From the IMG/VR virus record IMGVR_UViG_3300024520_000049, positions 62,001-126,000 of that record: a stretch of DNA of 64,000 bases. One strand, 5' to 3'. This DNA is from a virus. The notes beneath the pieces are model-generated. The model saw only the letters and a program-made list of their open reading frames with translations, did not search any database and was not told the DNA's origin. Positions 1 through 64,000 of the stretch are shown here, one piece after another. Every line of letters starts with the position of its first letter. Position 1 is the stretch's first letter. The position numbers and the translations under genes were made by a program.

Positions 1-1
1 G

Positions 2-826
2 TACAACATACAGTTCACCGTGGATCCGGCAGATATCACTCCTGTGGAAGGTACAACAGACATCAGGATCTCCGCACGCGCTGGCGCGGGGTTCGGCAAG
101 CGGCCATGCGAGCCGCCAGACCCGATCGACTACATCGCCACAATTAACGGGATCGGCCCAGACGAGGATGGGAATCTCACCATCGACCCAACGCTGTGCC
201 ACCGCCTCGGGTTACTGCCAGCAGCAAATAAGATCACCATTATCAACGACTGCGCCCCATGCTGTTCCTGCCAGGATTATGCCAACGCGGTCGAAGCACT
301 GGAAGACTTCTTTGACGATCTCAAGGTCGTAAAGGACCAGCTGGATGAGACCATCGTCGACTACAACGATCAAGTGACTTTGTATAACACGGTCATCTTT
401 CCAAAATACAAAGCATTGATTGTGACAGGCAACGGGCAGGTAGGGTACAAGCCGCTGGACCCCGACAACGCTGAGCACTCCCCCGACAGCCGGAACTGGG
501 CCACGGTAGTATTTCGTGCAAACAACCGCGGGCACGATATTGAGGATGTGGTCCTGGCTATCTCTATGCCGGGCTTCACAGCGAAGCACGTGGTGTTGAC
601 CTACCAGGGTGTAACGACTACGATATACCAGGGCACGGACGCCGGCGTGACCGTACCAGGGATTCCTGTAGGTGATATGGAGAAAGGATCGGAGGCCCAC
701 GTGTACATGCTGGTGTGCCGTGCCCACCCTGCAGAAGGTCATGGGTCCGCAGTCATAACACCCTCCTGGACGCCTGCTTTTGCGGGGGACCCAGGTACTT
801 CGGATCCTGTAGCTATTACATGGTGA
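2..826 (+). CDS. virion/tail-like protein, 5' truncated by window edge
   Basis: The reading frame is open from base 2 with no stop, and the codons before the internal GTG at 20 already read like protein, so the true start lies upstream of the window. The protein carries the motif INGIGPDEDGNLTI, followed by a CAPCCSC cysteine cluster, a short helical stretch and a beta-rich C-terminal half. The same ING-x-G-PD-x-x-G-x-(I/L)-T-(I/V) motif recurs at the end of the next gene and in similar form in the gene at 2503. Modules of this type are common in phage tail and fibre proteins. Precise role unknown; a virion role is inferred from context. Confidence 0.6.
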   Translation, partial: YNIQFTVDPADITPVEGTTDIRISARAGAGFGKRPCEPPDPIDYIATINGIGPDEDGNLTIDPTLCHRLGLLPAANKITIINDCAPCCSCQDYANAVEALEDFFDDLKVVKDQLDETIVDYNDQVTLYNTVIFPKYKALIVTGNGQVGYKPLDPDNAEHSPDSRNWATVVFRANNRGHDIEDVVLAISMPGFTAKHVVLTYQGVTTTIYQGTDAGVTVPGIPVGDMEKGSEAHVYMLVCRAHPAEGHGSAVITPSWTPAFAGDPGTSDPVAITW

Positions 827-830
827 CTTG

Positions 831-1496
831 ATGGAATGGATGAATGAAAATGAGAATCGCAACTACCCGATCCGGGAAGACCTGACAGCAGTCGCGACCA
901 ATAACCCGCTACCGCTCCAGCTACCGTGTGGTGTGATTGCAGATATGGTGGTCAGCATTGAGGGCTCACGCACTGCAGACGTGTTCATCTCCTCCGTCTC
1001 GCTGACGCCTACATTAGTTTCTGTCGCAGTTGGAGCCGGAGACGAGCTTATCTTGCTGGCAACTATAGCGGACGTGGAGGTGCACAAAGTGTACAGACTG
1101 GAGCCGCAGGCCGCCGGGGTCTCTGGCTACGTGGCCTTCGGGTACCGCGCAGTAGTCGACGCACCAGAGACGTACATATTTGACGGTCCGGAGGTTTCGG
1201 GGCTATCTTCCAAAGCTGTGCGCGCGATCGAAGCCCCCACCGTAACCTCACTGGGGCAGTCCAGTGTCGACACTGAACCCTTAACTGGGGACATCAGGCT
1301 GGTTGCAGGCTCAAAAATCTCACTCATTCGTGACGGCAACACGATAAAGATTGGGCTCCAAGAGCAGTATCGCCACCTTTTCGTAGGCCCCTGCGATCGG
1401 CTGACTGAGTTCATTACCTGCGGTAAGCCCCCGCTCCGGGAGATCAACGGAGTAGGTCCTGACGGCTCTGGTAAGATAACGATTGAGGTAGAGTGA
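831..1496 (+). CDS. virion/tail-like protein, paralog A of the W-N-x-N family
   Basis: ATG at 831 follows an in-frame TTG at 828; ATG is preferred. It lies 4 bp after the preceding stop. The N-terminus reads EWMNENENRNYPIRED, matching the genes at 1496 (PEWRNSNHSRAFPF) and 2503 (EWLNHNQYRSYPFVED). The C-terminus contains IRDGNTIKIG, a Cys-bearing GPCD segment and the terminal motif REINGVGPDGSGKITI. Predicted to be all-beta, with no membrane segments. The three paralogs in a row and their place before the tail fibres suggest a tail tip or fibre-attachment role. That is inference; no named family was recognised. Confidence 0.6.
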   Translation: MEWMNENENRNYPIREDLTAVATNNPLPLQLPCGVIADMVVSIEGSRTADVFISSVSLTPTLVSVAVGAGDELILLATIADVEVHKVYRLEPQAAGVSGYVAFGYRAVVDAPETYIFDGPEVSGLSSKAVRAIEAPTVTSLGQSSVDTEPLTGDIRLVAGSKISLIRDGNTIKIGLQEQYRHLFVGPCDRLTEFITCGKPPLREINGVGPDGSGKITIEVE

Positions 1497-2503
1497 TGGC
1501 TATAATCGTTTTACCTGAGTGGCGGAACAGCAACCATTCTCGTGCGTTTCCTTTCGCCTCAGCCGATATGACGCTGACCAGTAAAGAACGCTTCCGGCTG
1601 AGAGAGGACACGTTTGTCGATGGTGTTTTCTACCCCATCGACATGTCTGGTGTTTTGTTTCTCTCCAGAATATCAATGCCAGAGGCTATTCTCACAATAA
1701 GCGATTCCGTTACTGGTGTGATCAAAGGCACAGGGGCTATCGTTGACGGTGAAGAGGCCATACGATTCTACGACGGCCTAAACCGACACATTGGGGTGCT
1801 GGTTAAAGGCCCGTCATTCGATCTTCTCATTGGTGACAACACGTTTGACGCGGATGCTACAGTGTTTGCGCCAGCTTGTGTGTTCGCCCGGAACCAGGTG
1901 GGGGTTCGCTCCATACGGATGCCTGACGGGGCGGTTCTTACGGGTGAGGTGAAGTTTGAAGGGCAAGATGGGATTGTGCTGCGGGTCGAGGATGGCGCGA
2001 TCGCCATACATGCAGTGGGCAGCGCAGAGGTACCAGATGATATTCAGCTCGGCCCGCCGATTAAGCAGATCTACATTAACGAGCTCGCCGACTCCGCCCT
2101 GACGATTGGCAGGGATGGAAATATCATCAAGATCGGGCATAGGGTCTCTTTAGCGGACACTGATAGCTCCAAAGATCAAATCGTCGGAGAGGGCGGGGAA
2201 CTGCCGCCACGGGAGGATACCAAGTTCGGAACTGGCGTGTTTGACCCATGCGTCCCACCTGGCCCAGAGGCACCACCACCCGCGCTCCCACCCACACTGC
2301 CCGGCGAGCAGGAAGTTGCACACGCGGGGTTTTTCTACATGGTGTCAGTGACAGATCTCATCAGCATCTCACCTGTGTCGGCGCCGTCCATACCTACGAC
2401 GATCCAAGGTATTGATCCGGAGATCTTGGATCTTGTGGCACGGTCACTTCCGCCAAGAGACAAGCAGGGGCTGAAGTTTAATATGAAGGACTGTAGAACA
2501 TAA
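1496..2503 (+). CDS. virion/tail-like protein, paralog B of the W-N-x-N family
   Basis: ATG at 1496 overlaps the upstream stop (TGATG); an in-frame GTG at 1493 is the alternative. The N-terminus PEWRNSNHSRAFPF aligns with its neighbours. A second shared block, IGRDGNIIKIG, matches IRDGNTIKIG in the preceding gene. After it comes a proline-rich linker (PPGPEAPPPALPPTLPGE) and a C-terminal tail with LISISPVSAPS. It is longer than its paralogs (335 aa). Likely a structural protein of the tail; function not established. Confidence 0.6.
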   Translation: MAIIVLPEWRNSNHSRAFPFASADMTLTSKERFRLREDTFVDGVFYPIDMSGVLFLSRISMPEAILTISDSVTGVIKGTGAIVDGEEAIRFYDGLNRHIGVLVKGPSFDLLIGDNTFDADATVFAPACVFARNQVGVRSIRMPDGAVLTGEVKFEGQDGIVLRVEDGAIAIHAVGSAEVPDDIQLGPPIKQIYINELADSALTIGRDGNIIKIGHRVSLADTDSSKDQIVGEGGELPPREDTKFGTGVFDPCVPPGPEAPPPALPPTLPGEQEVAHAGFFYMVSVTDLISISPVSAPSIPTTIQGIDPEILDLVARSLPPRDKQGLKFNMKDCRT

Positions 2504-3309
2504 TGCGCGGAATTGAATGGCTAAATCATAACCAGTATCGCAGCTATCCTTTTGTTGAGGATCAGGTGCTGCAGGGTGCGTCTGGCGGTGACACGTTGGA
2601 CCTCCCGCTGGATACGCTGTTGGATCTGACAGTGCTCAGCTACTCCGGCAGCGTTGCCGAGGTGCGTTTGATATCTATAGATATACATCCAGCTGGTGCC
2701 TCGGCTACGTTTACGTTTACAATTTCGGGCGGGCCTGTGGTCATTGTGGTGTCGGCGGCGATTACCCCGCCATTCGAGGGAGAGGTGCGTGTGGACACAT
2801 CCCCAGGCCACGCAGGCCTTTTGCTGCGTCCAATTTTTGGGGCAGGAATTGGTGAAATTACGGGAAATGCCGCGAATTACGGGAAAACCTTCCTTTTTGA
2901 CCTGCTTATGGAGCACAGCACCACAATCGCGGCATCAAACTCGTGGGTGACGTCTATTGTGGGCATCGAGCCTGGAGGCGGCGAAACAGAGTTTCTCGGC
3001 GACGTGCTGCTGGCTGAGGGCTACAACATCATTCTATCCTTCAACAAATCGCGAAATACCATCGAGATTAAAGCCGCTGTAGGTGCCGGGCTTGGTGTGC
3101 CTTGTGAACCTATGCTTGGCCCGCCGGCAGACTGTGAAGAGGGTATCTATTATATCAACGGACGCCACCCAGACTGGTACGGCCGATTTACGCTGGAAGC
3201 TACTGCGGGTCTGAAGGTTACAGAGGACGCGTCGGCAAACAAGATTATCTTCACTTCGGACATAGATCCCCTGCGTCCGCAGTGTAACGACCCATCAGGA
3301 GATCCGTGA
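2503..3309 (+). CDS. virion/tail-like protein, paralog C of the W-N-x-N family
   Basis: ATG overlaps the upstream stop as TAATG. It begins GIEWLNHNQYRSYPFVEDQ, the clearest example of the family motif. The C-terminal third has a Cys-Pro segment (GVPCEPMLGPPADCEEG) followed by YYINGRHPDWYGRFTLEA, a divergent copy of the ING-x-x-PD-x-x-G-x-(F/I)-T module. 268 aa, beta-rich, no membrane segment. Same inferred role as its paralogs: a tail-tip or fibre-connecting component. Confidence 0.6.
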   Translation: MRGIEWLNHNQYRSYPFVEDQVLQGASGGDTLDLPLDTLLDLTVLSYSGSVAEVRLISIDIHPAGASATFTFTISGGPVVIVVSAAITPPFEGEVRVDTSPGHAGLLLRPIFGAGIGEITGNAANYGKTFLFDLLMEHSTTIAASNSWVTSIVGIEPGGGETEFLGDVLLAEGYNIILSFNKSRNTIEIKAAVGAGLGVPCEPMLGPPADCEEGIYYINGRHPDWYGRFTLEATAGLKVTEDASANKIIFTSDIDPLRPQCNDPSGDP

Positions 3310-4085
3310 TGGCTAGAGACCCCTTTGAATACGTGAGTGGCTGCAGCGGCCCAGACGTGGACTTGGACATCCTGCCGACCGGCTTCCCGATCTGCTCATT
3401 TCCGACGTTCACCAACCCGACGTTCTGCCCCAACCTTATTGATGTGACGGTGCCAGATATAGCGACCCCACCGATGTGTCCGTGCATACCAACGATATAT
3501 TTGACGCCAGAGAGCAAGATCGCAGTTACAGCGACAGCTGATCCGAGCATGACCTTTGAGATCCGACCAGGCACCGCTGACTGCTGCGAGCCTACTTTTG
3601 ACGCGACGTTTGATATAGAACTCCCTTGCCTACCCTTCGATGTGACTTTTGCAGGGACCATAAATACTGGAAACATCGACCTGCAATTAGTGAAGAATTC
3701 TTCTGAGTGTAAGCTGGAGCTGGACATCTCGATCAGCTTGCCAGACATCCTCGGACCAACTGGACCGACAGGGCCAACTGGACCTACCGGAAGTTTTTCC
3801 GGCTCAGGGAGCTTCACTTTCCCCGGAATATCCATTACATTTATAATATCCACTACGTGTGTGACTCCAGCGGACCCCACATGTGTCGGCGCTCACATTG
3901 GTGGCGAGGTTGTAACAGGGTCGGATGGATGCGGGAACCCAACGGATGTAACTATTGTGGTTGAAGGAATTATAGCGATACCAGTACCTTCTGGCGTAAG
4001 CTGCTGCCCCACGCCGATACCAACGTATGATCCAACATACGCGCCAACATACGCGCCAACGTATTGTCCGACGTACACACCTTAA
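3309..4085 (+). CDS. cysteine-rich virion-like protein with collagen-like and PTY repeats
   Basis: ATG at 3309 overlaps the previous stop (TGATG); a GTG lies three bases upstream. The N-terminal half is rich in Cys and Pro (CSFPTF, CPNL, CPCIP). In the middle there are four Gly-Pro-Thr triplets ending in Gly, a short collagen-like stretch. The C-terminus ends in five near-identical PTY-x units (x = D, A, A, C, T). Short collagen-like segments are common in phage fibre proteins, where they can form trimeric stalks. The Cys content is unusual for an intracellular protein. Role in tail decoration or host contact is inferred. Confidence 0.55.
   Translation: MARDPFEYVSGCSGPDVDLDILPTGFPICSFPTFTNPTFCPNLIDVTVPDIATPPMCPCIPTIYLTPESKIAVTATADPSMTFEIRPGTADCCEPTFDATFDIELPCLPFDVTFAGTINTGNIDLQLVKNSSECKLELDISISLPDILGPTGPTGPTGPTGSFSGSGSFTFPGISITFIISTTCVTPADPTCVGAHIGGEVVTGSDGCGNPTDVTIVVEGIIAIPVPSGVSCCPTPIPTYDPTYAPTYAPTYCPTYTP
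3753..3791 (+). repeat. collagen-like Gly-Pro-Thr repeat
   Basis: Four consecutive GPT triplets closed by a Gly, encoded by degenerate nine- to twelve-base units inside the gene at 3309. Confidence 0.85.
4020..4082 (+). repeat. 12-bp tandem repeat encoding PTY-x units
   Basis: Five tandem 12-bp units of the type CCAACATACGCG encode PTYD, PTYA, PTYA, PTYC and PTYT at the C-terminus of the collagen-like protein. The two PTYA copies are identical in DNA, which fits recent slippage or expansion. Confidence 0.85.
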
Positions 4086-4097
4086 GGAGAATGAACA

Positions 4098-4502
4098 ATG
4101 GCCCAATTAGAGGTTAGACGCTCAATACCTACTACTGAGGAAGGGATCATCCGGCAATGCTACGACATGCGTGTCGAGGTGCTAAACGCCACCGACATGC
4201 CTCCGGAGATTTTCGTGTTTCAGCGAGGAGTGGCGCCAGCCCGGTCGGGGCAGGTAACAGAGCCGACGGACCAGTTCAAAACCGTCGCTGACCCTGTGGA
4301 TCTTGAAGAGTACCCGCCCGACGCCCCCGATCTGCAGAATGAGATTCCCTTTTACCGAAGGTCAGAAGTTACCTTGCGGTTCCGCTCTTTGATTGAACTG
4401 GAGGAAACCTGGGAGTATATTGCCGAAGACATTCAGGGATTAGTGACGGCATTGAACATTGATTTAAGTGACCCACAAACAGAAGATTTTACTTTCTCAT
4501 GA
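4098..4502 (+). CDS. hypothetical virion-associated protein
   Basis: 134 aa, ATG preceded by AAGGAG at a good distance. No recognised domain. It has a mixed alpha/beta look, with EVTLRFRSLIELEETW and a helix near the end (EYIAEDIQGLVTAL). It lies between the collagen-like protein and the fibre genes and overlaps the next gene by four bases (ATGA), so it probably belongs to the same late structural operon. Confidence 0.5.
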   Translation: MAQLEVRRSIPTTEEGIIRQCYDMRVEVLNATDMPPEIFVFQRGVAPARSGQVTEPTDQFKTVADPVDLEEYPPDAPDLQNEIPFYRRSEVTLRFRSLIELEETWEYIAEDIQGLVTALNIDLSDPQTEDFTFS

Positions 4503-4795
4503 GCGGTAACATTGTGGTTTCACAAAACATGGTAAGACGTTTAGCGAATGACGCCTTTTATGCGCTATTCCCTGAGTTTCGTGTGCTTCGGCAGGTGCAA
4601 ACGGCGGCTGGCCGTTCGTGCCCGAAGTGCGCACGTACGAAAACAGAGGAGCGCCGTGTCGCGGGCTTTACCGCTATATTAAAATCTTTAAGTGCCGTAC
4701 GTCTTACAGCGTTGAAGAAGCATCTAGGCGTCGCGCACATCACGCTGCGCGCACTCAATCGCGCGACTGGCAAATATGAGCCGAGGGTTATCTGA
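4499..4795 (+). CDS. small basic protein with a single CxxC
   Basis: 98 aa, start overlapping the previous stop as ATGA. Strongly basic, with SCPKCARTKTEE as the only CxxC pair, so a full zinc site would need dimerisation or other ligands. The remainder looks helical (LKSLSAVRLTALKKHL). No family recognised. Its stop overlaps the fibre gene start (TGATG), so it is translationally coupled to it; a chaperone or assembly role is possible but unproven. Confidence 0.5.
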   Translation: MSGNIVVSQNMVRRLANDAFYALFPEFRVLRQVQTAAGRSCPKCARTKTEERRVAGFTAILKSLSAVRLTALKKHLGVAHITLRALNRATGKYEPRVI

Positions 4796-6834
4796 TGGAT
4801 TCACAAAATTTACGTAATGCAAAACTTGACCACAGAGGGACGACGGACATCGGCGGCGCTGGCCGAGAGTCGATGCTCCTCAAGACCGACCCGTCTGGGG
4901 CAATTAGTGTACCCCCAGGGTCCGTCGTAATCCCAACCCCAGCCGGGGTGGCTTATGTCGATGCGTCGATAGGTAGCGACGTGACTGGTGATGGGAGCAT
5001 TGGCGCGCCATACGCTACTCTCACAAAAGCCGTGGCGGAGAACGTGATTGCCGGCGCGTCAGACATGACGATCTTCTTGGGGCCTGGTACCTACGCTGCC
5101 CCAACAGTGTCCGACGCTGCTCAGGATAACATCGCCATTCATGGTGTGTCGCAGGACCAGACAACGATCACGGGGACGCTCACTTTCGCCAGCGCTGCAG
5201 CCATTAACACGTTGTCACTGTTTGACTTATCCGCGGACACGGTATCTGATTTGAATGTCGGGGGTACATTTAACGTCGACCTTTACGCCGCCATACTCGC
5301 CACAGCGACCTCTGCAAACGTCGCCAACACTGGGGTCATTGTGATCACACCAGTGTCTTCTGTGACGTCTACAACAAACATCACAAGGCAGTACGAGCCG
5401 GATGCAGACTCAGTGGGCTATAGCCCGACAGTGCCTGCGGACTGGAGCCCAGCACCTTCAGAAGCCGGCCCTGCACTGGACCAGTTGGCCGATCGCACCA
5501 CCACCCTTGAAGAAGATAAGGTGGATGGGCCGGGGGTGGCAGTAGATGACAACCTGGCGGCCTTCGACGGGGTCACTGGGAAGATCATCAAAGACAGCGG
5601 CATAGCCCTGGCGAACGTGGTGCAAGGCCCAGCGTCGGCGATCGATGAGGCCATCGCGGTATATGACGGCATCACCGGTAAGTTGATTAAAGACAGCACA
5701 GTTCTCATCTCAGACCTATTCACGGGACCTGGCAGTGCTGTTGACGAAAACATCGCTGTTTTCGATGGCATCACAGGGAAGCTGGTAAAGGATAGTCTCA
5801 TAAGCATTAACGACGTGGTTATCGGTCCAGCTTCAGCAGTAAACGAGAACATCGCCATATTTGACCTGACCACGGGAAAGGTGATCAAGGACAGTGGTAT
5901 CCCCATCTCGGGGCTGGGCGACTCTGGTAAGATGGCAGTCAACAGCTCGGATACGACTTTGGATTACTCAGACGTGAAGCTGCCCGTTACTGGAGCACTC
6001 AGCGAGATCGTCTCAGACGCCGGCGGGCTCGACCTGACCCGTACACTGGGCTTGGACATTGACGCACTCACTGAAGAAACAGTGATCGCCGGGGCTGACG
6101 ATTGGCTCATCCTTCACGATGATGATGCTGCGGGCGATATCCTGGCCCGCAACAGAAAGATTTCCCTGCCCACTTTGATGCTGACCCCTATCGCGGGGAT
6201 CTATCGCGCGTTCTACACGCAGGCGATTAACTTCAAAGTGAGCAGCACACAGACTGCCATGTTCCTGGTCCCTACAGGGTTGCGACTGCAGATAGATGAT
6301 TTTGATGTAGTTGTAGACAAGGCGACTCCGGCAACGGATACGCCAACAATGCAGCTAGGTATTTCTGGTACACCTGACATGTTTTTATCACCAACCAAGC
6401 TCGATTTATCGATGGTTGTGGTAAACAAACGCGAGATTTTTCCGATCAACTCGGATGCAATCGGCGCAGGAACTGTCATCGAAGTGGGTGTTACCATTGC
6501 CGGCATAAGTGCTGGCGACTACGAAGGCACAGTAGTGTTGCGGGGGTATTTGCTACCTATTCCTGGCGGCTCCCCAGCTGCAACCACAGGCATCGGCTTT
6601 GAACGAGTCGATTTTACTGCGGACGGGGTAGGTACAGTCGCTGGAGTCAAATTTGTTACCCTCACACCCGCCCCTGTCGATCCTGACAGTGTCGTGGTGC
6701 GAGTACGCGGCGCGGCCTCGCAAGTTGAGGGTAGTGATTATATTGTATCCGGAAACCAAGTATCGTGGGTTGGTCTAGGCCTTGAGACACTGCTAATATT
6801 GGGCAGCGAGATCGAAATTACCTACGCAAGTTAA
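4795..6834 (+). CDS. tail fibre/tailspike-like protein with beta-helix region and four tandem repeats
   Basis: 679 aa. Residues about 55-170 (YVDASIGSDVTGDGSIGAPY onward, through GPGTYAAPTV) resemble the start of right-handed beta-helix (pectate-lyase-like, DUF1565-type) fibre domains. Residues about 245-375 hold four copies of a roughly 35-aa unit, GP-x-SAVDENIAVFDGITGKLIKDSGI, a module familiar from phage fibres. The C-terminal 80 residues (VTLTPAP, VRVRGAASQ, DYIVSG) match the C-terminus of the next fibre gene. Likely a distal fibre or spike involved in host-surface recognition. Confidence 0.75.
   Translation: MDSQNLRNAKLDHRGTTDIGGAGRESMLLKTDPSGAISVPPGSVVIPTPAGVAYVDASIGSDVTGDGSIGAPYATLTKAVAENVIAGASDMTIFLGPGTYAAPTVSDAAQDNIAIHGVSQDQTTITGTLTFASAAAINTLSLFDLSADTVSDLNVGGTFNVDLYAAILATATSANVANTGVIVITPVSSVTSTTNITRQYEPDADSVGYSPTVPADWSPAPSEAGPALDQLADRTTTLEEDKVDGPGVAVDDNLAAFDGVTGKIIKDSGIALANVVQGPASAIDEAIAVYDGITGKLIKDSTVLISDLFTGPGSAVDENIAVFDGITGKLVKDSLISINDVVIGPASAVNENIAIFDLTTGKVIKDSGIPISGLGDSGKMAVNSSDTTLDYSDVKLPVTGALSEIVSDAGGLDLTRTLGLDIDALTEETVIAGADDWLILHDDDAAGDILARNRKISLPTLMLTPIAGIYRAFYTQAINFKVSSTQTAMFLVPTGLRLQIDDFDVVVDKATPATDTPTMQLGISGTPDMFLSPTKLDLSMVVVNKREIFPINSDAIGAGTVIEVGVTIAGISAGDYEGTVVLRGYLLPIPGGSPAATTGIGFERVDFTADGVGTVAGVKFVTLTPAPVDPDSVVVRVRGAASQVEGSDYIVSGNQVSWVGLGLETLLILGSEIEITYAS
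5528..5925 (+). repeat. four tandem coding repeats of a fibre module
   Basis: Inside the 679-aa fibre, four units of about 105 bp encode GPGVAVDDNLAAFDGVTGK, GPASAIDEAIAVYDGITGK, GPGSAVDENIAVFDGITGK and GPASAVNENIAIFDLTTGK, each followed by a (I/L)(I/V)KDS segment. Protein identity is high while third codon positions differ. Confidence 0.85.
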
Positions 6835-6857
6835 CCACAACTAAGAGGGCATTAGCA

Positions 6858-8600
6858 ATGGCTAAAACACTCGCATCACATTTTAGTATTGATGCAAACA
6901 TTAACATGGACCCAACGGCTGCTGCCGCTAAGAGCATCGTGGATGCTGGCGAAATCAGCATGGCGACCACTGGCGGCGCTTCCGGTAAGATCGTTGATCT
7001 GACTGCAGGTACGGCCGCTTCTGACGCCGTTAACAAAGGTCAGCTGGATGCTGCTATTGCAGGTTTGAGCTGGCAAGACCCTGTGAGCACTAAAGATTAT
7101 CTTGGTACTCGCACCATCACGGAAATCAACGCGTTGACTCCGGCCGCAGGCCAGACAGTTGTCGCTGGCGACGCTGGCACACCTTCTGCAGGCTTGTCTG
7201 CCGCGCTGGTAGCTGGTTCGGTTGCTGAGTACGACGGCGCCAACTGGAAGGAAATCGTGACTGGTTCTGGCGGGTTTGTTCCCAATGGTACTCGTCTTCA
7301 CGTGCACGATGAGACTGTTACACTCTTTGCCCCCCTTACCGATGGTACGGACGAAAAGAAGATCGCAGACTTCGACGGCACAACCAACACCCCGGCGCTG
7401 ACAACTCCCTCCGATGGCTGGGCGTTCCTCGTTGCGGGCGATGGCTCTGTTAACGAGAACACTGGCTGGGTCTACGACACTGGCTCAACGTCCTGGATCC
7501 AGTTTACTGGTACTGGTGTTACAGATCACGGTGCTTTGTCCGGCTTGACTGACGATGACCACTCGCAGTACCTGCTCCTGGCAGGTCGCACAGGCGGTCA
7601 GACGGCTGTCGGTAGCACAGATGCTGGCGAAGATCTGACGTTGTCCTCAACTGCACATGCGACTAAAGGTACCATTATCCTCTCCGACGCTGCGGAGCTC
7701 AAAGCGAGCACAGCAGCTGGTGCGGGTACTGGTTCTTTACACTTCACTGGCGATACCAACACAGGTATCTTCAGCGATGGCGGTGATGCATTTGCGATCC
7801 AGACAGGCGGCACCGAAGCGATTCGTGCTACCTCCGCACAGCAGATCCAGGTTGCTGGCCAGTCCTCTGGTACTGGGTGTATCGTCAGTAATGCTGACAC
7901 CGACACTGGTCTTGGTCTTCCTGGCAGCGATGTCTTGGATCTGATCACTGGTGGCAACATTGCCGTGAACATTGACGCGAACCAAGCGGCGAAGTTCAAC
8001 GGCCAGGCGTGGAGCGAAACCACAAACCTGACTGGTGATGCAGCCAATGTCGCAACGAACTGCAACAGTGGTAATACCTTCGACATGACATTGGGCGCTT
8101 CCAGCGGACAGCTGGATAACCCGACGAACATGCAGGACGGTGCGACCTATGTGTGGATCATCCGTCAGGATGGTACTGGTGGCCGGACGTTGACGTTTGG
8201 TTCAGCGTTTATCTTCCCAGGTGGAACAGCCCCGGCGCTGAGCTCTGGCGTAAGTGAAGTCGACCTGTTGGTCGGTGTCAGCGATGGCACCAACCTGTAC
8301 GCAGACATTCGCTCCAACAACGCGATTGACTCCGACGACCTGGTCAACCTGCCTACAGAGCAAGTTGACCTGTTGACAGTGTCTGGTGGTACGGTAACTC
8401 TGACTCAGACGCCCATCGCGGCTGCCTCAGTCAAAGTCTACCTCCGCGGCGGTGTGATGCAGACCAGCAACTCCTGGGATGGTACTGACTACGCTTACTC
8501 GGTTTCGGGTACGACAGTCACCTTCACAGGTGGTGGAACGGAAGCAGGCGACGTTGCCAATGGCGACGAAGTCTTCTGCGTGTACGAATACAAGGCGTAA
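6858..8600 (+). CDS. large tail fibre protein
   Basis: 580 aa, ATG after GAGGG. The N-terminus (SDAVNKGQLDAAIAGLSWQD) and the central DHGALSGLTDDDHSQYLLLAGR are recurrent phage-fibre modules, as is the segment TNTGIFSDGGDAFAIQTGG. The C-terminal 80 residues repeat the C-terminal module of the preceding fibre (VTLTQTP, YLRGGVMQ, DYAYSVSG). Its codon use looks more uniform than its neighbours, with many GGT, GCT and ACT codons, which would fit high late expression. A strong terminator follows immediately. Confidence 0.78.
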   Translation: MAKTLASHFSIDANINMDPTAAAAKSIVDAGEISMATTGGASGKIVDLTAGTAASDAVNKGQLDAAIAGLSWQDPVSTKDYLGTRTITEINALTPAAGQTVVAGDAGTPSAGLSAALVAGSVAEYDGANWKEIVTGSGGFVPNGTRLHVHDETVTLFAPLTDGTDEKKIADFDGTTNTPALTTPSDGWAFLVAGDGSVNENTGWVYDTGSTSWIQFTGTGVTDHGALSGLTDDDHSQYLLLAGRTGGQTAVGSTDAGEDLTLSSTAHATKGTIILSDAAELKASTAAGAGTGSLHFTGDTNTGIFSDGGDAFAIQTGGTEAIRATSAQQIQVAGQSSGTGCIVSNADTDTGLGLPGSDVLDLITGGNIAVNIDANQAAKFNGQAWSETTNLTGDAANVATNCNSGNTFDMTLGASSGQLDNPTNMQDGATYVWIIRQDGTGGRTLTFGSAFIFPGGTAPALSSGVSEVDLLVGVSDGTNLYADIRSNNAIDSDDLVNLPTEQVDLLTVSGGTVTLTQTPIAAASVKVYLRGGVMQTSNSWDGTDYAYSVSGTTVTFTGGGTEAGDVANGDEVFCVYEYKA

Positions 8601-8616
8601 CCTCGGTCGCGCTTAC

Positions 8617-8659
8617 AGCCAGCCTCCTTGGGACCCCTCTCGGGGGCTGGCTTTTTTTT
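8617..8659 (+). terminator. rho-independent terminator after the large fibre gene
   Basis: Stem AGCCAGCC (8617-8624) pairs with GGCTGGCT (8645-8652), with additional pairing inside, followed directly by seven more Ts. It closes the late block that runs from the window start. Confidence 0.9.
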
Positions 8660-8685
8660 ACTTCCTCACCAACGTCGGCGGACTG

Positions 8686-9324
8686 ATGAAGGTACTACGA
8701 AATCATATACAATTAAACTACGCCACCGCAGGCTCGCTGCGCGCGGAGGATATTCCCTATGATGGCTCACAATCGATTACAACTAAAGTTGATGCTATTG
8801 CCAGCGGAGCGCTCGTCCCTTTGGCAGAAAAGATCGCAAGCGGTAGTGCGAATATAGAGTTCACTACTGAGATAACTTCTTTGTACGACAAATACATACT
8901 AGACATGACTGGAGTAAGCCCAGCTAGCAGTAGTCAGGTTTTGTACGCTAAAGTTTACGTAAACGGTGCTTTGAAGCAAAGTAGTGGCAACTATCGATAT
9001 ATTTTCACTGATTATGATTACGCTGGCGGAGGTTCACAAGTTGCAGTAGATAGTGGGGCATTTTCTACGTACCTCAGATTATGCTGGGGGCAGCAGACGT
9101 CAGATTCCAATAATCTTAGTGGAGTTTTAGAATTAACAAACGTCAATACACCCAATCAGTGGAGTCAAATGGACTTCAAAGGTGGTTTTAATAACACCAG
9201 ATTTACGACACAAGGCGCTAATAATGACGTGACAGCAGATGTTATCGACGGCCTCAGAATTCAATATTTAGCGGGCAACATCGCTGAGGGAATTTTCAGA
9301 TTATACGGCGTTGCTAAGCCGTAA
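8686..9324 (+). CDS. hypothetical fibre-associated protein
   Basis: ATG at 8686 is chosen because the open frame upstream runs through the terminator; GGCGGA is a modest RBS. 212 aa. The N-terminus (MKVLRNHIQLNYATAG, then ITTKVDAIASG) resembles short fibre connector segments. The rest is beta-rich with repeated VYVNGALKQSSGNY-type strands. It is clearly richer in A/T than the fibre genes before it, suggesting a separate origin. No promoter was seen in the 27 bp between terminator and start, so readthrough or processing may supply its mRNA. Confidence 0.55.
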   Translation: MKVLRNHIQLNYATAGSLRAEDIPYDGSQSITTKVDAIASGALVPLAEKIASGSANIEFTTEITSLYDKYILDMTGVSPASSSQVLYAKVYVNGALKQSSGNYRYIFTDYDYAGGGSQVAVDSGAFSTYLRLCWGQQTSDSNNLSGVLELTNVNTPNQWSQMDFKGGFNNTRFTTQGANNDVTADVIDGLRIQYLAGNIAEGIFRLYGVAKP

Positions 9325-9331
9325 CGACTGG

Positions 9332-9359
9332 TTGACATACCCACCCAGCGGAATAGAGT
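9332..9359 (+). promoter_or_regulatory. candidate sigma70 promoter
   Basis: A perfect TTGACA at 9332 is followed after 16 bp by TAGAGT, a 4/6 match to the -10 box. It sits about 30 bp before the gene at 9392 and the glycosyltransferase behind it. Confidence 0.45.
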
Positions 9360-9391
9360 AGTACGAACACGAAATACGAAGGAGGCCTATC

Positions 9392-9679
9392 ATGGCAGGA
9401 AAAAAGAAAGACACCCCAAAAAAGAAGCGTGCACCAGCCCGCAAAAGGGCTACGGCTAAGACGAAAAAGACCAACACGCCCGCACCCCCTCCAGCTGTGC
9501 TACCGATCAGCACTGCAGATCTGCTCCGTGCTGACATGGACACCAGAGAGACCGCCTGCACCGCAGCGATTGAGGAGGCGGCCTCAAAGTTCAACTGCAT
9601 CATCGTCCCTGTGATTAAGATCGAGGGTGGGCAAGTTGCAGGGCACGTAGAGATCCGCGCCAGACCGCCTGTGGTGTAA
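9392..9679 (+). CDS. small lysine/alanine-rich basic protein
   Basis: 95 aa, ATG preceded by AAGGAGG. The first 35 residues are almost all Lys, Arg, Ala, Pro and Thr, a disordered DNA- or RNA-binding type of tail. The rest forms a small alpha/beta region (TRETACTAAIEEAASKFNCIIVPVIKIE). Possible histone-like or condensation role; no family recognised. It ends 3 bp before the glycosyltransferase start, so the two are co-transcribed. Confidence 0.55.
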   Translation: MAGKKKDTPKKKRAPARKRATAKTKKTNTPAPPPAVLPISTADLLRADMDTRETACTAAIEEAASKFNCIIVPVIKIEGGQVAGHVEIRARPPVV

Positions 9680-9682
9680 ACA

Positions 9683-12610
9683 ATGGTCCGTCGCGAAGAA
9701 GAACCCACCTGCGGTAAGAAGCCGCTTCGCGTGCTCTTCTTCATGGAGAACTTCACGCAGTACAGCGGTGGGCGCTATCATCTATTTCAAGAAGCGTACA
9801 CTCTTGCGTCACTTCCAGGGGTCACGGTTTGTTTGTCGACAAATCGTGACCCTTTATATCTTAATGACTTCCCCCCTTTAGACGATCTCCACATACATCT
9901 GGACTACGCTATCCCTCCGGGGCACTTTGACTTCGTGGTGGGCACAGCGGCAAACTGCGGCAACATGGCTGTCGACTACGCCAAGAAGCACAGCGTCCCG
10001 TCAATCGTCGTCTCTCTGGAGACCCCCAACTTTATCTCTAAGTACCGCGGCGGGCGGGATAGTGAAGAAAGCTACTGGGTAGACTTCCGACACGCCGCGC
10101 GCAAAGGGGATCTTCTATTCGCCTCCGCAACGCTGCCAGGCAACTACTTAGCGAAATGGGCCGACCGCCCCCGCCATAAAGTCATCAACATGCCGCCCGC
10201 CTACAACGAGCTGGCGCTGGCCGCCGCCGGCGCACCGCCGATCGCCAACACAGTGATCTTCGTCAGCCGCGTCGTGCACCACAAAAAGCTTGATCGGTTC
10301 CTGGAGGCTATGGCGGAAGTGCAGCAGGAGATCGCTGGCGCCCCGAGTGTGAGCATCATCGGATCCGGCCGGCGTGAGGATATAGAAGGACAGATGAAAG
10401 AGCTGGGCGTGCGCGGACAACTCTTCAGCAACATTACGGACGTCACAAAATTTCAGCTGATCAAGCAGTCCATAGGGATGATCACGTGCACTACCTATGA
10501 AGGATTTGGTATGAGCCCTCTGGAGGCCTTGGCGTGTGGCGTGCCTGTGCTCGCCTTCGACCTGCCCATCTTCCATGAAACTTTGCGTGATTACATCACC
10601 TACATAAACCCCAAGCGCCCCGATGAGCTCAAGACACAGCTGAAGAAGCTCATTGTCGTGCCCGAGGAATTTGAGGAGAAGACCGAGGAGGGTGGCCGGT
10701 GGGTTCAGGAGCAGTACAGCTTGGAGGCTATGAAGGGCCGATGGCGGGACGTGATCGACCATCGCCTATGCCAGGTAAAGCGCCAAGAGCCCAAGTTCAC
10801 TATCTGCGTGATCGCACTGAATGAGGCTGAGTACGTTGAGTACAACCTGGAGCAGCTCTATGCGTGGGACTGCTGCCATCAGATCATTATCATTGAAGGC
10901 TCCGTGGAGAACTATCCCAAAGACCACCTGTCTGAGGGCGGGCTATCTGGGGACGGGACAACGGACATCCTGAAGTCCTGGGCCGACAGAGATAAGGTCA
11001 CCTACATCAGCGGCACCTTCCCCGACAAGATCGCACAGCGCAATGAGTATGCCCGGCGCGTTACCGGGACGCACGTGCTGGTCGTGGACGCTGACGAGTT
11101 CTATTCCGACCAGGCACTGCGAGACCTAAAAGAAGACGTGATGATGAACCCGGACTGCGAGCTATTCATGTTTAACTTTTCCGCGGACATGAGCAAGCGC
11201 ACCTACTTCCATCTATGGCACACCTTCCAGCAGCATGCCATTGGCGGGTACTGGGACATCCCCCATAACCGGGTCTATAAGTGGACACCTGGGTCGCGCT
11301 ACGAGGGCACTGATCATAATCACCCGACAAAGCCTGACGGCAAGAAGCTCATCCGCTCCCAGGTAGAGGCGCTGTTCACACGCTGCGTCTGTGTGCACAC
11401 AGGGTTTGTGAAGAACGTGCAGAACCAGCGAGACAAGAACCAGTTCTACCTGAACCGCGGAGAGGGTAAGGAGCTGGATCCTACCATTCGTCGGCGCCGG
11501 CAGATGTACATTGACTGCCGGATGTCGTACGAAACCTGGAAGCCCAGACGAGGATTGCCGCACGGGGCCTCTGTGCAGCCCTTCACGCACGCGCTGCCTG
11601 AGACGTTGCTGCAGCATCCGTACTTCACGTCGCCTAAGCAGATTTATAGCACAGAGGCGCAGGAAACGGCCGGCGTGCCTTTGGACGTCATCGTTCCGGA
11701 CATCGGCACAGTTGTCGACACCACGGTGGTCATGGTGCAGTACGGCACCACCCCGGAACGGAACAAGGCTGCCCGAGAGTGCCTGACCCGTTTAGCTGAG
11801 CAGAAGATCCGCGCGGAGTTCATCCTCGTGGACCTGAGCGATACTGCGTGGGAGGTCCTGCCAGAGATCGAGCGCTTTGAGCGGCATCAGTGTATCCACA
11901 TGATAGAGAAGCCCGAGCACCGAGGGCTATGGCAGAAGGAGGCGCTCATCAACAGGGCGATGAAGAACGTCACCACACCCTACGTGATTCTCCTGGACAT
12001 GGACCTGTACTCAGATGATCCTTACTGGTTGTGGCGGATACGGGAGAAGTTGAACATGGGGCCCGATGTGATGGTGCAGGGGTTCCGCCACTGCCACGAC
12101 ACGCTGTTCCCGGAAGTGCACTGCTTCTCGACGTGTGCTGCGCCGACCCCTGGCATGATGACAGCACCCGGCGGGGTCTGGGGAATGCACACTGAGACCT
12201 TCCGACGCAACGGCGGGCTTAACCCCTACCTCCTCTTCGGCGGCGGGGATAGCTTCATGGTTGCCGAATTTTCAGGAGTCGTGAAACCTTTCATGAATAA
12301 CTTCTCCCGGCTCAGTGACATCGTGCGGCGCACGCTGCCGATCAAGTGCAGCCTGAGCCATGTGGACGTAGACATCAAACACGTCAACCACGGTGCCACC
12401 GGTTCACGCAACTATGCTGACCGTCATTACATGACCTCGTACTTTACGCGCCCGATCCGCGTACTTGTGGATATTGACCCTCGCGGCATACTCCGCTGGA
12501 AGTACCCCGGCTGCCCAGAGCAGGAGATGGTGGCTCGGCGCGGGGAAATGTCTAGCCAGGAGAAGGTTAAGGAGATTTGCCAGAGTATCCTGGATTCCCG
12601 GAAAAGGTAG
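9683..12610 (+). CDS. three-domain glycosyltransferase (GT4-like + two GT2-like)
   Basis: 975 aa. Residues about 15-365 form a GT-B domain of the GT4 type, with a Gly-rich start (YSGGRYHLF) and the C-terminal motif EGFGMSPLEALACGVPVLAF (from 273). Residues about 371-640 are a GT-A/GT2-like domain with TICVIALNEAEYVEYN and the metal-binding DAD at 469-471. Residues about 680-900 form a second GT-A domain with ILLDMDL (DMD from 772) and a late FGGGDSF segment. All three look intact. Phage glycosyltransferases modify virion proteins, phage DNA or host surface sugars; the substrate cannot be read from sequence. Its place after the fibre block hints at fibre or capsid glycosylation, but this is inference. 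Confidence 0.85.
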   Translation: MVRREEEPTCGKKPLRVLFFMENFTQYSGGRYHLFQEAYTLASLPGVTVCLSTNRDPLYLNDFPPLDDLHIHLDYAIPPGHFDFVVGTAANCGNMAVDYAKKHSVPSIVVSLETPNFISKYRGGRDSEESYWVDFRHAARKGDLLFASATLPGNYLAKWADRPRHKVINMPPAYNELALAAAGAPPIANTVIFVSRVVHHKKLDRFLEAMAEVQQEIAGAPSVSIIGSGRREDIEGQMKELGVRGQLFSNITDVTKFQLIKQSIGMITCTTYEGFGMSPLEALACGVPVLAFDLPIFHETLRDYITYINPKRPDELKTQLKKLIVVPEEFEEKTEEGGRWVQEQYSLEAMKGRWRDVIDHRLCQVKRQEPKFTICVIALNEAEYVEYNLEQLYAWDCCHQIIIIEGSVENYPKDHLSEGGLSGDGTTDILKSWADRDKVTYISGTFPDKIAQRNEYARRVTGTHVLVVDADEFYSDQALRDLKEDVMMNPDCELFMFNFSADMSKRTYFHLWHTFQQHAIGGYWDIPHNRVYKWTPGSRYEGTDHNHPTKPDGKKLIRSQVEALFTRCVCVHTGFVKNVQNQRDKNQFYLNRGEGKELDPTIRRRRQMYIDCRMSYETWKPRRGLPHGASVQPFTHALPETLLQHPYFTSPKQIYSTEAQETAGVPLDVIVPDIGTVVDTTVVMVQYGTTPERNKAARECLTRLAEQKIRAEFILVDLSDTAWEVLPEIERFERHQCIHMIEKPEHRGLWQKEALINRAMKNVTTPYVILLDMDLYSDDPYWLWRIREKLNMGPDVMVQGFRHCHDTLFPEVHCFSTCAAPTPGMMTAPGGVWGMHTETFRRNGGLNPYLLFGGGDSFMVAEFSGVVKPFMNNFSRLSDIVRRTLPIKCSLSHVDVDIKHVNHGATGSRNYADRHYMTSYFTRPIRVLVDIDPRGILRWKYPGCPEQEMVARRGEMSSQEKVKEICQSILDSRKR

Positions 12611-12639
12611 TTGACCTCACCTGATTCTCGGGCTATAAT
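12611..12639 (+). promoter_or_regulatory. near-consensus sigma70 promoter
   Basis: TTGACC (12611-12616), a 17-bp spacer and a perfect TATAAT (12634-12639) start right at the stop of the glycosyltransferase. Transcription should start near 12646. A terminator follows about 45 bp later, so the primary product may be very short. Confidence 0.85.
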
Positions 12640-12645
12640 ATAGCT

Positions 12646-12729
12646 CCACCGAGATACTGGCAGGAGATACTCCTCCTGTTTGTTTGTGCGTGAGGCCTTG
12701 GTTCTACCGGACCAGGGCCTCTTTTATTT
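12646..12729 (+). ncRNA. candidate short transcript or attenuated leader
   Basis: Between the strong promoter and the terminator there is no ORF with an RBS. There is a small hairpin, CAGGAG paired with CTCCTG (about 12661-12678), and then the terminator stem. This could be an approximately 80-nt small RNA or a leader controlling the gene at 12784. It is called from architecture only. Confidence 0.4.
12692..12729 (+). terminator. rho-independent terminator
   Basis: GAGGCCTTGGT pairs with ACCAGGGCCTC around an 8-nt loop (12692-12721), with one G-T wobble, and is followed by TTTTATTT. Confidence 0.88.
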
Positions 12730-12734
12730 AGCTC

Positions 12735-12762
12735 TTGCACCAGAACTTAGCTGCAGTATGTT
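12735..12762 (+). promoter_or_regulatory. candidate promoter for the gene at 12784
   Basis: TTGCAC, a 16-bp spacer and TATGTT lie between the terminator and the RBS AAGGAG of the next gene. Match to consensus is moderate (4/6 in both boxes). Confidence 0.4.
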
Positions 12763-12783
12763 AAAGTATCCAAGGAGCGATCG

Positions 12784-13305
12784 ATGAGCGAAGATCCCTG
12801 CAAGTGCCAAAAAATTCCGGTGAACCCACTTCACGTGGCCCTGCCGTTCAACCCTCTGGGGATTGTAACAAAGACAGGGAAAGTTCAGCGTAATATTCAT
12901 AAGCTCTTCCAGGGCGATTGTTTGCGCATATGCACAACCGCGTTTACACTGGACTGCGAACCAGCAACCCCCGATAACTCCCTCGTCTGCTTCTCACTGG
13001 TCGATGACCGCTTTTGCAAAGATGCACCGATCTTCCAAGCCAGCTGGGACGACGGTATTGTTGTTTCCAATGCGGACGCGGAGCTGGGTGGTATTGTGAT
13101 CAAAGTACCTGAAGAGATTACTTGCAACTTGCGCCGCGGGCGGTTCATGTATGACATTGTAATCACAGATAAACTCAATAAGAGCCGGCGCACATCTGAA
13201 GAAGGCCACATCCTAGTAGAGTACGGAGCTTCCGCGCCACAGCCTGATATCCCATACCGTCCTGTGGCGGATGAAACACAGAACACTGCAGAAGACGAGC
13301 CATAA
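12784..13305 (+). CDS. beta-sandwich virion-like protein
   Basis: 173 aa, preceded by AAGGAG. The pattern (GDCLRICTTAFTLD, CFSLVDDRF-x-x-API, then LRRGRFMYDIVITD and a terminal EEGHILVEYG strand) follows a recurrent phage structural beta-sandwich: polymer-like strands, a G-x-(Y/F)-x-YD turn, and an E/T-x-x-G-x-x-x-V closing strand. Several Cys residues occur near the N-terminus (CKCQ). First gene of a three-gene overlapping run with the glycine-zipper proteins. Virion role inferred. Confidence 0.5.
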   Translation: MSEDPCKCQKIPVNPLHVALPFNPLGIVTKTGKVQRNIHKLFQGDCLRICTTAFTLDCEPATPDNSLVCFSLVDDRFCKDAPIFQASWDDGIVVSNADAELGGIVIKVPEEITCNLRRGRFMYDIVITDKLNKSRRTSEEGHILVEYGASAPQPDIPYRPVADETQNTAEDEP

Positions 13306-13751
13306 TGCCTAAACGTAAAGTATCCGAAGCAGAACTTCTCGCTGCGCTTCAGCAGACCCCGTATAAGCCCACACCACCAAAGCGCACGAAACGCTTGCTA
13401 CCCGAGGCCTTCCCTGATTATGGGCGGTCCAGAGCAAGTCAGGGCCGGGGTGATCCACACACAGCTGGGCTTATTCGAGGTACCGGCAGCGGCCTGGCGT
13501 CCGCGGCGCTAGGCGCGCTTGCTGCGCGTCTGGCTACAAACGACACGTCCAAAGTCCTGCTGGCCAGTGTGCTGAGCGGGCTGCTTGGCGGCGGTGCTGG
13601 TTATGTGTCTGGCAAAGGCGAGCGCGAAAGTGACAACACCAAACTCCTCGCCCTGCGCCGCCTGGGTATCGAGACACCTGGAGAATTTGACATCGCAAGC
13701 CGCTACCCGCTGCTGGCCCAACGAATTACTACCAAAGGAGAACGCATCTGA
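13305..13751 (+). CDS. glycine-zipper, membrane-active-type protein
   Basis: 148 aa, start overlapping the preceding stop (TAATG). The first 55 residues are basic and Pro-rich. Residues about 58-105 (GSGLASAALGALAARLA, VLLASVLSGLLGGGAGYVSG) form Gly/Ala-rich hydrophobic helices with small-residue spacing typical of glycine zippers. Such proteins in phage structural regions can be virion components that insert in membranes during DNA entry. That role is inference. Confidence 0.55.
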   Translation: MPKRKVSEAELLAALQQTPYKPTPPKRTKRLLPEAFPDYGRSRASQGRGDPHTAGLIRGTGSGLASAALGALAARLATNDTSKVLLASVLSGLLGGGAGYVSGKGERESDNTKLLALRRLGIETPGEFDIASRYPLLAQRITTKGERI

Positions 13752-14386
13752 TGCCCTCTTTAGGAAACCTTGTTAAAGCCCTCGACAACATGTCTACGGC
13801 GCGGCGCGCTGCTTTGGGCGCTGGCGCTGGCGCCGTGATCGGCCGTGAAGTTACGCCCCGCGCGCTGGGCTTTCGGGATGACCCAGCGGCTACCAACATG
13901 AGCACGCTGCTGGACACAATTACATACGGCACGCTTGCAGGTATGGGCCGCGGCAACCTCGTCTCTGCACTGAAGTCAAATCCCATGGCGCCTATGGGTC
14001 TCGCCGCAGGCATGGCTGGTGGTCAGACAATTCCGGTCGCGATGAAAGGTTTGCGGGAAGGCACGGACGCCGCCGGAGCTGCTACATCAGCTTTTAGCCG
14101 ACCGCTGCAGCCGACCCTGAGCGAGCAAGCTGGTTCTGCTCTACAATCCCCAACTGCGCGGGGTGCTGGGATTGGCGCTGCTGGTGCGGGGATTTCTGCG
14201 ATTTTATCAGGCCTGCTGCGCGCTCGTAGCGATTCAGAGGTCGAGGGTGGTGCTGGGCGCGGTACAATGATCGGCAAAGACTTCCTCAAATACCTGCTGC
14301 CCGCGCTGCTTGCCGGCGGGACGATTGGGTCACTCAACGGGAGCTCGAACCCGCAGTCTTCTGGCGGTGGTCTAAACCTGCAGTAG
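13751..14386 (+). CDS. glycine-zipper protein, partner of the upstream gene
   Basis: 211 aa, TGATG overlap with the previous gene. Three to four Ala/Gly-rich hydrophobic stretches (AALGAGAGAVIG, APMGLAAGMAGGQ, GAGIGAAGAGISAILSGLL, YLLPALLAGGTIGSL) separated by polar loops suggest a multi-pass or pore-forming protein. Its last 53 bp overlap the 3' end of the reverse-strand primase-like gene. Likely a minor virion or ejection-type component; not proven. Confidence 0.55.
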   Translation: MPSLGNLVKALDNMSTARRAALGAGAGAVIGREVTPRALGFRDDPAATNMSTLLDTITYGTLAGMGRGNLVSALKSNPMAPMGLAAGMAGGQTIPVAMKGLREGTDAAGAATSAFSRPLQPTLSEQAGSALQSPTARGAGIGAAGAGISAILSGLLRARSDSEVEGGAGRGTMIGKDFLKYLLPALLAGGTIGSLNGSSNPQSSGGGLNLQ

Positions 14387-17066
14387 GAAGCTGTAGGATA
14401 TCATCACCACGCTGGCACACTGAGTTCCACCACTCACGGGATACTACCCAGTGACGTTTGTACTCAGCACTTTCTTTTAGGTCTTTGCTGTGCAGATGAT
14501 TAGCTGCAAATACGGACTCCCCATTGTAGCTGTTCGCCGCTGCAGTGGCCAGTTGCTGCCATAGCACAATATCCCCGTCGTCCTTGTAGTAGCCGATGCT
14601 GCCTGTGTTTTTGCTGCTGGTGAACGAGGGGCTGATACTGACCTTGCCCCGGCTTATTGCGGCGCTTAAGCATAGGATAAATGACTCCGGTGTGTTCACG
14701 TTAATGAACACACGGCGATCTGATACCATGTCCAGCACAGCGCACGGGGTATCAATATTCAGTGTATCACATATCCATCGTACGCCTAAGTTACTAGGTA
14801 TTGTGTGGGAAAGACTTCCAGCGTTGATCGCGGTGCTCCGAGCGACTTGCTGCAGCAAAGCAGGGAAATTCGTCCGCAGGCGCGCAAGCAGGTCCTCAGG
14901 TATCCGCATGGCTTCCATCTCCCCGAAGGCCGCGACGTCCTGCTGGACCAAACATGTGTTGTTGTGGCGGACAACGGCAGCGGACTGGTTCGTGGATACG
15001 AGGCCTATCAGTGGCATTGGGGCTTTAAGGACTGCTTCCGCCAAGTCTCCTTTCTGCAGTCCCACCTGGCAGAAGTGGGGCAGTGCTCCTGTTGTGCTGT
15101 ACAAGTTCTGGAGCTTATACAGCTGGTGGAGCTCTCGGATATGTTGGTACGCGTCATCGCCAGCAAAGAAACCAACCAGCTGCTCCAGGGTGGGCTCCCA
15201 TAGCGGCTGTTCGTCAATCATGGTGTGGAAGAATAGATGTCGCGGGCGATAGTCCTTCCGGGTGGCACTTGTGAGTAACCCGTGGACGATATGCCCGAGA
15301 GCAGCGTTGAAGCCGGTAATAGAGGGATGGTCAATCTGGAGAAGCTCTTTGTAACAGCTCAGCGCAGTTATCGCGCCTGGGACAATACCCGCGAAGCGTA
15401 AATGAGTCTCTGCCGGCATAAGCGCAGCAGCACGCCCTTCGTCGATTTTTCCCGACCGCGTATTTAGGGAGAATTTTGGGAAATATAGCAAACCCAGCCC
15501 TTTTGCACCTAATCGGGTCACAGGGGCTACTTTTGGCGCCTTATCAAAGCGCCGCAACAAGGTAAACCAGTTGAACGGCAGCGCACTAGATTCCAGGTCC
15601 AGTTTACTCTCCCCGTCCATAGCGGCCCACACCAGGTCACTGATATCCTGCCGTGTGTTGAGTTTCTTGTAGGAGATGCGAATGGGGAACGGCGGGTCCT
15701 CTGGGCAGTCTGTGCGGACGTAGCCAACTACCTCGATGTCTTTAGGGTGCTTCACAAACCTGTCGATGTAGATGGCGAAGTTGCTGAGAGTCCGCATCTC
15801 TGGGTCCATGAGGAAGTAGCCAGAGGGGTCTCGGCGAATCGTCATACCCTGGAGGATAGTCTCCTGAGCATGGCAGCTTATCAGCTGGACATGTTCGATA
15901 AGTTCTTCAGCGTCCTTGTAGGGCTCGAGCTCAGCGACAAGGGCTTCCCTATCCTTGTCCCGCAGCGGTGTAGCAGATAGCTCACAGACTACAGCGTCGC
16001 GATCGCTGGCGAACTTTCTGTATAGATGATCAGCCATCCACTCCCACACGCCTACGCCAGGTTCGGCTAATTCACGAACAGCTTTGAGTTTATCAAAGGA
16101 GCGCAGTCCCTGGCTTAGGCTGTTGACGTTGACAGTACATCTGGCACATCGCTCAGACGCCCGTATATAGCCAAGCGTATCTTTAATCGTGAGCGGATCC
16201 GCTGGGTGGTCAACCAGCACGACCTCCTCTAAACAGGGGAGCTTTGAGAGCGCCTCCGGGTGAGAAACCATAGCAGGGTTCACCCGGTTGCCGCTGTACC
16301 GGTCGCCGAGGTGGTACTGCCCCACAACAGCAAAAAGCGCATCAAACTCTGATTTAAGTAGCGTTAGCCGGCGGACGACAGGCCAGCTTAAATTACGTTC
16401 GAGGAATATGCCGGGCGCTTTAGTGGTGCCATGAGTCTCCATCACCCCCGTCTGCAGATTGAAGACCTTCAGCTGCGTGATTGTGGGGCCTTGGAAGTAG
16501 GGGAATATTAAATGGTCCAGTGTGGAGTACTTCGTATCCTGCAAAGCTGTTACGCATGAGGGAGCACTTCCTGGGCAAACAAATCCACAATCGGCACGCA
16601 GCAAGGTCTCTTTGTTGATCCAGCCCGGGAGGTGGCCCATGTAGAGTTTGTCGTATTGCGTGGTCAACGCGCCGCGTCCAGCTTTGAGAAAGGTCTGCAA
16701 GCCCCGCTGCTTTTGGTGCTCCCTCACAGACGTGTGCAGATGATCCCGGTCGCTGCTAAGCGTTCCAGTGCTGGCGAACATCATTCCGCGGAAACGCCCA
16801 TCTGCCGTAAAGTCTTTGACTGCGATCTCGGTCGGAGTGTTCTTCACTCTATAAGCCAACTCAGCAGGGCTGCCCACGAAGCGGCAGGATTTGTGCGCGC
16901 AGCGGAAGTAGACGCCGGGGGTGCCGGCATTCTCTACAGCAAGGGTCGCAGAATCGCGCTGCGCGTGCAGAGGGCAGGGGTACGGACCCTCGCCGTTTAA
17001 CCGAGATTCTCCGATTTTCAGACTGGCCAAAAAGTCCCGAATCGCCGTGTATGTGTCGCTGCTCAT
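14334..17066 (-). CDS. primase-like protein: CHC2-type zinc finger + TOPRIM-like region
   Basis: 910 aa on the reverse strand; start supported by AGAAGGGA upstream. Residues 31-61 carry CPLH and CAHKSC, a CHC2-type primase zinc site. HLIFPYFQG near 185-193 and, further on, E240 (LLKSEFDALFA) and VVLVDHPADP (D286, D290) fit a TOPRIM-like catalytic core. The long C-terminal part (about 300-910) has no recognisable Walker A, so helicase activity is doubtful. It may be a replication initiator or a diverged second primase, since a shorter conventional DnaG-like protein is at 46850. It is one of only two reverse-strand genes and converges on the glycine-zipper gene. Confidence 0.65.
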   Translation of the reverse strand: MSSDTYTAIRDFLASLKIGESRLNGEGPYPCPLHAQRDSATLAVENAGTPGVYFRCAHKSCRFVGSPAELAYRVKNTPTEIAVKDFTADGRFRGMMFASTGTLSSDRDHLHTSVREHQKQRGLQTFLKAGRGALTTQYDKLYMGHLPGWINKETLLRADCGFVCPGSAPSCVTALQDTKYSTLDHLIFPYFQGPTITQLKVFNLQTGVMETHGTTKAPGIFLERNLSWPVVRRLTLLKSEFDALFAVVGQYHLGDRYSGNRVNPAMVSHPEALSKLPCLEEVVLVDHPADPLTIKDTLGYIRASERCARCTVNVNSLSQGLRSFDKLKAVRELAEPGVGVWEWMADHLYRKFASDRDAVVCELSATPLRDKDREALVAELEPYKDAEELIEHVQLISCHAQETILQGMTIRRDPSGYFLMDPEMRTLSNFAIYIDRFVKHPKDIEVVGYVRTDCPEDPPFPIRISYKKLNTRQDISDLVWAAMDGESKLDLESSALPFNWFTLLRRFDKAPKVAPVTRLGAKGLGLLYFPKFSLNTRSGKIDEGRAAALMPAETHLRFAGIVPGAITALSCYKELLQIDHPSITGFNAALGHIVHGLLTSATRKDYRPRHLFFHTMIDEQPLWEPTLEQLVGFFAGDDAYQHIRELHQLYKLQNLYSTTGALPHFCQVGLQKGDLAEAVLKAPMPLIGLVSTNQSAAVVRHNNTCLVQQDVAAFGEMEAMRIPEDLLARLRTNFPALLQQVARSTAINAGSLSHTIPSNLGVRWICDTLNIDTPCAVLDMVSDRRVFINVNTPESFILCLSAAISRGKVSISPSFTSSKNTGSIGYYKDDGDIVLWQQLATAAANSYNGESVFAANHLHSKDLKESAEYKRHWVVSREWWNSVCQRGDDILQLPTAGLDHRQKTAGSSSR

Positions 17067-17163
17067 AAAAATTAAATTCCCTTCTGGAAAGCGGGGCCTT
17101 CCTGGTTTAAGTTAAAGCGTATCTTCCTGAACTGCAATATTACCCCGTTAACAGGGAGCAAAA

Positions 17164-18219
17164 ATGGACATTGTACAGGACAATTCACACCGCGGCCTAC
17201 TTGCCGTTGCGAGTAAACACGTTGTTCCCGAGTATGTTGGGACACATGAGCTATTGGATAAACAAGCCGCCGAGAAGCTGCATGACAACGAATACGCCGA
17301 CCCCTCATTGCGCTGTTTCCCCGTAGACACCGCGGCGAATACTTGGTTGTCGGCTGCGTATTTTGCTGAAAACAAAGGGCAAGTACATCGTACAAAACGT
17401 GCTCATGTTAAGGAGACGATCCAGCGTGCTGCGCGTATTCACGGCAATAGTGCCGATGTAGACGCTGTGCTTAGCAAGCAAGCTACACCATCAGTTCCAC
17501 CTGAACAAGACGATAACAATTTCTGCTGGTTGATCAAGGACGCATCGGGAAAAATTGTAGTAAAAAAATACCCCGTCTTTGATGCTTACGGGGTCAAAAC
17601 GGCCATGGAGTACTTCGACAGGTACCGCGGTCGGTACCCACTTGAGGTGCGTCGTGAGATCGCCACGAATCTTCTGAAGAAGGCGCAGGAGCACGGTGTT
17701 GAGCCATCCGCACCTGTGCTGAAGACTGCTGGGTATGGCGCGCCCCATCGGCCAACACTCACTGAAGAGCTTCTGGAGCGGGCAAAGCTCACAAAGGACG
17801 CCGAGGCTGCTGTAGTTTTTGCGAACCTCAATGAAGTGCTGGCACACTGCTCCGCTGAGGAGTTGGCGCAGAATATCGAGAAGGTTGCAGATAACATCGA
17901 CCAGCTGGATCGACTGAACGGGCTGGAGAAGCATTACAACACGAAGATCTTATTCCCTTCAGAGGTTGTGTATGCTATGTCTATGAAGCAGGCCTCGTCT
18001 TATGTCGACGACGCACTGACGCTGCATAAGCGGACCTTCAGCATCGAGAAGCTCGCCGGCCTCTCCCCGGATATTTTCGGGGTTCTGGGCGATGATCTGG
18101 TAACAGATCTCTCCACGGACGGGGCCTTGTGCGCTGAGAAGATGGCAATGATCTTGCCTACACTACCGCGACCAGACAAGAAGCTGCTGGAAGATCATTT
18201 GGTTGGCAGCTTCTCCTAA
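17164..18219 (+). CDS. hypothetical, possible virion protein
   Basis: 351 aa, RBS AGGGAG 5 nt before ATG. Largely alpha-helical in its C-terminal half (EELLERAKLTKDAEAAVVFANLNEVL, a segment rich in Glu and Lys). It includes KKAQEHGVEPSAPVLKTA, similar to KCAEHGVDPEELAKQA in the small gene at 18912. No enzyme motif was found. It starts a forward operon running to the multidomain protein at 19112. Confidence 0.55.
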   Translation: MDIVQDNSHRGLLAVASKHVVPEYVGTHELLDKQAAEKLHDNEYADPSLRCFPVDTAANTWLSAAYFAENKGQVHRTKRAHVKETIQRAARIHGNSADVDAVLSKQATPSVPPEQDDNNFCWLIKDASGKIVVKKYPVFDAYGVKTAMEYFDRYRGRYPLEVRREIATNLLKKAQEHGVEPSAPVLKTAGYGAPHRPTLTEELLERAKLTKDAEAAVVFANLNEVLAHCSAEELAQNIEKVADNIDQLDRLNGLEKHYNTKILFPSEVVYAMSMKQASSYVDDALTLHKRTFSIEKLAGLSPDIFGVLGDDLVTDLSTDGALCAEKMAMILPTLPRPDKKLLEDHLVGSFS

Positions 18220-18237
18220 ACGCAGGAGCAGCCGTAA

Positions 18238-18915
18238 ATGGCACTTGGTTACAAAGCAGCTATAAAGCGGGCGTTGGAAAGCAACGCTACACTGGCGACT
18301 CCACTCTACGTCATTGTGCGTAAGCACTTCGGCGATGACGCCTTTTTCTGGGATCCCTCCACGTTGTACCTGGAGCTCCGCTCTGAATTTGGCGCGGAGC
18401 CGACGGCGGAGGCGATCGACCGTTTGTCGGCGGCCCAGGTGATAGTCACGTCTGATGCATTCTTCACACGGCCCGACGCATTCATCAATCTCTGCAACAC
18501 GCTAAGCTCCGGCGCACCGGGGTTCTCCTTGTTCGATCCGGTGACAGTGGAGGAGGCCGCCTGGGCGATCGTGGAAGTATCATTGATACGTGATATGCTT
18601 CCGTTTGGCTATGGGGTTAAAACGCTCATCCAGCAGATACTTGCCGGCGACGGGTATGACGACGCAGACTATCCTGATATATTTGACGAGGCGCTGGAGC
18701 GAGCACCATCTTCAGCAGACGTCCATGAGATTGTAGAGCAGGTCGTTACAGAGGGCAACACCCTCCATGACCAGCAGAGAGATGTGGTCAATGAGTTTAT
18801 CGATGACCAAATGCGCAGTTTGACATTTCAATTCCACGAGGTTCCGGGTATGTCTGACGACCTCTATGAACTGATCCGCGAAAAAGAGATTGAAGATATG
18901 GGGGCGCTGATATGA
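18238..18915 (+). CDS. hypothetical, possible virion-assembly protein
   Basis: 225 aa, RBS GCAGGAG. Mostly helical and acidic at the C-terminus (EKEIEDMGALI). It has a hydrophobic central region (EEAAWAIVEVSLIRDML) but no clear membrane helix. No family recognised. It overlaps the next small gene as ATGA. Confidence 0.5.
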   Translation: MALGYKAAIKRALESNATLATPLYVIVRKHFGDDAFFWDPSTLYLELRSEFGAEPTAEAIDRLSAAQVIVTSDAFFTRPDAFINLCNTLSSGAPGFSLFDPVTVEEAAWAIVEVSLIRDMLPFGYGVKTLIQQILAGDGYDDADYPDIFDEALERAPSSADVHEIVEQVVTEGNTLHDQQRDVVNEFIDDQMRSLTFQFHEVPGMSDDLYELIREKEIEDMGALI

Positions 18916-19103
18916 AAGACGCTTATACACAAGGTTTTATCGATAAGTGTGCCGAGCATGGTGTTGATCCAGAAGAGCTGGCCAAGCAGGCCTCGCTGTT
19001 GGCGATGTACGGACCCAAGATCTGGGCACGAATCAAAAAACTGTTCGGTGCTGCGGATGAGCCCAAAGAACCTGTAGAAGCCGAAGAAGGGCATGTGCAT
19101 TAG
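18912..19103 (+). CDS. small protein with KCAEHGVDPEELAKQA motif
   Basis: 63 aa, ATGA overlap with the preceding gene. The N-terminal 25 residues (YTQGFIDKCAEHGVDPEEL) are a recognisable short helical motif in phage structural operons. The tail is acidic and His-ending. It may be a docking or scaffolding peptide; function unknown. Confidence 0.5.
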   Translation: MKDAYTQGFIDKCAEHGVDPEELAKQASLLAMYGPKIWARIKKLFGAADEPKEPVEAEEGHVH

Positions 19104-19111
19104 GAGCAACC

Positions 19112-20938
19112 ATGGCGAATCTCAAAAAACTTGCAGAGATCTTCGAGGCCTGTGCTAAAGAGGCGCGCATCGGCGTGGCGGAGGTCTCAGACGGCCGTTC
19201 CGGGCATGTGGATGATAACGAGGAGGAGGTTCTGGAGGAGGCGACCACGGCACAGAAAGAGGGCCAAGACCTCACAGCTGAAGTCGAGGAGGGTGGCTTT
19301 GGCGCCCCTGACGAGGTAAGCACAGGTGAGCTGGCGACCTACGCCATCACTGAGCAGGATAAGGATGACTTCGCACCTGATGTAAAGGATGCCGCGTTAA
19401 AAATCACCGGCACCCCGGCGCAGCCCAAGAGCGAGGAGCAGGCTGAAGCCGGCAACTACCGCAAAGGCCACGCGAAGATGCACGGACTGAGTATCGCGAT
19501 TGAGAATGCCAAAGGGCAGACGCGGAGTGGGACTGGTGCGGACGGGAAGACGTGGACATCAAAGATGTATGCCCATTACGGGTACATCAAGCGCACGCTC
19601 AGTAAAGCTGACGGAGATCACATAGACGTCTTCATAGGCCCTGATGAGAAATCAGAGATCGTGTTTGTTGTTAATCAGAACAACCATGGCAAGAAGACTT
19701 TCGATGAGCACAAGTGCATGCTTGGGTACAGCAACGAGGAAGCTGCGCGGAAGGGCTACCTCGCCAACTACGAGAAGGGTTGGGATGGTGTTGGCAGCAT
19801 TACGCCGATGACCATTGCACAGTTTAAGTGGTGGATCCGCCATGGGGACACTTCAAAGCCCGCGAAGGCTATCGTGAAGAAAGCCGGTATCCCTATGAGC
19901 CGGATCATGAAAGCCATCGGATTGCCGGCACTTGGCGCCGGCGGGCTGCTCGGTGGCGCTGCTTACCACCAGTCTCAGCCGTACAAAGGCGACCCAGAAG
20001 CCAGCCGCTGGTCAGTGCACATGACCAGGCGCACTCTCAACAAAGCGCTAGAGCAGCTGCAGCGCGGGAGCGCTGATGTTGACGTGGCTACAGGAAGGCA
20101 CCGTAAAGCGATCCCGCTGTCCAGAATAAACGAGGCTGCGCTAAAGCACCTCAACTATACACCCACCGCGGTGGCGATTCCCGAACGTGGGCAGCAGCAG
20201 CTCATTACGCACCGCCGCCGACCTGACGCGAAGCGCCCCCATTTTAACCCACACGTCCATAAACATAAGAAGAACTGGTTTGTCCACATCGATAAGGATC
20301 CAGCGCTGACTCTGGCGCTGGAAGAGGCGAAAGACTGGCCTTCCCGGATGAAGGCGCTTACTCGCGGTATGAAGCATATTTTCCATGAGGGTATCCCCGG
20401 CGGGATGCTGTACCTGAAAAACATGATGCAGAATAAGCCGACGTTTGAAGACTTCATGAAAATGCCCCGCAACCAGCGCCGTATGGAATTTTCAGAACCC
20501 GGCGAGTCCAGTTTGCTCTCTGACCCGCATAAACATGCGTCTTCACCACTCCGCCCAGGCAACACGACTATAATGATGCAGGTAGTGAGTGGTGACGAGA
20601 AGCGCGCGGAGCTGCTTGTCGAGGTTGCCGAAACTCAGGCGAATGCCGCCAAAGGGCTTAGCTTCGTACCGGAGATGCCTTCTGGGTATGGTATGTTGTT
20701 CAAAACTGCCAAGTCTTTCTGGATGCGCGGGGTCAACTTCGACCTGGACATGGTCTTTATGGATAAAACAGGACAAGTTTTGGAGATTCAGCGTATGAAG
20801 GCCCCTAAGCAGGGCCATTTACCGATGAATACCTACCAGCCTACTGTGAAGCAGGCTACACTCTCATTAGAGGTCCCCGCAGGATGGTGCGAGCACTATT
20901 CTGTAAAACCGGGGGATCAACTCACCGTGGTCGCGTGA
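19112..20938 (+). CDS. multidomain protein with phage InPase domain and C-terminal DUF192
   Basis: 608 aa, RBS AGGAGCAACC. Residues about 113-242 match the InPase (inorganic pyrophosphatase-like) domain of phage polyvalent proteins: GNYRKGHAKMHGLSIAIEN, then AHYGYIKR (H155-Y156), DGDHIDVFIGP (169-177) and FDEHKCMLGY. A short hydrophobic segment (about 263-285) and a basic His-rich middle follow. Residues about 490-608 match DUF192: AAKGLSFVPEMP, GMLFKTAKSFWM, DLDMVFMD and a final VKPGDQLTVV. Polyvalent proteins of this kind can be packaged and injected; that use here is inferred from the fusion and the structural neighbourhood. Confidence 0.75.
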   Translation: MANLKKLAEIFEACAKEARIGVAEVSDGRSGHVDDNEEEVLEEATTAQKEGQDLTAEVEEGGFGAPDEVSTGELATYAITEQDKDDFAPDVKDAALKITGTPAQPKSEEQAEAGNYRKGHAKMHGLSIAIENAKGQTRSGTGADGKTWTSKMYAHYGYIKRTLSKADGDHIDVFIGPDEKSEIVFVVNQNNHGKKTFDEHKCMLGYSNEEAARKGYLANYEKGWDGVGSITPMTIAQFKWWIRHGDTSKPAKAIVKKAGIPMSRIMKAIGLPALGAGGLLGGAAYHQSQPYKGDPEASRWSVHMTRRTLNKALEQLQRGSADVDVATGRHRKAIPLSRINEAALKHLNYTPTAVAIPERGQQQLITHRRRPDAKRPHFNPHVHKHKKNWFVHIDKDPALTLALEEAKDWPSRMKALTRGMKHIFHEGIPGGMLYLKNMMQNKPTFEDFMKMPRNQRRMEFSEPGESSLLSDPHKHASSPLRPGNTTIMMQVVSGDEKRAELLVEVAETQANAAKGLSFVPEMPSGYGMLFKTAKSFWMRGVNFDLDMVFMDKTGQVLEIQRMKAPKQGHLPMNTYQPTVKQATLSLEVPAGWCEHYSVKPGDQLTVVA

Positions 20939-20941
20939 TTT

Positions 20942-20995
20942 TTGATCGACGCGATACTATATTATAAATACCCCGCCATCACGAGCAAAGGCGGG
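20942..20995 (+). promoter_or_regulatory. candidate promoter plus leader hairpin
   Basis: TTGATC (20942), a short 15-bp spacer and TATAAA (20963-20968) in an A/T-rich stretch are followed by a hairpin CCCGCC/GGCGGG (20972-20995) that has no U-tract. It sits 24 bp before the first gene of the second fibre block, so it may set that block's transcription or stabilise its mRNA 5' end. Confidence 0.4.
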
Positions 20996-21019
20996 AAATA
21001 AAAACCTCGGAGAATTGAC

Positions 21020-21412
21020 ATGTCACAAATTGTTGGAAGAAAGAAACTTGAAGGCGTCCCAGACTCTACCGGCGGAGGCCTCACCCCCGCGGATCAAAAC
21101 CATACTCGCGTATCTGCGGAGCCCATTGACCATTTGAACAATGGCGGCCTCGCCGTCATGGAGTACATCGGTGCTATGGCGCAGCGCGTGGACGAGACTG
21201 GGGCTCCAGGTGTTACCTATGCCGCTGAAGCGCTGCCAGGATCCGCGAATACTGACGCGAAGTGGCGTATTCGCCGCGTAACAGTAGCTGGATCGATAAC
21301 CACTATTAAGTGGGCAACGGTTGCAGCCGTCGTCGGACCGCCCGCCGTGCCAGCTCTACCTGCGACGTTCGCCCACGTCTGGGATGATCGTGCTACTCGG
21401 ACCTACACCTGA
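21020..21412 (+). CDS. hypothetical virion-like protein
   Basis: 130 aa, RBS CGGAG. No named domain. It contains a TPADQNHTRVSAEPIDHLNNGG segment, a patterned middle strand (WRIRRVTVAGSITTIKWATV), and a hydrophobic Pro/Val-rich stretch (VVGPPAVPALPAT). First gene of the second fibre block, 18 bp before the next; probably part of the same virion structure. Confidence 0.5.
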   Translation: MSQIVGRKKLEGVPDSTGGGLTPADQNHTRVSAEPIDHLNNGGLAVMEYIGAMAQRVDETGAPGVTYAAEALPGSANTDAKWRIRRVTVAGSITTIKWATVAAVVGPPAVPALPATFAHVWDDRATRTYT

Positions 21413-21430
21413 TAATTTCGGAGAGCCGCT

Positions 21431-22087
21431 ATGGGGTTTCTTTATGACATTCTGCTCCGCCGCTTACGCACAGACGAAGGTGCGGGTGGCGGACCGCCAG
21501 ATCCGCATACTCACGGCATTGATGACATCACGGACCTGGAGAATCCACTGCAGGATAAGGGGGTAATCGCTCTGGCGGCAGATTTTCCGACGCCCGCTGA
21601 GGTTGATGGTGCGTGGCTTTACCGCGTTTCTGCGGACGTTATCGACAATGATGGCACGAAGACCAACACGGGTCAGGCCTTTTTTGCCGGCGAGCAAATT
21701 TTCTGGAATGGCGTAGATTGGACGGTGCTTGGCGCCGCCGCGAATGACACTTGGCCACTTATGGTAGGACGAAACAGCGCGACGGTATCAAATGTGTACC
21801 TACGCAGCCCTGACCGTGTGCCAACAAACTTGTCTGGTTTTATTGTCCCCGTTGATTCGACAATTTTTGCAATCGGCGCCGGCACCAATGGTGCGGAGAC
21901 CTGGGTTGCGGAAGTGCGTAAGAACGGCGTGGCAGCTGTCATCGCGTCGCTAAGCATGGCAGCAGAAACGAAGAAGTACACAGACACGTTGAACGTTGAC
22001 GTTGACGCCGGGGACGAGATACAGATGTACTGTAACGGCACAAATATCAACCGCCCTGCTATGTTGGTGCTACTTAGGAGACGGTAA
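21431..22087 (+). CDS. tail-fibre-like protein
   Basis: 218 aa. The N-terminal region has PDPHTHGIDDITDLENPLQDKG, the HTHG/D-type connector common in phage fibre N-termini. A beta-rich region follows, with a C-terminal segment (VAEVRKNGVAAVIASLSMAAETK, then VDAGDEIQMYCNGTNINRPAMLVLL) that looks like a jelly-roll type receptor-binding domain. RBS GGAG. Likely a fibre or accessory receptor-binding protein. Confidence 0.6.
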   Translation: MGFLYDILLRRLRTDEGAGGGPPDPHTHGIDDITDLENPLQDKGVIALAADFPTPAEVDGAWLYRVSADVIDNDGTKTNTGQAFFAGEQIFWNGVDWTVLGAAANDTWPLMVGRNSATVSNVYLRSPDRVPTNLSGFIVPVDSTIFAIGAGTNGAETWVAEVRKNGVAAVIASLSMAAETKKYTDTLNVDVDAGDEIQMYCNGTNINRPAMLVLLRRR

Positions 22088-22090
22088 TTT

Positions 22091-23329
22091 ATGGCGTATG
22101 ATATAAAATTGACAACCACAGGGCTGCTCTCCCCTGTGGTTATCGATGACTTCGGAGAGAAGAAATTTGCGCATCCGACGGTCGATTATAGCCTGATTCC
22201 TGAATTTACTTTTGAGGAGGTTCAGGCCTCTACGGATTTGCAAGCTCACGTCGACGCAGGCAATGTTACACTTACCGACAGTGGTGGTAACAGTATAACT
22301 GACGTGTCTCAGAGTAGCAATGAGCATGAGCATGCCGCTTCGGATGTCACAGACTTTGACACAGAGGTGTCGAACAACGTAGATGTAGCCGCAAATACGG
22401 CGGCGCAGCATTCTCACACGAATAAAACCGAGCTGGATCTGGTCACTGATGGTGATCATGATGTAAGAACGGACAATCCGCATGGAACAGCTATCAGCAA
22501 TCTGGGCACTGGCACCATCGCAGAACTGAACACAGCGATCACTGACGCTACGTTGGACGGCCACTCGCACTCGAACAAAGCACAGCTCGATTTGGTGTCC
22601 GACGGTGATCATGATGTAAGAACGGACAATCCACACGGAGTCACGGCAGCGCAGACTGGCGCGGACCCGTCTGGGACGATTAACTACACACACCCGAACC
22701 ACACTGGGGACGTCACCTCTGTGGCTGATGGGGCGCAGACAATTGCGGCTAACGCGGTTACAAACACTAAAGCTGCTGACATGCCTACGCTGACAATCAA
22801 AGGCAACAACACAGGTGGTACCGCAGATCCTAAGGATTTAACAGTAGCCGAAGCGCAGTCTCTGCTGGGAATAACCGCAGGGGTGGCGGGACTTGCAATC
22901 AGCACTATCAACGGGCAGGCGGTACTCACTCTGGAGGACACCACGAGGGCCAGCAAGAAGTTGTCCGTCAGTGAGATGTCAGTGATGTTTGCTGAAGGTA
23001 CTGTCGGCGATGATGACTGGCTGGCTGTTGGCATAGTGCTGGACGCCGATGCGGGCTACATAATGCCTCTAAATGCCACGATTGTAGGCATTTCGGTATG
23101 GTGCGACAACGATAATTCCTCAGCCAAGGAGCTGGACTTGTACATCGACGCTGCCCTAGACAGCACTATATACACTTTCCCGGGCGGCGGCAACGAGGTA
23201 AAAGCGTCAGACATGACTTTGAACATTGACGTCGCACAAAATTCAAAAATCCGAGTTCGTGCTGGCACAACGGGTGGGAACATTCAGGACACCGTTGTTC
23301 AGTTACATATTAAGTGGAGGGCCGCATAA
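22091..23329 (+). CDS. His-rich tail fibre protein
   Basis: 412 aa. Residues about 105-200 contain a two-copy unit, HSH(T/S)NK-x-(E/Q)LDLV(T/S)DGDHDVRTDNPHG, plus NYTHPNHTGDV. Histidine pairs of this kind can bind metal along trimeric fibre shafts, as known for T4-like fibres. The C-terminal half (from about 300) is a beta domain. It starts 3 bp after the previous stop and is followed by a coupled gene. Likely fibre shaft plus tip. Confidence 0.7.
   Translation: MAYDIKLTTTGLLSPVVIDDFGEKKFAHPTVDYSLIPEFTFEEVQASTDLQAHVDAGNVTLTDSGGNSITDVSQSSNEHEHAASDVTDFDTEVSNNVDVAANTAAQHSHTNKTELDLVTDGDHDVRTDNPHGTAISNLGTGTIAELNTAITDATLDGHSHSNKAQLDLVSDGDHDVRTDNPHGVTAAQTGADPSGTINYTHPNHTGDVTSVADGAQTIAANAVTNTKAADMPTLTIKGNNTGGTADPKDLTVAEAQSLLGITAGVAGLAISTINGQAVLTLEDTTRASKKLSVSEMSVMFAEGTVGDDDWLAVGIVLDADAGYIMPLNATIVGISVWCDNDNSSAKELDLYIDAALDSTIYTFPGGGNEVKASDMTLNIDVAQNSKIRVRAGTTGGNIQDTVVQLHIKWRAA
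22451..22632 (+). repeat. pair of 29-bp perfect direct repeats in fibre gene
   Basis: The 29-bp sequence starting GGTGATCATGATGTAAGA occurs at 22451-22479 and 22604-22632, in the same frame, encoding DHDVRTDNPHG-type repeats. Being identical at DNA level while the flanks diverge, it could act as a recombination hotspot for module gain or loss. Confidence 0.85.
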
Positions 23330-24312
23330 TGGGACTCACCGTAAGAAATGTTACGTCAGGCCCGGCGGTAGATGTCGTTCTGAATGACATCGGTATCACG
23401 GTACACGCGGGTGCGGACCGAGACTTATTTGATCGTATGGGCCTTGGCGCAATCATCAGCTCTTCGGATCTCGCTACGTCAGTAGCCGCCGGAGATCTTG
23501 TGATCTTGAGCTCGGGGGGATCTCCGTTGACCACTCCACAGTCCATAGCGGTACTGGATCAGGTTGAGCCACCGCCGACGCACGCAGATGAGCACACAAC
23601 CGGATCCGACGTTATTGATGGTGATAAGTTGGACATCACCTACACGCCTACGAATTACACGCCAGATGCAGGTGTGGCGGAGGCGGGCGATGCGGATGAC
23701 CTGGCAGCCCATCTGAAGGGTATAGACGATCAATTGCCCACGCCGTCCTCAGCGATTGACGATCTTACTGACGTCGACACTACTACCGTGGCGCCAGCGG
23801 TCAATGACAAACTAATCTGGGACGGATCTAACTGGGTACCTACTACCACCACGGGGAACGACTCGGATAACTACGCTTTTGCCTACGATACCACGGAGCA
23901 GACAATTGCGTCGATAAGTACGTTCCAGGACATTACGTATCTTGTGAATGCCTCCCTTGCAGGGTGGACGCATTCAGCCGGCACAGCTGACTTTGTGTGT
24001 GCGTCAACGGCGAAGTACGCAGTTACTGTGGAGTATAACACAGAGAAAAACGGTGGCGGTAACGTGGAGTGTGAAATCCGCGCCTTATTAGAAGGCGTCG
24101 AGGTACCTGGAAGCCACAACGGGATGGACTTAACATCGAACAACACTGCGTTCTCCCTCAGCCGTACATTTCTGGTAGACGTTACCGCTGGTGAGACCCT
24201 AAAGTTCCAGTTCGCCGCGAATAACACCTCAGCGCGGATCAAGACTGCCCCATCTCCGGCCGGAGCAGCTACGACGATTTCTGCAACCCTGACAATTAGG
24301 AAACTCACCTGA
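23329..24312 (+). CDS. tail fibre protein with C-terminal jelly-roll-like domain
   Basis: 327 aa from ATG 23329 (TAATG overlap). A GTG at 23314 would extend it into the previous gene and is less likely. The N-terminal part has fibre-type segments (THADEHTTGSD, SSAIDDLTDVD, NDKLIWDGSNWVP). Residues from about 195 (YAFAYDTTEQTIASIS to TISATLTIRKL) look like a C1q/TNF-type jelly roll: ALLEGVEVPGSHNG and a final aromatic/hydrophobic strand. The next gene carries a related domain. Probable receptor-binding fibre. Confidence 0.65.
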   Translation: MGLTVRNVTSGPAVDVVLNDIGITVHAGADRDLFDRMGLGAIISSSDLATSVAAGDLVILSSGGSPLTTPQSIAVLDQVEPPPTHADEHTTGSDVIDGDKLDITYTPTNYTPDAGVAEAGDADDLAAHLKGIDDQLPTPSSAIDDLTDVDTTTVAPAVNDKLIWDGSNWVPTTTTGNDSDNYAFAYDTTEQTIASISTFQDITYLVNASLAGWTHSAGTADFVCASTAKYAVTVEYNTEKNGGGNVECEIRALLEGVEVPGSHNGMDLTSNNTAFSLSRTFLVDVTAGETLKFQFAANNTSARIKTAPSPAGAATTISATLTIRKLT

Positions 24313-24839
24313 TGCCTGATATTCCTGAATTTCAAATTGACCCAACAGCCGGTCCGGTGCTAAAACTGATGAGCCCCGACGGAAGCAAAGTGCACCAGCT
24401 TGATCTGGATAATGATGGGGATATCTGCCTTGATGGGTCCAAGTTCCGCCATGCCGATGCGCAATTTGCCACTCTAACCGCGGATGCATCAGAAACAGCT
24501 GATGCTTTTACTGACGTTCCAGGTGCAGAGCTGACAACGGCAGGGGATGGTTCAAAGGTCTACCAAGTAGCGTTCAGCGGAGCCCTGGAACTTAGCACCG
24601 CAAAATCTCGTGTGCACATACAGCTTCTCGCAGACGGCGTTCTGATTCCTGGGTCTGCACGGGATGTAACATCACCTGCGGCCAAAAAGCGTTTTGTTAT
24701 GGCTACCCACGGCTTCACACAAGCGCTTCCGGCAGGTAAGGTGGTAAAACTGCAATGGCGCGTGGAGCGCTTAAGCGGCAATAAAAACCCCGCTGCGAGT
24801 GTTAGAGACGGGTCGATGACTATTTATGGAGTAAACTAA
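24312..24839 (+). CDS. fibre-associated jelly-roll-like protein
   Basis: 175 aa, TGATG overlap. The N-terminus (PTAGPVLKLMSPDGSKVHQLDL) looks like a short attachment strand. From about residue 55 the domain parallels the C-terminus of the previous gene: TADAFTDVPGAELTTAG, LLADGVLIPGSARDV, then VKLQWRVERL. Similar spacing of the VPG/IPGS turns suggests paralogous tip domains. Confidence 0.6.
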   Translation: MPDIPEFQIDPTAGPVLKLMSPDGSKVHQLDLDNDGDICLDGSKFRHADAQFATLTADASETADAFTDVPGAELTTAGDGSKVYQVAFSGALELSTAKSRVHIQLLADGVLIPGSARDVTSPAAKKRFVMATHGFTQALPAGKVVKLQWRVERLSGNKNPAASVRDGSMTIYGVN

Positions 24840-24840
24840 C

Positions 24841-25689
24841 ATGGCTGAAACTATTTATAACTACACAATTTCTACTGACACACTAAACGCAGCAGCAGCC
24901 CCATCTGTGCTGCAGAACGAGATAAATCTCGACGCTACCGTTACGATCGGGGTCCGAGGGCTCTCTGTAGCTGGAGACTCTTTGGACATCACAATGATGG
25001 ACGCGCTGTCAGGTGCACAGAAAACAGCACTTGACGCAGTTATCGCTGCGCACGCTGGCGTAGAGGACCCTGACGCTGGCGCGGATGTGGTGCATGCCCG
25101 CGTCTCAGAACACCGTGAGGGCACAGGAGAGCACTACGATGTTCGCCCTCTCGCGTTCGACGTAGCTGCGTCTTCAGAGGATCATATCGAGATAGCGTTT
25201 GACTACCCCATCCGCCTAAACACGCTGCACATGACGGCGCGTAATGATGGTGATAGTGGTTATATGACAATCGGCGGTGATGGTGGTCTTGTCATAGGTA
25301 ATATCACAGCAAACATTACAGCAGGTGACACTGTGATCAACGTGTCGCAAACGGCTGTAGACAACATAGATGTCGGGTATTGCTTACACCTTTCCGACGG
25401 TACGAATACAGAAGAAGGTCGTGTAGTAGCCAAGGACGTGGTTAACAAAACACTCACTTTGAAGGCAGGCACCACCAACGCCTACCTCGCTGCTACCCCC
25501 ACGTACTGCGCTGTCATTGTACGGCTTGGGTACGAAGACCTCGAATTCGACGCGAACGAAGAAATTATTTTTGGCGCGTATTCACAGGGGGGCCCACTCC
25601 TCGCAGCCGGTACTAAACTCCGGCTTTACTACAACAACACCGGTGGGTCACAAGTGAGGGTGCGCGCGAAGCTTGAATACTGGTACTAA
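24841..25689 (+). CDS. beta-rich virion-like protein
   Basis: 282 aa, 1 bp after the previous stop. Beta-rich, with a Gly-rich middle (GYMTIGGDGGLVIGNITANITAG) and a C-terminal strand ending VRVRAKLEYWY. No catalytic motif. It ends the second fibre block and overlaps the PLA2-like gene (TAATG). Possibly a further fibre or decoration protein. Confidence 0.55.
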   Translation: MAETIYNYTISTDTLNAAAAPSVLQNEINLDATVTIGVRGLSVAGDSLDITMMDALSGAQKTALDAVIAAHAGVEDPDAGADVVHARVSEHREGTGEHYDVRPLAFDVAASSEDHIEIAFDYPIRLNTLHMTARNDGDSGYMTIGGDGGLVIGNITANITAGDTVINVSQTAVDNIDVGYCLHLSDGTNTEEGRVVAKDVVNKTLTLKAGTTNAYLAATPTYCAVIVRLGYEDLEFDANEEIIFGAYSQGGPLLAAGTKLRLYYNNTGGSQVRVRAKLEYWY

Positions 25690-25967
25690 TGCCTGACCGC
25701 GACTACTGTACATTCTGGTTTGATAAGATTTTCGGAGTCTGCATAGCGGATTGCTGTAAAGAGCACGACGAAGGTTACGCTCTTGGAGGTACTTACGTCG
25801 ATCGCCTGCTGCGCGACTGGGAACTTCGTCAATGTGTCTCAGCAAAAGGTGGCTTCAAGTTTACCGCAGTATCCTGGATAATGTACATCGGTGTACGCGT
25901 AGGAGCCAGCCGACTTGGCTGTAAGATTCTCAATGGCGGAAAACAAAGATTTAAGTGGGTTAGGTGA
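25689..25967 (+). CDS. small phospholipase A2-like protein
   Basis: 92 aa, TAATG overlap with the previous gene. Residues 22-30 read CCKEHDEGY, matching the CC-x-x-HD-x-x-Y catalytic helix of phospholipase A2 (H26-D27). A following RDWELRQC (about 42-49) could supply the second acidic residue and a disulphide Cys. A hydrophobic stretch (about 58-74) follows. Cellular and parvoviral PLA2 proteins hydrolyse phospholipid sn-2 esters. Here it may help virion entry or lysis, but activity is unproven and the protein is short for the family. Confidence 0.5.
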   Translation: MPDRDYCTFWFDKIFGVCIADCCKEHDEGYALGGTYVDRLLRDWELRQCVSAKGGFKFTAVSWIMYIGVRVGASRLGCKILNGGKQRFKWVR

Positions 25968-26256
25968 GCATCAGCCTGTGGTGATCATCGTCACCGAAGA
26001 CGAGAGCAAACTCACGAGACTATGCCAGCAACTGCGCGAAGGTGGATGCAAACCTTTCGGGTTTACGTCCTGCCGCGGGGCGCAGACAGCACTTGCCGTC
26101 CTGGCGCCAGAATTGGCGATAGTGGACATAGGCCTAGAAAAAGAGTATAGTTGCAAAGACTTCAGGGATGAGCTGAGCAAATCAGCAATCCCTGTTGCGG
26201 TAATTTCAGAGGATCTTGGGGAGGCCCTTGCGGGCGCCCGCAATTTACTGAGGTAG
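25933..26256 (+). CDS. receiver-like (response-regulator fold) protein
   Basis: 107 aa from ATG 25933, overlapping the end of the previous gene by 35 bp. The pattern PVVIIVTEDESKLTRLCQQL (acidic pair E22-D23), LAIVDIGL (D65 at the phosphorylation position) and IPVAVISEDLGEAL follows the CheY-type receiver layout. The usual conserved lysine and Ser/Thr switch residues are not evident, so it is probably a degenerate or non-phosphorylated receiver. Possible use in rewiring host signalling is speculative. Confidence 0.45.
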   Translation: MAENKDLSGLGEHQPVVIIVTEDESKLTRLCQQLREGGCKPFGFTSCRGAQTALAVLAPELAIVDIGLEKEYSCKDFRDELSKSAIPVAVISEDLGEALAGARNLLR

Positions 26257-26261
26257 ATGTT

Positions 26262-27173
26262 ATGAATAGGTCGATAACCCTAATGTCTGTTATGATCCTG
26301 GCGCTGTTCAAAACATGTGCGCCAGCGAACCCCACTGGCCCCGCCGTGGACCCGACGACGACCATTCAGCAGCAGGTGCAGCAGAGCCGGACAGTCGGCA
26401 AGCAAGTCACCAACTCCGGAGAGAGTGTTCAGAAGGACGCTCAGGACATTTTGAAAGAGGCTGACAAAGCTCAGTCCAAACTGCCGGCCGAAGCGCAGCG
26501 CGCAGTATCCCCTCACCTAAATAAGATCAAGCAGCACGCTGGGTCTATAACAACCGAAGCTGAGAAAATAAAACAATTAGGTCTGCAGTTGGGTCAAGTT
26601 GCTGCAAACCTCGAAGCCAGCATTGTGGAGGTGGACCAACTGAAGTCGTTTAATAGCGATCAGGCCTCTCAGCTAGACACGAAAGACGCCCAGATAGAGG
26701 CGCTCGAAAAAGAACTGACGAATGTTAAAGCAGAGAAGAACAACTACCTGAAGTATCTGGTGGTGGCCGGGGCGTTGCTCATGGCTATCAGCATTACGCT
26801 GTGTTTCGTGGTGAACAACCCGAAGATGGTGTATGGCGCCGTTGGCGGCCTGATACTGATTTTAGTAGCGCTATTCGTTCAAGCTCTCACAAAGTACTTT
26901 ATCTGGGTAGGACTAGCGGGGGGGCTGACGATCGTCGGTCTGGTGATCTGGCAAGTTCTTGAGTATCGTAGCAAGCATCACGCCTTAGAGGAGGTCGTAG
27001 AGACCACCGAACTGGCTAAGGATGGCCTATCAGCCAAAGAGCGTTTGAGGCTCTTCGGCACTGGGGCTGACCATGGGCATATAGGCAACATGCAAAGCAA
27101 GGGCACACACAAAGAAGTGTCTAAGATACGGAACCGGAAAAAGCACAAGTGGGAGCCGACTATAGCGTTTTGA
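26262..27173 (+). CDS. membrane protein with coiled coil and three transmembrane helices
   Basis: 303 aa, RBS TGAGG. N-terminal hydrophobic segment ending near LFKTCAPA (residues 1-21); this may be a signal peptide, though the Cys context is not a good lipobox. Residues about 35-160 are charged and heptad-like (coiled coil). Three hydrophobic helices lie at about 162-184, 189-209 and 212-233, then a basic tail. It could be a lysis-associated or membrane-anchoring protein. No family recognised. Confidence 0.55.
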   Translation: MNRSITLMSVMILALFKTCAPANPTGPAVDPTTTIQQQVQQSRTVGKQVTNSGESVQKDAQDILKEADKAQSKLPAEAQRAVSPHLNKIKQHAGSITTEAEKIKQLGLQLGQVAANLEASIVEVDQLKSFNSDQASQLDTKDAQIEALEKELTNVKAEKNNYLKYLVVAGALLMAISITLCFVVNNPKMVYGAVGGLILILVALFVQALTKYFIWVGLAGGLTIVGLVIWQVLEYRSKHHALEEVVETTELAKDGLSAKERLRLFGTGADHGHIGNMQSKGTHKEVSKIRNRKKHKWEPTIAF

Positions 27174-27245
27174 TCTTCTTTCGCGTTAATGAGTGACCTT
27201 CCAGCCTCCGGGCTGGCGCACACAGAACAGAACGTGGAGATCAGA

Positions 27246-28640
27246 ATGGCCGCAAAATCAGAGTACCCTCTTTACGCCCCGAAAGTCGCGAGGTTTTTAC
27301 AGCAGGGCCTTATTACTAGGGAAATTGCAAAAAAGCTTCGAAAACCTTACGGGACAGTGTATGTCTGGGTAACGAAGGTTAGGAAGGATCCGGATTTCAA
27401 CAGCGCTTTGGCGCCTGGGCCCCAGGCAAAGGTCGTAGCGCCCCTCCCCACCACCCGTAATGCAAAAGTTGGCGCTACCTTTGTGGCCAACGGGGATGAA
27501 GCCAAAGCAGTGCTGACCTCCAAGCGCGTAAGCACCCTGGAGGATCTCATCACAGCCTGCAACATCGACACAGACTACTGGGAGGTCGTTCAGTGGGACT
27601 GCAAGGTGTGGGAGATGGGCAGGAAGTCCAAGGTCTCTGACATGAGCTGGGAAGCCGGTGTAGCCACAGGCTCCTCGAAGGACGACGGTAAAATCTTCGT
27701 CCAGCCGCTTTATTCGGTCGCCGCCAGGTTAAGGAAGAAGCACGAAGCGACTTCCCGGGAGGTGGCTGATTACCTTGAGCAGCTCATGGTGAGCAAGCCT
27801 AAGCGGAAGTTCAATTACGAGGCCATTAACCGCAATGCTGACAACACGTTAGAGATAATGCTCCCCGACCTGCATCTCGGCCGCCTAAGCTGGGGCGAGG
27901 AGACAGGGGACGAGGACTACGACCTGGATAAGGCAATCCGCCTGATGCAGCACGCCATCCGCTTCCTGGTCGGCGAGGCTGATGACCGGGTACGCAAGGT
28001 GCTCATCCCTGTCGGGAATGATTACTTCAACAGTGACAGCTGGCGTAATGAGACGACCAAGGGAACACCGCAGCACGAGAGCTGTCGCTGGCAGCGCAGC
28101 TTCCGCGAGGGCGTAGACGCCATGCTTGAAGTTGTAGAAGAGATTGCTACCTTATACGAGGTAGATCTGATGGTGATACCCGGTAACCACGATACCGAAC
28201 GGTCCTTCTATATGGGTGAGTGCATGCGGCACTACTTCCGGGGGAATCGGCGGGTGACTGTGGATAATGCCGCAACGACACGGAAGTACCGGCAGTTCGG
28301 CGTCACATTGGTGGGATATACCCACGGAGACGCTGAACGGCCTAAAGACTTGCCAATGCTGCTGGCGCATCAAGCTCCGGAGGCTTGGGCAACTTCCCTG
28401 ATTCGGGAATGGCATCATGGCCATTTTCACCATGAGAAAGACATAGACATGCAGGGCGTGCGCTTACGATATTTCAGTTCTTTGGCGCCACCTAGTGCAT
28501 GGGAGTCAAAGAAAGGCTATGTTACATCGATTAGGGCTGGGCAGGCGATACAGTACGATCCCGCGCACGGGCCCTGCAGACAATACAACTGGTTCCCGGT
28601 CTTAGAGGCCGCGGCACGGCAACGAAAACGAAAGAGGTAA
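27246..28640 (+). CDS. calcineurin-like metallophosphoesterase with N-terminal HTH
   Basis: 464 aa from ATG 27246, which has GTGGAG upstream; an in-frame ATG at 27189 would add 19 residues. Residues about 5-45 look like a helix-turn-helix (LITREIAKKLRKPYGTVYVW). From residue 208 the metallophosphoesterase metal motifs appear in order: PDLHLG (D208, H210), GND (D259), GNHD (313-316) and HGHFHH (near 390-395). These coordinate a dinuclear metal for phosphoester hydrolysis, typically of nucleotides or nucleic acids. The HTH suggests targeting to DNA, which is inferred. Confidence 0.8.
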   Translation: MAAKSEYPLYAPKVARFLQQGLITREIAKKLRKPYGTVYVWVTKVRKDPDFNSALAPGPQAKVVAPLPTTRNAKVGATFVANGDEAKAVLTSKRVSTLEDLITACNIDTDYWEVVQWDCKVWEMGRKSKVSDMSWEAGVATGSSKDDGKIFVQPLYSVAARLRKKHEATSREVADYLEQLMVSKPKRKFNYEAINRNADNTLEIMLPDLHLGRLSWGEETGDEDYDLDKAIRLMQHAIRFLVGEADDRVRKVLIPVGNDYFNSDSWRNETTKGTPQHESCRWQRSFREGVDAMLEVVEEIATLYEVDLMVIPGNHDTERSFYMGECMRHYFRGNRRVTVDNAATTRKYRQFGVTLVGYTHGDAERPKDLPMLLAHQAPEAWATSLIREWHHGHFHHEKDIDMQGVRLRYFSSLAPPSAWESKKGYVTSIRAGQAIQYDPAHGPCRQYNWFPVLEAAARQRKRKR

Positions 28641-28645
28641 GTATC

Positions 28646-29827
28646 ATGTCAGATGAGTTCGACGACGATTTTCTTATGGACATCCCGATGCCGGACGAGT
28701 CATCGGCCAATCGGGATATCATCGAGGACGAGTGTAATGTCGCGAAAAAGATGGCCTTCATCGGCCTGGGGCAGGCCGGCAGCAGGATCGCGGAAGCGTT
28801 TCACAAGTTGGGCTACCGGCGCGTCTGTGTCGTCAACACAGCGGTCCAGGATCTGGCGTCCATCGACCTACCGGAAGAGAACAAGCTTCTGATGGCGATC
28901 GATGAAGGCGGTGCTGGCAAGCATCCGGACATAGGCGCCAAAGCTGCTGCCCAGTACCGCGAAGACATCTACGACCTGATGAGGAAGTCGTTCGGCAAGG
29001 AGTTCGATCGTATCATGGTGTGTGCTGGCACCGGTGGCGGTACGGGCGGAGGCTCCTGGTCAGTAGTTCTGGACATTGCGCACGAGTTCGCCCAGACTCT
29101 GCGCATCGAAGAGGAGACAGGTGACACTGTCGTCGGCATGATCGCAACTATCCCTATGCTAAGCGAGGGACCTGCTGTGAACGCCAACTCATCGGAAGCC
29201 CTCGATCAGATGCTCCCACTGGCTGGCGTTGGCCGGTCAAAGACACGCACAGTCAGTCCGCTCGTGCTCGTCGACAATGAGCGCATCGAGGCACTCTACC
29301 GGAACGTCCCCGCCGCGAAGTTCTGGGGCGTAGCGAACAAGAGCATCGCAAGCCTGTTCCACCTGTTCAATAGCGTAGCTGCTAAAGACTCGGAGTATAG
29401 CACCTTTGATGCTGCGGACCTGGACGACGTCCTGGGCTCAGGTGTGATTACCTTCGGCGCAACAGGGATCGGAGCGTACAAGAACCACGGCGACGTTGCC
29501 AAGGCCATCAGGGACAACCTGAAGGGTAACGTACTGGTATCCAACCTTGACGTCGGTGTCGCAGAGAAAGCTGCCTGCGTGTTCATCGCGAGTCAAGATG
29601 TGCTGGATGAGATCCCGCAGGCGTACCTGGAGCACGGGTACGAGATGCTTGGTCGGCTGATGGGGGGCGGAGCAGCCATCCACCGTGGGATATATAAAGG
29701 CGGCGGCAACGGTAACCTGAGAGTATACACAATGCTCGGCGAGCTGGGGGTACCCACAGAGCGCCTGGAGCAGATCGCCAAGAAAGGCGATTGGTGGCCA
29801 AAAATACTCGGTAAGAAGCGTAAGTAA
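28646..29827 (+). CDS. FtsZ/tubulin-like GTPase
   Basis: 393 aa. A GTP-binding fold of the tubulin/FtsZ superfamily: IGLGQAGSRI (39-48) at the first nucleotide loop; DEGGAGKHPDIGAKAA (86-101), corresponding to the FtsZ T3 loop; tubulin signature CAGTGGGTGGGS (126-137); and FDAADLDDVL (254-263) at the position of the catalytic T7 loop, with acidic residues kept. An acidic N-terminal tail of about 30 aa and a basic C-terminal tail (KILGKKRK) flank the core. Some large phages use tubulin relatives to centre or move replicating DNA. Whether this one polymerises is not visible from sequence. It is followed by a promoter/terminator cassette. Confidence 0.85.
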   Translation: MSDEFDDDFLMDIPMPDESSANRDIIEDECNVAKKMAFIGLGQAGSRIAEAFHKLGYRRVCVVNTAVQDLASIDLPEENKLLMAIDEGGAGKHPDIGAKAAAQYREDIYDLMRKSFGKEFDRIMVCAGTGGGTGGGSWSVVLDIAHEFAQTLRIEEETGDTVVGMIATIPMLSEGPAVNANSSEALDQMLPLAGVGRSKTRTVSPLVLVDNERIEALYRNVPAAKFWGVANKSIASLFHLFNSVAAKDSEYSTFDAADLDDVLGSGVITFGATGIGAYKNHGDVAKAIRDNLKGNVLVSNLDVGVAEKAACVFIASQDVLDEIPQAYLEHGYEMLGRLMGGGAAIHRGIYKGGGNGNLRVYTMLGELGVPTERLEQIAKKGDWWPKILGKKRK

Positions 29828-29852
29828 AAGGACTTAATAAACGCCTCTTCGT

Positions 29853-29861
29853 TGCTATAAT
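29853..29861 (+). promoter_or_regulatory. extended -10 promoter
   Basis: TGC followed by a perfect TATAAT (29856-29861) forms an extended -10 element. No good -35 box is seen 17 bp upstream (CTTAAT). Transcription should begin near 29868 and reach the terminator about 85 nt later. The core GCTATAATATA is shared with the promoter at 12611. Confidence 0.65.
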
Positions 29862-29867
29862 ATATAA

Positions 29868-29958
29868 GTGGATGTTGCTATTTATCAGGCTGTTAATAGC
29901 GATCTTCACTTAAAAATGGGTAGCCCGCCAAGACTAACATCTTGGCGGGCTTTTTTTT
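29868..29958 (+). ncRNA. candidate short transcript or attenuated leader
   Basis: About 90 nt between an extended -10 promoter and a perfect terminator hairpin. No ORF with an RBS is present. Same architecture as 12646-12729. Either a small RNA or a leader whose readthrough feeds the gene at 29986. Confidence 0.4.
29922..29958 (+). terminator. rho-independent terminator, 12-bp perfect stem
   Basis: AGCCCGCCAAGA (29922-29933) pairs perfectly with TCTTGGCGGGCT (29940-29951) around a 6-nt loop and is followed by a run of Ts to 29958. Confidence 0.95.
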
Positions 29959-29985
29959 GTGTGCCAACAAAAAATAGGAGGAGAA

Positions 29986-30372
29986 ATGAGAATTTCTAAA
30001 CCAACGTGGACTGGAGATTATGACCAGCACCAACTGCGACCCTGGGAACAAGTTGCCGTCCATGAGTTTATGGTGGACGGCAGCCGTCACGGGATCACGA
30101 AGATGACAGTAAAGGCCAACGAAGTCCTCTGCGTGGTGCGCGGGGAGCTGGTCGTTATTGACAGGGAGCTTCTCACCGAGGAGCGTCCCAACTGCTCGTT
30201 GGAGCAGGTGATGCTGGACGTCGCACAGGAGATCGAGTTCCTCTGGGACGTGCTCGTCTTGGACAAGGGGCTGGATAAGTTCATGTGCGATATGCGTGAA
30301 CAGAGCCTGGGTATGCTGGCAGAGATGCTCCTGTCTCCAACCTCAGGACAGCGGCCAGATCTGATGAATTGA
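29986..30372 (+). CDS. hypothetical protein
   Basis: 128 aa from ATG 29986, which has a strong AGGAGG RBS. It sits 27 bp behind the terminator. N-terminal Trp/Pro-rich segment (RISKPTWTGDYDQHQLRPWEQ), a central strand pair (ITKMTVKANEVLCVVRGELVVID) and a C-terminal acidic helix. No family recognised. It converges with the reverse-strand terminase gene. Confidence 0.5.
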   Translation: MRISKPTWTGDYDQHQLRPWEQVAVHEFMVDGSRHGITKMTVKANEVLCVVRGELVVIDRELLTEERPNCSLEQVMLDVAQEIEFLWDVLVLDKGLDKFMCDMREQSLGMLAEMLLSPTSGQRPDLMN

Positions 30373-30376
30373 ACTA

Positions 30377-30402
30377 TGCACTATATTACCCCGTATAGTG
30401 CA
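30377..30402. other. perfect 9-bp inverted repeat between convergent genes
   Basis: TGCACTATA (30377-30385) and TATAGTGCA (30394-30402) form a perfect stem with an 8-nt loop, right after the stop of the forward gene. No U-tract follows in either direction. It may stabilise 3' ends, block readthrough or be a protein-binding site. Confidence 0.6.
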
Positions 30403-30440
30403 GGGGCCTTGCAGGGCAACCTGTTAGGCCCCACCTTTTC
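30403..30440 (+). terminator. hairpin with GCAA tetraloop, likely terminator
   Basis: GGGGCCT pairs with AGGCCCC, with an inner CAGG-GCAA-CCTG stem capped by a GNRA-type tetraloop, followed by ACCTTTTCC. It is placed to stop forward transcription before the opposing terminase gene. Confidence 0.65.
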
Positions 30441-30459
30441 CGGCAGCCGCCGGCGCCTT

Positions 30460-32214
30460 TTAGATGCTGTTACTCATCTGCATCAACATGTCAATGTCGA
30501 TGTTATCCTCTTGCGAGAAGTCAACCCCTCCGAAGTCCGCAGAGGTCTCTGGAGTGACGTTGAGCAGAGGATGCTGTACCAGCCGGTACAGGACCAACAT
30601 AGCAAATGCTAGGGCGTGGCAGAAATCGTCAGGTTTCGCAGGATCGCGTACAAACTTTTTAAGTGTCATACCCGAGCTCTTCTCCACAAGTTCCTCGTAT
30701 GGGGAGAGCAAGTCACAGGTGTAGTGCCTGGATTCGTTGATGTCGGGGAACCACATACGCTTATTGCGGATGTTGTAGAAAAGCACACCCAGTGCAGTAT
30801 TGCGGTCAACCGTCCACAACGTGTTGCCGTGCATCTCTTTGCTGGACATAAATTTGTTCTGGTTCACATACATGATTTGAACAACCCGGTGGTTCCGATT
30901 GCGCAGTAAAGCGTTGTTCAAATAGCCGACCCCGAAGTCAGGTGCGACAAAGTCACATCTGTACATCATGGAGAGGCGGCCAATGTCATGAACCGTTTCC
31001 TCGATATCCTGCCCTACGTACCGCCGGGCGTAGAGTACATGGATCTCCCCTCCGTGGGTAATCCCACAAACAACAGCAACTGTAAAGGACGTTATCTCTG
31101 CAATTCCCCAGTCAACCCCTAATACGCGGTATGCGTAGTTCTGGTGGATCTTAAATAACTCCTCGTGGCTCCCCAGTACGGAAACATCGTCAATATCCTG
31201 CTGGGTTATGAGCCGCACCCCTACGTCACTGGAGATCCCCAGGATTTCCGTAAAGATCGTTGAAGGCGGAAGCTTGGCGATCTTGTCCACGATCTTCGAC
31301 CACTTGTTGATGTCGTAGACCATCGCCGGCAGAACGATCTGCGGCACGTGGAACCCCGGGAACTCATCAGCAAGATCTGGATGTGCATGTACCCACTTGC
31401 CTTCACGGATGTTAAGCAGCTTGGAGCACTTGGTGCAGATCGGGCCGCGCGCGGATATCATATCCAGCACGTTGTTCTCTCTGGTCGGGATGTTCCAGTG
31501 ATTGCAGCCCGAGCATTTGGTGGCCCACTCGCCTTTGGAGCTTTGCCTCCACAGGTGCTCAATGGTGTTATCAGTAGTTTTGGCTGTCCCGGTGAACCGC
31601 CGTAGCCCGTAAGCTGAGTTGGATAATGACTCAGAAATAATCGGGATATGGTCGGTGAGCTGGTCTTGGACCTCATCAAAGTCGATGCGGTCAGCAGTAA
31701 TACCACGGGCACGGTCCGAGGTGGTCTTGGCGTATGTAAGCTGGATTGTCGCACCGTTGCTGAAGCTTTGGTGCATGACCGACTTCGTAATGCCGGCACC
31801 CTTACGGCCGATAGCCCGCATTAGCTCCTTGTCCTGCAGCATCATTGCGGGGCCGCAGGTACTGATCGCTTCCTTTAGGTACAGCATGCTGTAGCGTTGG
31901 GACTGTGATTGAAGAGGAGCAACAAACAGCGTCTGGAAGTTTGGCAGCTGGACGCTGTCTAAAACCTCCGATCTACTCAGATTCGTGGACTTCGCCACCT
32001 GGCGGCCGCACATCCAAATTTCATTGGGTGCGTACTGTTTCGCGTACATCTGCTTAAATTGGGGGTAGTCATCGAGGGTGTAAGGTTCTCCCCGAATGGA
32101 GAATAGGTGGGGTAGAAGTTCGTCACGACTGAAGTCGGCGACGAGGTCTTCTATGCCGCCCTCGTCGGCTCTTTTTCGTATAGCTTGTAACAATTCAACA
32201 GCGGAGGAGCTCAT
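30460..32214 (-). CDS. terL: terminase large subunit (GpA-like)
   Basis: 584 aa on the reverse strand. It drives DNA packaging with an ATPase and cuts DNA with a nuclease domain. Walker A is CGRQVAKST (69-77), with Ala where Gly is usual; Walker B is RIDFDEVQD with catalytic E181. A zinc ribbon (C234, C237, C260, C263) sits between ATPase and nuclease, as in lambda GpA-type terminases. Nuclease acidic residues: VLGVDWG (D368), APDFGVG (D426) and KPDDFCHA (D529/D530). No small subunit was recognised nearby. GAGGT lies before the start. Confidence 0.93.
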   Translation of the reverse strand: MSSSAVELLQAIRKRADEGGIEDLVADFSRDELLPHLFSIRGEPYTLDDYPQFKQMYAKQYAPNEIWMCGRQVAKSTNLSRSEVLDSVQLPNFQTLFVAPLQSQSQRYSMLYLKEAISTCGPAMMLQDKELMRAIGRKGAGITKSVMHQSFSNGATIQLTYAKTTSDRARGITADRIDFDEVQDQLTDHIPIISESLSNSAYGLRRFTGTAKTTDNTIEHLWRQSSKGEWATKCSGCNHWNIPTRENNVLDMISARGPICTKCSKLLNIREGKWVHAHPDLADEFPGFHVPQIVLPAMVYDINKWSKIVDKIAKLPPSTIFTEILGISSDVGVRLITQQDIDDVSVLGSHEELFKIHQNYAYRVLGVDWGIAEITSFTVAVVCGITHGGEIHVLYARRYVGQDIEETVHDIGRLSMMYRCDFVAPDFGVGYLNNALLRNRNHRVVQIMYVNQNKFMSSKEMHGNTLWTVDRNTALGVLFYNIRNKRMWFPDINESRHYTCDLLSPYEELVEKSSGMTLKKFVRDPAKPDDFCHALAFAMLVLYRLVQHPLLNVTPETSADFGGVDFSQEDNIDIDMLMQMSNSI

Positions 32215-32232
32215 AAAAGACAGACCTCAGGT

Positions 32233-32262
32233 ATTGTGGAATCTTGGCGCATTTGTCGTCAA
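32233..32262 (-). promoter_or_regulatory. candidate promoter for the terminase gene
   Basis: On the reverse strand TTGACG (32262-32257) is followed after 18 bp by CACAAT (32238-32233), directly upstream of the terminase start. Confidence 0.45.
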
Positions 32263-32309
32263 TTCCGCATTCGCTGCATCGGCAGCTACTTTGGGCGGTG
32301 TAATAGTTC

Positions 32310-32338
32310 TTGTTTCGGACCTGTGTAGAGATTATAAT
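32310..32338 (+). promoter_or_regulatory. forward promoter, divergent from terminase
   Basis: TTGTTT (32310-32315), a 17-bp spacer and perfect TATAAT (32333-32338). It drives a short unit with a small ORF and a strong terminator. Confidence 0.65.
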
Positions 32339-32375
32339 ACACAAGAGGCAGATTGTCTACTTTTAGGAGGCCGAG

Positions 32376-32564
32376 ATGAGGAACTTGAGTGCCAATCAAT
32401 ATCGTCGGAGGAAGAAACTACTTCGGACTGATAGAGAACTTGAGGATACGTATTTGACGACAAATGTGAGATGGGAAACAGGAACAGCGTTGACGCACAA
32501 GAGAAAGGACAGGCTGCGCCGCACTGAATGGTTGGTGCTTGCGCAGCAGTCGTGCTCCTGCTAA
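32376..32564 (+). CDS. small basic protein in its own transcription unit
   Basis: 62 aa, ATG with AGGAGG 5 nt upstream, 38 nt after a TATAAT promoter. It has many Arg and Lys residues (YRRRKKLLRT, HKRKDRLRR) and ends in CSC. No family recognised. It may be a nucleic-acid-binding peptide or an early host-takeover protein, since it has its own promoter and terminator; that is inference. Confidence 0.5.
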   Translation: MRNLSANQYRRRKKLLRTDRELEDTYLTTNVRWETGTALTHKRKDRLRRTEWLVLAQQSCSC

Positions 32565-32639
32565 CCGCACTTGCGGGTAGGAGCAGTGGCAGATCGAAGG
32601 CTTATTGTGAGGCCTTAAAACAACAACAGTCGAGTAAGA

Positions 32640-32673
32640 AGCCGCCTCGGAAATAAAACCGAGGCGGCTTTTT
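32640..32673 (+). terminator. rho-independent terminator, 11-bp stem
   Basis: AGCCGCCTCGG (32640-32650) pairs with CCGAGGCGGCT (32659-32669) around an 8-nt A-rich loop, followed by TTTT. It closes the unit starting at the promoter near 32310. Confidence 0.93.
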
Positions 32674-32692
32674 CCGTCTAAAGGAGGGGAGT

Positions 32693-33046
32693 ATGCTAGC
32701 GCTACTACTCGTGGCCACTGGGGTCGCTATATCGTGGAGGGTCCAACAAAAGCCGTTCACAGTATGGGAAGCTCAAGTGGGTGCTATTAGAAATAGCCGC
32801 CAAAATGCTCATACTCGTGAGGTGCAAAATATAGCGATACAGCGTGTCGTTGATAAGCACCGAATTCACACAGTACTGACCGGCGAACAGGCGACATCAA
32901 AGTCATTCGCGGACAGGCTGAGCGCTCAGGATCTGGATGATCTGGGCAAATTAGTGGATGGTGGCGAGGTTGCAGATCGCGCCACAGCTGAGATAAACCT
33001 CGGCGTAATTAAGGTTTTATCTAAACCTAAGAAGGAGAAAAAATGA
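32693..33046 (+). CDS. small membrane-anchored protein
   Basis: 117 aa, RBS GGAGGGG. One N-terminal hydrophobic helix (LALLLVATGVAISW, residues 2-15), then a charged soluble part with a possible coiled coil and a Lys-rich end (SKPKKEKK). The topology resembles inner-membrane spanins or other anchors. No catalytic motif. Overlaps the next gene by 4 bp (ATGA), so the two may work together. Confidence 0.55.
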   Translation: MLALLLVATGVAISWRVQQKPFTVWEAQVGAIRNSRQNAHTREVQNIAIQRVVDKHRIHTVLTGEQATSKSFADRLSAQDLDDLGKLVDGGEVADRATAEINLGVIKVLSKPKKEKK

Positions 33047-33462
33047 CTTCTGAAACAAAAGTACTCGGACTGGGCGTGGCTGCCTTGGCTGTACTTGATG
33101 GTGGAATTGTAGACTTTGTTGTTCGCGCCACCAGCGGCACTGCAGTGTATTGCAGCAATCAGTATCTATGTAGCGGACTCCTTAAGGAAACCGTGGAAAC
33201 CCTGGATACGCGGTTGAGCCTGCTGGAGAAAAACAGCGCAAGTGCAGAAGAGATTGCCGCGCTTAAACGCCTCAAGGATGTGTTTAAGCGCGACGTCAAA
33301 TACGTAGAGGTCAGCTCTACGTGCTGGGCGGCGGGGACGTTTCTGTTCCCGTCTTTCGGTATCACCGCTATGGCTGTGTACGCCTTCTGGCGCTACATGG
33401 CACTGCAGAAGCATCGGGGCCTGTTGCTGGATATTCCAGCAGCTCCAGCGCCCGCACTCTGA
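33043..33462 (+). CDS. two-helix membrane protein, possible holin-like
   Basis: 139 aa, RBS AAGGAG. Two hydrophobic regions (about 7-28 and 92-114, the latter CWAAGTFLFPSFGITAMAVY) flank a charged coiled-coil-like middle (LKETVETLDTRLSLLEKN). Small size, two membrane segments and the coupled membrane-anchored neighbour fit a lysis or membrane-remodelling role. Not decisive. Confidence 0.5.
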   Translation: MTSETKVLGLGVAALAVLDGGIVDFVVRATSGTAVYCSNQYLCSGLLKETVETLDTRLSLLEKNSASAEEIAALKRLKDVFKRDVKYVEVSSTCWAAGTFLFPSFGITAMAVYAFWRYMALQKHRGLLLDIPAAPAPAL

Positions 33463-33472
33463 ACCCCAAGCC

Positions 33473-33530
33473 ACCAAAACCTCGTGCCTCTCACTTAACG
33501 GTGAGCTTGGCGCGAGGTTTTGGTATTTCT
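33473..33530 (+). terminator. long hairpin, weak terminator
   Basis: ACCAAAACCTCG (33473-33484) pairs perfectly with CGAGGTTTTGGT (33513-33524); inner GCC/GGC and CTCAC/GTGAG pairs extend it. A broken T-tract (ATTTCTAT) follows. A promoter-like sequence begins inside the stem. Confidence 0.6.
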
Positions 33531-33535
33531 ATATG
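33507..33535 (+). promoter_or_regulatory. candidate promoter overlapping the hairpin
   Basis: TTGGCG (33507-33512), a 17-bp spacer and TATATG (33530-33535), each box a 4/6 match, about 32 bp before the DUF932-like gene. Confidence 0.35.
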
Positions 33536-33566
33536 TAAACATTTCATTAGCTATTGGAGACATAAA

Positions 33567-34478
33567 ATGTCAAGAATCGAAGTAATTAACGAAGACCCGT
33601 ATTGTAAAGTCGACCTCTCCCCCGTGGAAGGTCTGAGAGACATGAACGTAACTCGCCTCTTCAACCCCGAGACAAACGCAATGGAGCCGATCCCGGGTAA
33701 GGGCGCGATCCACGCTGAGGGCTACAAGCTGGTAACCAACGAGCGTGTGCACCAGATGGTTCAGGACGTTCTTACCCGCTCGGGTCAGGAGTTCGAGCAG
33801 ATGCCTCTACGGCACGGCAGTAAGGCTGGCACGCATACTTGGGACGGTAAGCGCTTCAGCGCTCGCTGGCTGCTTAAGGACGTTAACACAGAGATCTCTG
33901 ATCCGACGACGCGTAGCAGAGCGCCACTGCACCTGGGTGTTGAAGCCATCAACTCCTACGACGGGAGCTGCAAGGTGGGTATTCAGTTCTTCGCTATGTC
34001 GATGCTCTGCCACAACCAGTTCTACAGCCACAACGTGCTGGGTGGATTCACGTTTCGTCATTACGAGAGCAGATCCTCAAATAGCCTGGACGGCGACATT
34101 GACGACGCGATGGGGCTGATCAGCCAGCAGGCGGTGCAGTTCGCCCAGGCAGGGCCTCTGCTGAGTAAGATGGCAGCCACCCCGGTGAGCGGCCCATTCC
34201 CAGGAGCACAAACCAACCTGGACGGGTATCTGGCCGTGCGTAGCCATCTGAAGAAGACATGGCGACCCTCGTACGATCCGCACGTGCTGGACGAGATGTC
34301 CCAAAATGGCATCACGAAGTCTCTCGGGATTGAGGAGCAAACTGCTCACTGCAACAACCTGTGGGGTTTGCTAAACGCCTACACGGCAGTGAGTACCCAC
34401 AAGATCGGCGGATTCAACGGCGTCAATTTGGGGCGTATCGCGATGGATTCATTTGTCGGATGGGCAAAAGCAGCGTAG
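33567..34478 (+). CDS. DUF932-like protein
   Basis: 303 aa from ATG 33567 with TTGGAGA upstream; the open frame upstream runs through the hairpin and is not used. The middle (APLHLGVEAINSYDGSCKVGIQFFAMSMLCHNQF) and the C-terminal helix (NNLWGLLNAYTAVSTHKIGG) resemble the phage/plasmid DUF932 family, whose biochemical role is unknown. It follows the hairpin-promoter region, so it may be separately expressed. Confidence 0.55.
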   Translation: MSRIEVINEDPYCKVDLSPVEGLRDMNVTRLFNPETNAMEPIPGKGAIHAEGYKLVTNERVHQMVQDVLTRSGQEFEQMPLRHGSKAGTHTWDGKRFSARWLLKDVNTEISDPTTRSRAPLHLGVEAINSYDGSCKVGIQFFAMSMLCHNQFYSHNVLGGFTFRHYESRSSNSLDGDIDDAMGLISQQAVQFAQAGPLLSKMAATPVSGPFPGAQTNLDGYLAVRSHLKKTWRPSYDPHVLDEMSQNGITKSLGIEEQTAHCNNLWGLLNAYTAVSTHKIGGFNGVNLGRIAMDSFVGWAKAA

Positions 34479-34534
34479 GTTAGTGGGCGGGGGTTTGCAT
34501 ACGGCAGGCCCTCGCCATTATCTCGGAGAAGTAA

Positions 34535-34831
34535 ATGGTTGAAGTTCGACTAATAGTTGAAGTGAAAGACGAAGATGGCCGGGTGGGCCGAAAATACATA
34601 GGGACTCACGCACCCAAATTGGACGAAGCAATAACGGCCTTTTTGGACCACGCATTCTACAATAGTGTCACGTTCATACGCGACACTTTATCTGAAGCAG
34701 GGCTGGAGTCTTTAGAGTACGATCCGCCCCCGAAGAAGAAGGCAGCTGCGACCCCAAAAGAGAAAGCAGCTACCCCACGCTCCGGCAGAGGAAGGAAAAA
34801 CGGCTCAAAGAAAGACGGCAAAGGTAAGTGA
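34535..34831 (+). CDS. small protein with basic, repetitive C-terminal tail
   Basis: 98 aa, RBS CGGAG. Residues 1-65 form a small alpha/beta unit (VRLIVEVKDEDGRVGRKYIG). The last 33 residues are Lys/Ala/Pro-rich with two KEKAATP-type repeats, a likely disordered nucleic-acid-binding tail. Function unknown. Confidence 0.55.
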   Translation: MVEVRLIVEVKDEDGRVGRKYIGTHAPKLDEAITAFLDHAFYNSVTFIRDTLSEAGLESLEYDPPPKKKAAATPKEKAATPRSGRGRKNGSKKDGKGK

Positions 34832-34834
34832 TAT

Positions 34835-35243
34835 ATGGGGCGGGGGCGGGTACAACAGCCCGGAAACCCTGCCCGAGTGGGCCACCACTCTATATCACCT
34901 ATACCCTGCTGCGGGTCGTTTATCCGCATATCGTCTGTACCACTTGATGAAAGTCCAAGAATATTGCTGTCCAATAGCTGCACAGAAGTTTGTCATGCCC
35001 CCAGAAGGGGCAGGCGACGAGTGGCTGGATACCTTGGATGACTGCGACAAGCGGCTCACTCCAGTATTGGTGCGTGGCAACACCGCGCACCACTGGGACG
35101 TTGGTAATGTCTTGTTCATATGCGATTTATGGGCGTCGACTTATCTACGATTCAGCTCGGCGGCTGAGTTCTGCAAGGCGTTCTGCCTTCAGTCAGTGCC
35201 ATCTAAACTCCATGTACCCACAGACAATGAACTGAGGCACTAG
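34835..35243 (+). CDS. hypothetical protein with apparent frameshift in a G-run near its start
   Basis: The coding signal runs in one frame from about 34849 (YNSPETLPEWATTLYHLYP) to the stop at 35241-35243, without a normal start upstream of TTG 34944/ATG 34947. A well-placed ATG at 34835, with AAGGT before it, is one base out of frame; dropping one G from the runs at 34837-34846 joins them and gives an N-terminus such as MGGGGYNSPETLP. So this is a homopolymer sequence error, a real frameshift mutation, recoding or a rare ATA start. No family recognised; the body is Cys-rich (EYCCPIA, LDDCDKR, EFCKAFCLQ). Confidence 0.5.
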
Positions 35244-35249
35244 AAGCTT

Positions 35250-35729
35250 ATGGCTGATCAATTAAACGCTCATGTGTATATCTTTGCCGACGGAAGCGCT
35301 GCAGGCGCGGGTGTTGGTGCATGGGCTTCACTGGTTATTGTACCAGCTACAGGTGTGAGCAAGCTCCTCTACGGGGTTGCAGGCGCCACAACAATTAACC
35401 GGTGCGAGCTTCAGCCAATCGTGGAAGCGCTGCGCTGGGTGAACGAGAACTTATCTCGCGGACTGCGAGTACGCATCGTCACAGACTCACAGCAGACTGC
35501 CCGCACAATGGGTGGAGAATTTGAGAAAAAGAGCAACTTGGACCTTTGGGCCGCCTACGAACATGAGGCGTCCGCTCAAAGTACTCGGGTTATATGGCAA
35601 CAGCGTAACTCGCACCCTTATATGGACTTAGTGGACGCTGTTGCGTATTCACTGCGAAAGTCCGTAAAGCCAATGACGGATAAACTTGATGAAACGAAAA
35701 TACAGGAGGTAAGTGTAGAAAACTTATGA
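35250..35729 (+). CDS. rnhA: ribonuclease H (RNase HI-like)
   Basis: 159 aa. Degrades RNA in RNA-DNA hybrids such as replication primers. The acidic active-site residues of the RNase H fold are in order: D14 in IFADGSAAG, E53 in NRCELQPIVEA, D79 in RIVTDSQQT and a C-terminal Asp in MDLVDAVAYS (D126/D129). Length is normal for the family. It overlaps the SbcD-like gene by four bases, at the front of a replication/recombination operon. Confidence 0.88.
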   Translation: MADQLNAHVYIFADGSAAGAGVGAWASLVIVPATGVSKLLYGVAGATTINRCELQPIVEALRWVNENLSRGLRVRIVTDSQQTARTMGGEFEKKSNLDLWAAYEHEASAQSTRVIWQQRNSHPYMDLVDAVAYSLRKSVKPMTDKLDETKIQEVSVENL

Positions 35730-36856
35730 GAATAATTCATATTGGAGATTGCCAGCTTGGCTATCGGCAGTACGGCTTGAAGCAACGGGAGACGGACTTC
35801 TTTGCTGCAACAACCTATGTCGTAGACAAAGCCATAGAGCTACATAAAGAGGGCCCTGAGGTGGGAGTCTTTATCTGGCCTGGCGACATGTTTGAGCATG
35901 CGAAGCCTCACGGCTACGTCGTGCAGTACCTGCAGCGACAGGTCACCCGGCTGAGAAACGCCGGCATCCCGAGCATTGGAGTCTCGGGCAACCATGGCGC
36001 ATCCGCGTCCTGGCTGGAAGTTTGCGGCATCCACACCTTCTTAAGCGTCCACGATGTGTGGGAGAAGGACGGGATATCGTTTTTCGGGATCAATAACTGC
36101 CCAGCTGGGCAGTTCATGGAGAAGCTCGAAGACGACGTACTCCTGCTTGGGGCTGAGGTGGAGTCCATCGATGTGCTGATCATCCATCAGTCTTTGGCGG
36201 AGCTCTGCGGGTTCCCCGGAGTTCAGCTGAGTGCTGAGGAGATGGTGCCACTGCTTCAGACTGTGAACACTCGCTATGTGGCGATGGGTGACATCCACGA
36301 ACTGAAGGTCGCAGATTTTGGCGGCGTGAAGTTCGCCTACCCAGGGGCGACAGAGGTCAACGACACTGCTGAGCCCAAGAACAAGCACTTCTTGGAAGTG
36401 AACATAACAAAGGAGTCCGGACCGGCAGTGGTTATCCATGATATCCCGGTGCGGAAAATCATCTCAGCTGTGATCCTTGCAGAGAAGGAGATGGACAAAG
36501 TCATCAACTCTCTGCGCGGAAGCAACTGCCTGGCAATTGTTTATGTCCATCGGGACATAGTCAACGGCCTACAGCGTGTACAGCAGCGTCTGAAAGAAGC
36601 GGAAGTGATGAACCGTGTTACTCTTTTAGACAAGGATGAGGATGGGGACGCCCCATCTATTCTCAGTGACGCGGCCAAACGCAAGCGCTGGGAGCGTAAA
36701 GAAAGTCTGATCAACATCCGTGAAGTCGTCACAGAGACGTATGCGGAAGATTCAGACGAGCATCATTTGATACTTCAGGCATTGAGTCGGCCTGGGGCTA
36801 TTGACGACGTGGTAAACGACTTCTTAGTAACGAAAGGATTGGGGCAAAATGAGTAA
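35726..36856 (+). CDS. sbcD: SbcD/Mre11-like nuclease subunit
   Basis: 376 aa, start overlapping the RNase H stop (ATGA), with AGGAGG 16 nt upstream. Metallophosphoesterase motifs in order: HIGDCQLGY (D8, but Gln10 where His is normal), PGDMFE (D54), SGNHG (N89-H90), IIHQSL (H154) and MGDIHE (D189, H191; usually GHxH). The pairing with a Rad50-like ATPase at 37250 supports an end-processing nuclease complex, as phage T4 gp47/gp46. The ligand changes could alter metal use or activity. Confidence 0.85.
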   Translation: MRIIHIGDCQLGYRQYGLKQRETDFFAATTYVVDKAIELHKEGPEVGVFIWPGDMFEHAKPHGYVVQYLQRQVTRLRNAGIPSIGVSGNHGASASWLEVCGIHTFLSVHDVWEKDGISFFGINNCPAGQFMEKLEDDVLLLGAEVESIDVLIIHQSLAELCGFPGVQLSAEEMVPLLQTVNTRYVAMGDIHELKVADFGGVKFAYPGATEVNDTAEPKNKHFLEVNITKESGPAVVIHDIPVRKIISAVILAEKEMDKVINSLRGSNCLAIVYVHRDIVNGLQRVQQRLKEAEVMNRVTLLDKDEDGDAPSILSDAAKRKRWERKESLINIREVVTETYAEDSDEHHLILQALSRPGAIDDVVNDFLVTKGLGQNE

Positions 36857-37253
36857 TAAAGCAGAGAAGGTCTCTAAGACGATTACCCAGGAGCGTTGGT
36901 ACACAAGCTACCTGGACGCCACAAATGACGCGAAAGACTTCATCAACACTGAAGGTGTTTTCAATGACCGTCAGCCCCGCCCCCGTGAATGGGATCTTGT
37001 TGTTGAGGTTGTGAAGGCTCAGCTCTACAAGGCCGAGACCGGCGGCGATAAACACAGGGTGGCGTACACCATAAACATCACCGGCACCGAGGACCGTATC
37101 AAGAAGTGGGGCAAAGAGTGCCGTAAGCTCTACGGGACAAACAAGAACTCGCTGCACATGTCTAACAACACGGATCTGGCGGCTTGTCGAGCTGAGGCTT
37201 CTGAACAGAAGGCAGCTTACAAGGCCTCTCAGCAGGAGTCAGCTGACGAGTGA
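36849..37253 (+). CDS. hypothetical, between the SbcD- and SbcC-like genes
   Basis: 134 aa, overlapping SbcD-like by 8 bp and SbcC-like by 4 bp (GTGA). Highly charged and helical, with a Lys/Glu-rich start (AEKVSKTITQERW) and an acidic Ser/Glu end (ASQQESADE). No family recognised. Tight overlap on both sides suggests an accessory protein of the nuclease complex. Confidence 0.5.
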   Translation: MSNKAEKVSKTITQERWYTSYLDATNDAKDFINTEGVFNDRQPRPREWDLVVEVVKAQLYKAETGGDKHRVAYTINITGTEDRIKKWGKECRKLYGTNKNSLHMSNNTDLAACRAEASEQKAAYKASQQESADE

Positions 37254-39415
37254 TTATTACAAAAATCACTCTTGACGGTTACCGGCAGCACCAGGAACTC
37301 GTCAAAGAGTTCACTGGGCCGGTGACTGCCTTCATCGGGGAAAACGGGACTGGTAAGTCTCATGCACTCGACGCCATACACTTCGGACTCACCGGTGATC
37401 TCCCCAATCAGAAGAAAGAGGAGATGATCAGCTGGGGCCGCGAGAAGGGGCAGGTGACTGTCGAGTTCGAGCATGAAGGTTACGAGGGGAAGGTCTCACG
37501 AGCTCTCCACAAAGCCTCCGCGTCGTTCTCGTACCGTGACACCACTTGTACCGGCGTACGCAAGGTCAACGAGGCCGTGGCACGCTGCACAGGTATGGAC
37601 AAGGAGCTCTGCCGCAATGGCATCTTTGTCCGCCAGGCGGAGATTGACGCAATCCTGTTTACGACGCCGGCAGATCGCCAGGTGGCGTGGCAGCGACTCA
37701 TCGGCCTCGCTGATGTACCTAAGATCCATGTGAAGTTCGGGCAGACTGTAAGTGCGCTGCCGGAGATTCAGGATTACACAATAACCATCGCCGAAGGCCT
37801 TGAGCGCCTGAACGAGATGGACCAGGAGATGGAAGACCTGGAGAACTGCCTGAAGATTACTAAATCTGGCAGCACCGGCGATATGGCGGCCCTGAAAGCG
37901 CGTACTGACGCACTGCGTCAGCTTCAGGGGGACATTCGGGGCACTGCACGGTTCTCCCAGGATCTTGCTACTGCCCGCGACCAAGTGGCCGCGAAGACCA
38001 AGACCCTCACTGAGCTGTCCGCGGTGGGGTTGGTGAATGTCCAGGAGACCGACGCCAAAATCGCAAACTTGGCGGAAAAGGCTGCAAACGTCAGCACGTA
38101 TTTGAGGGACGCAGCTTCGCACAAGAAGCACAAAGGTGTGCTGGATGGCTTGGCGTTGCCGGAGGAGGGCGCTGTGGAGAAAGTCTTCGCAGAGGTTGGT
38201 GAGCTCCAGATCGCTGTTGGCGAGGCACGGACCCAGCTAAGCATCCTGGGGTCTCTAGCGAAAGCTATGGAAGCCAACCCCAGATCCGCTGTGTGCATTC
38301 TTTGCGACCAGCCTCTCGATCCATCTACGGATGTCCTGTTCAGACTGACCAAAAAGCACGAGCTTTGGGACAGCAAGAACGTGGCAGCTACTGCGGAACT
38401 TAGCGGGAAGTCGCAGCAATGGACGATGCTGAATAACCAAGCCCAGGAGTACGCGGCCAAGGTGGCTGCTACGACGACGATGCTCGAGGACGCTGCAAAG
38501 GGTATGGCGACCATGCGAGATCGCATTGAGGGTGAAACTACGCCAGCACAGCTGGCGCAGGTCTCGAAGGTAGTTGGAGAGCTAAAGGTAGCCAGAGACC
38601 ACGCTGTCCGAGTGGGTCAGCAGCTTGAGAACGCGCAGGCAGATCTGGCGAGCTGGCAGGAGCATCTCACCGACGTGGGAGCTCGTGCCGACGCAGCAAT
38701 CGAGAAGATTCAGGCGGCAATGGCTGAACTTGGAGTAACGGAGCCAGGTTCGGTCGGCGCCGCTCTGGATGAGGCGGGCGGTGCAGAAGCCAAAGCGCAG
38801 GAAGTTCAGCTGGAGCTGGAGCGCCTGCTCGGTAAGCAGCAGCAGCTGGCTAAGGGTAGAGCCAGGCTTCAGGAAACCCTCGAGGACCTGAAGCAGCGGA
38901 AGGCGCGCGAGGCGGATTACGTCGAAGCGCTGACCACCCTGCGCAACGCCCGGGACTGGTTCCACCACAGTCACGGACCCAAGATACTCATAGCCAAGCT
39001 ACTGGGTGAAATAACACGAGGAGTCAATGACTTCCTTGAGCGGTTTGGATCGACATTCGGGGTCGTCGCTGACCCTGACCTGATGTCATTCCGCTATTAC
39101 TATCACGATGGCAGGCCTATGCCTGACGAGTTCCCCCCGGCTTCAGAACTATCTGGAGGCGAGAAAATCATCCTTGCGGTGTCATTCAGGTTTGCTTCAT
39201 ACTGCCTGTTTGCTGGACGTGTCGGGCTGCTAAGCCTGGACGAGCCGACAGTGTATCTCGACGATCGCAATGTCGGCAAATTCTGTCAGATGATGGAGCG
39301 GGTGAAGGAAGTAGCTACGGCTATGGATCTTCAGATCTTTCTGTCAACCCATGAGAGGAGTGTGATGCCCTATGCAGACACTCTTATTGATTTCGGCGAA
39401 AACACAACAGTATAA
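37250..39415 (+). CDS. sbcC: SbcC/Rad50-like ATPase
   Basis: 721 aa with a GTG start overlapping the previous stop (GTGA); AGGAG lies upstream. Walker A GENGTGKS (30-37), long coiled-coil arms, a zinc-hook CILC at 349-352, the ABC signature LSGGEK (634-639) and Walker B LLSLDEPTVY (D664-E665). It would form a DNA-end-tethering ATPase with the SbcD-like partner. Shorter than bacterial SbcC, as usual in phages. Confidence 0.9.
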   Translation: MIITKITLDGYRQHQELVKEFTGPVTAFIGENGTGKSHALDAIHFGLTGDLPNQKKEEMISWGREKGQVTVEFEHEGYEGKVSRALHKASASFSYRDTTCTGVRKVNEAVARCTGMDKELCRNGIFVRQAEIDAILFTTPADRQVAWQRLIGLADVPKIHVKFGQTVSALPEIQDYTITIAEGLERLNEMDQEMEDLENCLKITKSGSTGDMAALKARTDALRQLQGDIRGTARFSQDLATARDQVAAKTKTLTELSAVGLVNVQETDAKIANLAEKAANVSTYLRDAASHKKHKGVLDGLALPEEGAVEKVFAEVGELQIAVGEARTQLSILGSLAKAMEANPRSAVCILCDQPLDPSTDVLFRLTKKHELWDSKNVAATAELSGKSQQWTMLNNQAQEYAAKVAATTTMLEDAAKGMATMRDRIEGETTPAQLAQVSKVVGELKVARDHAVRVGQQLENAQADLASWQEHLTDVGARADAAIEKIQAAMAELGVTEPGSVGAALDEAGGAEAKAQEVQLELERLLGKQQQLAKGRARLQETLEDLKQRKAREADYVEALTTLRNARDWFHHSHGPKILIAKLLGEITRGVNDFLERFGSTFGVVADPDLMSFRYYYHDGRPMPDEFPPASELSGGEKIILAVSFRFASYCLFAGRVGLLSLDEPTVYLDDRNVGKFCQMMERVKEVATAMDLQIFLSTHERSVMPYADTLIDFGENTTV

Positions 39416-39427
39416 AGGATTAAAACT

Positions 39428-39727
39428 ATGAACATCAACATGCACATTATGGATCGCACAGGCGACGCGCAACTCATCGTTTCGGACGACGCAGCTCTGA
39501 TTGGCACGAAAGGTGGCGACAACAAGGAAAAGGATATCATCGATCAGGCCGCGGCGCAGCAACGGATCCTGGAGGAGTTCGGTAAAGGTAAATGGTTGCG
39601 AGTTGTGAAAAGCTCTGGGGAGTCTGAAACCATTACGGACGTAACCGACCTTACCGACGAGCGGATGAACAACATCTTCACAGATGCATTCGAAGTCGGT
39701 ATGTTCAACGCCATCGTTGGCGGATGA
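39428..39727 (+). CDS. candidate ubiquitin-like modifier ending in Gly-Gly
   Basis: 99 aa ending AIVGG with the stop directly after, so the di-glycine is the natural C-terminus. The N-terminal pair of strands (MNINMHIMDRTGDAQLIVSD) followed by a helix (DQAAAQQRILEEF) and C-terminal strands fits a beta-grasp arrangement. It overlaps the JAMM protease gene (ATGA), which overlaps the E1-like gene (ATGA). Such Ubl-JAMM-E1 triads are known in bacterial ubiquitin-like and PRTRC systems. Sequence similarity to ubiquitin itself is not visible; assignment rests on the GG end and the neighbours. RBS AAAGGA. Confidence 0.5.
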   Translation: MNINMHIMDRTGDAQLIVSDDAALIGTKGGDNKEKDIIDQAAAQQRILEEFGKGKWLRVVKSSGESETITDVTDLTDERMNNIFTDAFEVGMFNAIVGG

Positions 39728-40176
39728 GGGTAACACCCTTCCCGAGGGGCCTCCTCGTTCGCAGCCGGAACTACCTGTTGGCGGATCCGACTGTTGAGCG
39801 AGGGGCACTCATTACAACTGATTGGGGCTTAACGCCCTTTACGAACATAGCCAATCCTCCGGTCTCACGCATTCGCATGGGGCCGGAGGATTTTGGCGTC
39901 TATGCGGACATGATGATGTTCGGCGCAGTGTGGGGCTGGGTGCACTCCCACCCTCACTGGCCGCCATTTCCGAGCCACACGGACATTATGAATCACCCCG
40001 GACCTATCACCATGCTGATCTACTCCATACCTATGGACGCGTTCGGTTTATACAGCGCGGAGGAGGTCAACGCTCTGTACGAGCTTTACACCAATGGCCC
40101 GGGGACAGAGACGACGATGATCGACGAGATTGACAAGTGGAAAGAGACAAAAGGTAAGGAATTTATACGGTTATGA
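39724..40176 (+). CDS. JAB/JAMM (MPN) metalloprotease
   Basis: 150 aa. The JAMM zinc motif is complete: HSHPHWPPFPSHTD, with H74, H76, S84 and D87; a nearby Glu (E25) could serve as the catalytic acid. The N-terminal PFTNIANPP and MGPEDF segments resemble phage and PRTRC-A type JAB proteins. JAMM enzymes remove ubiquitin-like proteins or process their C-termini. The tail-assembly K-type JAB of lambdoid phages is an alternative family, but that protein is fused to NlpC/P60 and lies in tail operons, unlike this one next to E1. Confidence 0.82.
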   Translation: MRVTPFPRGLLVRSRNYLLADPTVERGALITTDWGLTPFTNIANPPVSRIRMGPEDFGVYADMMMFGAVWGWVHSHPHWPPFPSHTDIMNHPGPITMLIYSIPMDAFGLYSAEEVNALYELYTNGPGTETTMIDEIDKWKETKGKEFIRL

Positions 40177-40784
40177 AAGACAGCACAGAACGCACGGCGA
40201 TTATCGGCGCAGGAGGTATCGGGAGTCATTTCTTGCGACTCCTGCACCAGATGATCACACATAAGCAGTTGGGCGCAGATGTCCGATTTGACGATTTTTG
40301 CGTGTTCGACTTTGATGTCGTTGAGCCCAAAAATTGCCGGCACCAGGACTACGACCTTACGGAGGTAGGCCTACCCAAAGCCGCGGTGATGACTCTGCGC
40401 TATGATATACCCCACCAGGTGAAAGCGTTCATCGAGGATGACGTTCCTTTCTGGGGATCCTATATTATTTGCGCAGACAATGCTGCGGTTCGCCGCATCG
40501 TATTTGAGCACGCGGTGCAGACAAAGAAGAGGTTTCTCGACATGCGGTCAGAAGGCGATATGTACGCAATCTACACAGACCGCTGCCCGTTGGAGAAACT
40601 CATGAGCTCTCTGGGCCCTGATCCGTCTTCAGAGCAGGGCTTCTCATGCCAGCGCCCTTCTGACGTAGCGCAGGGCATCATCCAACTCGGCAACTTCTTC
40701 GCGGCGCCCGCGGGGATGGATGTCTGGCTGCGGATGTGCCGCAAAACGATATACCCAGCTGCACGTGTGCAGTCAATCATATGA
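40173..40784 (+). CDS. ThiF/E1-like ubiquitin-activating enzyme
   Basis: 203 aa, ATGA overlap with the JAMM gene. Rossmann nucleotide loop IIGAGGIGSH (10-19), acidic adenylation segment FDFDVVEPKNCRHQ (45-58) and CADNAAVRR (100-108) define an E1/ThiF adenylation domain. A C-terminal Cys159 (EQGFSCQRPSD) could be the thioester Cys. It would adenylate the C-terminal Gly of the upstream 99-aa protein. The short size fits PRTRC-type ThiF proteins rather than full ThiF/MoeB. No E2-like gene is obvious. Confidence 0.82.
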   Translation: MKDSTERTAIIGAGGIGSHFLRLLHQMITHKQLGADVRFDDFCVFDFDVVEPKNCRHQDYDLTEVGLPKAAVMTLRYDIPHQVKAFIEDDVPFWGSYIICADNAAVRRIVFEHAVQTKKRFLDMRSEGDMYAIYTDRCPLEKLMSSLGPDPSSEQGFSCQRPSDVAQGIIQLGNFFAAPAGMDVWLRMCRKTIYPAARVQSII

Positions 40785-40794
40785 GGAGGCTACT

Positions 40795-42636
40795 ATGGCG
40801 AGAAAACACATAAAGTTCGAAGACAGATCCATCTGCTACGACAAAGACTTCCTTACTGTGACCCCGTTCAAGGGTGAGGGTAAACGAGATCTGCTGGTTA
40901 TGATGGATGATGACGGGGAAGCAGTGTCGCTCTCCTCCTTCAAAGAGGTTGCAGTCAGTCGGGCCCAGTTCCGGCCTGCCGCGGTTGATCCGAATCTGAC
41001 CGTGCAGGTTGCCAACTCCCGATCGCACACAAATCGGTACATTTTGGTGGCGAGAGTCACCGAAAACGACAAAGGCACAGTACGGGCTATTTTCTCAAGT
41101 AGCGCCGACGATGTGCCCACGCTCCTTGTGTCCTCAGCGGAGGAGTGCTTTAACGCGCTGGACCCCGGCGCGTGTGTGATTATAAAGAGGGGCTCGTACG
41201 ACGCTGCGCTGGAGTGGCGCCCACTCCACACACTTGGGGCATATAAGGCCACAGCCGCGAGCCGCCGCACGCGCCGCACGGCGTACCAAAAAGGCCTTGG
41301 CGAGATCCGAAAAACGTACTTCGATGGGTTCGTTAGTGGAGCTATACCGGAGATCTTCATTGGGATATTTTCAGTGAGGGGGAAGGTGTTCACGTACTCT
41401 GACACGACTATCGAGGTGGGCCGCTGGGCCGCAATGATGGACGCGCTTAATGCGGTAGGTGCGCACACAAACGACAACAGAGCTCGCCTGGGCCTGGTCC
41501 CGTTTGAGTCTTGGATACACACGATCATACGAGCCGTTCCTGACAATGTTGCGGTAATTATCAACAAAGTCCGTGTGACTTTGTCCTCTAAACTCACAAA
41601 CGCGGCATCTCCAGCCACGCTGTGGTACGTGAACGGTAAGAAGATCTCAGCCCCAGACGTTGATGCTGTTCTTGCTCAGGCTACGTGTTTCGGGGGTGAC
41701 CAAAAAGGATACGACGACTTCGTTAAGAGTGTGTCACGAGTATCCATGAAGTTTCACCGCCTTGTAGCGTCAGGCATGGCCTTTAAGTCCACAGTGGCTA
41801 AGGCGGTAGGGGAGGGCATCAAGTCCGCTGTTATGTGCGACCGTGCTCTGCCAGCAAACAACAACATGCCGTCTACGGTCAACGTGGACGTAAGTATGAT
41901 GTTCCCCGTACGCAAGAAACCCGGGAAACGCTCCGAGGTGCGCATTGCTGGCGCTTGGCGGAAGATCACAAATATTGACACGCTGGCGCGTCGTTCGGGT
42001 GAGAAGTCTTACAGCCATGGTCGGCGGTATCCGGTGTTTTCGGGCATGGACGAAATCACGAAAACGCAAAGGACGCTGCTCAATCACCTGGTTCTTCTAG
42101 ATAATTGGATCGAAGATGAAGATCAAATTATCCCCCGCTCTTGGACGACATTTGGGCAGGATGCTTATCGTGGTGGCGTGGGTTTTTACAATCTGCGGCC
42201 AGGACACTTAGATGATATCAAACGGGTCGTCGGGCAGTTCGAGACCTCAGTTGCAGACTCGTTCCGGGAGCAATACCATGCATTGCGAAAGTCCAGAGAG
42301 CTCCTGGGCCGGGTAATCGAACAGGAGCGGGTGGTTGTAACTCAGAAAGACGCCGAGGTTTATTACGACGTCACCGGATCAAGTGGGCTGGTGTACCGGG
42401 TCAAGGAAAGTTCCGGAGCGACCATAATCAAAAGCACTGGCGCCCATCTGTGCGTCGTCAACGGGCACGGTAATGACATTGCAGGGTATGACTACATCGT
42501 GTCCCTGATCAGTGCTTTACGCCATGACCTGATGACCGCGAACAAAATACACACAGTGAAGAACGCCCTGGCCCGAAAGGCGAAGGACGAGGAGAAAGAG
42601 CTTCTCAACAGGCAGAAGCAAAGAGCTGCCTCGTGA
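40795..42636 (+). CDS. large unknown protein linked to the ubiquitin-like cluster
   Basis: 613 aa from ATG 40795 (RBS AGGAGG, 10 bp after the E1 stop). No recognised domain. It has a compact N-terminal part (EDRSICYDKDFLTVTP, DLLVMMDDDGEAV), a long alpha/beta middle and a helical, charged C-terminal end (KAKDEEKELLNRQKQ). The strong RBS and tight spacing suggest co-expression with the modifier, protease and E1. It might be a target, ligase-like factor or unrelated; nothing in the sequence decides. Confidence 0.5.
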   Translation: MARKHIKFEDRSICYDKDFLTVTPFKGEGKRDLLVMMDDDGEAVSLSSFKEVAVSRAQFRPAAVDPNLTVQVANSRSHTNRYILVARVTENDKGTVRAIFSSSADDVPTLLVSSAEECFNALDPGACVIIKRGSYDAALEWRPLHTLGAYKATAASRRTRRTAYQKGLGEIRKTYFDGFVSGAIPEIFIGIFSVRGKVFTYSDTTIEVGRWAAMMDALNAVGAHTNDNRARLGLVPFESWIHTIIRAVPDNVAVIINKVRVTLSSKLTNAASPATLWYVNGKKISAPDVDAVLAQATCFGGDQKGYDDFVKSVSRVSMKFHRLVASGMAFKSTVAKAVGEGIKSAVMCDRALPANNNMPSTVNVDVSMMFPVRKKPGKRSEVRIAGAWRKITNIDTLARRSGEKSYSHGRRYPVFSGMDEITKTQRTLLNHLVLLDNWIEDEDQIIPRSWTTFGQDAYRGGVGFYNLRPGHLDDIKRVVGQFETSVADSFREQYHALRKSRELLGRVIEQERVVVTQKDAEVYYDVTGSSGLVYRVKESSGATIIKSTGAHLCVVNGHGNDIAGYDYIVSLISALRHDLMTANKIHTVKNALARKAKDEEKELLNRQKQRAAS

Positions 42637-42642
42637 CGCGGC

Positions 42643-42684
42643 GCAAGTCGGATTCCTTGCCTGTGAGCAAGTGGTCCGACTTGC
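42643..42684 (+). other. long imperfect hairpin between genes
   Basis: GCAAGTCGGA (42643-42652) and TCCGACTTGC (42675-42684) form a 10-bp stem with an inner CTTGC/GCAAG pair. The T-tract is poor (ATCTTCTCC), so it could be a weak terminator or an mRNA-stabilising structure before the gene at 42718. Confidence 0.55.
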
Positions 42685-42717
42685 ATCTTCTCCATTGTTA
42701 GAGTAGATTTTGGTACT

Positions 42718-43170
42718 ATGAAGGAAGCGAAATTCACAATTGAATTTATCACACACTGTCTCGCTGTCAGCAGTGGGAGCAAAAAAGATTCCTGTGAGTA
42801 CTTTGACAGAGATAGTAAAGACCGTATTATTTGGAAGCAGTCTTGGTGGTACACTGCGCTGAATAGTACAATTTCGATGTATAAGATCCGCGGCGTTAAG
42901 CCTAACGATTTTAACATTTCGCTCTTAGTAGAAGCAAAAGTCCAAATCTTCAAGCGTAGGTATGGACAAAACGGATTCCGCAAGCACGAGGCCATAATGC
43001 CAGGAACACGGGTCACGTTCAATGCAGTAGTAGCAGATAATGTTACGGAGTCCACCCTCACACACATCCTGGAAAAAATGGGAGACTATGTCGGCGTCAG
43101 CCCTTACGGCCACAATCTCGGATATGGAAAATTCGTGGTCATTGACGTTGAACTTGCTCCAATGAGCTAA
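42718..43170 (+). CDS. hypothetical protein, RAMP-like C-terminal pattern
   Basis: 150 aa. The C-terminal half (GTRVTFNAVVADNVTESTLTH, then ILEKMGDYVGVSPYGHNLGYGKFVV) has a strand-helix layout with a glycine-rich G-x-G-x-F loop that recalls RAMP/ferredoxin-like RNA-binding proteins and a common phage protein of unknown role. The match is weak and could be chance. It lies between the unknown 613-aa gene and the UvsW-like helicase. Confidence 0.45.
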   Translation: MKEAKFTIEFITHCLAVSSGSKKDSCEYFDRDSKDRIIWKQSWWYTALNSTISMYKIRGVKPNDFNISLLVEAKVQIFKRRYGQNGFRKHEAIMPGTRVTFNAVVADNVTESTLTHILEKMGDYVGVSPYGHNLGYGKFVVIDVELAPMS

Positions 43171-43205
43171 TTACGAAACGCGCAAACAACAACCGGTAGA
43201 CAAGT

Positions 43206-44714
43206 ATGATTAACGTCCACATTGGGGACTCCTATGTCCTCGTCACCCCCCACGTGCCAGAAGATATTAAGCGAGTGCTTACATATTGGCACCGTAGTTT
43301 GAAGTATGACGAAGAGCAGCACCAACGGATCGCAAAGGGCGAATCTCGCCGACTCTTCACCTATAACATGGGCATCGACCCCACAACCAACGTGCTCGGA
43401 GAGCAATTGGTAACCTTCCCCGGCTTAGCCAATAAAATTATGGCCAAGCTCCGCAGCACACAGACACCGTTCAAGGTGCTGGACCAAAGAACCCCGCGCC
43501 CGCCGTACGACCTGAAGAAGGCCTTCTCACGGTTACGAGATTATCAGCACCACTGCGTACATGACGCGCTGTGGGCCGGCGGCGGCATCATCTCCTGCCC
43601 AACAGGCTGGGGGAAAACTCACGTTATGGGGGCGCTGATTCGCGCCCACGATCGTGACGATATGGCTCTACGCAACACACCTATGACAGTGGTCATCACT
43701 CCCGGGGTGGACCTTGCAAAAAAGAACTACAGGGATCTGGCAGAGGATATTCTACCAGATCGCGACGTGGGGCTTATTTGTACGGGCGCAAAGCGGTACT
43801 CCGACGACGTACAAGTCGTCACTCCTGATAGCCTTCACAAGGTTAACCTCAAAGAGTGTGGCCTACTTATTTACGACGAGGTCCATACTCTGACAGAGAA
43901 GCGCGCCGAGAGGGTGATGGAAGCTACTCACGCCATGAGGTATGGAGTAAGCGCCACACCGTCGGGACGCTTTGATGGCGCGGACCTGATGACTGAAGGT
44001 GTCTTCGGTCCGGTGGTGTACCATCGTACCTACCAAGAAGCTATCGAAGACGAGGCGGTTGTCCCGATCCGGGTCTACTGGGTAGAGGTACCCCCGCCAG
44101 ACGGCTGGCTGAGCTGCAGGTCCAAAGATGCCACCTACCGGCACGGTGTTTGGCGCTATGCGCCGATGCATCAAACTGTTAGCGACATATGGAACAAGAT
44201 CCCTGATGACATGCAGACCTTAGGCATTGTCGACAAGATCGAACACATGAACCGGCTGGCCCCGTTCCTAGACGGGACGACCATGGTTCACGCTGAGACG
44301 TCAGCGGCAGCACTGACGAAGAAACGCTTCGCCAATATCTCTGCAGTGTCAAAGAAAGAGCGTGAGGCCGTGTACAAGAAAATGGAGAGCGGTGCGCTGA
44401 AACGCACTGTGAGCAGCGGGATCTATCGGACGGGTGTGAACTTTCCCAAGCTAACTGTGTTGGTGAACTTGGCCGGTATGGGTAGTGAAATCATTGCGGG
44501 GCAGTTACCTGGGCGGGCCAGTCGAAATATTGAAGGTAAAGAATGTGCCTTCCTCATCGATTTCTGGCGGCCCTGGGATATAGTTGTCAAGGAAGATTTA
44601 ACCTCCAAACCCAGCTTCATCTTCAGAGATGATATGAAGCGCGAGCAGATGTACGCTGCTCTTGGCTTTGAACAGCAGTGGGTAGGCTCAGACCTATCAA
44701 AGGTGGTATTTTAG
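43206..44714 (+). CDS. uvsW: SF2 helicase, UvsW-like
   Basis: 502 aa. Superfamily-2 motifs in order: Walker A CPTGWGKT (131-138), YDEVH (Walker B, D224-H227), SATPSG (248-253) and a late QLPGRASRN motif VI. UvsW-type helicases unwind D-loops and branched DNA and control recombination-dependent replication. The stop overlaps the next gene as TAGTG. Confidence 0.85.
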   Translation: MINVHIGDSYVLVTPHVPEDIKRVLTYWHRSLKYDEEQHQRIAKGESRRLFTYNMGIDPTTNVLGEQLVTFPGLANKIMAKLRSTQTPFKVLDQRTPRPPYDLKKAFSRLRDYQHHCVHDALWAGGGIISCPTGWGKTHVMGALIRAHDRDDMALRNTPMTVVITPGVDLAKKNYRDLAEDILPDRDVGLICTGAKRYSDDVQVVTPDSLHKVNLKECGLLIYDEVHTLTEKRAERVMEATHAMRYGVSATPSGRFDGADLMTEGVFGPVVYHRTYQEAIEDEAVVPIRVYWVEVPPPDGWLSCRSKDATYRHGVWRYAPMHQTVSDIWNKIPDDMQTLGIVDKIEHMNRLAPFLDGTTMVHAETSAAALTKKRFANISAVSKKEREAVYKKMESGALKRTVSSGIYRTGVNFPKLTVLVNLAGMGSEIIAGQLPGRASRNIEGKECAFLIDFWRPWDIVVKEDLTSKPSFIFRDDMKREQMYAALGFEQQWVGSDLSKVVF

Positions 44715-45310
44715 TGCCCTCACACGACATCGCAGATATTGCTGTACAGATCTACCGGTGCTACAAAATACAGGCCGGGTACTACGGCAGCCAGTACACG
44801 TGGCCTTTTAAGAGGCACGAAAGAATCTGGACAGCCTCTGCTGAGGTTGTTGCAGATAATCAGTTCGATGTGGAGAAGTTTGTGCAAGCACAGTTTCTCT
44901 GCGTAGACCCCGCGGACCGGCGCACAGCGTCACCGCCAATCCTTTTACCCAGCAGGACCTTAGCCGCTGACCGCTATCGGAGATCTTTCCCGAAGCAGCA
45001 GCAGAGTTCTGGTGGCGACCTCGCAAAATTTTTTGTAGGTATGCGTGGTACGCTAGCGCGTCTGGCACGTTACTACATCCCCAAACACCATTCTGATGTG
45101 TCCGCACTTCTGGAGCAGCCTGAGTACAGTTTCACAGCCTGGTTCCGGATACTGTCTGCACCAAACCCGAGTCCGAGAATGTATCGGATGTACCTGGAGG
45201 ATGCGATAGGGGAACTCGCAGACAATCAGGAGTTACGAACCTATTTGGAGGAAAACAGTGAGCGATATGGTTTCGACCTCAAGCGGCTGGAGCGGAACAT
45301 TCTTCGATAA
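44714..45310 (+). CDS. hypothetical, overlaps the DnaB-like helicase
   Basis: 198 aa from a GTG at 44714 that overlaps the helicase stop. Trp/Tyr-rich N-terminus (IQAGYYGSQYTWPFKRHERIW) and helical remainder with a charged end. It overlaps the next gene by 53 bp. A loader or adaptor for the replicative helicase is an obvious possibility but is based only on position. Confidence 0.5.
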   Translation: MPSHDIADIAVQIYRCYKIQAGYYGSQYTWPFKRHERIWTASAEVVADNQFDVEKFVQAQFLCVDPADRRTASPPILLPSRTLAADRYRRSFPKQQQSSGGDLAKFFVGMRGTLARLARYYIPKHHSDVSALLEQPEYSFTAWFRILSAPNPSPRMYRMYLEDAIGELADNQELRTYLEENSERYGFDLKRLERNILR

Positions 45311-46853
45311 GAACTTCCAGTTTCAACTACTTCGACATCTACGATTCTCTGAGGAGTTGTTAGATAGGGCCAGCAAGATCTTGGATCTCGCTGACTTTGA
45401 CCTACCTATATGTCAGATCCTGTGGGAGGCGCTGTTTACCTACTGGACCACGTATCATGAGCTTCCGACCAACGACACGTTGGAGCGGATGATCCTGAAA
45501 ATCAACGACAACCATCATGGCGAGTTCCGCTCGCTGTTGGTGCCAGAAGAGCGGGCTGGACTTGCTAACCTGATGGCGTTTGTCCACAACCCGGCGGGTT
45601 CCGAGCTCACGGTGGGGTTCTTCAAAAACGAGCTCCCCAACTTCATTCGCTGGGTTCGATCCGCAAAGTTGATCGGCCGCGAACAGGAATCGCTGGTCAA
45701 TGGCCAAGCGCCCTCCCTCCCCACACTGATGACAGAGCTAGAGGTGCTGCATCGGATGGGCCTTGCTGAAGATGAGGAATCCGGCTTCACAACACTGCAA
45801 ACTGATGACGGCATGATGCCGACACCAGATGACAGCTGCCGAGTCTCCTTGGGCTGCACTCGCCTTAATTTGATGTATGATGGCGGCGCGAAGCCTGGCG
45901 ACCTATGTATGGTCACAGCGTGTACTGGGGTGGGCAAGACAGTTGCCCTTCTGAACTTCTGCCTGTCCGGTGTGTACGACGGCCACCGGGGGCTGTTCCT
46001 ATCCTTGGAGCTGCGAGGCTCTGGTAAGGGTAATCAGATCTGCTCGCGTTTTGCAGCCATGGCTGGGTGCATAGCGGGGGAGACGATCAAACGGCCCATG
46101 ACCACGTGGACCAAAGAAGAGCGAGCACGTCTCGCAGCAGCAAAGCATCCGGACAATCCCGTCAGCTCTCTGGCGACGTTTAAGGATTGCTCCAAGCGGG
46201 CGATAGAGCTTCGCGACATTGACCGTATTATCGGGGAGTGGAAGCAGCATGTCGTGGAGATTGACGGAGATGATGAGCGGTGCAGAGTTGTCTGCGTTGA
46301 TTATCTAGACTCAATTAACTTCCCGCTGTCCAAAACGGGGTCAGAGTGGAACCAGAGAGATGACTACATGAAAGAGTTCAAGCGTATTGCCGAACGTCAT
46401 GGTGTGGTTATATGGACAGCGGCGCAGGGTAATCGTGACGCTTTGAAGAAGTCCGTCTTGGACCTAGGCGACACCGCTGGTGGTCTGCACAAGCACAACT
46501 CCATGGACATCAGTATCTCTTTGGCTCTTCCCCGCGAAGAGCGGCTGTCCAGCGCACGGTATGAGGAGGCCCTGGAAGAGAATCCAGATGCAATCCTGCA
46601 AGGGTCGGACTTCCGTACCCTCGTCGTGGGTACACTGAAGTACCGCGAAGGTAATGACAAAGTACTATCTGTCGTGCAAGGCCCAAATCTACGGCTCTAC
46701 GACACACGGAGTGATTACGCTCGGCATGACCATGCTGTTGGAGAGCTAGTTGAGAGAAAATATGATGGTCGTGATATGTATAAAGCAGGCGCGCTCAGCG
46801 GGTCTGTGGTTATCGACGTTGTTGAGGAACAAAACTTATTAGGTGCGCCATGA
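45258..46853 (+). CDS. DnaB-like replicative helicase
   Basis: 531 aa, GTG start with GGAGGA upstream; an ATG at 45267 is the alternative. The N-terminal part is helical. The RecA-like motor carries Walker A TGVGKT (223-228), Walker B VVCVDYLDS (D348) and the AAQGN sensor segment. This is the layout of SF4 replicative helicases that unwind the fork with primase. Follows UvsW-like and precedes the primase with an ATGA overlap. Confidence 0.85.
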   Translation: MSDMVSTSSGWSGTFFDKNFQFQLLRHLRFSEELLDRASKILDLADFDLPICQILWEALFTYWTTYHELPTNDTLERMILKINDNHHGEFRSLLVPEERAGLANLMAFVHNPAGSELTVGFFKNELPNFIRWVRSAKLIGREQESLVNGQAPSLPTLMTELEVLHRMGLAEDEESGFTTLQTDDGMMPTPDDSCRVSLGCTRLNLMYDGGAKPGDLCMVTACTGVGKTVALLNFCLSGVYDGHRGLFLSLELRGSGKGNQICSRFAAMAGCIAGETIKRPMTTWTKEERARLAAAKHPDNPVSSLATFKDCSKRAIELRDIDRIIGEWKQHVVEIDGDDERCRVVCVDYLDSINFPLSKTGSEWNQRDDYMKEFKRIAERHGVVIWTAAQGNRDALKKSVLDLGDTAGGLHKHNSMDISISLALPREERLSSARYEEALEENPDAILQGSDFRTLVVGTLKYREGNDKVLSVVQGPNLRLYDTRSDYARHDHAVGELVERKYDGRDMYKAGALSGSVVIDVVEEQNLLGAP

Positions 46854-47863
46854 CATTTGAAGCAGCCATACGGGCCAGGTTCGGCTCGAAGTACCGGCGT
46901 TCACGCGGCCGAAACGGCGTGGAGTTCAAGGTGTGCTGCCCGTTCTGTCTACGGTACGGCAAGACACCTGATAAGTCCTACAAGCTGTATATAAATCCCA
47001 CGTTCCGTGGTGGTGTGTACAACTGCTACCGGTGCCCGGCCTCGGGTACGGTTGGTGAGCTCTTGGGGAAGATCAACGGCGAGGAGGTAGCGGTGCAGAA
47101 GAAAGAGGCGCCGCTACCTACAAACGTCGCCCCTCCAGGGCAGATGGTGGATCTGACGCAGCTGGAGGCGGACCATCCAGCGATCGCCTACCTCACGCGG
47201 AGACGTTCTCGCGTGTTCGACCCCGCCTACATGTCATATTATTTCGGCGTGCAGTATTGCGCCGTCGGGCAGCGTTTCGGCAATGAGGTCGACTTCCTGT
47301 TTGACACTACCAACACGCTCATCTTCCCTGTGTACATGTTCGGCGACCTTGTAGGGTGGCAGGCACGTATGCTTGACGAGCCAGAGTCTCTGACGGATGA
47401 ATTCCTGGAGATGAAAAGGTTCCCTAAGAATGAGGACGGGGAGTGGATACTCCCTCCAAAATATTACACGTCGCCCGGGTTCCCGAAAGGGCGGGTGATC
47501 TACAACTTCGATTTGGCGCGCCGGCATGAGGTTGGCGTGGTCAGCGAAGGAACTTTCGACGTTGCGGCCATCGGCACGCCCGGTATGGCGACGCTGGGCA
47601 AAGGGATCACAGAGTACCAAGCACGGCTGCTGAAGACCTACTTCAACAAAGTCGTTGTGGCTCTGGATCCGGACGCCAGTAAAGAGTCGAGTGCGATCGT
47701 TGCAAACCTTCGCATGTCTATTGATGTTTACGAGATGGAGCTGGGCGAACAAGACCCAGGCGACATGCTCACAGATGATATCTGGAAAAACATCAGTAGC
47801 GGCCTTGAGCGGCGGCGCCTGTCGCAACAAGCGCACAACCCCCCAACCTCGGTGTATAATTAA
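46850..47863 (+). CDS. DnaG-like primase (zinc finger + TOPRIM)
   Basis: 337 aa, ATGA overlap with the DnaB-like gene. CHC2-type zinc site CPFC (30-33) and CYRC (59-62), then TOPRIM residues VVSEGTFDVAA (E233) and VVALDPDAS (D273, D275). It synthesises RNA primers at the fork. Its stop is directly next to the polymerase start. Confidence 0.88.
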   Translation: MTFEAAIRARFGSKYRRSRGRNGVEFKVCCPFCLRYGKTPDKSYKLYINPTFRGGVYNCYRCPASGTVGELLGKINGEEVAVQKKEAPLPTNVAPPGQMVDLTQLEADHPAIAYLTRRRSRVFDPAYMSYYFGVQYCAVGQRFGNEVDFLFDTTNTLIFPVYMFGDLVGWQARMLDEPESLTDEFLEMKRFPKNEDGEWILPPKYYTSPGFPKGRVIYNFDLARRHEVGVVSEGTFDVAAIGTPGMATLGKGITEYQARLLKTYFNKVVVALDPDASKESSAIVANLRMSIDVYEMELGEQDPGDMLTDDIWKNISSGLERRRLSQQAHNPPTSVYN

Positions 47864-50650
47864 ATGGGTACAGTAAACTTTGAGTTGATAAGTAATTACA
47901 AAAAATTGCCCGATCCAGGACCCGCGCCGTCACGAGCTGGTGATGTTGACGGAGTCCGGTGGATAGGCTACACGCACCTCCCGGTAGAGGGGGCGCGCAC
48001 AATAATGTTCGTAGGGCAGAATCCTGCCCGCGATGAGCTGCGTATGCAGGCCCCCTTCATAGGGCCCGCGTCCCAGCTTCTGCTGGGGGAGGTCAAGAAA
48101 TTAGGCCTCAGCAACTACACCACACATTTCACCTATGCTGTGAAGTATGGCACTAAAGATTTCGGCACGCCCAAAGTGTCCGACATCCGCGCCTGCCAGA
48201 AAGCGCTGTATGATGAAATCTATATGGTACAGCCGGACGTGATCGTACCGTTAGGCGCGTCTGCGCTGCGAGCTGTAGCTGGTAGCAAGTACAAGATATC
48301 AGCTTACCGCGGGGCCGCGTTTGAGCTGGACTACCTGCCAGGCATAAAGGTCGTGCCGACTTGGCATCCTTCTTACATCATGCGGAATGTTGAGCACCTT
48401 GACGCGTTCCGGGAAGACCTCGCCAATGCACTCACAGTTCTTGGTGGGGGCGTGTTAAAAAGCGGGGAGGTTGGAGAGTATGATCTGATCACCAACCCTA
48501 TGGAGCTGCAAGAGTTCTTGCTCAAGCTCGTAGACGCGGATAAAGATCAGCCGTTCATAAGAATAGCTGTTGACTGCGAGTGGCACGGATCAGAAGCTCT
48601 GCGCAATGACGGGTATTTGCGGCTGATCCAAATGACTGGCGCGGGTGGTGCGCTGACAGGCGTTATCAGGCTGTACCCTGAGGGCTCGCCAGACCGTCCG
48701 GTCGAACCCATGATACATTACCCTGACTGCATCAGCGTCACTGACACGGTGGATATCCTAAACCAGTTCTTGGGCGCCATGGGGTCGCGGGTTGGCATCG
48801 TAGGCCACAATGTGAAGGCTGACGGTATGTGGCTCTTGCACTATGGTGTGGACATCCGCCCGCATGTGTTTTACGACACCATGCTGGCGGAGCACCTCAT
48901 CTCGAATCTAGGACCATTCGGCCTATCAGAATTGACGCTGAAATACACGGACATGGGCAGGTACGATCTGCCTGTGATCGACTTCACCCGAGAACACCCG
49001 GAACTGATCGAAGGGGGCTACGGCTTCATACCGGACGATCTTCTGCTCCCGTACGCGGCAGGAGATACGATGGCGACGTTCAGAGTGATGGAGGCGCAAA
49101 AGGAGGCCATCCAGCGCTGTCTGGTTCCGCGGGGGCTACAAGGTCAGTACCCGTCGCTCCTCGCGGCCACGGTACGGCTGGGCTCCCACCTCTATGAGCT
49201 GGAGCGGACCGGCATACCCATAGATTTGGTGCGCCTGGAAGAGCTAACAGCTGCCTATAACAACAAGCACCGGCAGCTGGTGAGCCAGATGCAGGCCATG
49301 GCGGCCGAGATGGGCTGGCTAGAGTTTAATCCGGGGTCAACGTTGCAGGTCCGAAATCTGCTCTTCAATACTAAAGAACACAATGGCCTGGGTTTAACCC
49401 CGGTAAAAAGTACAGGCAAGCGTTCAAAATCCTGGGAATGGGTAATGAGCCAATCCCCCGCCAAGCAGGCAGAGTACAACGCGTCCACGGACAAGGCCAC
49501 ACTTGAGCTGCTGGAAGAATATCACCCAATGGTTCGGCATCTGCTGAACATACGACGAGTTGATGTGATCTGTAAGAACTTCCTTAGAGAAGATAAGACA
49601 GGCGGCATACCCGGCAACATCTATGCGGACGGGCGCATCCACCCAGGCTTCGGCCAGCTGACAGACACTGGCCGGCTCAATAGCCGCAACCCGAATGTCC
49701 AGAACTGGCCGAAAGCCAGCGAAGGCTACATCGCTGAAATATTCTCGGGGGAAGAGGCCCCGAAGTCGCTGCGGTCTATTATTCTGGAAACCTTGCCAGG
49801 ATGGGTGATCATTGAGGCGGACTTCAAGCAGGCTGAGTTGTTTGTTCTTGGGGGCATGGCAGATGATCTGGTCATGCTCTCTGCACTAAACACACCTGGG
49901 AAGGATCTTCACGACATTACAGCGGTGGACTCATTCGGTCTGCAAGTGTTTATGCCAGACGGCTCTGCTGTTGACGATAATGCCATGCTGGCCCTTGCGG
50001 CCACAGACATGGACGCATTCGTGAAGTTGCAGAAATCGTTGGTTTATGTAGACCCTAAAGGTAAGAGGATGACCAGAGATGAGTTCAAATCTACCATCAG
50101 GGTATCGGCGAAAGCCATCAACTTCGGTATACCTTACGGACGTGGTGCAGGCGCAATTGCTATGCAGGTAAATGCCACCACGGGCCTTGGAGTAACGAAA
50201 GAAGAAATCCAGATAGGTCTGGATGGGTGGAAATCCACCTACAAAGTGGCGTGGGCGTGCATGGTGAGATATCAAACCGACGCAAACACGCTGGGTTATG
50301 TTGAGAGTCCGTGGGGGCGCCGTCGGCACTTCCGCAAAGCTACGAACAGAGCAGAAGAGGGTGCGAATGCGCGCGAGGCTGCTAACTTCCCTATCCAGTC
50401 GACTGTTGCCGATACAATGGCGATCGCTGCAGACCGGCTGAGTAACATACGACAGAGGGAGGGCCTGAGTTTTAGGCTCTTCAATCAAGTACACGATGCG
50501 TTCCTATTCGCCCTCCCCGAGGGTGAAGTAGAAGCGACGACCAAAGCGATTCACGAAGGTATGGGCGGCATTGACATCCCGATGCCGTCTGGGAAGCCTC
50601 TACGCCTTGAGATAGACGTAGATGTGTTCACTAGATGGGGTGAAAAGTAA
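47864..50650 (+). CDS. family A DNA polymerase fused to a uracil-DNA glycosylase domain
   Basis: 928 aa. Residues about 30-210 form a UDG family 4-type domain: VGQNPARDELRMQAPFIGPA (50-69) and WHPSYIM (H168). A 3'-5' exonuclease follows, with AVDCEWHG (D237) and VGHNVKADG. The polymerase carries motif A EADFKQAEL (D653), motif B KAINFGIPYGRG (from 750) and motif C QVHDAF (D878). UDG-PolA fusions are known in phages such as SPO1. It copies DNA and may excise or check uracil in it. Starts right after the primase stop. Confidence 0.9.
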   Translation: MGTVNFELISNYKKLPDPGPAPSRAGDVDGVRWIGYTHLPVEGARTIMFVGQNPARDELRMQAPFIGPASQLLLGEVKKLGLSNYTTHFTYAVKYGTKDFGTPKVSDIRACQKALYDEIYMVQPDVIVPLGASALRAVAGSKYKISAYRGAAFELDYLPGIKVVPTWHPSYIMRNVEHLDAFREDLANALTVLGGGVLKSGEVGEYDLITNPMELQEFLLKLVDADKDQPFIRIAVDCEWHGSEALRNDGYLRLIQMTGAGGALTGVIRLYPEGSPDRPVEPMIHYPDCISVTDTVDILNQFLGAMGSRVGIVGHNVKADGMWLLHYGVDIRPHVFYDTMLAEHLISNLGPFGLSELTLKYTDMGRYDLPVIDFTREHPELIEGGYGFIPDDLLLPYAAGDTMATFRVMEAQKEAIQRCLVPRGLQGQYPSLLAATVRLGSHLYELERTGIPIDLVRLEELTAAYNNKHRQLVSQMQAMAAEMGWLEFNPGSTLQVRNLLFNTKEHNGLGLTPVKSTGKRSKSWEWVMSQSPAKQAEYNASTDKATLELLEEYHPMVRHLLNIRRVDVICKNFLREDKTGGIPGNIYADGRIHPGFGQLTDTGRLNSRNPNVQNWPKASEGYIAEIFSGEEAPKSLRSIILETLPGWVIIEADFKQAELFVLGGMADDLVMLSALNTPGKDLHDITAVDSFGLQVFMPDGSAVDDNAMLALAATDMDAFVKLQKSLVYVDPKGKRMTRDEFKSTIRVSAKAINFGIPYGRGAGAIAMQVNATTGLGVTKEEIQIGLDGWKSTYKVAWACMVRYQTDANTLGYVESPWGRRRHFRKATNRAEEGANAREAANFPIQSTVADTMAIAADRLSNIRQREGLSFRLFNQVHDAFLFALPEGEVEATTKAIHEGMGGIDIPMPSGKPLRLEIDVDVFTRWGEK

Positions 50651-50662
50651 AAGGAGAAATCA

Positions 50663-52102
50663 ATGTATGATTTGAACAAACAGGTAGCAACGAGCGCGTC
50701 CAACGCAGGTGGTCGCGGTATTTTCAAACAAGGGGTGAAGAAGCGCTTCTTGAACGTGAAGGATGGTGTCACTACGCACTTTCGCGTGATGCCAGCGCAC
50801 AACCCTGGACACCTGCAGCAAAACGCGGACGGCGAGTACGTCGCCACAGACCCGCAGTCATGGGTCTACTTCCGCAATCCAGAAGATGGGCTGCTCACAC
50901 ACTGGGCTCGGCTTATCTTCGTATCGGCCTTTGTTGGTCACGGGTCGGCGAAGGCTGGCGGTCGGCGAGACATCTTGTCTCCACTCACATACGGACCAGA
51001 TCTGGAACACACCCCAGTCTGCCCTGTCACCAAGGTCGCGGAGTTTGCTCAGCGCACCCCAGAGTGGAAGTACCTGACAGAAGACGTGAAGGACGGCAGC
51101 GGTCAGTTTGTTGACCGCAAAGCAATCCAAGCGCCAAGCGAGCAGCTGATCATGAATGTCCTGATGCCCAACGCTCTGGAGGAAGGCTGCGTAATCGGGC
51201 TGCTGTCCAAGAGTGGCTACATCTCTCTGCTCGGTAAGCAGGGTCTGGCTAATCAGGTGAATTCGGCGATTACTCCGGATATACTCAAGATTAACCCTAT
51301 GGCTCGCTTCTCCTGCGGGGATTTAACACATCCCACGGAAGCTCCGCTGCTCTCGTTGACCAAGGAGAACACGGGCACGTACGGCAAGTACATCATCAGC
51401 CTGACACAGCTGCCTAATCATGAGGTACGACGTCTGCCTGCTCCTCCGGAGATCATGGCTCAGCGTATCCCTCTCGCCAGCACACGGTCGCTATTCCCCA
51501 TACGCACCGAGCAGGAAATCGTGGATGAGCTCTGCCAGCTCCTTAACGGGGTGTCCCCGGCCGGGCTTCACGAGCATGAGCTCATCAAGGCGGCTGTAGG
51601 TGAAATGTTCCACGTGCCTGATCCGCCAACACGAGCCTACACTCAGGGCTTCAGCCAACCGCAGCCTGGTGTTGCGATGCCGGGCCAGCCCGCGCATCCA
51701 CCGTTCCCTGGTGGCGGCGCGCCAAGTGGTGTGCCACTGGGAGGTATGCCGACCCCAACTACTGGGGTAGCTCCGCAGCAGGCAGCGATGCCTAGTACAG
51801 CAGTTCCAACTGCTGTACCCACGGCGGCTCCAACCGCAGCACCAACTGCTGCCCCTACCGCAGCACCCACGGCGCCGGCAGCGCCTGCGGCCGCTCCAAC
51901 ACCGGCCGCCCCGGCACAAGCTCCGCCAGGTATGGCTCAATCAGCTATGCCTGCACAGCCGGTTCCCACCGGGTTCGCTGGCCCTCCGCCAGCGCCCACA
52001 ACACCGCCGGCAGCAGCGTCTGCCCCGGTGCCAGGAGAAACGCCACCTGGGTATAACCGGGATGAGTTCCTCAATAAGCTGAACAATGGCAATCAAGCTT
52101 AG
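50663..52102 (+). CDS. candidate single-stranded DNA-binding protein with Pro/Ala/Thr-rich tail
   Basis: 479 aa, strong RBS AAAAGGAG. Residues about 1-310 contain basic and aromatic strand-type segments (RFLNVKDGVTTHFRVMP, SGYISLLGKQGL), plausibly an OB-type core. The C-terminal ~150 residues are low-complexity PTAAP-type repeats. The site between DNA polymerase and recombinase suggests an SSB role, but no SSB motif is decisive, and the C-terminus is not acidic. Confidence 0.45.
   Translation: MYDLNKQVATSASNAGGRGIFKQGVKKRFLNVKDGVTTHFRVMPAHNPGHLQQNADGEYVATDPQSWVYFRNPEDGLLTHWARLIFVSAFVGHGSAKAGGRRDILSPLTYGPDLEHTPVCPVTKVAEFAQRTPEWKYLTEDVKDGSGQFVDRKAIQAPSEQLIMNVLMPNALEEGCVIGLLSKSGYISLLGKQGLANQVNSAITPDILKINPMARFSCGDLTHPTEAPLLSLTKENTGTYGKYIISLTQLPNHEVRRLPAPPEIMAQRIPLASTRSLFPIRTEQEIVDELCQLLNGVSPAGLHEHELIKAAVGEMFHVPDPPTRAYTQGFSQPQPGVAMPGQPAHPPFPGGGAPSGVPLGGMPTPTTGVAPQQAAMPSTAVPTAVPTAAPTAAPTAAPTAAPTAPAAPAAAPTPAAPAQAPPGMAQSAMPAQPVPTGFAGPPPAPTTPPAAASAPVPGETPPGYNRDEFLNKLNNGNQA
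51798..51906 (+). repeat. PTAAP-type coding repeat in the SSB candidate tail
   Basis: About 109 bp encode repeated PTA(A/V)P-like units (AVPTAVPTAAPTAAPTAAP); DNA copies are partly degenerate. Length may vary by slippage. Confidence 0.75.
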
Positions 52103-52118
52103 AGGTAGAAAGAAAACA

Positions 52119-52148
52119 GGGGCAGCCTTTCGGGGCTGCCCCTTATTT
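52119..52148 (+). terminator. rho-independent terminator after the SSB candidate
   Basis: GGGGCAGCC (52119-52127) pairs perfectly with GGCTGCCCC (52134-52142), 6-nt loop, followed by TTATTT. It separates the polymerase unit from the recombinase, perhaps tuning the SSB-to-RecA ratio. Confidence 0.9.
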
Positions 52149-52161
52149 GTGAAGGAGCTCT

Positions 52162-53349
52162 ATGGCTAGGAAAAAGAAGAAAGACGAAATCCCTACTACC
52201 ATTGAAGGCGGCGTCGGCTTCCTGCTAAAGAAGCTTGAGATAGCATCAAAGGCTCGCGCAACAATGAGGGCCACAGACGTATCTGCCACCTGGCGGTACA
52301 TCGACTTTACGGATGTGTCCAAGAACCGGCCCTGCCTACCCTTGGAGTATCTGTACGGGACTCGAGGACTCATATGTGGCCGTATTGTAAAATACAACGC
52401 AGTACACGCTGCGGGTAAGTCTGCGTCCATCTTCATGAACTATGCGATGGGCCAAAGACAGGGTGTTTGGGCAACGCACCTGGAATCAGAAGAGACACCA
52501 CCCCCGCCCGATTTTCAGCGGCATTTGGGGTGTAATCCAAAAGAACTCATTGTGCAGTTTCCGCACAATGTGTCAAATTGCCTCGACGAGGCGGAGACGT
52601 TCATCCGCACGGTACGGGAGAGCTTAGACCCAGATAAGAAGCATCCTATTATTGTGGGTATCGACTCAGTAAGTGGTCTGGCATCTAAGACACTAAACCC
52701 CTCTGCGGCAGAAAAGAAGGAAGAGAATAAGCAGGGCAAGGTGGCTTTCCACTCCCGCGCGTTCAGTGAGTTCTTCCGGGAGAAGCTGCCTATGTTTAAG
52801 GAGTATGACGCAGTCATGGTATCCAGCGGGCAGCTGAAAGCAGACATCGGCGCAGCCAGTGTTTTCGGGGCTAAAGGCCCTCAGCAAACGAGTCTGGCCG
52901 ATGCGCCATTCTCCTACCACGCCAGCTGGACTGTGGAGATCACACATGGTAAGTGGTGGGTCGAAGGTGTCGGTGACATCGGCGAGACGATCACCTGCCG
53001 CACCACCAAAAATAAGCTGGCCTCTCGGGGTCGGATGATAAAGATACATCTGCTTAAGCCAGAGCTTGCCGGCGGGGATGTAGGGTGGGACTTCACCGAA
53101 GCTCACAAGACGTTGTTCCTTAAGGCTAAGCCTTTTGACGAAGACACCTACACGAACTCCGGCGGGTGGCACAAGCACCCTAAACTGAATGGCGGGAAAA
53201 GCGTGCAAAACTTCACGGAGTTTCTTGACCTGATGTACGACAATGAGGAAGTGCTCATGGAGTGCCGGCGGAACTTGCGTATTCGCGGATTCGGCCTGGA
53301 TTTTGAAGCCCCGTATATTGCGGAGGAGCCCGATGCCGGAGATTCCTGA
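52162..53349 (+). CDS. RecA/UvsX-like recombinase
   Basis: 395 aa, RBS GAAGGAG. Promotes strand exchange. RecA-core features are visible: a nucleotide loop VHAAGKSAS (81-89), where the first Gly of the Walker A is missing (A80), the catalytic-type Glu in HLESEE (E108/E110) and Walker B IIVGIDSVSG (D168). Length is close to UvsX (about 390). The atypical Walker A suggests altered ATP use, but other residues fit. It overlaps the next gene. Confidence 0.82.
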   Translation: MARKKKKDEIPTTIEGGVGFLLKKLEIASKARATMRATDVSATWRYIDFTDVSKNRPCLPLEYLYGTRGLICGRIVKYNAVHAAGKSASIFMNYAMGQRQGVWATHLESEETPPPPDFQRHLGCNPKELIVQFPHNVSNCLDEAETFIRTVRESLDPDKKHPIIVGIDSVSGLASKTLNPSAAEKKEENKQGKVAFHSRAFSEFFREKLPMFKEYDAVMVSSGQLKADIGAASVFGAKGPQQTSLADAPFSYHASWTVEITHGKWWVEGVGDIGETITCRTTKNKLASRGRMIKIHLLKPELAGGDVGWDFTEAHKTLFLKAKPFDEDTYTNSGGWHKHPKLNGGKSVQNFTEFLDLMYDNEEVLMECRRNLRIRGFGLDFEAPYIAEEPDAGDS

Positions 53350-53860
53350 GCATATACGAGACAAGATACTCTCGCGTAGTAACTACGCAGTAGAGGAGAA
53401 GCTTGCCAGGCGGGTCCGAGCAGCACTCGGGCTCCGTCCAGCGAGTCTCAAAGCGCTGCGGCGCGATCGCATGAACGAGACAGACAAGGGCTACGCCACC
53501 GACTGGGAGCTTGTACGAGATATCCTCTACGACTTGCTACCCGGTTTGCTGGAGGGCGGCAGGAAGAAGCCGCTGCACGTCTTCTCCTCGCGGTGCGTTA
53601 AAGAGACGGAAGATCATATCCGCTTTGCGTACCCGCCGGACAAGGGCCTACCCACTGTGCCTACGTTCTTCATCATATACCCTGGCGGTGACGTCAGTGT
53701 TGTCACACTTATGCTCCGGGCCAGTTTACCAGCTGTCCCGGGGAAGTTTTCGGTGCGCCCGTTCCATGGGCTTATCGTCGCCGTGGACAGGCCATTAGCG
53801 GACTTTGCAGAACCTTTGCAAGAAGCCGCAGAGTGCTGGAAACGTCACCATAATGTGTAG
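53333..53860 (+). CDS. hypothetical protein in recombination block
   Basis: 175 aa from ATG 53333, which has GGAGGAG upstream and overlaps the recombinase end by 17 bp. Basic N-terminus (EKLARRVRAALGLRPASLKALRRDR) and a C-terminal alpha/beta part (PTFFIIYPGGDVSVVTLML). No family recognised; coupling suggests an accessory to the recombinase. Confidence 0.5.
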   Translation: MPEIPEHIRDKILSRSNYAVEEKLARRVRAALGLRPASLKALRRDRMNETDKGYATDWELVRDILYDLLPGLLEGGRKKPLHVFSSRCVKETEDHIRFAYPPDKGLPTVPTFFIIYPGGDVSVVTLMLRASLPAVPGKFSVRPFHGLIVAVDRPLADFAEPLQEAAECWKRHHNV

Positions 53861-54206
53861 CGACGTGCTCGTGTTAGAGCATTCAGGAGAATCCGCAGAC
53901 CCCTGCAAGGTGGTGTCTGCGGACTACCGGGCGGTGTTTCGCATACCCCCCGACGAACTGGCCGCACGGTCAGTCACTGAGGTTATCGCGTATTTCCTAA
54001 CGGAGTCGCGAAGCCCCGGCTGGAACTCGCAAATGCGGGCACCAATCAAAATCGGGGATATTATCTGGATCCCCAAAGAGAGTATTCTAGGCGGCGCCTG
54101 GATGATATGCCCGGTATCGCCACACCGCACCGGTTTGATGTTCACGCAGTGGCCAGACTACACTGCGAAACCTGTTGAAATTAACTTCGAGGAGATTGCT
54201 ATATGA
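53853..54206 (+). CDS. hypothetical small protein
   Basis: 117 aa from ATG 53853, overlapping the previous gene by 8 bp. Beta-rich with a segment PIKIGDIIWIPKES; no Shine-Dalgarno of note. It overlaps the next gene by four bases (ATGA). Unknown function. Confidence 0.45.
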   Translation: MCSDVLVLEHSGESADPCKVVSADYRAVFRIPPDELAARSVTEVIAYFLTESRSPGWNSQMRAPIKIGDIIWIPKESILGGAWMICPVSPHRTGLMFTQWPDYTAKPVEINFEEIAI

Positions 54207-54865
54207 CAAACCCGTCGGGGCTGGAGAGACTTGCATTTATGTACTGCCTCACAGCCATAGATCACGAAGAGGTTGAGCGGGCCAAAGGTGGTCAGCTTGT
54301 ATTCCCAAAGGACGATCCATACACCGCAGACACCCTCTCAGCTCGGGAGAACTGGTTTGAAGAGGAAGCCAGAAAGTACGATCGATTCCGTCAGGTGGTT
54401 CGCGTCACCCTGCTGTGCCCCCCGCACGATTGTGTTTCCTTATTTAGCGCGGACGAGGCATCATTGCTCTCTCAGCTATGGGACGCACTCGCAAGCTACG
54501 GGGTAGGAGGGTATCGTGAAGTCGCGGGCTGGGAGGTTCAAGAACGGACCTGGCCGACGCTACTTAACCGTAGCCTTGTTAATGGTGTGCAGATCCCTGC
54601 ATGGGCTAAACACGACCTAACCAGGCGCTGGCCGGTTATCCAGCTCCACGACATAAGCCAGATCTACAAGTCTGGTGCGTCCCATTACAACAGACCCCTG
54701 CCAAAAATGGAGCACGTGCTACGCTTCTGGCTGGGCGAGGACTTCCCCTGCGAGTCTGACCTGCAGATTGCTGCGAGTGTCTACCCGCAGCGGGAGGAAT
54801 TGAAGCATCAAACTTGTCAGTACGTTGATGGTATGTGCAGAGCAGTAGCCCGGTACATTGCGTAG
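54203..54865 (+). CDS. exonuclease-like protein, PolB-type 3'-5' pattern, probably degenerate
   Basis: 220 aa, RBS GAGGAG. From about residue 105 the layout GGYREVAGWEVQERTWPTLL, then a strand (WPVIQLHDISQIY), a G/Y-x-R segment and a late YVDGMCRAVARYI recalls DEDDy exonucleases of the PolB-related group. The first acidic pair is missing or moved, and the FD of motif 2 is TWP, so activity is doubtful. Alternative: an unrelated structural fold. Placed next to a methyltransferase in the recombination block. Confidence 0.4.
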   Translation: MTNPSGLERLAFMYCLTAIDHEEVERAKGGQLVFPKDDPYTADTLSARENWFEEEARKYDRFRQVVRVTLLCPPHDCVSLFSADEASLLSQLWDALASYGVGGYREVAGWEVQERTWPTLLNRSLVNGVQIPAWAKHDLTRRWPVIQLHDISQIYKSGASHYNRPLPKMEHVLRFWLGEDFPCESDLQIAASVYPQREELKHQTCQYVDGMCRAVARYIA

Positions 54866-54871
54866 CAACTA

Positions 54872-55507
54872 ATGACAAGAACCACTGAACGATACGTGTA
54901 TAATGGTCCGGTACCTCCGGACAACACAGATACCAACTTTAAGCCTAACCGATACATCCTTGCCTACGCTCAGAAAACGGTTAAACCCGGTGGACGTATC
55001 CTGGATTACGGGGCCGGCAGATATGCCCGCAACGCTAAAGGTTTGCGGGAGTTGGGATTCGAAGTTTACGCGTATGATCCTTATGAACATAAGTGCAGTG
55101 GCGACGGGTGGGCAGGAGTCTCTGAGGACTTGCCCGTAGGTGAGCGGTTTGATCTCGTGTTCAGCGCGTATGTGCTGAACGTAGTGACAGAGGCTGTTGA
55201 GCAGACTTTGGACTTTTCGGACTTTGGTCCGGACGTTCACTGGGCGCGCGGCTCTGACATACTCAAAATGGCGCGCGGCGCACTCAACGTAAAGCGCAAA
55301 GGTCGCGTGTTTGAGTTTTTCATGGATACTTTCGCTAAGGTTCACCCCACGGCGGGAGAGGAGATGGAACATGGAGAGGTTACCGAGGACACACTCATGC
55401 AGTTCTGTGAACATGGCATGATCACCATACGGGGGTTCCAGAGAATTCCCAGCCCTCCTGGGTATGTTAGGATTCCACAGGGAAGTAGCAGTTTGTTTTT
55501 GAAATAG
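54872..55507 (+). CDS. class I SAM-dependent methyltransferase
   Basis: 211 aa. SAM-binding motif I ILDYGAGR (43-50), motif II acidic end AYDP (67-70) and the post-motif strand RFDLVFSAYVL (92-102) define a Rossmann methyltransferase. The substrate is not clear; DNA, RNA, protein or small molecule are possible. It sits 6 bp after the previous gene. Confidence 0.75.
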   Translation: MTRTTERYVYNGPVPPDNTDTNFKPNRYILAYAQKTVKPGGRILDYGAGRYARNAKGLRELGFEVYAYDPYEHKCSGDGWAGVSEDLPVGERFDLVFSAYVLNVVTEAVEQTLDFSDFGPDVHWARGSDILKMARGALNVKRKGRVFEFFMDTFAKVHPTAGEEMEHGEVTEDTLMQFCEHGMITIRGFQRIPSPPGYVRIPQGSSSLFLK

Positions 55508-55541
55508 GAAAATGATATGAAAGAACAGGTAAAGAGGTCAT

Positions 55542-57194
55542 ATGAGCTTAGATAATGCACTCGCTGTGATGGGCTTCGACAAAGTACGCGCAGGGCAGCG
55601 AAAGATGGTAGAGGCAGTAATCGCCGGTGGTGATCTGCTGGGCGTAATGCCCACAGGCAGCGGCAAGAGTGGGGTATACATTTTACCCTGCCTTGCTAAT
55701 CGCTGGAGGGGGCTGATCTTCAGCCCCCTGATCTCCTTGCAGGGGGATCAAGTACAAAAGTTGACAGACCGGGGTGTTTCGGCCGCGGCAATTAACTCCA
55801 CAAACTCTTCGGAGTGTAACCAGCAGACACTGGACGCATGGTGCGCAGGGAATCTGCAGTTCTTATTTGTGGCGCCAGAGCAGTTGGCGCGTGACCAGTT
55901 CCGTGCGACGCTTCTGGAGTATCGGCCGGATCTTGTAGTGGTGGATGAAGTGCATACCGCCGCCGCGTGGGCCGATGACTTTCGGCCGGCGTACAAACTC
56001 ATCGCGCCGGTAGTCCGTCAATTGCGGCCGGCACAGTTACTGTGTCTGACAGCGACGCTGACGCCAGACAACGAGGCGTCAGTGCGGACAATCATGGGAA
56101 TGGAGACCGCGCAAAAGATATCCCATTACAAACGCCGCAAGAACCTGGAGCTCAGCTCGAGGTACTGTGCGACAACAAAGGACATTGTAGACATTGCTCG
56201 GGAGTCCACAGGCCCGACCATCATCTACTGTGCGACAGTAGCACGTATCGAGAAGCATCTGTTCCCTGCTATGCAGAAGGCGTTTGCTGACTCAGGCGGG
56301 GTGATCAAGTATCATGGACAGCTCTCCGCGTCCGCACGTGAGATGAACATGAAGATGTTTATGCAGGGGATGGCCAAGTATGTCCTTGCAACAAATGCAT
56401 TCGGGCTCGGCGTGGACAAAGCCGACGTACGGATGGTGCTACACGCGGACACGCCCGGATCAGTCGAAGCCTACGCACAGGAGGCTGGCCGTGCCGGCAG
56501 AGATGGTAAGCCCTCCAAGTGCGTGCTTGGGTACAATGAAGGTTCGATACGTACTCAGAAGTTTTTCGTGGACTCAAAAAATCCTCCGCGGAAAGACTAC
56601 GAAGCCACCTGGGCGGCGCTGCTTAAACTTACTCAGCAGGGTAAGACGGCTATCACCATGACACTGGATGAGATCGCCAGCAACGCTGGTGTGAAGGCCC
56701 CGCAGCTGGGCGCAGTGATGAACGTGCTGCAAGGGGCGAAGCTGGTCTCACGAACGAGTGGGAGGTACGTAGAGACCGTAAAAATACTCGGCAACCGCCC
56801 AACTGACAATGAAGAACTCACAGAGGTCTACGACCGCATTGTAATTGGGATGACGTACGGGCAGACAGCCATATCTATGCCGCCCTCCGATATGGCGAAG
56901 CTCATTAAAGTAAAAACCGTGACAGGCATGCGCCAGCTGATGGTCGCTTTAGAGGTGGCAGAGGCCGTAGACTACACACCCGCTAGTCGGGCGAAAACAA
57001 CCCAGCTCCGCACAACAGAGCTGAGCCTGGACTGGGATCGACTGGCGAAGAAGCGAGTACGTGAGCTCACCAGCCTCGCCCACGTGCAGACGTACCTGGA
57101 CGTCACAAAGAAAAACAAGCACAGCGCTCTGGAGTATTACTTTGAAAACGGTAGTGTTCCAAAGAACGAAGCGGCGTTTGATACTTGTGACTGA
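55542..57194 (+). CDS. recQ: RecQ-like helicase
   Basis: 550 aa. Motif 0 RAGQR (16-20), Walker A MPTGSGKS (36-43), VVDEVH (133-138), LTATLTP (169-175), ATNAFGLGVDK and QEAGRAGRDG (motif VI) are in order. The HTAAAWADDFRPAY stretch is the RecQ-specific aromatic-loop region. The C-terminal zinc/RQC region is reduced. It unwinds recombination and repair intermediates 3' to 5'. RBS AAAGAGG. Confidence 0.9.
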   Translation: MSLDNALAVMGFDKVRAGQRKMVEAVIAGGDLLGVMPTGSGKSGVYILPCLANRWRGLIFSPLISLQGDQVQKLTDRGVSAAAINSTNSSECNQQTLDAWCAGNLQFLFVAPEQLARDQFRATLLEYRPDLVVVDEVHTAAAWADDFRPAYKLIAPVVRQLRPAQLLCLTATLTPDNEASVRTIMGMETAQKISHYKRRKNLELSSRYCATTKDIVDIARESTGPTIIYCATVARIEKHLFPAMQKAFADSGGVIKYHGQLSASAREMNMKMFMQGMAKYVLATNAFGLGVDKADVRMVLHADTPGSVEAYAQEAGRAGRDGKPSKCVLGYNEGSIRTQKFFVDSKNPPRKDYEATWAALLKLTQQGKTAITMTLDEIASNAGVKAPQLGAVMNVLQGAKLVSRTSGRYVETVKILGNRPTDNEELTEVYDRIVIGMTYGQTAISMPPSDMAKLIKVKTVTGMRQLMVALEVAEAVDYTPASRAKTTQLRTTELSLDWDRLAKKRVRELTSLAHVQTYLDVTKKNKHSALEYYFENGSVPKNEAAFDTCD

Positions 57195-57858
57195 AGCGGA
57201 GCGTCTTATCGATGAGCTGTCTTATGAAGACATACAACGCTACTCTCGTTATTTCTTGTCAGTGGCGCCGAAAACTCCAGACGAGTTTCTGCGCCGCTGG
57301 TTGTTCTCATTCTCGTCTATTCAGACGGGGTGGGCGCAAAACGTGGCGTTGTACAACGCCATTAAAGATCTACAATGGGGGTGGTCAGAAGACGCCTTGC
57401 TGGGGTGCATAAAAGGCTCAAAGGCCGGGTTGCACAACAGACGCTGCCGTTTCATTTGGGGGTTTTACGAGCAATTCCGTAAAAATCCTGCTAAGTTTTA
57501 CGGTAGGAAGGGCGAAAGCTGGGTAGATTATCGGGATCGCCTCATGGGAATGATCCCCGGTATCGGCCTGGCTAAGACAGCCTTCGTGCTTGAAATGACG
57601 TGGCCTATCAAGGCGCAGATTTGCTGCCTGGACCGTCACATTATAAGGATGTTTGGAGAGAACGCAGAAAAGATTACGAATAAGAAGTACAAAGAACTTG
57701 AGCAAGAATGGGTAAGGTTGTGTAAACGAAAGGGCGCTCCTCCTGCGATCGCCCGGGCAATATGCTGGGATAAGATACAGGATGAGTCAGACAGCAGCTA
57801 CTGGTGCTGCGTGTTTCACGAAGAACGAACGATACTATCGAGGGCGCTGGCGGTATGA
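57187..57858 (+). CDS. EndoIII-like (HhH-GPD) DNA glycosylase
   Basis: 223 aa from GTG 57187, overlapping the RecQ stop; no upstream ATG in this frame is better placed. The helix-hairpin-helix IPGIGLAKTAFVLEM (123-137) and following CLDRHIIRMFG (D149) match endonuclease III (LPGVGRKTA, VDTHIFRV). A Lys is present in the hairpin. There is no C-terminal FeS Cys set. Probably removes damaged or modified bases. Confidence 0.72.
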   Translation: MTEAERLIDELSYEDIQRYSRYFLSVAPKTPDEFLRRWLFSFSSIQTGWAQNVALYNAIKDLQWGWSEDALLGCIKGSKAGLHNRRCRFIWGFYEQFRKNPAKFYGRKGESWVDYRDRLMGMIPGIGLAKTAFVLEMTWPIKAQICCLDRHIIRMFGENAEKITNKKYKELEQEWVRLCKRKGAPPAIARAICWDKIQDESDSSYWCCVFHEERTILSRALAV

Positions 57859-58313
57859 AAGAATGGTGGCAAGGTTTACCATCGATAATGGACGTAGAGG
57901 TATCGCAAGGGTCGGGGTCGCAGAAACCCCTCCCTGGGCAGATACTTCCATGTATGCTGTGTAAGAAGCCATTTCTTATGCGCAAGTACCTTGGACCTCC
58001 GGACCAGATATGTTCGGAGTGCTTCAAAACTTATGCTGATGCTGCGAAGATCGTGTGCGTTAAGTGTAAGGCTGTCATCGCCAGGGTTAAGCCCGAGGTG
58101 TTGGACAGTGGTTTCTACATAAGGCCGAAGGCCGTGCTGCACACCGACAAATGTGGGATGTGCTATGTGGGGACTGAGGAGCGGTGGACGTCCACTGTTA
58201 TCGAGGTAGCCGAATGGGAGACACGAATTGGTCGCCGCAAGACGACTATCTTCCTGGCCAAGCTCGGCCCCGAGAATGTTCCAACAATAACGAAAAACGA
58301 AAAGAAGGAGTAA
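57855..58313 (+). CDS. zinc-ribbon-type protein
   Basis: 152 aa from ATG 57855 (ATGA overlap). Two Cys pairs, CMLCKKPF and CSECFK, and then CVKCK and CGMC, fit two zinc ribbons. A charged tail ends the protein. No function recognised; could bind nucleic acid. Confidence 0.55.
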   Translation: MKEWWQGLPSIMDVEVSQGSGSQKPLPGQILPCMLCKKPFLMRKYLGPPDQICSECFKTYADAAKIVCVKCKAVIARVKPEVLDSGFYIRPKAVLHTDKCGMCYVGTEERWTSTVIEVAEWETRIGRRKTTIFLAKLGPENVPTITKNEKKE

Positions 58314-58316
58314 CCC

Positions 58317-58526
58317 ATGGTTAACTTTATCATAGGTCTCACTGCCGGCTTCATTACCGGCGTAGGTTATGCTGAGCGTCACGAGCGCCCTTGGCATGAG
58401 CTGAAAACCTCATTAGCGTGCAGCGCCATCGGCGCGTACCGTCTGGTGAAAGGTGGCCCTCACGCCCCGACACCAGAAGATGCCACGTCTGAGCCACCAG
58501 TTGGCGCAGAGCAGTCCGCAGCCTGA
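58317..58526 (+). CDS. small membrane-type protein
   Basis: 69 aa, RBS AAGGAG. A short hydrophobic N-terminal helix (NFIIGLTAGFITGVGY), then a polar Pro/Ala/Glu-rich tail. It overlaps the glycosyltransferase gene (TGATG). Possibly anchors a partner at the membrane. Confidence 0.5.
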   Translation: MVNFIIGLTAGFITGVGYAERHERPWHELKTSLACSAIGAYRLVKGGPHAPTPEDATSEPPVGAEQSAA

Positions 58527-59272
58527 TGCTGCAATGCTGCGAGTGGGCAAAGACTGAGCTTCGGGGGGAGTTTGGGGTGGTTATCGCCTCAGACTCCTCC
58601 CAGGAGTGGCTGCTGCCTTGGTGGTTTCGCAAGTTCCGGAAACACAACCCAGACGTTTTTGTCACGCTATTTGATCTTGGCATGACTACTGACGGGCGCA
58701 ATGTGGCAGAGAGCCTTTGCCACGACGTCCGGAAGCTGGAGATCCCCTTCAAGGTTCTTGGCTGGATGTGTAAACCGTTTGCCGTCGTGCAGGCGCCGTA
58801 CTCTATCATCTTGTGGATCGACTTAGACTGCGAGGTGCTTCACTCCGTGAGAGAGTTCGGTCTGCTGAACTCTCTCATCAATCACCTGTATCTACACCCA
58901 GACGAGGGGACGCCTCCTGAGTGGCAAGCCAAGCTGCTCCCCGGCGAGGTGATGTATAACAGCGGGGTGCTTCTGGTTAACAACGGGCACCCGGCTATGC
59001 CTGAGTGGGCACGGGCCTGCCTGGAGGGGCTGAACTACGTACGCAGTGATCAGGAGGCGCTCTCCCGCGTGCTGCACCTGCGGCAGACTGTTGTGGGCGA
59101 GCTTGGGGCTGAGTGGAATAACCTGCGACTCGACCCTCCTGTGCGCAACCCAAAGATACGGCACTGGACCGGCCCTCACGGCAAGGCCATCATCCGTGAC
59201 CAGATAGCGAGTCAGCAGTGGCGCAAAAACTTCATCCAAACCGAGCCGAGGTTCACTGATGACGTTCTTTGA
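58526..59272 (+). CDS. GT8-like glycosyltransferase
   Basis: 248 aa. GT-A fold: the metal-binding DLD in IILWIDLDCEV (99-101), EVMYNSGVLLVNNG (141-154) and the SDQEAL segment (174-179) fit GT8 enzymes, which transfer sugars from nucleotide donors. Substrate unknown. It overlaps the next gene by 14 bp. Together with the genes at 9683 and 62989 it makes at least three glycosyltransferase genes in the window. Confidence 0.72.
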   Translation: MLQCCEWAKTELRGEFGVVIASDSSQEWLLPWWFRKFRKHNPDVFVTLFDLGMTTDGRNVAESLCHDVRKLEIPFKVLGWMCKPFAVVQAPYSIILWIDLDCEVLHSVREFGLLNSLINHLYLHPDEGTPPEWQAKLLPGEVMYNSGVLLVNNGHPAMPEWARACLEGLNYVRSDQEALSRVLHLRQTVVGELGAEWNNLRLDPPVRNPKIRHWTGPHGKAIIRDQIASQQWRKNFIQTEPRFTDDVL

Positions 59273-60587
59273 AAGCTATCGGCAGATGACGCTGGAGGAC
59301 CTTCACGATGAAGGAGCGCCACCGAGCGGTATATGGACAGAGAGCCATGGGCTGTCTTCCGCGGTACCTGAGTGGTTTGGCGCGCGCAAGGTCAGGCCCA
59401 GAGAGGATCTGTTCCCCTACGCACTTAGGGATAAGAGCCCCACCCGGGAAAACGGCTATGCGCTATGGGATTGGATTGTCTGCGGCGGTCGGCCGAAATC
59501 ACGGCGCGCGTCTCATGACAGGTTCCAGCCTGAGCTTACAGTAGACGATTTTTCGGTAGCGCGCAGCACCAACGTGTACTGGGCCAAAAGCGTGTGGCCG
59601 CAATACGCCGCGCGAGCGATGGATGGCGGCAGCATGATACTCGATCTTTCTCTGCTTCCCCTGGAGGAGGCCGACCAGCTACTGAAGATGGCGCACCACA
59701 TGGCGCATGTACGCGGTGACGCCAAAGCGCGCAAGAGCGGCTGCTGGCCGAACTTCATGGCCACAAGCCGAAGCTTTGCTCAGGCGGCCGCGGAGTTGGC
59801 CGTCGCGCGCCAGCTGGACCTACCCATCGATCCGACACAGCACAACTCCCTGCCCTGGGGTGTGGTTGCAGTACCCTCGCCGCGGGCGGGGTTCACGGAA
59901 CGTCCGGCGATAATGCAGGTGCCTTTCGCGCGCCGGAGCAATCCATCTGATAACCTTATATACATCTGCGTGGGTGTCGAAGCCGGCGGAGACCCACTGC
60001 AGGTGACAGACATTACGGACAAAACCTCCCCCACGGACTGGTGGAGCTATCAACCACTCCGGCTACATATCTGCGGGTGGGAGACAGCCGCCTGGGTGTT
60101 CTCGCAAGAGACCGCACGACCGCTGAAGTTCGGCTGGGAGTCCACGACGCGGCAAGCGATCACGTCATTGAACGCTGACCTGATGCCGGTGACGGCCCTG
60201 CACCACGTGCTTGCTGAGCATCGCGCCGCACCCAAAGGGTATAAGCATATTTCGGAGTGGCTCGAAGAGGATTGGGAGCGGCCGGGCACCCCGTCACTCC
60301 CCTGCCCGGCGTGCCTGCTCCGCCCATTATACCCTGCGCAGTCTTTCAGGCTGCCATGGTGGCGTAGCATGTTTGACCCGGACTTAGCGGAAAAGGAGCA
60401 GAGAGATGTTCGCAAAGCGTTTAATAAGACGCTACGTTCCGTCCTAAATTCAGTGCGCATCGAGAAGGGGCAGCAAGGGGCGCTGACACCCAAGGAGTAC
60501 GCCCGTAAGTATAAACTGAATCGCGACTTGTGGGAGGCTAAGCTGAAAACTATAAGAGCAAAAGACCGAAAACGAAGGAGGGGCTGA
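59259..60587 (+). CDS. hypothetical large protein
   Basis: 442 aa overlapping the GT8-like gene by 14 bp. No recognised domain. Trp-rich in places (YALWDWIVCGG, LHICGWETAAW) with CPAC in the C-terminal third and a very basic C-terminal tail (AKDRKRRRG). Its start overlaps a glycosyltransferase and its stop overlaps the resolvase gene (TGATG). Role unknown. Confidence 0.5.
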   Translation: MTFFESYRQMTLEDLHDEGAPPSGIWTESHGLSSAVPEWFGARKVRPREDLFPYALRDKSPTRENGYALWDWIVCGGRPKSRRASHDRFQPELTVDDFSVARSTNVYWAKSVWPQYAARAMDGGSMILDLSLLPLEEADQLLKMAHHMAHVRGDAKARKSGCWPNFMATSRSFAQAAAELAVARQLDLPIDPTQHNSLPWGVVAVPSPRAGFTERPAIMQVPFARRSNPSDNLIYICVGVEAGGDPLQVTDITDKTSPTDWWSYQPLRLHICGWETAAWVFSQETARPLKFGWESTTRQAITSLNADLMPVTALHHVLAEHRAAPKGYKHISEWLEEDWERPGTPSLPCPACLLRPLYPAQSFRLPWWRSMFDPDLAEKEQRDVRKAFNKTLRSVLNSVRIEKGQQGALTPKEYARKYKLNRDLWEAKLKTIRAKDRKRRRG

Positions 60588-61159
60588 TGAGTATCAACAT
60601 AATGACCGTAGACCCGTCTCTGTGCAACACAGCACTGGTTGTGTTCCAGGTGACAACCGCGTACCCGAAATGGACGATCGTGTCTACCCAGGTTCTTCGC
60701 ACGGAGGCGGAGGCGAAAAAGAGGGGTATTTACAAAGCCGACGACGAGACCCGCAGAATCGAGTTTCTCGTTCGCGGCCTGCGGACGCTGTACGAGGCTT
60801 ACACGCCGAAGTTGATCGTTACAGAGATAACAAAAGGTGAGCCGAAAAGTAAGCACGCCGCGGCCACTCTGGCTATTGCAAAAACCATCATAGTGGCGTC
60901 CGCGGCGTTGTGGGATGTCCCTGTAGTGTATGTGGATCAGGCCGATGTGAAGAAGGCCATGTGCGGCAAGAAGACCGCGACGAAGACAGAGATGAAAAAT
61001 CGCGCCGCGGAGCTTTATCCTGACCTCCGAGAGGAGTATGAAAGTACGCAGTCGAAGGACGGCTGGCTGGGTACGTTTGAACATGTCGCTGATGCCATCG
61101 GCGTTTTTGAGTCAGTCAAGCACTCGTCCCAGGTACAGCTGCTGCGGGGTTTGGTGTAA
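60587..61159 (+). CDS. RuvC-like Holliday junction resolvase
   Basis: 190 aa. RNase-H-fold resolvase pattern: TVDPSLCNT (D9), IVTEITKGEPKS (E80), VDQADVKKAMCG and a late EHVADAIG (D169) supply the acidic residues of RuvC-type enzymes. It would resolve recombination and replication branches before packaging. Overlaps the next gene (TAATG). Confidence 0.78.
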   Translation: MSINIMTVDPSLCNTALVVFQVTTAYPKWTIVSTQVLRTEAEAKKRGIYKADDETRRIEFLVRGLRTLYEAYTPKLIVTEITKGEPKSKHAAATLAIAKTIIVASAALWDVPVVYVDQADVKKAMCGKKTATKTEMKNRAAELYPDLREEYESTQSKDGWLGTFEHVADAIGVFESVKHSSQVQLLRGLV

Positions 61160-61536
61160 TGAAACCATCTTGGAGTAGCGTCGGGAGTGAAGAGGTTGTT
61201 GTGCAAGGCGCCGCAGCGAATATCTCAGCGCTCACACAGATTACGATGACCTCGTGCCTCCAGTCCATGCTACTGTTCGGCGTTGGGGGGATCGAGGTCG
61301 GGTACACTGGGATTGTTGGCAGCCTGAGCCCCGTGACCTATGATATGCGGATCGGTGCCATAAAACGCCCAGAGTGCCTGGAGGTGCGCAAGAAGCCAGT
61401 GTGCCTCCACTGGGCTCATCTGCTGTGCATCGCCGGCCTATCCAGGCTGGAGATGAATCCGACCGCCAAAGATGTCGCCAAAACGGTTGACGCTTGGAAT
61501 AACATTTACAACAACGAGAAGGAGAAAAATGGCTAA
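61159..61536 (+). CDS. hypothetical small protein
   Basis: 125 aa. A Ser/Val-rich N-terminus, hydrophobic segment MLLFGVGGIEVGYTGIVG and a Cys-His pair (CLHWAHLLC). No family recognised. Overlaps the next gene by 8 bp. Confidence 0.45.
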   Translation: MKPSWSSVGSEEVVVQGAAANISALTQITMTSCLQSMLLFGVGGIEVGYTGIVGSLSPVTYDMRIGAIKRPECLEVRKKPVCLHWAHLLCIAGLSRLEMNPTAKDVAKTVDAWNNIYNNEKEKNG

Positions 61537-61993
61537 CATTGATGACGAAGACCAAAGGCCGCTCACCCCGGACGACGAGGGGTTTTATGAGTTTTATGCG
61601 ACCAACGCTATGACGACGTGGGTGCAGAATCCACTGATTGATATTCCCTACCAGGTGTTCGGGCAAATGGTGCTGGACTTGGTGTTTCGAGCACACCCAG
61701 ATTTGAACGGGTATGAGACTGCATCAGCTTTCGGCCCCGATCGCCGAGTCGGAGAGCTCCGACGTGTCTACGCTGGGTGCTGGGGGGAGGCATCGCTACT
61801 ATCTGCGGAGGGGTTTTGGTGCGAAGAGGTCATGTCCAAGCTCGCCGCCACCCTCGACGAGCTTATGGCTGACGAGTCTAACATGATGGTAGCAGGAAGT
61901 TTGCGCTGTGACGTAGCTCCCGGCGGCGTAACCGTTGAGAGCCTCCCCAGTGTGAACGTCTACTTCCTATATGCTGTGAGGCCTTCTCTATGA
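61529..61993 (+). CDS. hypothetical protein
   Basis: 154 aa from ATG 61529 with AAGGAG upstream. Acidic N-terminus (MANIDDEDQRPLTPDDE); no recognisable domain. ATGA overlap to the next gene. Unknown role. Confidence 0.45.
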   Translation: MANIDDEDQRPLTPDDEGFYEFYATNAMTTWVQNPLIDIPYQVFGQMVLDLVFRAHPDLNGYETASAFGPDRRVGELRRVYAGCWGEASLLSAEGFWCEEVMSKLAATLDELMADESNMMVAGSLRCDVAPGGVTVESLPSVNVYFLYAVRPSL

Positions 61994-62601
61994 GCGAAGA
62001 AACTGAACCAGCAGATAAGCAGGAGGAGGCTGTGGACCCGTCCAAGCACTATTACCTGCTGTACAAAGACCCGGAGTCAGAAGAGGGTACGCGCAGCCGG
62101 TTCCCGCTTAAGAACCTACCTTTCATTAAGCGTGAGCTTATGCGCGTCTGCAAGGAGAACACGGCGTTTGCGGGGCAGTCTGCGAAGCTGGTTACGTATA
62201 TCCCGTTCACTTTGGAGGGGTCGACCAGCTTTAACGAGAGCGTGGTGGTTGAGGGTCCAGTATCCTATATCATTGAGTTCTTAGAGAAGCACACGATGCC
62301 GGCAGACCAGGCAATGCAGGCATTCGCGCGATTCGTCGCGTCCATGGCGGAGCAGTCGGATCTGAAGATCGCCAGCGTCATCTGTGTGCTGGACGACCCG
62401 GAGGTCGGGCTCACGCCTAAGTCCTTCACGATACCCTTCAACGGCGCCGGCAAAGAGGCGCTGATGTGCTTCAATAACGCGGCGCATGTACATCTGGAGA
62501 AGTTCGAGGCGGACTGTCGGGAGAAAGGTCATGATCTCCGCCGGCAGCCGGGAGACGATATCATCCGCCCCGGTGACGGGCTATACCGAGGGCCTACATG
62601 A
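61990..62601 (+). CDS. hypothetical protein
   Basis: 203 aa, ATGA overlap. Acidic N-terminal region, then an alpha/beta core (FPLKNLPFIKRELMRVC, YIIEFLEKHTMPADQAMQAF) and a Gly/Pro-rich end (RPGDGLYRGPT). No family recognised. Confidence 0.45.
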   Translation: MSEETEPADKQEEAVDPSKHYYLLYKDPESEEGTRSRFPLKNLPFIKRELMRVCKENTAFAGQSAKLVTYIPFTLEGSTSFNESVVVEGPVSYIIEFLEKHTMPADQAMQAFARFVASMAEQSDLKIASVICVLDDPEVGLTPKSFTIPFNGAGKEALMCFNNAAHVHLEKFEADCREKGHDLRRQPGDDIIRPGDGLYRGPT

Positions 62602-62602
62602 T

Positions 62603-62989
62603 ATGCAGTATCTGGTGGCAATCCCCGGAGACGGGGCGTATGAGGAGGAAGCGCTCGAAGCTGGCGAACCCGTGGTTCCAGCATTCTGCATGGGCGCGTG
62701 TAACCACTTCATTGGCGTTAAAGCTGATGGGCGGGTAAGCACAGCACGAGTTATGGAGTTCACTGAAGACCCAGATGAGCTCCTTAAATTGTTTTGCGCG
62801 CAGTACCCTGGCCTACCTAAAAAAATGCTGGAAGACGTCCTGTTCAACGTAGTCAAAGTTGCGTCCGCATTGGATAAGCTCGACCGCTTCAGAGTGTTCG
62901 TTCAACCTCACAGCGCTACACTGCAGTCAACCATTGATGAAGAACTCGTCCCGATCTGGGAGGATATGGATACTACCAAGTACTTATAA
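62603..62989 (+). CDS. hypothetical small protein
   Basis: 128 aa from ATG 62603, 1 bp after the preceding stop; an ATG at 62531 would overlap the previous gene by 71 bp and is less likely. Acidic, with LVAIPGDGAYEEEALEAGEP. Unknown. Confidence 0.45.
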   Translation: MQYLVAIPGDGAYEEEALEAGEPVVPAFCMGACNHFIGVKADGRVSTARVMEFTEDPDELLKLFCAQYPGLPKKMLEDVLFNVVKVASALDKLDRFRVFVQPHSATLQSTIDEELVPIWEDMDTTKYL

Positions 62990-63954
62990 TGTCGACGTTT
63001 AAGCGAAAGTTGATGTCCCGATCGAAGCCCCACCTGGTGCATGTGATGCCGAAGGTGGAGCTGAGCGGGCCGCTAATGTTCGTGCGGGATCTTGCCGTCC
63101 GCGCGCGGGAGTTCGACCATACGATCATCGGGTTCAACGCGGCCAAAGATGCCGACGAGGAGCTTGATAAGTTCTTAAGCGCTTATGGCGTTGACGTTTA
63201 CTATCTGAACAGTGTGAAGCTGAACAACGGGCACATCCGGAGAGTCGGAGGAACCCACGTGGTGTTCTACGATCTCTCCATGCGGCATCTGGACGGCAAG
63301 CGCCACCCCGGGGTGAACTACCCGTCGATGTATTATGCGTACAGCACGCGGGACCCGGAGGTGCGCACTGCTGTTACGGTTTACAGCCGTGAGGATGTTC
63401 ACGAACTGGAGCCTGACTTTGTGATCGCGCCTGGCGTGGCCAAAGGAGAATGCCAGAAGTATCACCAAAGCCGACGTGCGCTGCTCAAGGAGCGTCTGGG
63501 CGTGACCTTGCTGGCTGGCCGTAAAGACAAGTTCCATACGAAGCTTGCGGTACGCCTGATGTCGGCGCTGGACTCGAAGCACTGGGTGCTGATGCTCACA
63601 GAGTTCCCTGGCCAGGACCCATTCGGGCTTCTGGCTGCAAAAGAGGCAGCCATTGAGAAGAAGTTGCTGGCCCCATGTAAATTTCGGCCAGGCGTGGCGA
63701 CCTTCTATTTGAGCTACGCCACTGTTCACCTGTCAACCGGATGCCAACGCATCGACGCGGAGGCTGGCATGTTTAAGGTACCCATTGTAGACGGGCTACA
63801 ACCCATAGACGGGGTTCTGGAGGATATCGATAAGATCGTAACCGACCCGGACTTCCGCACCAAAGCAAGGAAAAGAAGTCAGCTCGCGGCCGATAGCTGT
63901 GACCTGAGGATGACCATTACCCACTATAAAAACATTATAAGGGCATGTGTATGA
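62989..63954 (+). CDS. GT-B (GT4-like) glycosyltransferase
   Basis: 321 aa, TAATG overlap. The N-terminal PHLVHVMPKVELSGPLMFV (14-32) matches the start of GT4-type GT-B enzymes. The C-terminal part (FYLSYATVHLSTGCQRIDAE, then KVPIVDGLQPIDGV) resembles the donor-site region. Somewhat short for the fold and its donor-site motif is weak, so it may be a diverged relative. Substrate unknown. Confidence 0.55.
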   Translation: MSTFKRKLMSRSKPHLVHVMPKVELSGPLMFVRDLAVRAREFDHTIIGFNAAKDADEELDKFLSAYGVDVYYLNSVKLNNGHIRRVGGTHVVFYDLSMRHLDGKRHPGVNYPSMYYAYSTRDPEVRTAVTVYSREDVHELEPDFVIAPGVAKGECQKYHQSRRALLKERLGVTLLAGRKDKFHTKLAVRLMSALDSKHWVLMLTEFPGQDPFGLLAAKEAAIEKKLLAPCKFRPGVATFYLSYATVHLSTGCQRIDAEAGMFKVPIVDGLQPIDGVLEDIDKIVTDPDFRTKARKRSQLAADSCDLRMTITHYKNIIRACV

Positions 63955-64000
63955 CAGTAAAATTTCGCTTGATGCTGGAGATCGATGATCAGCCCAGCAC
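63951..64000 (+). CDS. next gene, truncated by window end
   Basis: ATG at 63951 overlaps the previous stop (ATGA) and the frame stays open to the window edge (TVKFRLMLEIDDQPS). Too short to identify. Confidence 0.4.
   Translation, partial: MTVKFRLMLEIDDQPS

Follow-up and report, generated by a model that had tools for sequence, protein, structure and literature searches.

Does a small gene for a protein ending in Gly-Gly, set beside genes for a JAMM metalloprotease and an E1-like enzyme, mean that a virus runs a ubiquitin-like protein (Ubl) system of its own, and what would such a system act on? In bacteria, Ubl systems have mostly been described from cellular or defence operons; in phages, the known forms are chiefly tail proteins. 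The genes in question lie in a 64,000-nt stretch of DNA (the window) that covers positions 62001-126000 of the 190,498-bp IMG/VR record IMGVR_UViG_3300024520_000049. We read the locus, with a probability of roughly 0.6, as a four-gene viral cassette for Ubl activation and conjugation in which a 613-aa protein, here called BP, fills the place of an absent E2.

Four adjacent genes form the cassette

Three ORFs on the forward strand fill window positions 39428-40784 and are coupled by ATGA overlaps at 39724 and 40173, as the initial annotation had described. They encode the 99-aa Ubl (39428..39727), a 150-aa JAMM/MPN+ metalloprotease (39724..40176) and a 203-aa E1-like adenylyltransferase of the ThiF fold (40173..40784). 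That annotation had ended the unit at 40784 with three genes; the gene that starts directly after the E1 gene (40795..42636, forward strand) also belongs to it and encodes the overlooked BP, a conserved fourth component with an invariant cysteine, giving the order Ubl-JAMM-E1-BP. When profiles built without the window sequences were run on all 2,642 ORFs of the record, their best matches were these four adjacent genes: the profiles for E1 (E 8.7e-38), BP (E 5.3e-18) and JAMM (E 9.7e-5) each had the window gene as their sole match, and the Ubl profile ranked the window Ubl first, with a weak score (E 0.045). We are highly confident that Ubl, E1 and JAMM form a functional unit, and equally so that BP is a true component of the cassette.

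The E1-like enzyme and the JAMM protease

The window E1 exceeds the ThiF (PF00899) cut-off of 28.1 with 33.7 bits (E 2.8e-8). It contains GAGGIGS at residues 12-18, D46/D48, N54, Q58, K69, D102, R107 and Cys159, and N54, K69, D102, R107 and C159 occur in 74/74 relatives. The initial proposal of a ThiF/E1-like enzyme with Cys159 (codon at 40647-40649) as the candidate catalytic residue holds. The same annotation had made the presence of adenylation residues decisive for its reading: the set is otherwise complete, but the arginine of the NLxRQ motif of ThiF/MoeB, kept in E. coli ThiF and in the PRTRC ThiF of phage Arash, is replaced by His57. Among the 74 relatives this position is Tyr in 47, His in 23 and Arg in 3, and Tyr or His in place of the arginine is, judged from these alignments, a mark of this E1 lineage. 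With the arginine replaced in the window E1 and by Tyr or His in 70 of the 74 relatives, adenylation by these enzymes may differ from that of canonical ThiF/MoeB. The window E1 is 33% identical to that of a viral locus designated L185 (E 6e-23), and a maximum-likelihood tree places it, with a long branch, inside the BP-associated viral clade (support 96/90), whereas PRTRC E1s form a separate clade (99/95).

The window JAMM lies just above the Pfam cut-off for Prok-JAB (PF14464; 25.1 bits against 25, E 1.7e-5). Its catalytic glutamate and its HxHP...SxxD motif, reported as complete at the outset, are indeed all present (E25, H74, H76, P77, S84 and D87), and all six residues are 100% conserved in 66 relatives. 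The JAMM of G001, the nearest relative with a cassette, is 45% identical to it.

The Ubl and its precursor tails

The 99-aa protein ends exactly in Gly-Gly (...NAIVGG), as first noted, a C-terminus that just 4 of the 210 genes called in this 190-kb record have. We regard it as a putative Ubl, for which a beta-grasp fold would be expected, on the grounds of its position, its GG end, its first rank with the relatives-only profile and its homologue in G001, which ends in KGGASA. It is the most divergent member of a set in which GG stands at or near the C-terminus in all 35 recognised relatives. An AF2 model from a two-sequence alignment has low confidence (pLDDT 58) and the order strand-helix-strand-strand-helix-strand; this low-confidence model had no structural match in the PDB. 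The Ubl profile likewise had no significant match in the PDB, and HH comparisons of the Ubls were not significant against ThiS and MoaD of K-12 or against the PRTRC or G013 Ubls. About half of the loci have no recognisable Ubl in the flank examined, and these mostly have a short BP and the E1 before the JAMM.

The C-termini of the Ubls vary with the presence of the protease. Beside a JAMM gene, 26/31 carry an unconserved tail of 1-9 residues after the GG, whereas all four from JAMM-less records stop exactly at it (Fisher p 0.0024, from a small sample and uncorrected for kinship, the JAMM-less loci representing perhaps two lineages). In the whole records of these four loci, which may be fragments, no JAMM of this type was detected, and the same search found the JAMM in three control records. 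JAMM presence thus tracks the Ubl tails in this small sample, and this pattern makes the JAMM a likely processing protease; we predict that it probably trims the Ubl precursor.

BP, a conserved partner with an invariant cysteine

BP has no match in Pfam, PHROG or NCBIfam. A profile made from the large proteins of three small-E1 loci (L185, L186 and L187) does pick up the window BP (E 3.5e-11), and its C-terminal domain contains Cys553 (codon at 42451-42453), Asp566 and Asp578, which are 100% conserved in 68 relatives. Among known families BP resembles DUF7737 alone, and that below threshold (best E 0.0017, 9/22 members); an AF2 model of all 613 residues from the single sequence reached a pLDDT of 33. 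BP matches no E2 profile and contains no known E2 motif, and Cys553 is invariant; we put forward BP as a candidate E2-like transferase at somewhat less than even odds.

Spread among uncultivated viruses

A first scan of IMG/VR with the E1 alignment as query returned small-E1 relatives with related gene sets: L185 has BP, a Ubl ending in LIGG and E1; L186 has BP, a Ubl ending in LTGGQ, JAMM and E1; and L187 has BP, JAMM and E1, with genes for an SSB-like and a RecA-like protein behind them. A second scan yielded 80 loci; in all, the scans of IMG/VR found this small E1 at about 70 viral loci that are not identical to one another. BP is found in nearly all of them and JAMM in most; with iterated profiles, BP, JAMM and E1 occur together in 68/80 counted loci, some of which are duplicates of one virus. 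Besides the window's order we observed Ubl-BP-JAMM-E1, BP-E1-JAMM and E1-BP-Ubl. Phage forms had been called rare; the IMG/VR scans reveal them to be widespread among uncultivated viruses.

Sequenced phages gave a different picture. In 50,697 phage records, tblastn found no match for the window E1 and JAMM or for the BP and E1 of L186. Pattern scans of viral contigs with single E1 or JAMM sequences had no match, nor did a JAMM search of genome contigs, where the E1 alignment gave four weak matches (~31% identity over about 100 residues); in a scan with an SbcC alignment, P-loop proteins drowned the signal. We found no published description of the cassette in a literature search that covered sources other than subscription papers and preprints. 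The four-gene cassette is not rare, yet it is undescribed in the literature searched.

Genomic context and related phages

In the window, the cassette sits in a replication module among SbcCD, helicase, primase and polymerase genes. On the same strand it is preceded by an SbcC/Rad50-like ATPase gene (37250..39415; phrog_77, E 9.8e-26) and followed by genes for a conserved 150-aa protein (42718..43170) and a UvsW-type DNA helicase (43206..44714; phrog_16, E 5.2e-43), all three of them neighbours outside the cassette. The major capsid protein ties the record to Salmonella phage Arash and to Vibrio phages D69, D148 and D181, with further relatives at >40 IMG/VR loci. Two related genomes, G004 and G006, retain SbcC as well as the 150-aa gene and the UvsW-type helicase, with different genes in between and no cassette; the cassette therefore occupies a slot, closed on one side by the 150-aa gene, whose content varies within a conserved replication module. 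G001 has SbcD, SbcC, Ubl and JAMM; its contig stops 0.7 kb past the JAMM gene, and that stretch contains no E1.

Elsewhere, an SSB-like gene (recognised by eye and unmatched in Pfam) and then a RecA gene (E 4.9e-23) come after several of the cassettes, and others adjoin genes for a TFIIB zinc ribbon (E 6.1e-9) and a Cpn60 chaperonin (E 8.8e-42), as at L238 4129-9283 and L263 3370-10122. The TFIIB and chaperonin neighbours suggest that some carriers of the cassette may be viruses of archaea.

We made several further observations in these genomes. In G001 (L023 9560-9610), no canonical start precedes the conserved region of the JAMM, and the gene is in the -1 frame after the Ubl's GGTGGGGC; it may have an odd start or be expressed as a frameshifted fusion with the Ubl. 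In the conserved 150-aa protein (window 42718-43170; L096 8381-8890; L097 9070-9531), a glycine-rich loop at the C-terminus, GVSPYGHNLGYGKF, is reminiscent of RAMP/Cas proteins (csf2 match, weak at E 0.056). A family A DNA polymerase at window 47864-50650 has an N-terminal region resembling uracil-DNA glycosylase. In G000, a portal-like gene (by eye; 704-3823, L002:704-3820) has an intein-like insert with a HINT and LAGLIDADG-looking region and a phrog_36001 match at residues 73-439, and an RNA polymerase beta-subunit-like gene (20183-22492, L003:183-2489; phrog_3015, E 2e-13) lies in the structural region, as in Arash, whose particles abound in phage RNA polymerase subunits.

A model for the cassette and its alternatives

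From the observed gene content, linkage, motifs, co-conservation and precursor tails we infer a model that extends to the fold of the Ubl, the chemistry, the role of BP and the targets. In this model, JAMM would trim the Ubl precursor behind Gly-Gly where a tail is encoded and would probably also remove Ubl from its targets; the window Ubl is encoded already mature, which would leave de-conjugation as the role of JAMM there. E1 would bind ATP, adenylate the C-terminal glycine of the Ubl and probably form a Ubl thioester on Cys159, and BP would accept the Ubl on Cys553 and hand it to target lysines, replacing the missing E2. We speculate that the targets would probably be phage or host proteins of early DNA replication and recombination, the setting in which the cassettes usually lie, although replication proteins as targets remain a doubtful proposal. 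That the cassette conjugates proteins, as opposed to transferring sulfur, is the reading we favour with some reservation. We would give rather poor odds to the whole of a broader claim, namely a distinct Ubl-conjugation lineage in viruses of bacteria, and probably of archaea, with BP as E2, tagging of replication and recombination proteins, and JAMM maturing and removing the tag.

Two alternatives are the strongest rivals of this model. A ThiS/MoaD-like GG protein could be adenylated and thiocarboxylated by the E1 in a sulfur-carrier relay, with BP using the sulfur, for example in the modification of a nucleic acid or cofactor, and with JAMM only maturing the carrier. The E1 fold is nearest the ThiF/MoeB types, a single E1 and a GG protein occur without a canonical E2, and a JAMM that matures a GG precursor fits equally well; yet no rhodanese or cysteine desulfurase is seen in the cassettes examined, the examined conserved neighbours are DNA recombination genes and not metabolic ones, and the window retains JAMM despite its mature Ubl, which suggests de-conjugation, so we regard a sulfur relay as unlikely. 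We hold it similarly unlikely that BP is the main target or effector, with E1 placing the Ubl directly on BP to switch its activity and JAMM reversing this. Such a scheme would suit a protein that is nearly always present, no other constant partner being seen, and E1-only conjugation without an E2 is established for archaeal SAMP proteins, but the invariant residues of BP are Cys and Asp, not Lys, and better suit a catalytic thiol.

Two other proposals concern the purpose of the cassette. Tagging or untagging of host immune proteins during infection, such as CBASS cyclases or Bil targets, would accord with the variable slot between conserved genes in relatives, a position typical of accessory genes, and with the homology in kind of the JAMM and E1 of bacterial CBASS; we judge it improbable, since many viruses have the cassette in a conserved recombination neighbourhood and not in an anti-defence island. 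Lambda-type tail assembly by a TAPI Ubl and a TAPK JAB is hinted at by the PHROG matches of the window JAMM, which are tail proteins (E 1.3e-5). We reject it as extremely improbable because an E1 is present, an NlpC/P60 domain is not, and the genes around the cassette are those of the replication module (SbcC, helicase, primase and polymerase); the initial annotation had argued against a tail role from the position beside SbcC and outside the tail genes, and that position holds.

If the four-gene conjugation model is true, this compact set of Ubl, E1 and JAMM genes, which has a new partner with a cysteine and in many uncultivated viruses is linked to recombination genes, would mean that viruses themselves run protein tagging during infection. 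The wide absence of the cassette from GenBank phages indicates how much of such biology cultured phages do not reveal. The natural variation in precursor tails, the losses of JAMM and the invariant cysteines make the mechanism directly testable with small proteins.

Comparison with known systems

Bacterial Ubl-E1-JAB operons and Ubl-JAB pairs of phage tails were described by Iyer et al. 2006 (PMC1779556), who did not describe this cassette. Their operon type 6d, PRTRC, consists of a Ubl, a JAB, an E1, an E2-like protein and a helical protein (PMC1779556). Like PRTRC, the viral cassette is an operon of a mobile element that unites a Ubl with a JAB and an E1, and PRTRC_ThiF is the best NCBIfam match of the window E1 (1e-7). 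The analogy drawn initially holds to the extent of a cousin: the window E1 does not fall within the PRTRC clade and scores 31.6 bits against the TIGR03736 cut-off of 144.75, and the 190-kb record has no match to PF14460 (Prok-E2_D/PRTRC_B), so we reject both PRTRC membership and an E2-D gene elsewhere in the record. The window Ubl, moreover, ends in GG and PRTRC Ubls in TGTKG, and BP takes the place of the PRTRC partners. Full PRTRC-type cassettes do occur in Arash-like relatives at another locus, near the large terminase gene (L025 11282-15719; L089 5645-10055; L090 1640-7026; L094 2922-7589), with one to five tandem Ubl repeats that have TGTKG ends. Particle preparations of Arash contained the products of its cassette of this type (gp246, 247, 248, 249 and 251), in a proteome that also includes many non-structural enzymes (PMC10585845). 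PRTRC_A and ThiF are already annotated in the records of Bacillus phage KLEB27-3 and Acinetobacter phage ME3. G013 and G030 (L086 5489-10968; L087 3840-7007) contain other JAB-E1 cassettes; the one in G013 has a tandem Ubl with the end KGNN, and both encode large proteins whose C-termini look E2-like by eye (APHxxxxGxxCFG, HPHxxGGxxCWG), a resemblance that implies no kinship with BP.

In Bil operons, E1 and JAB enzymes act on C-terminal glycine conjugates, and the same holds for Cap2 and Cap3 of type II CBASS (PMC10097602). Both are bacterial defences with a fused or separate E2 and a dedicated or phage target, whereas the window cassette is viral and has no E2 homologue. The TAPI-TAPK pair of lambda and T1 also joins a phage Ubl, with a conserved C-terminal glycine, to a JAB peptidase, its presumed processing enzyme (PMC1779556), but has no E1 and lies within the tail genes. 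ThiS-ThiF, MoaD-MoeB and archaeal SAMP-UbaA, the last of which makes conjugation by an E1 alone possible, share with the cassette a small GG protein served by a single E1-like enzyme. The viral cassette differs from all three in having no visible sulfur-transfer partner, in the Tyr or His that replaces the NLxRQ arginine, and in its strict linkage to JAMM and BP.
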